This document shows positions 1 through 23,892 of a stretch of 23,892 bases of DNA, piece after piece. A program made the position numbers and the translations under genes. The notes under the pieces were generated by a model. That model worked only from the letters and a program-made list of their open reading frames with translations. It was not told the DNA's origin and made no database searches. The first letter of the stretch is position 1. Every line of letters begins with the position of its first letter. The stretch is taken from contig MGQK01000100.1 in assembly GCA_001797815.1 (NCBI GenBank), forward strand, positions 6,880-30,771. Reading direction: 5' to 3'. The stretch comes from Deltaproteobacteria bacterium RBG_13_61_14. GTDB lineage: Bacteria; RBG-13-61-14.

Positions 1-844
1 CGGTGACCATACCCACGCGCGAATGCCGCTCGAACTCGCTAAAGACGCCTTTCTTGAACTCTTCGATCCGGTCGGGATCCAGCGGGTCGGGAAGCACGAT
101 GTAGCCGCGCTTTTTCAGGAGCTGGGCTTTTTCCAGGCTTTTGATTTTCACCTCGCCCCCGATGTCCTTGGCGCCCTGGCCCCATTTCAGCTCCACGATC
201 TTCACACCCAGTTTATCGAGGGCGTATTCCTGGGCGCTCAGACGGGTATCTTCCACGTTGGCCTGCACCACAATCCCGCCATAGCCATTCTTTTGCCATT
301 CTTGATAGAGTTTCACCCGGCGTTTAAGCTCGGGCGATTCCGTCACCCGGCCGTTCTTGATCTTGGCGTTTTCGTCCATGCCACAGACGTTCTCGCCGAT
401 GGTAAGGATGACCCCGCTCATGGCCGCGCCGATGGCCAGGCCTTCCCAGTTGATGGCGGCCACGTTGGTGGATCCGAGACCGCCGATGATAAAGGGCAAG
501 AGCAGCTTAATGCCCTGGTCGCGGCCCAGCCGGGCCTCCAGGTTGACATTGGGGAAAATGGCCTTGTCCGAATCTTGTTCAATGCCCACCGCGCCGACCG
601 CGGTCCCCATGATGTTGAAATGGGAAAGGTCCACCGGGTAATCCTTCTGGGAGGCCATACTGGAAATGCCGAAGGGCTGGGGGTAAATCACCTCGTGGCC
701 GCGGTAAGCGCTCTTCCCGATCTCGCACATCCCGATGCAGCCGTCCACGCAGCTCACGCACATGCCGCTGATCGGGCTCCAGTCCCCGCCGGTCCGATTC
801 TTGGTCAAGGTCGCGGCGGTCGCATTATACCTTGTTAAAGTCAT
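1..844 (-). CDS. FMN-binding glutamate-synthase-domain protein (GltB central-domain type), 3' end outside window
   Basis: The frame is open from the ATG at 844 to the window edge, giving the first 281 residues. AAAGGAG (858-852) lies 7 nt before the start. The protein has an N-terminal C-x2-C-x3-C-x3-C motif (C29, C32, C36, C40), likely for an Fe-S cluster, then a barrel resembling the FMN domain of glutamate synthase. Glycine-rich stretches such as IGGLGSTN, VVQANVED and KWGQGAKDIGGE are near the family's substrate/FMN loop (QGAKPG-like in GltB). The glutaminase and GXGXG domains of full GltB are not seen in this part. In the family the FMN barrel reduces an imine to glutamate with electrons from Fe-S clusters or ferredoxin; the substrate here is unknown. 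It is the last visible gene of the NuoE/F/G-like operon, 86 bp after the preceding stop, so the NADH module may feed it. Family confident, reaction inferred. Confidence 0.8.
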   Translation of the reverse strand, partial: MTLTRYNATAATLTKNRTGGDWSPISGMCVSCVDGCIGMCEIGKSAYRGHEVIYPQPFGISSMASQKDYPVDLSHFNIMGTAVGAVGIEQDSDKAIFPNVNLEARLGRDQGIKLLLPFIIGGLGSTNVAAINWEGLAIGAAMSGVILTIGENVCGMDENAKIKNGRVTESPELKRRVKLYQEWQKNGYGGIVVQANVEDTRLSAQEYALDKLGVKIVELKWGQGAKDIGGEVKIKSLEKAQLLKKRGYIVLPDPLDPDRIEEFKKGVFSEFERHSRVGMVT

Positions 845-890
845 CCTCGGGCTCCTTTCATCTCCTGAATATCTCCAACTTCACACCCTC

Positions 891-915
891 CCCTCTCCCC
901 CGCTGGGGGAGAGGG
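891..915. repeat. REP-like palindrome between two operon genes
   Basis: An 11-bp perfect stem (CCCTCTCCCCC / GGGGGAGAGGG) encloses the 3-nt loop GCT. It lies between the 2Fe-2S protein gene and the FMN-domain gene, both on the minus strand. The same C/G-rich core recurs at 8681-8699 and 23832-23875, so it is a dispersed intergenic repeat. In mRNA it could protect the upstream message or lower read-through; no T-run follows on the minus strand, so it is not a classical terminator. Confidence 0.7.
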
Positions 916-930
916 TTTGTAATGCGAATC

Positions 931-1599
931 TCAATAATAAACTTTATGGCCGGCCGCGCCCACGCTTTGCGAGCAGTTCACGCAAACCGGGCAGGTCTCC
1001 ACCGGAAACACATTCTGGCAGCCGCCGCACAGGCCATTGACCAGGCGGTCGGCCGTGCAGGCCCGCTCGCAGACCGGGCAGATCCATTCGCAGCCGCCGC
1101 AGTTGCGGCACTCCTCCGGGGTGACGCTGAAAGCGGTGGCCACCTGTCGGCCGGTGCCCCGGCCGACAAATCCGATCCCTCCGGACTGCATCTGCTCCTT
1201 GCAATAGCGCACGCACAGCCCGCAGAGGATGCAATTCTTATCCTTGATCTGGAACCGGACCCGATTGACCCCGAAATTGGCGGCCAGGTCTTGCAGGGTC
1301 TTGGAACTGGGGCAGGAGGCCAATAAAAGCTCGATGATCACTTTGCGGGTGGCTTTGACCCGGGCGGAGTTGGTGAAGATCACCTGGCCTTCAGCCGCGG
1401 GCAAGGTGCAGGACGCTTCCAGGGACGAGCGCTTCCCCTTGGCCACCTCCACCAGGCAAACCCTGCAGGCCCCGTAGGGACTCAGTCCGGGGTGGTGGCA
1501 AAGCGTGGGGATCACGATGCCCAGGTCCCGGGCGGCCTCGACCACGGTGGTCCCCTCGGGCACGCGGGTTGGAATTCCGTCAATCGTCAGCTCAACCAT
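931..1599 (-). CDS. NuoG/HndD N-terminal-like [2Fe-2S]/[4Fe-4S] electron-transfer protein with Cys-rich tail
   Basis: This 222-residue protein starts with a plant-ferredoxin-type [2Fe-2S] domain (C34, C45, C48, C64), as at the N-terminus of NuoG and of the HndD/HydA FeFe-hydrogenase subunits. Two C-x2-C-x2-C-x3-C sites follow (C123-C133 and C164-C174), predicted to bind [4Fe-4S] clusters. The chain stops before any molybdopterin or H-cluster domain, so it is an electron wire rather than a catalytic subunit. The tail carries seven more cysteines (C177, C181, C191, C194, C203, C206, C209) in zinc-ribbon-like CxxC pairs, for 20 cysteines in all. It follows the NuoF-like gene by 12 nt and should be the third subunit of that NADH module. 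Domain assignment is seen in sequence; subunit role is inferred. Confidence 0.85.
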   Translation of the reverse strand: MVELTIDGIPTRVPEGTTVVEAARDLGIVIPTLCHHPGLSPYGACRVCLVEVAKGKRSSLEASCTLPAAEGQVIFTNSARVKATRKVIIELLLASCPSSKTLQDLAANFGVNRVRFQIKDKNCILCGLCVRYCKEQMQSGGIGFVGRGTGRQVATAFSVTPEECRNCGGCEWICPVCERACTADRLVNGLCGGCQNVFPVETCPVCVNCSQSVGAAGHKVYY

Positions 1600-1611
1600 A
1601 CTTGTTCCTCG

Positions 1612-3471
1612 CTAGGCGACCAGCACCGCATCAAACTTGCAGTTGTCGCGGCACAGCCCGCACTGGATACATTTCTGCTGGTCAATCCGGTGCGGCGCTT
1701 TCTTTTCGCCCCAGATGGCCTCTTCCGGACAATTGCGGGCGCAGACCCCGCACCCGTTGCAAAGGCCGGGATCAATGCTGAACGTGATCAGCGCCTTGCA
1801 GACCCCGGCCGGACAGCGCCGCTCCCGGATGTGGGCCTCGTATTCCTCGCGGAAATACTTGATGGTGGAAAGCACCGGATTGGGAGCGGTCCCGCCCAGG
1901 GCGCAGAGCGAGGCCTCTTTGACCACTGCGCCCAGCTCTTCCAGGAGCTCGATATCTCCGGCTTTGCCCTCTCCGGCGGTGATGCCGGTGAGAAGGTCCA
2001 GCATGCGGTCCAGGCCTTCCCGGCAGGGCACGCATTTGCCGCAGGATTCTTCGGTCAAGAACTTGATGAAATAGCGGGCCAAGTCCACCATGCAGGTGGA
2101 CTCGTCCATCACGATCATGCCGCCCGAGCCCATCATCGAACCGACTTCGGTGAGCCGGTCAAAATCCACCGGCAGATCCAGCAGGCTCTCGGGGATGCAG
2201 CCGCCCGAAGGACCGCCGGTCTGGACCGCCTTGAATTTTTTGCCGCCCGGGATCCCGCCGCCGATGCCGTAAACGATTTCCCGCAGCGGGATTCCCATCG
2301 GCACTTCCACCAGCCCGGTGTTGTTGATCTTGCCGACCAGGGAAAAGATCTTGGTCCCCTTGCTCCCCTTGGTCCCGATCCGGGAATACCACTTCGCGCC
2401 CCGGGTAATAATCAGCGGCACGTTGGCCCAGGTCTCGACGTTGTTGAGGTTGGAGGGCTGGCCGTTCAAACCGCTGACCACGGTGTGGATATGCTTGGGA
2501 CGCGGTTCCCCGATCTTGCCTTCCAGGGACGCCATCAGCGCGGTGGACTCGCCGCAGACAAACGCGCCGCCCCCGCGGGAAATCTTGACGTCAAAGTCAA
2601 AACCCGATCCCAGGATGTTGCGGCCCAACAGGCCGGACTGTCGGGCCTGCCTCAGGGCAATTCCCAGATTCTTCACGGCCAGGGGATATTCGTGCCGCAC
2701 GTAAACATAACCCTCGTGACTGCCGATGGCATAAGCGCCGATGATCATTCCCTCAAGCACGCTGTGCGGATTGCCTTCCAACAATCCTCGATCCATATAG
2801 GCGCCGGGATCGCCCTCATCGGCGTTGCAAATGACATAGCGAGTCCCGTTGCGGGAAGGGGCATTGCGACATGATTCCCATTTGCGGCCGGTGGGGAAGC
2901 CGCCTCCGCCGCGGCCGCGCAGACCGGAAAGCTTAACCTCTTCGATGATTTTTACGGGCTTCATCTTGAAAAGAGCCTTGGCCAAAGCGGAGTAGCCTCC
3001 AATCGCCAAATAGTCCTCGATGCGATGGGGGTCAATCAGGCCATTATTTCCAAAGACCGGCCGTTTCTGTTTTTTGTAGAAGGGGATCTCGGATTCGCGC
3101 TTGATTTTTTTTCCGGTAACCGGGTCGGAATACAAAAGCCTTTGGACGACTTTCTTTTTGACGACGGACTCGGCCAGGATTTCCGGGACGTCCTTGGGGG
3201 CCACGCGCTCATACAGGATGCCTTCCGGGCGAATGACCACCAGGGTGGCGCGCTCGCAGAAGCCCTGACAACCCGTCAGTTTGAACTCCACCTTGCCGCT
3301 TAACCTTTTGCGTTTTACTTCCCGAGCAAATGCCTGATAGACCGCCTCGCATCCGCAGGCCAGGCACCCGGGTCCCCCGCAAATCGCCACCGAAGGCTTC
3401 CCCGACTTTCGCCGTCCGGCCAGCCGGTCTTGCAGTCTTTTCAACTCAAGCGGAGACTTTAATTTTTTCAT
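1612..3471 (-). CDS. NuoF/HndC-like NADH-binding flavoprotein with extra ferredoxin domain
   Basis: The 619-residue chain from the ATG at 3471 has four parts. An N-terminal thioredoxin-like [2Fe-2S] region has C31, C36, C39, C41 and GCQGFC (C68, C72). The 51-kDa core has the glycine-rich GLRGRGGGGF (183-192) and NADEGDPGAY (216-225) motifs that bind NADH and FMN. An ESCGKCVPC motif (C477, C480, C483) plus C523 binds the N3-type [4Fe-4S] cluster. Two C-terminal ferredoxin sites lie at C571-C581 and C601-C611. This layout is typical of HndC/HydB of soluble bifurcating complexes and is longer than respiratory NuoF. The start at 3471 was preferred to 3531 because family similarity begins there and GAAGAGAG lies just upstream; it overlaps the NuoE-like gene by 26 nt. 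Role: NADH/NAD+ exchange with ferredoxin-like clusters. Confidence 0.9.
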   Translation of the reverse strand: MKKLKSPLELKRLQDRLAGRRKSGKPSVAICGGPGCLACGCEAVYQAFAREVKRKRLSGKVEFKLTGCQGFCERATLVVIRPEGILYERVAPKDVPEILAESVVKKKVVQRLLYSDPVTGKKIKRESEIPFYKKQKRPVFGNNGLIDPHRIEDYLAIGGYSALAKALFKMKPVKIIEEVKLSGLRGRGGGGFPTGRKWESCRNAPSRNGTRYVICNADEGDPGAYMDRGLLEGNPHSVLEGMIIGAYAIGSHEGYVYVRHEYPLAVKNLGIALRQARQSGLLGRNILGSGFDFDVKISRGGGAFVCGESTALMASLEGKIGEPRPKHIHTVVSGLNGQPSNLNNVETWANVPLIITRGAKWYSRIGTKGSKGTKIFSLVGKINNTGLVEVPMGIPLREIVYGIGGGIPGGKKFKAVQTGGPSGGCIPESLLDLPVDFDRLTEVGSMMGSGGMIVMDESTCMVDLARYFIKFLTEESCGKCVPCREGLDRMLDLLTGITAGEGKAGDIELLEELGAVVKEASLCALGGTAPNPVLSTIKYFREEYEAHIRERRCPAGVCKALITFSIDPGLCNGCGVCARNCPEEAIWGEKKAPHRIDQQKCIQCGLCRDNCKFDAVLVA

Positions 3472-3967
3472 CTCTCTTCGGCCTCGAGAATTTCTTGTAG
3501 CCAGCCAGCATCTTTTTGACTTTCCCGACATTCATTTGCCCGTAATATTTTTCATCCACCATCACAATCGGGCCCAAAGCGCACGTGCCCAGGCAGTTGA
3601 CGGTTTCCAGGGTAAACTCGAAATTCGGGGTGGTCTCGCCTTTGGCAACGCCCAGATGCCTTTCCACTTCAGCGAGAACCGCGGGCGCCCGGCGCACATG
3701 GCAGGCGGTGCCCAGGCAGACATGAACCAGGTGCTTGCCCCGGGGCTTGAGGCTGAAAGCCTTGAAAAAGGTGGCCACGCCGTAGACCTGGACCAGGGGC
3801 AGTCCCAGGTTCTTGGCGACCCGGCGCAGCGCCTTCTCCGGGAGGTAATGATATTCGGCTTGAACGTCCTGGAGGATGGAGATCAGCGAGTCTTTGCCGC
3901 CGCCGTTGCTCTGAATGATGCTCTCCACGCACGCGCAATTCTTATCCACTCTTCGCAGCGCACCCAT
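3446..3967 (-). CDS. NuoE/HndA-like thioredoxin-fold [2Fe-2S] subunit
   Basis: A 173-residue protein of the 24-kDa subunit family. The N-terminal helical region (about 25-75) contains the family stretch around YHYLPEKALRRVAK and VYGVATFFKAF. A thioredoxin fold follows with the four [2Fe-2S] ligands in the standard C-x4-C...C-x3-C order (C84, C89, C125, C129: CLGTAC and CLGTC). Length is normal for the family, with a short basic C-terminal tail (161-173). GGAAAGGA lies upstream of the ATG at 3967. In this family NuoE passes electrons between the NuoF flavin and the rest of the complex. It precedes and overlaps the NuoF-like gene, the usual EF order, and follows the two small paralogs. Confidence 0.92.
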   Translation of the reverse strand: MGALRRVDKNCACVESIIQSNGGGKDSLISILQDVQAEYHYLPEKALRRVAKNLGLPLVQVYGVATFFKAFSLKPRGKHLVHVCLGTACHVRRAPAVLAEVERHLGVAKGETTPNFEFTLETVNCLGTCALGPIVMVDEKYYGQMNVGKVKKMLAGYKKFSRPKRDEKIKVSA

Positions 3968-3986
3968 AGTTCCAGTCCTTTCCGGT

Positions 3987-4292
3987 TTATTTGCCTTCGC
4001 AAAACCTTTTGGCGTAGTCGAGGTAATGCTTGAGCAGCCACATCTTTTCCAAAAATTCCGGCCAGCCGCACTGGGGTTGGAAGCCCTTCGCGGCCGGGGG
4101 CGTCACCAGGTAACCGTGGGTGACGGTGCCCTGCATCTCGTCCCAGAGCTCGCCCCAGGTATCCAAGGCATCTTGCAAGACCGAACCCGTGACGTTGCGA
4201 AAATGCCGGAGCTTGTCTTCGGGCAGGACTACTTGATAGGTGTGCTCCGGATCTTCCCCCGTGTTCGAGATCACTCGAAATTCCCTGGTCAT
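3987..4292 (-). CDS. small hypothetical protein, paralog B of a tandem pair
   Basis: I do not recognise this 101-residue protein. It is soluble, with no signal peptide or membrane segment. It shares with its upstream neighbour an SVLxDALxxW segment (37-46) and a C-terminal helical block CGWxEFxEKxxLLxHYLxYxKRxCEG (75-100), where 18 of 26 positions are identical. Conserved cysteines are C75 and C98. Its start overlaps the stop of paralog A as ATGA (4292-4289), so the two are translationally coupled, and GAGAGG precedes the start. It ends 19 nt before the NuoE-like gene. A heteromeric accessory, scaffold or redox-sensing role with the NADH module is possible but unproven. Confidence 0.8.
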   Translation of the reverse strand: MTREFRVISNTGEDPEHTYQVVLPEDKLRHFRNVTGSVLQDALDTWGELWDEMQGTVTHGYLVTPPAAKGFQPQCGWPEFLEKMWLLKHYLDYAKRFCEGK

Positions 4293-4642
4293 GGCTCAAC
4301 CTCTCTTTCCTCTCGAGCGGAGTCATCCACCGACCCTTCGCACAAGCGTTTGCTGTATTCGAGGTAGTGACCCAGGAGGTGGAGCTTTTCCCGGAATTCC
4401 TGCCACCCGCAACTGGGCAGCGGCCGCGAAGGGGCTTCCTTCCCGTCAATGATTTCCAGGCAGGTTCGGGGATCTTGGCAAGCGTCCTGCATCTCCAGCC
4501 AGACTTTGAGCGCGTCCTTCAACACGCTGGCCGCCACCCCGCGATAGTGGTTAAGTCGGGAATTGACGCGCAGAATCTCCCGGCGGATGTGCTCATCGTG
4601 GCTGCTCTGGGCCTCGGCTGTGGCTTTTTTTCGCTCTTCCAT
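4289..4642 (-). CDS. small hypothetical protein, paralog A; first gene of the NADH/Fe-S operon
   Basis: A 117-residue protein of unknown function. The N-terminus (1-35) is charged and helical, with no export signal. SVLKDALKVW (39-48) and CGWQEFREKLHLL (78-90) match paralog B, and the final 14 residues are acidic. It has two cysteines more than paralog B (C55, C61) besides the shared C78 and C101. GAGGGA lies 6 nt before the ATG at 4642. It is the first gene downstream of the σ54 promoter at 4748-4733, with a leader of about 80 nt. Tandem duplication followed by divergence is the simplest origin. The gene order ties it to the NuoEFG-like trio. Confidence 0.8.
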   Translation of the reverse strand: MEERKKATAEAQSSHDEHIRREILRVNSRLNHYRGVAASVLKDALKVWLEMQDACQDPRTCLEIIDGKEAPSRPLPSCGWQEFREKLHLLGHYLEYSKRLCEGSVDDSAREEREVEP

Positions 4643-4732
4643 CTCGCATCCCTCATCGGACCGGGAAAACCGAAAATTTCAATCCCGCTGAAACAATTCT
4701 GAATTTCAGAAGAGATTTGCGAGAGATGGAAC

Positions 4733-4748
4733 AGCAAAGGATATGCCA
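4733..4748 (-). promoter_or_regulatory. σ54 (-24/-12) promoter for the small paralog-NuoEFG-like operon
   Basis: Read on the minus strand this is TGGCATATCCTTTGCT, matching the σ54 consensus TGGCAY-N5-TTGCW with exact GG-N10-GC spacing. Transcription should start near 4722, about 80 nt before the first ATG at 4642. An NtrC-family σ54 activator is encoded directly upstream, and enhancer-like inverted repeats lie about 210-240 bp up. A second promoter at 22224-22239 has the same TGGCAT-N5-TTGCT form. Confidence 0.75.
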
Positions 4749-4928
4749 TTAAGAATTTAAGCCAGGATTCAAATGGTAACTAATGGATATTAAAAAGAAA
4801 AAATACTTGGGATGGGGCCAGTTCAAAATCATATAAGCTGGGATAAATGGTCGTTAAGAAGCAGTCGTAGAATCATTCAGGTTTCTAAAAATACAGGAAA
4901 CTTATTGAAATTATTATTTATTTATCGC
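4749..4928. other. AT-rich intergenic DNA
   Basis: This stretch, part of the 456-bp gap between the operon start and ntrC, is much richer in A and T than its surroundings. It holds no convincing ORF. It lies between the σ54 promoter and the enhancer-like repeats, where DNA bending (for example by IHF) would be expected, but I cannot point to a clear IHF site. Confidence 0.5.
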
Positions 4929-4947
4929 CTGTTCAGGTATTGAACAG
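4929..4947. promoter_or_regulatory. inverted repeat, candidate NtrC-type enhancer site 1
   Basis: CTGTTCA-N5-TGAACAG is a perfect 7-bp inverted repeat centred at 4938, about 216 bp upstream of the predicted σ54 transcription start. Size, symmetry and distance suit a dimeric bacterial enhancer-binding protein. It could instead be a hairpin at the 3' end of ntrC mRNA, but no T-run follows. Confidence 0.5.
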
Positions 4948-4952
4948 CGGTG

Positions 4953-4967
4953 GTGCTGATCCAGCAC
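4953..4967. promoter_or_regulatory. inverted repeat, candidate enhancer site 2
   Basis: GTGCTG-N3-CAGCAC is a perfect 6-bp inverted repeat centred at 4960, 22 bp (about two helix turns) from the centre of the first repeat. Two sites in phase are common for NtrC-family activators. The half-site differs from that of the first repeat, so both binding the same protein is uncertain. The MITE-like element begins 4 bp further on. Confidence 0.4.
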
Positions 4968-4970
4968 TAA

Positions 4971-5100
4971 GAAACTATCTCAAAACCCCTGTTTTTTTGT
5001 CATGATACAAAATGCCTAATTTGATCCGCCATAAAATCAAGGGCACAGTGTAGGGGCGACCGGCCGGTCGCCCCTACCTTCCCGGTTTTGAGATAGTCTC
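4971..5100. mobile_element. 130-bp MITE-like element with 17-bp terminal inverted repeats and TAA duplication
   Basis: The left end GAAACTATCTCAAAACC and the reverse complement of the right end (GAGACTATCTCAAAACC) match at 16 of 17 bases. TAA is directly repeated at 4968-4970 and 5101-5103, as expected of a target-site duplication. There is no ORF inside. A 28-bp perfect palindrome (5050-5077, arms starting GTAGGGGCGACC) lies in the right half. It is non-autonomous; the transposase would be elsewhere. It abuts the ntrC stop codon: the TAG at 5102-5100 uses TA from the duplication and the terminal base of the element. Confidence 0.75.
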
Positions 5101-6557
5101 TAAAGGGTGGGTTTTTCATTGGGAGGAACTTGGAGATTGTATTTTTTCATTCGGTGGCGCAAGGTGTTTCGGCTGATGCCGAGCGCCTGGGCGGTCTTGA
5201 CCTGGTTATTGCCGCATTCCTGGAGCACTCTCCCGATCAGCACCTCTTCGACCAGCTCGATCATGTTGGCATGAACCTTTTGGCGGGAAAGCCGCAGGAT
5301 TTGAGGAATCAGATCCTCCAACTGGTCCCTGACGAGTTGCGCGATTTGCTCCCGATTCCGGGCTTGCCCCACTTCCTCTTTACCGCCTTCGAGCCTGACA
5401 TGCTCTTCCTGAATGACATCTCCGGCGCACAACAGCACCGCCCGCCGGATGCAGTTCTCCAGCTCCCGGACGTTCCCCGGCCAGGAATAGGATTGCAGCC
5501 GCTGCATCGCGGGGTCGGCCACGTACCGAATCGGCTTGCGGTATTCTTCACTGAACCGCCCCGTGAAATATTCCACCAGTTTGGGGATATCGTCGAGACG
5601 CTTGCGCAGCGGGGGAAGCGGGATGGAAATGATTTTCAATCGCCAGTAAAGGTCTTCCCGGAACTTGCCTTGCTCCACGGCTTTTTCCAGGTTCTGGTTG
5701 GTGGCGGCCAAAAGCCTCACGTCCACCTTGATGGTCTCTTTGCCTCCCAGCCTTTCAAACTCGCCCTCTTGCAGCATGCGCAGCACCTTGGCCTGGGTGG
5801 AAAGGGACATGTCGCCGATCTCATCAAAGAACAAGGTGCCGCCGTCGCACCGCTCGAACTTTCCGAGCTGGGTCCGCTCCGCCCCGGTAAAGGCGCCGCG
5901 CTCATATCCGAACAACTCGCTTTCAAACAGGGTATCCGGGATGGCGGCGCAATTCACGGTCAGAAAGGGTTTCTGAGTGCGAAGACTGTGATGGTAGATG
6001 GCCCGGGCCACCAGCTCTTTCCCGGTCCCGCTTTCCCCGGTAATCAACACGGTCACGTCTTTTTCCGCCACCTGCCCGATCAGCTTATACACCTCCTGCA
6101 TGCTCTTGTGGCTGCCCACGATTTTCACCGTTCCTTTTGCCGTAGCGGGGGCTTTCTCCTTCGCGCTTCCGAAACTGACTACTTCCTTCATCAGGCGGTT
6201 AACTTCCAGCGCGTCCAGGACGATCCGCTTCAACTCCTCCCGGTCAAACGGCTTGAGCAAGTAGTCGTAAGCCCCCAGTTTCATGGCTTCAATCGCGGTT
6301 TCGGTGGTGCCGTAGGCGGTCATGATAATGATCGGGGTCTTGACCTGGGTTTGGCGGATCTCCCGGAGCGTGTCGAGCCCGCTCAACCCGGGCATTTTGT
6401 AATCGAGCAGGATGAGGTCCAAGGCTTCCAGGGCCAGCAGTTCGAGCGCCGAGCGGCCATCGGTGCAGACGCTGACCTCGAAGCCCTGTTTGGAGAAGAA
6501 ACGACGGAGGAAGTGGATCAGCCCCTCGTCGTCGTCAACAATTAGGATCTTTTCCAT
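5100..6557 (-). CDS. NtrC-family σ54-dependent response regulator
   Basis: The 485-residue protein from the ATG at 6557 (MEKILIVDDD) has three domains. A receiver domain spans about 1-120 with acidic pocket D8-D10, phospho-acceptor D52 and K102. An AAA+ σ54-activation domain has Walker A GESGTGKE, the σ54-contacting loop GAFTGA and Walker B GTLFFDEIG. The C-terminal Fis-type helix-turn-helix includes GNNQVKTAQALGISRNTLRHR. A longer frame to 6650 exists but only adds residues that belong to the kinase gene in another frame. The start overlaps the end of the kinase gene by 23 nt, so the pair is co-expressed. The preserved GAFTGA means it should activate σ54 promoters, and the nearest is at 4748-4733, driving the next operon on the same strand. 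Length is normal for the AtoC/NtrC/ZraR group; the exact signal is unknown. Confidence 0.93.
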   Translation of the reverse strand: MEKILIVDDDEGLIHFLRRFFSKQGFEVSVCTDGRSALELLALEALDLILLDYKMPGLSGLDTLREIRQTQVKTPIIIMTAYGTTETAIEAMKLGAYDYLLKPFDREELKRIVLDALEVNRLMKEVVSFGSAKEKAPATAKGTVKIVGSHKSMQEVYKLIGQVAEKDVTVLITGESGTGKELVARAIYHHSLRTQKPFLTVNCAAIPDTLFESELFGYERGAFTGAERTQLGKFERCDGGTLFFDEIGDMSLSTQAKVLRMLQEGEFERLGGKETIKVDVRLLAATNQNLEKAVEQGKFREDLYWRLKIISIPLPPLRKRLDDIPKLVEYFTGRFSEEYRKPIRYVADPAMQRLQSYSWPGNVRELENCIRRAVLLCAGDVIQEEHVRLEGGKEEVGQARNREQIAQLVRDQLEDLIPQILRLSRQKVHANMIELVEEVLIGRVLQECGNNQVKTAQALGISRNTLRHRMKKYNLQVPPNEKPTL

Positions 6558-8406
6558 TGGCGTCCCTGTCGAGAGCCTCCCCCAGGGGAAGAAAAATCGA
6601 AAAGGTGGTCCCGGCATCCGCTCGGCTTTCCACCCGCACCTCCCCGCCATGCCCCTGCACCGTGGAGCGGACGATGCTCAGCCCCAGGCCGGTGCCGGAA
6701 GCCTTGGTGGTGAAAAAGGGATCGAACAGGTTGGGAATATCCTCCGGGGCGATCCCCGGCCCGGTGTCCGAAATATCAATCCGGATGCCGGTTAGCGGCG
6801 CACTGCTTGGGCTTAACTGGGCCAACGACGCGGCCACCAGCAATCGGCCCCCATGCGGCATGGCTTCCAGCGCGTTCACCAGCAAATTCAACAGCGATTC
6901 CCCCAACTGCTTCTGGTCCCCCCGGATCTTTGGCAATTCCTGGTCTATTGTAACATTGACCGTAGTTTCCTGCTGAATGGCCCGCGGCCGCACCACCAGC
7001 AGCGCCTCTTCAATTAATTGGGCGACATCCATCGTGGAAAGGACCGGCTCCTGGGGTTTGGCGAAATCCAGGAACCGGTTGATGGTGGCCTCGATCCTCC
7101 GGATCTGGTCCATGGCCACCTGGAAGTCCTCCCGGCACTCCGGCGAAATTTCGATCTCGCCTTGCACGGATTCCAGGAAGAGCTTGAGCGAGGTAAGAGG
7201 GGTCCGGATTTCGTGGGTAACCCCCGCGGCCAACCGGCCCAGGGCCGCCAGTTGTTCCGAGCGAGCCGCGGCCAATTCCGTCTTCTTCAGCTTGAGGTCG
7301 GTTTCTTGGAGCTCCGCCGCGGCTAGATCGGCTTTGGCCTCCAGACTCTGCTGGCGGGCTTGGAGTTGTTCCGCCATCGAGGCGAAGGCGCGGGAGAGCA
7401 TCCCGATTTCATCCGCGCGCCGAGTCTCGATCAGCGAGCTCTCAAACTTACCCCGGGCCAGAGCATCCGCGGCCAGGCTCAGCTTGTGGATCGGGTTGAC
7501 GACCGAGTAGGACACCAGCCCGGCCAAAAGCACGACCCCCAGGATGGAAAATCCAATCACCAAGTAAATGTAACGCTTGAGCCGGTCCGCGCTTTGGAAG
7601 GCCTCATCCCGGTCCTGCTCCACCACCAGATACCAGTCCGTCCCGGCAATGGGCCGCGAGGTCCCCAGCACCTCGATCCCGCGATAGTCAACATAAATGC
7701 TTTTGCGATACCCGCTGCCGAAAATGTTCTTGAAACTTTCCGATTGGGCGATATTCTCGGTCAGGATCCGCCGGGGTTGCTTGTGGGCGAGGAAGGTGCC
7801 CTCCTTATCCACCAGATAACATTCGCCGGTCTCTCCCAGGGATACCTTCAGCAGAATGGAAAGGATGGTGTAGGTGCCGACGGTGGCGCAGACGACGCCC
7901 TGGACCGCGCCAGCATCGCCGAAGATCGGCGCGGAAATGCGAAAGACCGATTCTTTTTTCTCCGGGTCCAGACCAATCTCGGAAAGATAGAGCCGGCCGG
8001 CCAAGGAATGCCGGTACCAGTCTTCCCCTAAGTTCGGGCCCGGCCGGCCCAAGCTGTTAAATACCACCCCGCCGTCCCGCCCGATCACCACAAACCCGTT
8101 GTAGACTTCGTAATTGGTTCTCACCAGGTTCAAGAAAGGCGCGATTTGCGCCGGATGCATGGACTGGAGCACCGAGGAATCCGCTACCACCCTCAGGTCG
8201 GCCTTGCGTTCTGAAATCCACCGCTCCAGCAGAGCGGCTTTATCATTCGCGACATTTTCCAGCTGGTTGGAGACCATATTCATAATGAGATCACTGGCGC
8301 TTTCGAGGGCAAACGCGGCCACGATGCCCAGCGGAACCAGCGCCACCATCAGGAAGAGCAGCATGACTTTGATCCGCAAGTTATTGATGAGGGACCTGGT
8401 GGGCAA
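6535..8406 (-). CDS. membrane sensor histidine kinase (dCACHE-HAMP-HisKA-HATPase), partner of the NtrC-like regulator
   Basis: A 623-residue protein with a transmembrane helix at about 13-34 and a second at 279-303, flanking a roughly 245-residue periplasmic sensor region of dCACHE type. HAMP follows (about 303-355), then a coiled coil, the HisKA domain with phospho-accepting H398 in GVTHEIRTPL, and the ATP-binding domain with N box (NLLVNALEAM), G1 (DTGPGIA), F (DPFFTT) and G2 (GTGLGL) motifs. The start is TTG at 8406: AAGGAG lies 8 nt upstream, and the N-terminus MPTRSLINNLRIK directly precedes the first membrane helix. dCACHE domains usually sense small extracellular ligands such as organic acids or amino acids; the ligand cannot be read here. 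It is the first gene of the two-gene regulatory operon. Confidence 0.93.
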   Translation of the reverse strand: MPTRSLINNLRIKVMLLFLMVALVPLGIVAAFALESASDLIMNMVSNQLENVANDKAALLERWISERKADLRVVADSSVLQSMHPAQIAPFLNLVRTNYEVYNGFVVIGRDGGVVFNSLGRPGPNLGEDWYRHSLAGRLYLSEIGLDPEKKESVFRISAPIFGDAGAVQGVVCATVGTYTILSILLKVSLGETGECYLVDKEGTFLAHKQPRRILTENIAQSESFKNIFGSGYRKSIYVDYRGIEVLGTSRPIAGTDWYLVVEQDRDEAFQSADRLKRYIYLVIGFSILGVVLLAGLVSYSVVNPIHKLSLAADALARGKFESSLIETRRADEIGMLSRAFASMAEQLQARQQSLEAKADLAAAELQETDLKLKKTELAAARSEQLAALGRLAAGVTHEIRTPLTSLKLFLESVQGEIEISPECREDFQVAMDQIRRIEATINRFLDFAKPQEPVLSTMDVAQLIEEALLVVRPRAIQQETTVNVTIDQELPKIRGDQKQLGESLLNLLVNALEAMPHGGRLLVAASLAQLSPSSAPLTGIRIDISDTGPGIAPEDIPNLFDPFFTTKASGTGLGLSIVRSTVQGHGGEVRVESRADAGTTFSIFLPLGEALDRDANGKDPNC

Positions 8407-8441
8407 AAATAAACTCCTTGTCCGGCTAGAGCCGACTCAAA

Positions 8442-8553
8442 CTTGCCCACCCTCATTTTGGGGGCGCACCGAATATTTTCGGCCTGCGTAGAGGCGCAAT
8501 TCATTGCACCCAGTCTCTGCAAGGACGCGCCCCCGGAAAAATGAGGGTGTGTA
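8442..8553. mobile_element. 112-bp inverted-repeat element flanked by 12-bp direct repeats (MITE-like)
   Basis: The ends share ACCCTCATTTT followed after a 0-3 nt offset by GGGGGCGC, as imperfect terminal inverted repeats of about 25 bp. The 12-bp sequence AGCCGACTCAAA is repeated exactly at 8430-8441 and 8554-8565, which looks like a target-site duplication of the length seen with IS4-type transposases. The centre has its own imperfect palindrome (GTAGAGGCGCAAT... near 8488-8520). No ORF. It lies in the leader of the sensor kinase gene, 36 bp from its start codon, so the kinase mRNA would carry a long hairpin. Confidence 0.6.
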
Positions 8554-8564
8554 AGCCGACTCAA

Positions 8565-8594
8565 AGATTATCCCAAGCCTTCGCGGGTTGTCAA
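8565..8594 (-). promoter_or_regulatory. σ70-type promoter for the sensor kinase-regulator operon
   Basis: On the minus strand TTGACA (8594-8589) is followed after 18 bp by TAATCT (8570-8565); GATAAT (8572-8567) at 16 bp spacing is an alternative -10. The start of transcription would be near 8558. This gives a leader of about 150 nt that contains the 112-bp element. The right copy of the 12-bp repeat overlaps the -10 box. Confidence 0.6.
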
Positions 8595-8680
8595 TAAGAC
8601 CAGGAATATAAGAAGCGGTATCCTCTGGCGAAGGAGGCATGAGGGGAATCCGACCAGTCCTGGTGGCCCAGGCTGTTGCT

Positions 8681-8699
8681 CCCCCCTCTCCGAGGGGGG
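8681..8699. repeat. REP-like G/C palindrome
   Basis: CCCCCCTC (8681-8688) and GAGGGGGG (8692-8699) form an 8-bp perfect stem with loop TCC. A G-rich tail reaches about 8715. It is one of three related palindromes in this window, here between the divergent kinase and hdrC operons, outside both predicted core promoters. Confidence 0.6.
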
Positions 8700-8766
8700 G
8701 ACGGGAGGGGGTGGAAGGCGGTGGAAAGGCAAAGGAAAAATTTTGGGGGAGTCCTGTAAAAAAAGC

Positions 8767-8795
8767 TTGACAAGTTTTGTAAAGGTATCTATGAT
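8767..8795 (+). promoter_or_regulatory. σ70-type promoter for the hdr-flx operon
   Basis: TTGACA (8767-8772), a 17-bp spacer and TATGAT (8790-8795) match the consensus at 11 of 12 positions. Transcription would begin near 8802, leaving a leader of about 137 nt before hdrC. The leader contains an AT-rich hairpin (GATAAAA 8848-8854 / TTTTATC 8861-8867) and a self-complementary stretch (8905-8926) that ends in the ribosome-binding site. Confidence 0.75.
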
Positions 8796-8938
8796 TTGGA
8801 ACGCAATTTTAAAGGGAGAGCCTTCTGAGCGACTTCATTTTCCAGCGGATAAAAGCTCTTTTTTATCATCCCAAGGAATAGGGAAATTCGGATCAATAGA
8901 ACGTCCTTTGTTTTTTAAAAAAAGGGAGAAGGAGTTCC

Positions 8939-9520
8939 ATGCTTTCGCAAGCTCGCCCTGGCAGTAAAGGGCGGCCGCTAGCGGATCGCTTACGAGAGTT
9001 CACCGGCGAATCCGCGGCCAAGTGCTACCAATGCGGGAAGTGTTCCGCGGGTTGCCCTCTGGCCGCGGAAATGGACTTCCCGCCGAGCCAGATTCTCCGG
9101 ATGCTTCAGCTCGGATTCCCCACCTTAGAAGCCAAAGCCATCGCGTCCCTTTCCATCTGGCTGTGTCTTACCTGCGAGACCTGCCTGGCGCGCTGTCCCC
9201 AGGAAGTTGACCTTCCCAAGATCATGGAGTTTTTGCGCGAAGAATCCTTGCGCGAGAAAAAATTTCATCCTCAGGCCAAAGAGATTATCGCCTTTCATCG
9301 AGCTTTTCTCGACTCGGTTCAGGCCGCGGGCCGGCTTTATGAGATCGGTCTGATCGCGGATTATAAGGCCCGTTCCCGCCATCTGTTTCAGGATGTGCTG
9401 GTGGCTCCCAAGCTTTTCTGGCGCGGCAAGCTGAAACTTTTTCCCCATCTGATCAAGGACCGGTCCAATATTTCCCGGATATTTTCTAAGACTCTCGGCA
9501 AGAAAGAGCCGTCCGGATGA
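8939..9520 (+). CDS. hdrC: heterodisulfide reductase subunit C-like protein
   Basis: A 193-residue soluble protein with two C-x2-C-x2-C-x3-C ferredoxin sites, C29-C39 (CYQCGKCSAGC) and C76-C86 (CLTCETCLARC), the hallmark of HdrC. It carries electrons from the HdrA flavin to the HdrB active-site clusters. The C-terminal half is a basic helical extension typical of bacterial HdrC. AGAAGGAG lies just upstream of the ATG. Its stop overlaps the hdrB start as ATGA (9517-9520). As first gene of the operon it follows the promoter at 8767-8795. There is no membrane segment, so it belongs to the soluble HdrABC type rather than HdrDE. Confidence 0.93.
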   Translation: MLSQARPGSKGRPLADRLREFTGESAAKCYQCGKCSAGCPLAAEMDFPPSQILRMLQLGFPTLEAKAIASLSIWLCLTCETCLARCPQEVDLPKIMEFLREESLREKKFHPQAKEIIAFHRAFLDSVQAAGRLYEIGLIADYKARSRHLFQDVLVAPKLFWRGKLKLFPHLIKDRSNISRIFSKTLGKKEPSG

Positions 9521-10431
9521 AGCTCGGATACTTTCCCGGTTGTTCGCTCCAGGGCTCGGCCGGCGAGTTTGATGAATCCTTGCAAGCGATCGCTCCCGCG
9601 CTCGGGCTCGAGCTGATCGAGATTCCGGACTGGAGCTGCTGCGGCGCCAGCGCGGCGCACAATTTGAATCGCCTGCTCGCGCTCGCGCTTCCGGCGCGGA
9701 CTCTGGCCCTGGCCGAAAGAGCCGGTTTCCGCGAGGTTCTGGTCCCGTGCTCGGCGTGTTACAGCCGCTTGATCTTAACCCGGCATGAGCTTGAGCAAGA
9801 CGAGGGTCTTCGCCGGCAGGTCTCCGAGATTATCGGGATGGAATATCAGGGGACCGTGCGGGTCTTGAACATCTTGGAAGTGATGGGTCAAATTTTCCAG
9901 GATGGTCTCAAGGGCAAAATCACCAAGCCCTTTGAGCATCCGGTCGCCTGCTATTATGGGTGCCTTCTGGTCCGGCCGCCCAAGGTGGTTCAATTTGACC
10001 GCCCGGAAGATCCCCGGACCATGGACGAGCTGATGAAGAAAATCGGGGCCGAGCCGATTGATTGGGCTTTTAAGGTGGAATGCTGCGGGGCCGGGTTTTC
10101 GATCTCCCGCACCGACCTGGTGGCCAAGCTCTCGAGCAAGATCCTGGCCGACGCTCAGCGCCGGGGCGCCGAGGCGATCATTGTGGCCTGTCCCATGTGT
10201 CACGCCAACCTGGACATGCGCCAGGAAAAAGCGGAGAAGTGGGCTGGCAAAAAATATTCGATGCCGGTGCTGTATTTAACCCAGGCCATCGGGCTGGCCC
10301 TGGGTCTTCCGGAAAAGAAACTGGCTTTGCATCAGCATCTGGTCCCGGTTTCGTTTCCAGTTAAAGCTAAACCAGCGGCTAAGGCAAAAGCCGAAACCGC
10401 CTCGCAACCAGCGGGCCAGTCAGAGGAGTAA
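9517..10431 (+). CDS. hdrB: heterodisulfide reductase subunit B-like protein
   Basis: A 304-residue protein with two CCG domains. The first has C9, C41, C42, C78 and C81 (C-x31-CC-x35-C-x2-C). The second has C145 and C149, then C189, C190, C225 and C228. In characterised HdrB these bind two noncubane [4Fe-4S] clusters that cleave disulfide bonds; all ligands are present, so it should be active. Natural substrate in bacteria lacking coenzymes M and B is unsettled; DsrC-type or other thiol proteins have been proposed. The Ala/Lys/Pro-rich tail (about 282-304) is a variable extension. The next gene starts 2 nt after its stop, and that gene's Shine-Dalgarno (GAGGAG) lies inside the hdrB end. Confidence 0.93.
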   Translation: MKLGYFPGCSLQGSAGEFDESLQAIAPALGLELIEIPDWSCCGASAAHNLNRLLALALPARTLALAERAGFREVLVPCSACYSRLILTRHELEQDEGLRRQVSEIIGMEYQGTVRVLNILEVMGQIFQDGLKGKITKPFEHPVACYYGCLLVRPPKVVQFDRPEDPRTMDELMKKIGAEPIDWAFKVECCGAGFSISRTDLVAKLSSKILADAQRRGAEAIIVACPMCHANLDMRQEKAEKWAGKKYSMPVLYLTQAIGLALGLPEKKLALHQHLVPVSFPVKAKPAAKAKAETASQPAGQSEE

Positions 10432-10433
10432 AG

Positions 10434-12425
10434 ATGTCCCGGATTGGAGTTTTCCTCTGCCACTGCGGCGAGAACATCGCGGGCACGGTTGACCCGGGCA
10501 AAGTGGTGGAAGCCGCGAACCGGATTCCGGGCGTGGTGCACAGTATTGATTATAAATATATGTGTTCGGACCCGGGGCAGAGCCTGATTCGGGAAGCGAT
10601 CAAGGAAAAGGGTCTGACCGGCGTGATCGTCGCCGCTTGTTCGCCCCGGATGCATGAGCCCACTTTTCGCCGGGTTTGCGCGGAATCCGGCTTGAATGCT
10701 TTCCTGTGCGAGATGGCCAATGTCCGGGAGCATTGCTCCTGGGTGCACGAAAAGTCCGAGCTCACCACCGCGAAAGCCATTGACCTGGTCCGGATCATGG
10801 TGGAAAAAGCCAAAAGGAATCGGCCCCTGTTCCCGATCAAGGTCCCGGTGACCAAAACCGCGCTGGTCTTGGGCGGAGGGATTGCCGGGATTCAGGCCAG
10901 CCTGGATATCGCCAACGCCGGACACAAAGTCATCCTGGTGGAGCGAGACCCTTCCATCGGCGGCCACATGGCCCAGCTCTCCGAGACCTTTCCCACCCTG
11001 GATTGCTCCCAGTGCATCCTGACCCCGCGCATGGTCGAGGTCGCCCAGCATCCGAACATCACCCTCCATACTTATTCCGAACTGGAAAGCGTGGATGGCT
11101 TTATCGGCAACTTCAAGGTCAAGATCCGGAAAAAGGCGCGGGGCATTGATGAAAAGCTCTGCACCGGCTGCGGGGTCTGCGCCCAGAAATGTCCGCTCAA
11201 GAAGATCCCGAGCGAGTTCAACGCCGCGATGGGAATGCGAACCGCCATCTATACTCCTTTCCCCCAGGCGGTGCCGAATAAGCCGGTGATTGACAAGAAA
11301 CGCTGCACCTATTACCTCAAGGGCAAATGCAAAGCCTGCGAAAAAGCCTGCCCCGCCGAGGCCATTCGTTTTGACCAGCCCGATGAGATAATCGAGGTCG
11401 AGACCGGGGCGATTGTCTGCACCACCGGCTTCGAGGTGCTCTCGACCGAGTTCTTCCCGGAATATGGCTACGGTAAATATAAGGATGTCATCAACGGGCT
11501 CCAGTTTGAAAGACTGGCTTCGGCTTCCGGACCAACCCTGGGCGCGATCCGGCGGCCTTCGGACGGCAAGGAGCCGGAAACCGTGGTCTTCATCGCCTGC
11601 GCCGGCTCCCGGGACCCGGCCAAGGGAATTGAATACTGCTCCAAGATCTGCTGTATGTACACGGCCAAGCACGCCATGCTCTACAAGCATAAGGTCCACC
11701 AGGGCACTCCCTACGTGTTTTACATGGACATCCGGGCCGGGGGGAAGATGTATGAGGAGTTCGTGCGCCGGGCCATTGAAGAGGATGGGGTGAAATATAT
11801 CCGGGGCCGGGTGTCGCGGATCTATGAGCAGGATGGGAAATTGATCGTGAAAGGAGCCGACACTCTGCTCGGCGCGCAACCGGTCGAGATCGAGGCGGAC
11901 CTGGTGGTGCTGGCCACCGCGATGGTGGCGAATTCCGGGGCCGAAGAGCTGGCCAAAAAAATTCACGTGAGCTATGACTCCTACCACTTCCTCGCCGAGG
12001 CGCATCCCAAGCTCCGGCCGGTGGAGACCAATACTGCCGGCATCTTCCTCGCCGGAGCCTGTCAAGCGCCCCGGGATATCCCGGAGACCGTGGCCCAGGC
12101 CTCGGGCGCGGCCAGCAAGGTGGCGGCGCTGTTTTCCGCGGACGAGCTCTCCCGCGAGCCGGTGATCGCCGTGGTCCATCGAACCGCGCCCCCCATTTTC
12201 TCGATCTGCGAGGGATGCTTCATGTGCGAGCAGGCCTGTCCGTTTCAGGCGATCGAGCGGGAGGAAATCAAGACCCGGGACGGCAAGCTGATCAAGGTGG
12301 TGGCCAAGGTCAATCCGGGGGTCTGCCAGGGATGCGGCACTTGCGTGGCCCTGTGCCGGGCAAAAGCCCTAGACCTGCAAGGTTTCAGCAACGAGCAGGT
12401 TTATGCCGAAGTGATGGCCGTGTAG
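10434..12425 (+). CDS. hdrA: heterodisulfide reductase subunit A, flavin electron-bifurcating subunit
   Basis: A 663-residue protein, the usual HdrA size. The N-terminal domain has scattered conserved cysteines (C9, C11, C44, C69, C101) as in the HdrA extra-cluster region. A thioredoxin-reductase-like FAD domain begins at VLGGGIAG (145-152) with ERDPSIGGHM and a CSQC motif (C191, C194). Ferredoxin sites sit at C243-C253 and C291-C306 (insertion type), and two more at the C-terminus (C592-C602, C631-C641). In this family HdrA carries the bifurcating FAD that splits electron pairs between low-potential ferredoxin and the HdrB disulfide site. It has no selenocysteine codon and no fused MvhD domain; MvhD is the next gene. 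Central subunit of the complex. Confidence 0.95.
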   Translation: MSRIGVFLCHCGENIAGTVDPGKVVEAANRIPGVVHSIDYKYMCSDPGQSLIREAIKEKGLTGVIVAACSPRMHEPTFRRVCAESGLNAFLCEMANVREHCSWVHEKSELTTAKAIDLVRIMVEKAKRNRPLFPIKVPVTKTALVLGGGIAGIQASLDIANAGHKVILVERDPSIGGHMAQLSETFPTLDCSQCILTPRMVEVAQHPNITLHTYSELESVDGFIGNFKVKIRKKARGIDEKLCTGCGVCAQKCPLKKIPSEFNAAMGMRTAIYTPFPQAVPNKPVIDKKRCTYYLKGKCKACEKACPAEAIRFDQPDEIIEVETGAIVCTTGFEVLSTEFFPEYGYGKYKDVINGLQFERLASASGPTLGAIRRPSDGKEPETVVFIACAGSRDPAKGIEYCSKICCMYTAKHAMLYKHKVHQGTPYVFYMDIRAGGKMYEEFVRRAIEEDGVKYIRGRVSRIYEQDGKLIVKGADTLLGAQPVEIEADLVVLATAMVANSGAEELAKKIHVSYDSYHFLAEAHPKLRPVETNTAGIFLAGACQAPRDIPETVAQASGAASKVAALFSADELSREPVIAVVHRTAPPIFSICEGCFMCEQACPFQAIEREEIKTRDGKLIKVVAKVNPGVCQGCGTCVALCRAKALDLQGFSNEQVYAEVMAV

Positions 12426-12440
12426 TTCAGGGGTTATAAG

Positions 12441-12875
12441 ATGGCGGAGTTTGAGCCCAAGATCGTTGCCTTTGTCTGCAACTGGTGCACCTATGCCGGC
12501 GCTGACCTCACCGGCACCAGCCGAATCAAGTATGCCCATAATGTCCGGATGATTCGACTCCCCTGCACCGGCCGGATCGATTTCATGCTCTTGCTCAAGG
12601 CCTTTGCCCGGGGCGCCGATGGCGTGATTGTTTCCGGCTGTCACCCGGGCGATTGCCATTACACGGCCGGCAACTATCACGCGCGCCGGCGCTGGATCCT
12701 CTTCCGGCAATTGCTCGATTTCCTGGGATTTGATACCCAGCGGCTTCATTTCGCCTGGGTGAGCGCCGCCGAAGGCGCCAAATGGGCGGAGACGGTCAAC
12801 TCGGTGGTGGAGGAAGTTCGCCGGCTCGGCCCGTTTCAGAACTATCAGCAACTGGCTCGGGCTGGGATCGAATAA
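12441..12875 (+). CDS. flxD: MvhD/FlxD-like [2Fe-2S] electron-transfer subunit
   Basis: A 144-residue protein of the hydrogenase-delta (MvhD/FrhD) family. Likely ligands are C13 and C16 (CNWC), C42 (LPCTGRID) and C67, C72 (SGCHPGDCHY). In methanogens MvhD connects the hydrogenase to HdrA; in bacterial Flx clusters the same subunit connects the NADH-oxidising part to HdrA. No hydrogenase large subunit is encoded nearby, and a FAD/NAD protein ends the operon, so the Flx version is supported. Located 15 nt after hdrA and 13 nt before the next gene. Confidence 0.9.
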   Translation: MAEFEPKIVAFVCNWCTYAGADLTGTSRIKYAHNVRMIRLPCTGRIDFMLLLKAFARGADGVIVSGCHPGDCHYTAGNYHARRRWILFRQLLDFLGFDTQRLHFAWVSAAEGAKWAETVNSVVEEVRRLGPFQNYQQLARAGIE

Positions 12876-12888
12876 AAGAGGATCGGGG

Positions 12889-13692
12889 ATGGACCAGTTA
12901 CGGAAAAAAGCTCGCGAGCTCCTGGAGAGCGGAGCCGTGAAGACCGTGATCGGCTATGGCGAAGGCTCGGGCAAGGCGGTGCGAGCGGTTTTTATCCGCC
13001 AGCCGGAGCAAACGGAAAAGCTCATCCTGGATGAAAGGTGCCGGCAGAATCTGGCCGTCTATCTTCTCAAGCCGGAAGTGAAGAATCTGGGCAAGCCGGC
13101 GGTAGTGGCCAGGCTTCCGGTATTGCGGAGCATTTTAGAATTAGCCGCGGAGAGTCAACTGGCCGACGAGCAGATGGTCATCCTGGGAATTTCTCCGGAC
13201 GGTCAGCTCCTGGATTTAGCCGGCCTGAAAGCCGTGGCCGATTATGTGTCCGCTCAGTCCCTGGAACTTCCTCCTCCGGAACGGGAGCAGTTGGAGCAGA
13301 TTGAAAAAAAGTCTCCGGCCGAGCGATGGAATTTCTGGCAAGAAGAATTTTCCCGCTGCGTGAAATGCTACGCCTGCCGGGCCAGTTGTCCGCTTTGCTA
13401 TTGCTCCCGCTGCGCGGTGGAGTGCAATCAGCCGCAGTGGATTTCATCTGCTTCCCATGCCCGGGGAAACCTGGAGTGGCATCTGGTGCGGGCGATGCAT
13501 CTGGCCGGAAGGTGCGTGAACTGCGGGGACTGTGCCCGCGCTTGTCCGGTGGGCATTCCGCTCAATCTTTTGACCCGAAAGCTGGGCGAGGAAGTGTTCA
13601 AGGATTTCGGACTTCGGGCCGGAACTACTCCCGAGCTGAAGTATGCGCTTGCCACCTTCCTACCCGAAGATCAAGAAGATTTTATCAGGTAA
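12889..13692 (+). CDS. flxC: FlxC-like Fe-S dicluster protein
   Basis: A 267-residue protein. Residues 1-150 form a domain without cysteine clusters whose start (LLESGAVKTVIGYGEG) resembles the N-terminal region of FrhB/FdhB-type subunits. The second part has two ferredoxin sites, C157-C167 and C209-C219, with an extra cysteine group between them (C170, C172, C175, C179; CPLCYCSRC). It should relay electrons between the NAD/FAD subunit and FlxD/HdrA. Order and spacing (6 nt to the next gene) match Flx clusters of sulfate reducers. The letter C versus B is assigned from order and could be swapped. The extra four-cysteine group may hold another metal site. Confidence 0.75.
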   Translation: MDQLRKKARELLESGAVKTVIGYGEGSGKAVRAVFIRQPEQTEKLILDERCRQNLAVYLLKPEVKNLGKPAVVARLPVLRSILELAAESQLADEQMVILGISPDGQLLDLAGLKAVADYVSAQSLELPPPEREQLEQIEKKSPAERWNFWQEEFSRCVKCYACRASCPLCYCSRCAVECNQPQWISSASHARGNLEWHLVRAMHLAGRCVNCGDCARACPVGIPLNLLTRKLGEEVFKDFGLRAGTTPELKYALATFLPEDQEDFIR

Positions 13693-13698
13693 CTTAAG

Positions 13699-14712
13699 AT
13701 GGCCGAAGCAAAATTACTGAAACAGGATTCATGGCCGGGGCTGTTTGCCAAGCTCCAAGCCAGCGGCCGGCGGATTCTGGCTCCTCGGGGCAAGCCCGGG
13801 CTGATCCTGTTTGAAGAGGTCTCTTCGCCCGAAGCAATGGCCTCGAAATATATTCAGACTACGCTTTCGGCCAAATCCGCCGTGTTTCCGCGCTGTGAGG
13901 AACTCTTCCAGTATCGGTTTGAGGGCAAGGATGTGAAAATCGAGGATCGCCAGCTCGATCCTCCACCGACCGTGATCTTCGGGCTTCGTCCTTGCGATGC
14001 TTCCAGTTTCGCGGTGCTGAACGCGGTTTTTTCCTGGGATTATCAGGATGCTTTTTTCAAATCCCGGCTGAAAAACACCGCGGTGATCGGAATCAGTTGC
14101 AGGGAGTCTGATGAATATTGCTTTTGCACCTCCGTCGGCGGAGGCCCCGGAGATACCAAAGGCAGCGATATCCTCCTCACCCGCCAGGACTCCGGCGATT
14201 ATCTCGCGGAGATCCTCACGGCTAAAGGCCAGGAGCTGGTTTCCCTGGCGCCGGAGCTTTTCGCAGAAGCCCCTTCGGCGGAAAAGGGAAAATTCCTGGC
14301 CCAGGTGCCGGCTCATTTCGAGGTCAAGGAACTAAGCCAGAAGTTGCCCCGCCTTTTTGACAGCGGCATCTGGGTGGAGCAATCCCTGCGCTGCCTGGGC
14401 TGTGGGGCCTGTGCCTTTGTCTGTCCCACTTGTGTGTGCTTTGACATCCAGGACGAGGCCGACCGGGAAGCCGGCTCCCGGCTGCGCTGCTGGGATTCCT
14501 GCGGTTTCTCTTTGTTCACGCTTCACACCTCCGGGCATAATCCGCGCTCGGTTCAAAGTCAAAGGTGGCGGCAGCGCCTGATGCATAAATTTTCCTACTT
14601 CCCGGAGCGACTGGAAGTGCTGGGCTGCGTGGGTTGTGGAAGATGCGCCCGCTCCTGTCCCGCGGACATGAACCTCCTGGAACACCTCCAAGCGATCATG
14701 GAGGCGCCGTGA
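13699..14712 (+). CDS. flxB: FlxB-like protein, AsrA/HydB (sulfhydrogenase beta) type Fe-S subunit
   Basis: A 337-residue protein of the AsrA/HydB/SudB-type dicluster family. The first part contains FGLRPCDASSF (94-104), a GISC segment and EYCFCTSVGG (139-148), as in this family. Ferredoxin sites lie at C232-C242 (CLGCGACAFVC) and C310-C320 (CVGCGRCARSC), with the family segment CWDSCGF (264-270) and an HNPR...RWRQRLMHKF stretch between them. In HydABGD sulfhydrogenases and Asr sulfite reductases this subunit pairs with a FAD/NAD subunit of the HydG/AsrB type, which here is the next gene. Its stop overlaps the flxA start by one base (TGATG). It carries electrons from FlxA toward FlxC/FlxD. 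Confidence 0.8.
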   Translation: MAEAKLLKQDSWPGLFAKLQASGRRILAPRGKPGLILFEEVSSPEAMASKYIQTTLSAKSAVFPRCEELFQYRFEGKDVKIEDRQLDPPPTVIFGLRPCDASSFAVLNAVFSWDYQDAFFKSRLKNTAVIGISCRESDEYCFCTSVGGGPGDTKGSDILLTRQDSGDYLAEILTAKGQELVSLAPELFAEAPSAEKGKFLAQVPAHFEVKELSQKLPRLFDSGIWVEQSLRCLGCGACAFVCPTCVCFDIQDEADREAGSRLRCWDSCGFSLFTLHTSGHNPRSVQSQRWRQRLMHKFSYFPERLEVLGCVGCGRCARSCPADMNLLEHLQAIMEAP

Positions 14713-15551
14713 TGGCCGAACCCAATATCTATAAACCTTATTTAATGCGCCTCGAGAAGATTACGGAGGAGGCGCCGGGAGTCAAGACCTTTCGTCTCTT
14801 GTTCCAGAACGAGGAAGAGAGCAAAAACTTCAGCTTCCAGGCCGGCCAGTTTGGAGAGTATTCGGTTTTGGGAGAGGGGGAATCCACCTTTTGTATCGCC
14901 AGCTCTCCCACCCGCAAAGGATATCTGGAATGCACTTTCCGCCAGATGGGAAGGGTGACCACCGCCTTGGCCAACCGGGAAGTGGGAGACACCATCGCTT
15001 TCCGCGGCCCCTATGGCAACACCTTCCCCCTTGAAGAGTGGTTCGGCAAGAACCTGCTCTATATCGCCGGCGGAATTGCGCTGCCCCCGCTGCGATGCGT
15101 CATCTGGAACACGCTTGACCTCCGCGACCGCTACCAGAATATCACTATCCTTTATGGTGCTCGGACCGTGGCCGACCTGGTTTACAAACATGAGCTTGAA
15201 GAATGGGAAAAAAGAGGAGATGTCAAACTCCTCACCACCGTGGACCCGGGAGGCGAAACCCCGGAATGGAAAGGCCAAATCGGATTCGTCCCCGCCATCC
15301 TGGAAAAAGAAGCTCCCGCCAGCGACAACACCATCGCCCTGGTCTGCGGCCCGCCCATCATGATCAAGCTCACTCTGCCGGTGCTGAAAAAGTTCGGGTT
15401 TACGCCGGAAAATACTTTTACCACTCTGGAGAACCGAATGAAATGCGGCTTGGGGAAATGCGGCCGTTGCAATGTCGGCAAATATTATGTCTGCAAGGAC
15501 GGCCCGGTGTTCACCCTGGCCCAGCTCAATGAGCTGCCTCCCGAATATTGA
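14712..15551 (+). CDS. flxA: FlxA, FAD/NAD(H)-binding oxidoreductase subunit
   Basis: A 279-residue protein of the ferredoxin-NADP+ reductase fold as in HydG/AsrB and dihydroorotate dehydrogenase electron-transfer subunits. The FAD domain (about 8-108) includes STFCIASSP and FRGPYGNTF. The nucleotide domain includes YIAGGIALPPLR (117-128) and the CGPPIM motif (212-217). A C-terminal [2Fe-2S] site has C245, C250, C253 and C261. The start at 14712 was chosen over 14634 because the extra 26 residues lie inside flxB and do not resemble the family. It should take a hydride from NADH and pass electrons into the Hdr complex. Last gene of the operon. Confidence 0.88.
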   Translation: MAEPNIYKPYLMRLEKITEEAPGVKTFRLLFQNEEESKNFSFQAGQFGEYSVLGEGESTFCIASSPTRKGYLECTFRQMGRVTTALANREVGDTIAFRGPYGNTFPLEEWFGKNLLYIAGGIALPPLRCVIWNTLDLRDRYQNITILYGARTVADLVYKHELEEWEKRGDVKLLTTVDPGGETPEWKGQIGFVPAILEKEAPASDNTIALVCGPPIMIKLTLPVLKKFGFTPENTFTTLENRMKCGLGKCGRCNVGKYYVCKDGPVFTLAQLNELPPEY

Positions 15552-15804
15552 TATCGTCCTTTCGATTTCAAAATTCTTTGCGAAACCATTCACCAATTCG
15601 GGTCGGTTGCTGTTCTTTACTGATCCCATTCAAGGGACCCAACCCCGCCCTTTTTACAAAATCTTGGCCCAAACTCGGCGCATCAATTCCGTCTAATTGG
15701 ATTACAAATGAGTTTTCTTTGGGGGGAGCTTTCCAGGGTAACGACTCTGCGGATAAGCCCTTGGGAAGAGGCCCGGTTCACCGCCCTCCTTTGGGACCTG
15801 TTTT
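15552..15804. other. intergenic DNA after flxA
   Basis: About 250 bp with no gene I can support. The small frame 15548-15808 has biased composition and no ribosome-binding site. There is no clear intrinsic terminator for the hdr-flx operon; the run TTTTTT at 15801-15806 is preceded only by a weak potential stem. Confidence 0.5.
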
Positions 15805-15834
15805 TTGACGGAGGGGCTGGTCGTGTGCTAAAAT
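15805..15834 (+). promoter_or_regulatory. σ70-type promoter for the tRNA-Leu-tig-clpP-clpX-lon operon
   Basis: TTGACG (15805-15810), an 18-bp spacer and TAAAAT (15829-15834) form a good housekeeping promoter. The start would be near 15841, about 80 nt before the tRNA. No other clear promoter lies between here and tig. Confidence 0.6.
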
Positions 15835-15921
15835 AATATTGTCTTTGGTTGGCGGAGCACTTTGATTTTTCAGTGGAGTAAGGCAGGAGCAGCGGAGTCG
15901 CGCCTCCAAATGCATCACCGG

Positions 15922-16003
15922 GCGAGGGTGGTGGAATGGCAGACACGCCGGATTTAGGATCCGGTGCTTCGGCGTGGGGGTTCAACTCCCCCCCCTCGCA
16001 CCA
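15922..16003 (+). tRNA. tRNA-Leu (anticodon UAG)
   Basis: The 7-bp acceptor stem GCGAGGG / CCCTCGC is closed by discriminator A and an encoded CCA (16001-16003). The anticodon stem CCGGA (15948-15952) / TCCGG (15960-15964) encloses loop TTTAGGA with anticodon TAG at 15955-15957. The variable arm is a short GC stem with a TTCG loop, as in class II tRNAs, and the T arm is GGGGG-TTCAACT-CCCCC. Total 82 nt including CCA. It lies 18 nt before the tig start codon. Confidence 0.97.
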
Positions 16004-16021
16004 TCCAGGTAAGGAAAGAAA

Positions 16022-17332
16022 ATGCAAGTAGAAGTGGAAGAGATTAGTGCCGTCGAGAAGAAACTGACCGTGACCATCCCGGTCGAGCGGGTCCAGGATG
16101 AGGTGGAGGAATTTTACGCCGAGCTCAGCAAGAACGTGCGCCTCAAGGGCTTCCGGCCGGGCAAAGCGCCCCGGCCGCACCTGGAGCGGCTCTTCGGCGA
16201 AGAGGTGAAGACCCAGGTCGGCGCCAAACTGATCAAGGACACTTTCCAGACCGCACTGGAACGCAAGCAGCTCAAGCCGGCGAGCGAACCCGCGGCCGAG
16301 CCGGGGGTCTTGGACCCGAACCGGGATTTTACCTACACCTTGCGGGTGGAGGTGGTGCCCCCGGTCGAACTCCACGAATACAAGGGCCTGGAAGTGGAAA
16401 AAGAAATGGTGGAAGTGACGGAGCCCAGCGTGGACGAGGCCCTGGAACGGATGCGGCAAGCGCAAGCCACTTTCAAGGATCTGGACCCCGGCCGCGGGGC
16501 CGAGCCGGGGGACCTGGTGGTGATAGACCTGGCGGCTAAGCGCGAGGGCAAGCCTTTGGGCAAGGACCGGGGCAAGAGCCTGCGCTTGATCTTGGGCGAG
16601 GGCGATACCATCCCGCAATTGCACGAAAACCTGAAAGGCCTGAAGCCGGGGGAAAGCCGGACGTTTGAGGTGACCTATGCCGCGGACGATCCCCGTCCCG
16701 AGTTAGCCGGGAAAACGATCGAATACGCCGTTACCCTCAAGGAATTGAAAGAGAGGATCTTGCCCGCGCTGGACGATGAGTTTGCCAAGGACCAAGGCAA
16801 TTGCGCGAGCCTGGCCGAGCTGCGGGAGAAGACCCGGCAGGGGTTGGCGACCTATTACACCGAGCGTTCGCGCCGGCGATTGGAGCAGGCGGTGGTGGAC
16901 CGCCTGGTGGAGAAGAACCCGATCGCGGTGCCTCCTTCCCTGGTGCACCGCCGGGCGGAGGAACTGGCTCGCTCGGCCCTGATGCTGGTGCGCCAGCGCC
17001 AGGTGAGCGAGGAAGCGCTGCACCAGTTGGCCGAGCAGTTTGAGGACCAGGCCAAGAAGGACGTGCAGGCGGCCTACCTGATCGAGGCGGTGGCGGCCCG
17101 GGAGAAGCTGGAGGTGAGCGAGGAAGACCTGGCGAACAAAATCGCGCAGCTGGCCGAGAGCCAGCACGTCCATCCGGATAAGCTCAAGGACCGGCTGGCG
17201 GGGGAAGAGGATCAGAAGCGGCTGAAGGCGCAGGTGGAGGAAGAGAAGACGCTTGCTTTTTTGCTGGAACAGGCTAAAATAAAAATAAAAGAAGTAAGGA
17301 GCGACGCGGTCGCGGCTGTTACCGAACCATGA
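16022..17332 (+). CDS. tig: trigger factor, ribosome-associated chaperone
   Basis: A 436-residue protein with the three trigger-factor domains. The N-terminal ribosome-binding domain has the signature GFRPGKAPR. The FKBP-type prolyl isomerase domain lies around 160-245 ([14 protein letters not shown]...). The C-terminal helical substrate-binding domain is rich in Glu, Lys and Arg. Length agrees with E. coli Tig (432). AAGGA (16011-16015) lies 6 nt before the ATG, directly after the tRNA, so both are on one primary transcript that needs tRNA processing. The stop overlaps clpP as ATGA. It binds nascent chains at the exit tunnel. Confidence 0.95.
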
Positions 17333-17957
17333 ATTTAATTCCGATTGTGATTGAGCAGACCCCCCGAGGGGAGCGGGCCTACGATATCTTCTCGCGGCTT
17401 CTCAAGGATCGCATCATTTTCATCGGCACCCCGATCGTGGACGAGGTGGCGAACCTGGTGATCGCCCAGATACTGTTCCTGGAATCGGAAGACCCGGAGA
17501 AGGACATTCATCTTTACATCAACTCTCCGGGCGGGGTGGTCAGCGCCGGGCTGGCCATTTACGACACCATGCAGTACGTGCGGCCGGCGGTGAGCACGCT
17601 CTGCATGGGCCAGGCCGCGAGCATGGCCGCGCTCTTGCTGGCGGCCGGGAACAAGGGCAAGCGCTACGCGCTGCCCCATTCCCGCATCCTCATCCACCAG
17701 CCGATGGGCGCCTTTTCCGGCCAGGCCACGGACGTGGATATCCAGGCGCGGGAGATCCTGAAACTGCGGGAGAACTTGAACCAGATCATGGCCAGGCACA
17801 CCGGTCAGGACCTGGCTCGGATCGCTCGGGACACCGAGCGGGATTATTACATGGACGGCGAGGAGGCGAAAGCTTACGGTCTGGTGGACGAAGTGGTGGT
17901 GGAGCGCCCGGTCAAGCCCAGTGGGACCAGCGGCAAAAGCTCAGGCGGGAGGGATGC

Positions 17958-17961
<4 letters not shown>
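17329..17961 (+). CDS. clpP: ATP-dependent Clp protease proteolytic subunit
   Basis: A 210-residue serine protease subunit with the complete catalytic triad: S98 in GQAASMAA, H123 in ILIHQP and D172. The conserved YINSPGG stretch is at 63-69. The start at 17329 overlaps the tig stop (ATGA) and there is no long propeptide. A Ser/Gly-rich tail (about 197-210) is variable in the family. It assembles into a tetradecameric chamber and degrades substrates delivered by ClpX, whose gene overlaps its stop (ATGA, 17958-17961). Confidence 0.97.
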
Positions 17962-19214
<1,253 letters not shown>

Positions 19215-19257
19215 GGCGGCTTCCGCCGGGTTCAGGAGAGATGGAACGAGGTTAATC

Positions 19258-21723
<2,466 letters not shown>

Positions 21724-21728
21724 CCGCC

Positions 21729-21917
21729 ATGACCGCGCCGCGCCGCTCGCGGGAAGAGCTGATCGCCGAGCTGAAGAGCTTGAGCTTTTACTGGCGCGAG
21801 CTTTCCGAAGGCAAGGACAATGAGGAGATTGCCCGGGAGCTTATCCGCCTCCAAAGCGACCGCAAGGCGATCAAGGGCATTTTCAATTATAAAATCTTGG
21901 GGCCGACCGAACCTTGA
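21729..21917 (+). CDS. small hypothetical protein after lon
   Basis: A 62-residue, highly charged and probably helical protein starting MTAPRRSREEL. I do not recognise it. The frame is also open upstream inside lon, but that part is Gly/Arg/His-rich shadow sequence; the natural start is the ATG 5 nt after the lon stop, which would be translated by coupling since no strong ribosome-binding site is seen. Residues 10-50 have a heptad-like pattern of Leu/Ile with Glu/Lys, compatible with a short helical hairpin. It ends before the terminator at 22068. Confidence 0.55.
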   Translation: MTAPRRSREELIAELKSLSFYWRELSEGKDNEEIARELIRLQSDRKAIKGIFNYKILGPTEP

Positions 21918-22067
21918 GGGGGTACCGACCCAAATGGGGGGACTTACAGCTTCGTGTTCGTGGATGCGGAGGTTTGCCCGGTCCCTGGGCGAACCCGTGG
22001 TTGGCGGAGCCGGGTGGACCGATATTCCTTTCACACCCTAACTTTGATCTGATCTAGCATGCCTTGC
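21918..22067 (+). other. structured 3' region upstream of the terminator (possible small RNA)
   Basis: This 150-bp stretch has no ORF but strong folding potential on the plus strand. A 9-bp hairpin (GGTTTGCCC 21971-21979 / GGGCGAACC 21987-21995, one G-U pair, 7-nt loop) is the clearest element, and a weaker stem pairs 22012-22016 with 22034-22038. A TATAAA-like box at 21888-21893 could start a separate transcript that ends at the terminator, about 205 nt long, but no good -35 accompanies it. I could not match it to a known RNA family. Confidence 0.3.
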
Positions 22068-22103
22068 ACCGGGGGAAGGGCAAATCCTTCCCCCGGTTTT
22101 TTT
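22068..22103 (+). terminator. intrinsic terminator of the tig-lon operon
   Basis: A 12-bp perfect stem (ACCGGGGGAAGG 22068-22079 / CCTTCCCCCGGT 22086-22097) with a 6-nt loop is followed by seven T residues (22097-22103). Textbook Rho-independent terminator for plus-strand transcription. Confidence 0.92.
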
Positions 22104-22173
22104 CTCGACCGGCGCCGTCAATTTTTTGACTTTTTCGCCTCGCCCTTTTTCTCCTTTCGCATCGCTTCTGGTC

Positions 22174-22193
22174 TAACCTGAGAATTAACCTGA
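22174..22193 (+). promoter_or_regulatory. tandem TAACCTGA direct repeat
   Basis: TAACCTGA occurs at 22174-22181 and 22186-22193, 12 bp apart, about 57-76 bp upstream of the predicted σ54 start of the sigma factor gene. It may bind a regulator; the protein is unknown. Confidence 0.35.
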
Positions 22194-22223
22194 AATTTTT
22201 GAGCTCAGCCCGGTTTCTTTCTT

Positions 22224-22239
22224 TGGCATAGGGTTTGCT
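22224..22239 (+). promoter_or_regulatory. σ54 (-24/-12) promoter upstream of the ECF-like sigma gene
   Basis: TGGCATAGGGTTTGCT matches TGGCAY-N5-TTGCW with exact GG-N10-GC spacing. Transcription would begin near 22250, giving a leader of about 21 nt that just includes the ribosome-binding site AAAGGA. It has the same TGGCAT-N5-TTGCT form as the promoter at 4748-4733. Confidence 0.75.
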
Positions 22240-22271
22240 CCCCTTCACGGCTATCGAGAAAGGAATCCGGA

Positions 22272-22886
22272 ATGAGCCAGCAGGAAGCACGATGGATCCA
22301 GCAGCTAAAACAAGGCAATGACCGCGCCTTTGCCGAGTTTTTCAAGCTTTATCGCACCCGGATCTATCAGCTCGCGCTCAGGTTCATGAACGACCCCACC
22401 GAGGCCGAGGAAGTGGTGCAGGAAGTGATGCTCGCCGTGTTCCGGCGGGTGGACTCTTTCCAGGGACAATCCCAGCTCAGCACCTGGGTGTATAGAGTGA
22501 CCGTGAACACGGCCCTGATGCGGCTCCGCTCCAAGAAACGCGAAAACTACCTCAACTTTGAGGATACTATCGGTGAACTCGAAGACGCGGGCACAGGCGT
22601 CAACCTTCCGGTCGGCGAATGGGCCGGGACCCTCCATTGGGCGGAAGAGCCGGAACAGGAACTGGCCCGCAAAGAGCTGGGCGACCAGATTCTCTCGGCG
22701 TTAGCCGAGTTGGAGGAAGGCAAGGCCCGCACCTTCCTGCTTAAAAACCTTTACGGCTTCAGCGACCTCGAACTCAGCCGCCAGCTCCAGCTTAGCGTCT
22801 CCGCCCTCAAGTCTCAGCTCTATCGCTCCCGCGCCTTCCTCCGCCAGCGCCTGCGCGACTATCTGGAGAAAAACCCAACCGCGTGA
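22272..22886 (+). CDS. ECF-type RNA polymerase sigma factor
   Basis: A 204-residue sigma-70 family protein with only the two domains of ECF factors. Region 2 spans about 16-85 (FAEFFKLYRTRIYQLA, then EAEEVVQEVMLAVFRR and STWVYRVTVNTALMRLR). Region 4 spans about 140-195, with helix-turn-helix FSDLELSRQLQLSVSALKSQ. The linker (about 95-135) is acidic and longer than usual. AAAGGA precedes the ATG. No anti-sigma gene follows: the next gene, mobB, is convergent with only 15 nt between the stops. Expression control thus seems to rest on the σ54 promoter rather than on a partner anti-sigma, unless one is encoded elsewhere. Target promoters are unknown. Confidence 0.92.
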   Translation: MSQQEARWIQQLKQGNDRAFAEFFKLYRTRIYQLALRFMNDPTEAEEVVQEVMLAVFRRVDSFQGQSQLSTWVYRVTVNTALMRLRSKKRENYLNFEDTIGELEDAGTGVNLPVGEWAGTLHWAEEPEQELARKELGDQILSALAELEEGKARTFLLKNLYGFSDLELSRQLQLSVSALKSQLYRSRAFLRQRLRDYLEKNPTA

Positions 22887-22901
22887 GCCGCGAGCGGGGA
22901 G

Positions 22902-23570
22902 TTACTCCTCACGGTTTCTCGCCCGATCAATGGCAATGACGATGCGGCGGGCATCCTCGGTGTCCTTGAGCGAATCCACCATGGCGCAGATGGTGTTGAG
23001 GAAAAAGTCCTTGATAAAGGGCTTGATCACGACCCGCCGGCCGTTGACGTAAAGGGTGACTTCCCGCTTTCCCGCCTGCGTCTGGATTTGGGCCTCCACC
23101 AGGTCGGCCAGGCCGGAAATATCCTCGAGCGCATAACGCGGCACCTTCAGATCCGGAGCCACTCCCGTGTCCGTGGCAATGGCCAACAGCCCGGCCCGGT
23201 CCAGCCCCTCCTCCAACCCCGCCGCCTCGCGGACCACCGCCACCTTGGGCAACCGTGCCTCCTTGAAACCTTCCCCCACGATCACGTCCACTTCCTCGAA
23301 GAGCCGGTCGCGCAGGGTCTCCGGGCTCCATTCTTCCGGGGTCCGGCGGTAAAACCCGATCTGGTCCTTGCCCACGATGGCGACGGCGGCGGCCCCGGCC
23401 GCCGAAAAACGGGTGCTGTCCTTGCCCGGATGATCCAGGTCCACCGAATGCGCCGCATGCTTGATCGCGGCTACCCGCCGGCCGCGGCGGACCAGCTCGG
23501 CAATCACTTTTTCCACCAGGGTGGTCTTGCCGGCCCCGGACTTGCCCACAAACAGCACGATCGGAATCAT
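22902..23570 (-). CDS. mobB: molybdopterin-guanine dinucleotide biosynthesis protein MobB, C-terminally extended
   Basis: A 222-residue P-loop GTPase of the MobB family. Walker A is GKSGAGKTT (9-17), followed by AAIKHAAH and DHPGKDSTRF, then GEGFKEARLPK, all family signatures. MobB assists MobA in attaching GMP to molybdopterin, supplying bis-MGD to formate dehydrogenases and related enzymes. E. coli MobB has about 175 residues; here about 50 extra at the C-terminus (VTLYVNGRRVVIKPFIKDFFLNT...) may be a small added domain. GGGAGA precedes the ATG at 23570. No molybdoenzyme gene is in the window. Confidence 0.92.
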   Translation of the reverse strand: MIPIVLFVGKSGAGKTTLVEKVIAELVRRGRRVAAIKHAAHSVDLDHPGKDSTRFSAAGAAAVAIVGKDQIGFYRRTPEEWSPETLRDRLFEEVDVIVGEGFKEARLPKVAVVREAAGLEEGLDRAGLLAIATDTGVAPDLKVPRYALEDISGLADLVEAQIQTQAGKREVTLYVNGRRVVIKPFIKDFFLNTICAMVDSLKDTEDARRIVIAIDRARNREE

Positions 23571-23608
23571 CTTGATCTCCCTTGCCAGATAAAAGGATCA
23601 TAAGCTAT

Positions 23609-23758
23609 ATGAGGCGAGTGGGCAAGTATGTCACTGTCTTTCATCTGGAGAGCATTCCATTTGACCTGCTTATTGACGGCAAGCCCCGACCCGACCGAGT
23701 CTTTGTCGGCAAGGGTCGCCAGCATCCCACGGCCAACCCGTTTGAAATTTCGCCGTAA
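23609..23758 (+). CDS. possible small protein, divergent from mobB
   Basis: A 49-codon frame (MRRVGKYVTVFH...NPFEISP) from ATG 23609 to TAA 23756-23758. AAAAGGA lies about 11 nt upstream, which is slightly far. The composition is ordinary (basic, no membrane segment) rather than the Gly/Arg/Pro-rich type of shadow frames. I do not recognise it; it could be a remnant or a chance frame. Confidence 0.35.
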   Translation: MRRVGKYVTVFHLESIPFDLLIDGKPRPDRVFVGKGRQHPTANPFEISP

Positions 23759-23831
23759 TTAGGAGCTTATACGTCAATAGCTACAAGAGGATGATCTGAC
23801 GCTTCCCGAAGGCCCCGATTCCGGGTTTCCC

Positions 23832-23875
23832 CCTCACCCTCCCCTCTCCCCCGCGGGGGAGAGGGGAGGGTGAGG
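23832..23875. repeat. 44-bp perfect palindrome (REP-like)
   Basis: Each 22-bp arm begins CCTCACCCTCCCCTCTCCCC and the two arms are exact reverse complements around 23853/23854. The inner CCCTCTCCCCC core is shared with the repeat at 891-915. The surrounding 23759-23892 holds no gene I can support. Confidence 0.8.
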
Positions 23876-23892
23876 CGGCTCTATCTTGCCGA

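Follow-up and report, generated by a model that had tools for sequence, protein, structure and literature searches.

A Bfu-type four-gene unit with a GltB-like FMN barrel appears to encode an undescribed, NADH-linked nitrogen-metabolism enzyme

The third-substrate modules listed for the Bfu family (BfuABC/HydABC) are H-cluster, NiFe, Nfn, Fdh, F420, Wor, Bam, Codh, Por, Mbh, Nuo and Rub (PMC9304861). A 23,892-nucleotide stretch of the genome of Deltaproteobacteria bacterium RBG_13_61_14 (the window) carries an operon resembling the Type 2/3 members with additional subunits (PMC9304861), with a complete BfuBC core including the B1-B5 and C1 ligands, a short BfuA bearing a single [2Fe-2S] motif and a pair of [4Fe-4S] motifs, and a third-substrate gene adjoining the core. 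However, that gene encodes a GltB-like FMN barrel, which is not among the listed modules, and the BfuA has an extra cysteine cluster. The Stn/Nfn-Bfu transhydrogenases of Sporomusa and Thermococcus share the BfuB and BfuC core, with NAD(H) and ferredoxin sites, but carry a GltD-like NADP(H) domain in BfuA, whereas here a short BfuA is partnered with the GltB-like barrel and the GltD domain of relatives lies in BfuB. The GltD-type relatives recall the sub-type I BfuB of the Hydrogenedentota [FeFe]-hydrogenases, in which a DPD_II/FAD/NAD(P) domain replaces B3/B4 (PMC11406978); the Hydrogenedentota operons encode an H-cluster BfuA, and none is encoded here. Glutamate synthase (GltB/GltD, or split GltB1/B2/B3) is similar in its FMN TIM barrel, its QGAK and GGTG motifs and its nitrogen-gene context, and its GltD counterpart is fused to BfuB in ~40% of the relatives. 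It differs in that the barrel described here lacks the 3Fe-4S cysteines, has its own N-terminal CX2CX3CX3C and would take electrons from a NuoEFG-type module, and in that the operon has no glutaminase or GXGXG, a glutaminase in one relative (G002) excepted. The ANME F420-dependent glutamate synthase clusters (PMC9012536) have FrhB as the donor in place of a NuoEFG-type module. A search of the openly accessible literature found no description of a NuoEFG-GltB or Bfu-glutamate synthase enzyme.

The sequence-only reading of the window had described two small paralogs, a NuoE/F/G-like trio and a GltB-type FMN barrel. All six genes were confirmed where it had placed them, each on the (-) strand. 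The features of the locus were:

2..844, (-) strand: GltB-like FMN TIM-barrel subunit, N-terminal 281 aa, with CX2CX3CX3C, QGAK and GGGTG; continues past the left edge (whole gene L006:6338-7723, two N runs)
931..1599, (-) strand: BfuA-type (NuoG-N-like) subunit with motifs for one [2Fe-2S] and two [4Fe-4S]; lacks an H-cluster and has an additional Cys cluster at the C-terminus
1612..3531, likely true start ~3471, (-) strand: BfuB (HydB/HndC/NuoF-type); thioredoxin-like 2Fe-2S, FMN/NADH domain, B1, B2 and two C-terminal [4Fe-4S]
3446..3967, (-) strand: BfuC (NuoE/HydC-type [2Fe-2S])
3987..4292, (-) strand: P2, a small protein of 101 aa, paralogous to P1 and belonging to no known family
4289..4642, (-) strand: P1, a small protein of 117 aa, paralogous to P2 and belonging to no known family
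4733..4748, (-) strand: sigma-54 (-24/-12) promoter-like site TGGCATATCCTTTGCT, an exact consensus match
5100..6650, (-) strand: sigma-54 response regulator of the NtrC family; same strand as the operon and upstream of it
6535..8406, (-) strand: dCache-HAMP histidine kinase, paired with the NtrC-family regulator

The remainder of the FMN-barrel gene was retrieved from the contig beyond the window. Its two N runs comprise 81 bases at the window's left edge and a further 30 bases; the latter stand in for ~70 codons seen in relatives. The 461-aa reading is therefore an artefact of this gap, and the full protein is probably ~530 aa, the length found in relatives. The leftward neighbours after the barrel were DUF1846, a beta-galactosidase-like protein and a nitroreductase. 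DUF1846 was rejected as a member of the conserved unit, being present in this genome alone among 95 loci. The prediction of a soluble NADH-input module was borne out by the contig around the window, where no hydrogenase, molybdopterin, H-cluster or membrane-arm gene adjoined the operon. Beyond the left edge, where such a gene had been named as a counter-indication, no hydrogenase, formate dehydrogenase or glutaminase was found, and the operon, including this extension, had no GXGXG or glutaminase (GATase II) gene. The absence of a glutaminase held for this locus and not for relative G002 (L104), where the second gene downstream of the unit encodes a class-II glutaminase, in a single run of FMN barrel, HdrB-like and glutaminase genes.

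By its ligands and domains, the NuoEFG trio corresponds to the BfuABC module known from the HydABC bifurcating hydrogenases. The best match of BfuB was HydB of the A. mobile NiFe-HydABCSL (7t2r, E 3e-234), followed by HydB of 8a6t and 7q4v, all over the full length. Its 51K FMN, SLBB, NADH_4Fe-4S and 4Fe-4S ferredoxin domains were recovered (PF01512, PF10531 just below the cut-off, PF10589 and PF00037). The signature ligands of the bifurcating core were all present, including the B2 histidine, which occurs in virtually all BfuB and is missing from non-bifurcating homologs (PMC9304861). The B2 ligands in the window are C480/T518/H567/C573/C578; C480, H567, C573 and C578 were invariant among the BfuB of barrel-linked operons (74/74) and T518 was a variable position. 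The B1 cysteines were likewise kept in 74/74, and a B5-type motif in 69/74, the rest being shortened or misjoined sequences. BfuC matched PF01257 (E 5e-48), with the thioredoxin-like [2Fe-2S] (C1) cysteines conserved. In the 222-aa BfuA, PF13510 was over the cut-off and the 4Fe-4S Pfam matches just under it; both CX2CX2CX3C motifs were invariant (82/82). The C-terminal cysteine arrangement was special to linked BfuA and missing from the BfuA of other operons.

The module is set apart from a HydABC hydrogenase by the absence of an H-cluster from the window's BfuA and of a hydrogenase gene beside the operon, from a Complex I NADH module by the absence of membrane-arm genes and of a molybdopterin-like domain in NuoG, and from Nfn/Stn by the absence of a GltD-like NADP(H)/FAD domain from every window subunit. 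The expectation of a GltB-like rather than a GltD-like partner holds for the window, but not for the ~40% of relatives in which a GltD domain is fused to NuoF/BfuB, replacing the ferredoxin-type clusters. Similarly, the proposal of a new NADH-linked or bifurcating enzyme stands in part: the whole is probably an undescribed bifurcating-type enzyme, but its NuoEFG part is a recognisable BfuABC/HydABC core and not new. Monophyly of the BfuB from linked operons was not supported.

The conserved unit is four genes (NuoE, NuoF, NuoG and the FMN barrel), not six. In 62 of 81 loci they were contiguous and in this order, and almost all of the remaining loci were truncated at contig edges; the carriers span ~20 phyla of bacteria and archaea (Aminicenantes, Dehalococcoidia, Planctomycetes, Zixibacteria, ANME-2d and others); recurrence across phyla places the order far from chance. 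The NuoEFG-linked barrels formed one clade (86 linked, two at contig edges and one tandem duplicate), and FMN-barrel paralogs without NuoEFG also exist. The suggested co-occurrence of all six families failed on P1 and P2, whose family was restricted to two lineages (4/386 genomes), while the gene order of the remaining four was widely kept. P1 and P2 are ~40% identical, and the AF2 model of the family was weak (pLDDT 60). P-family genes also adjoin glnA/GltS (G000:C72) and amt (G311), and P1/P2 probably serve ammonium assimilation as accessory proteins specific to their lineages. Their equation with the Cys-rich protein of 120 aa that is encoded upstream of NuoE in other phyla was rejected, there being no sequence similarity.

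The barrel's own N-terminal four-cysteine motif, already picked out in the window, proved to be invariant in the family (CX2CX3CX3C). The glutamate-synthase QGAK and GGTG motifs are kept, PF01645 matches in full-length relatives, and hhalign against GltB2 of the same genome gave a probability of 93.8% (E 1.8e-7). A 28-sequence profile found no sequence relatives in the PDB at E 1e-5. The AF2 model of one barrel relative was an FMN-type TIM barrel (Z ~25), with glycolate/lactate oxidase and type-2 IPP isomerase barrels among the top Foldseek/VIA matches listed; GltS was not among them, but as these were the top lists alone, its absence excludes nothing. A PorinMspA NCBIfam match (E 0.003) was dismissed as chance. 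The [3Fe-4S] cysteines of glutamate synthase are missing, the region reading GMARxPxAAxMVGKT in the barrel family. Furthermore, the Gln (of GGQ) that contacts 2-oxoglutarate in GltS appears to be replaced by an invariant Glu, and both changes count against a glutamate role. The second contact, an Arg, could not be confidently aligned.

Nitrogen genes (GDH, NrpR, PII, GlnA, Amt and glutaminase) were the sole recurrent metabolic neighbours of the unit besides two-component regulators, across phyla and also near unlinked FMN-barrel paralogs. GDH lay within ~10 kb in 12/95 loci versus 0-1 for each of eight control genes (~twelve-fold). Amt-PII-GlnA-NrpR immediately precede the unit in a Dehalococcoidia (L027), NrpR precedes it in Zymogenaceae (L022), and NrpR-PII follow it in G173 (L153). 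The majority of linked loci had no nitrogen gene within 10 kb, and many nitrogen neighbours were kilobases off, outside the operon. In the window, the sigma-54 site lies 91 bp ahead of the first ATG, and position 4748, where the sequence-only reading had ended its region, falls exactly on the site. Exact sites preceded 8/64 homologous operons (the window's and seven others) versus 0.8 expected. The NtrC-family regulator and the dCache-HAMP histidine kinase were kept in place in G173, with 74% and 65% identity, respectively. The nitrogen-metabolism context, like the glutaminase gene of G002, had been missed by the sequence-only reading.

Sequence and gene context suggest that the unit is an NADH-linked enzyme of nitrogen metabolism that has so far gone undescribed. 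The reading that we tentatively prefer, at a probability of roughly 0.45, is a soluble Bfu-family complex with the GltB-like FMN barrel as its third-substrate subunit, acting in ammonium/glutamate metabolism under sigma-54 control. NADH would reduce the FMN in BfuB, and electrons may pass from B1 through the [2Fe-2S]/[4Fe-4S] clusters of BfuA to the extra Cys cluster in its tail, and on through the N-terminal four-Cys cluster of the barrel to the barrel FMN. This would reduce a substrate, most likely 2-iminoglutarate (2-oxoglutarate plus ammonia) or a close relative. Ferredoxin would be the second partner, at B3/B4, with NADP(H) presumably in its place in the GltD-fused relatives. Either glutamate formation would power NADH-driven ferredoxin reduction, or NADH and ferredoxin together would drive glutamate formation.

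The glutamate couple lies at ~ -0.12 V and ferredoxin at ~ -0.5 V. As their mean is near NADH, a bifurcating glutamate synthase reaction (2 NADH + 2-OG + NH4+ + Fd_ox -> 2 NAD+ + Glu + Fd_red) would be nearly reversible; however, the glutamate couple is not mid-potential like H2 or formate, so the usual Bfu energetics are not directly transferable. We consider this specific reaction improbable.

It is somewhat unlikely that the Bfu-FMN-barrel complex acts on another small molecule (a 2-oxo acid, imine or enoate), with the nitrogen genes merely co-regulated. The lost 3Fe-4S cysteines, the Gln-to-Glu change and the lack of a nitrogen gene within 10 kb in most linked loci would fit this, and a barrel fold by itself does not reveal its substrate; against it, no other metabolic genes recur as neighbours, even around the unlinked paralogs. 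The window's genome encodes a complete split glutamate synthase elsewhere, so the four-gene complex is not the sole glutamate route, and its GltB2/GltB13/GlnA cluster includes a P-family gene. This cluster, the G002 run and FMN barrels adjoining GlnA-GltB2-GltB13 in L062 and L112 would accord with an electron-transfer barrel that feeds NADH/ferredoxin electrons to a classical split glutamate synthase (GltB2 + GltB1/3) from another locus, or makes use of its glutaminase. However, the L062 and L112 barrels are not NuoEFG-linked, GltB genes are as a rule absent from linked operons, and GltB2 already has its own ferredoxin-type clusters, leaving such a role distinctly unlikely. That BfuABC and the barrel are separate enzymes, co-transcribed by happenstance, is very improbable: NuoEFG-free paralogs imply that in other clades the barrel is able to function on its own, and BfuB partners have been swapped, but order and adjacency are fixed over ~20 phyla, the linked barrels are one clade and the special cysteine arrangement is common to linked BfuA.

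The Bfu enzymes are classed by third substrate and many clades are without an assignment; the GltB-barrel unit, in the preferred reading, would assign one, as a four-gene complex in ~20 bacterial and archaeal phyla with a defined partner and a candidate substrate class. If the bifurcating glutamate synthase reaction were true, ammonium assimilation would supply low-potential electrons in energy-limited anaerobes, and if ammonium assimilation couples to ferredoxin, one enzyme would tie energy conservation in strict anaerobes to their nitrogen status.

The six minus-strand genes described in the sequence-only reading (P1, P2, NuoE, NuoF, the short NuoG-like protein, and the FMN barrel) were all confirmed in the window (G000:C100:6880-30771), which derives from a 4.7-Mb draft genome of a sparsely sampled lineage. 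The FMN-barrel gene was completed by reading the contig leftward of the window:

L006:6338-7723, minus strand: complete FMN-barrel gene.

The gene is broken by two N runs. Relative to 80 relatives of about 525-545 aa, the first (81 bases) corresponds to exactly 27 family residues and the second (30 bases) stands in for about 70. The gene is thus probably intact, with gaps in the assembly only. The hydrogenase, formate dehydrogenase, or glutaminase gene that the same reading had named as refuting evidence past the left edge was absent from the next genes of the contig, which are, in turn, DUF1846, a beta-galactosidase-like protein, and a nitroreductase. The DUF1846 gene (L006:4594-6108) has the same orientation as the FMN gene and lies directly 3' of it, a placement seen in the window's genome only, among the loci examined.

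The N-terminal half of the FMN protein matched no Pfam or NCBIfam family, and full-length relatives matched PF01645 over two stretches. The synthase-barrel motifs QGAK and GGGTG are invariant in the family, as is an N-terminal CX2CX3CX3C; the [3Fe-4S] cysteines of glutamate synthase are lacking. Of the four residues that contact 2-oxoglutarate in glutamate synthase structures, two are kept (Gln and Lys of QGAK), and one Gln is replaced by an invariant Glu. Modelling of a relative with AlphaFold2 (pLDDT 77, pTM 0.84) gave an FMN-enzyme TIM barrel, with a VIA Z of about 25 against glycolate oxidase and flavocytochrome b2; its N-terminal 36 residues, including most of the Cys motif, are of low confidence. 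The family profile also matched GltB2 of the window's genome (93.8% probability), a 998-aa protein with two barrel halves and Fe-S clusters, encoded in a complete split glutamate synthase cluster:

L115 (G000:C72:1-14000): glnA - P-family gene - metV/metF-like - GltB2 - glutaminase/GXGXG protein.

The MetVF pair within this cluster is unusual.

Judged by sequence, the three NuoEFG-like proteins form a BfuABC core. The full length of NuoF matched HydB from bifurcating hydrogenases (7t2r, 8a6t, 7q4v), NuoE matched HydC, and the best match of the NuoG-like protein was a 247-aa NuoG-like subunit (9mqx_A). Across 74 linked BfuB proteins, C480, H567, C573, and C578 do not vary, and most have Thr or Ser at position 518; by alignment, the A. 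mobile HydB counterparts of these residues are the B2 ligands C438, H525, C531, C536, and C476 (PMC9304861). The B2 His is reportedly kept in virtually all bifurcating BfuB and missing from non-bifurcating homologs (PMC9304861). The B1 cysteines are invariant, and a B5-type motif is missing only from five rows, all of them contig-end truncations or misjoined. Two [4Fe-4S] motifs and a single [2Fe-2S] motif are kept in all 82 BfuA proteins, and linked BfuA ends in a tail (CPxCx3C...CXXC and further cysteines) absent from BfuA of other operons.

A GTDB genome scan returned >580 relatives, of which the best 80, biased to close copies, were retained. NuoE-NuoF-NuoG-FMN was complete and in order in 62/81 loci, bearing out the gene-order conservation sought by the earlier reading; nearly all remaining loci leave the contig on the NuoE side, L062 being a true exception. 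Of the 192 genomes in a less biased set, 36 had the barrel, which was NuoEFG-linked in about 15, essentially the high-scoring ones. A tree of 115 barrels placed the linked ones in one clade (86 linked, 2 contig-edge, 1 tandem duplicate), nested in a broader solo-barrel family. The phyla represented number about twenty, among them ANME-2d, Methanophagales, Thermoplasmatota, and Altiarchaeales. In about 14 loci (L067:318-677, L052:6148-6507, others), NuoE is immediately preceded by a protein of 120 aa that has two Cys4 motifs and matches no Pfam family; in L095, the end of NuoE itself carries a similar module as a fusion.

BfuB occurs in two forms, one with a ferredoxin-type 2x[4Fe-4S] end (about 45 proteins, including the window's) and one in which a GltD-like FAD/NAD(P) domain takes its place (about 31). 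The latter (Fer4_20 plus FAD/NAD(P) replacing B3/B4) is found in L048:6026-9205, L047, L105, and others, in operons without hydrogenase. Monophyly of BfuB among linked operons was not supported; BfuB therefore seems to have been swapped, while BfuA and the barrel remained together. The window's genome has at least four more BfuB-like genes (C77, C16, C76, C94), one of them GltD-fused.

P1 is preceded, at a distance of 91 bp, by an exact -24/-12 site, and an NtrC-type regulator and dCache histidine kinase lie directly upstream of the operon. The order kinase-regulator-P1-P2-NuoEFG-FMN is shared with G173, of a different lineage, with regulators 65% and 74% identical. Exact sigma-54 sites precede 8/64 homologous operons (0.8 expected), and kinase/NtrC pairs recur upstream. 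GDH was present in 12/95 loci, NrpR in up to 5, GlnA in 4, and PII in 2, where the NrpR, PII, Amt, and malic enzyme neighbours are presumed identities, named by eye from sequence and not by profile search; control genes (ClpX, Lon, ClpP, trigger factor, HdrA, MobB, sigma factor, MetF) numbered 0-1 each.

Notable loci with nitrogen-gene neighbours
L027, Dehalococcoidia: Amt-PII-GlnA-NrpR-NuoEFG-FMN
L153, G173: NuoEFG-FMN-NrpR-PII
L022, Zymogenaceae: NrpR divergent from NuoE
L104, G002: NuoFG-FMN-HdrB-like-glutaminase
L105, G059: NuoEFG-FMN-GDH-malic enzyme

Solo barrels, which are FMN-barrel paralogs without NuoEFG (G000:C33:794-2368 in L102, and L109, L110, L111, and L112), adjoin GAF-ANTAR regulators, CarA, or genes for GltB and NrpR. 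P-family genes, confined to two lineages (4/386 genomes), also lie beside glnA in the window's genome and beside amt in G311.

Elsewhere in the window (8939-15551, plus strand), genes for HdrC-HdrB-HdrA-FlpD, an Fe-S protein, and sulfhydrogenase subunits (beta/gamma-like) make up, in this order, an NADH-linked heterodisulfide-reductase cluster that is FlxABCD-HdrABC-like and runs divergently from the dCache histidine kinase gene.

Together, the sequence findings support a putative Bfu-type complex with a GltB-like FMN barrel as third-substrate subunit and nitrogen-type control. No GltB-like module is among the third-substrate modules of the Bfu classification, in which 17 BfuB clades have no assigned function (PMC9304861). 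Since no description of such an enzyme was found in the open literature either, it is called a new form of the known Bfu enzymes. The conserved core suggests that the complex bifurcates, and homology and neighbourhood suggest that the barrel may reduce 2-iminoglutarate. Unlike H2, the glutamate couple is no mid-potential substrate. A complex acting on it would therefore run in one of two modes, in which either glutamate formation would power NADH-driven ferredoxin reduction or both donors would be used jointly. The complex would thus add to the complete split glutamate synthase that the genome also encodes.
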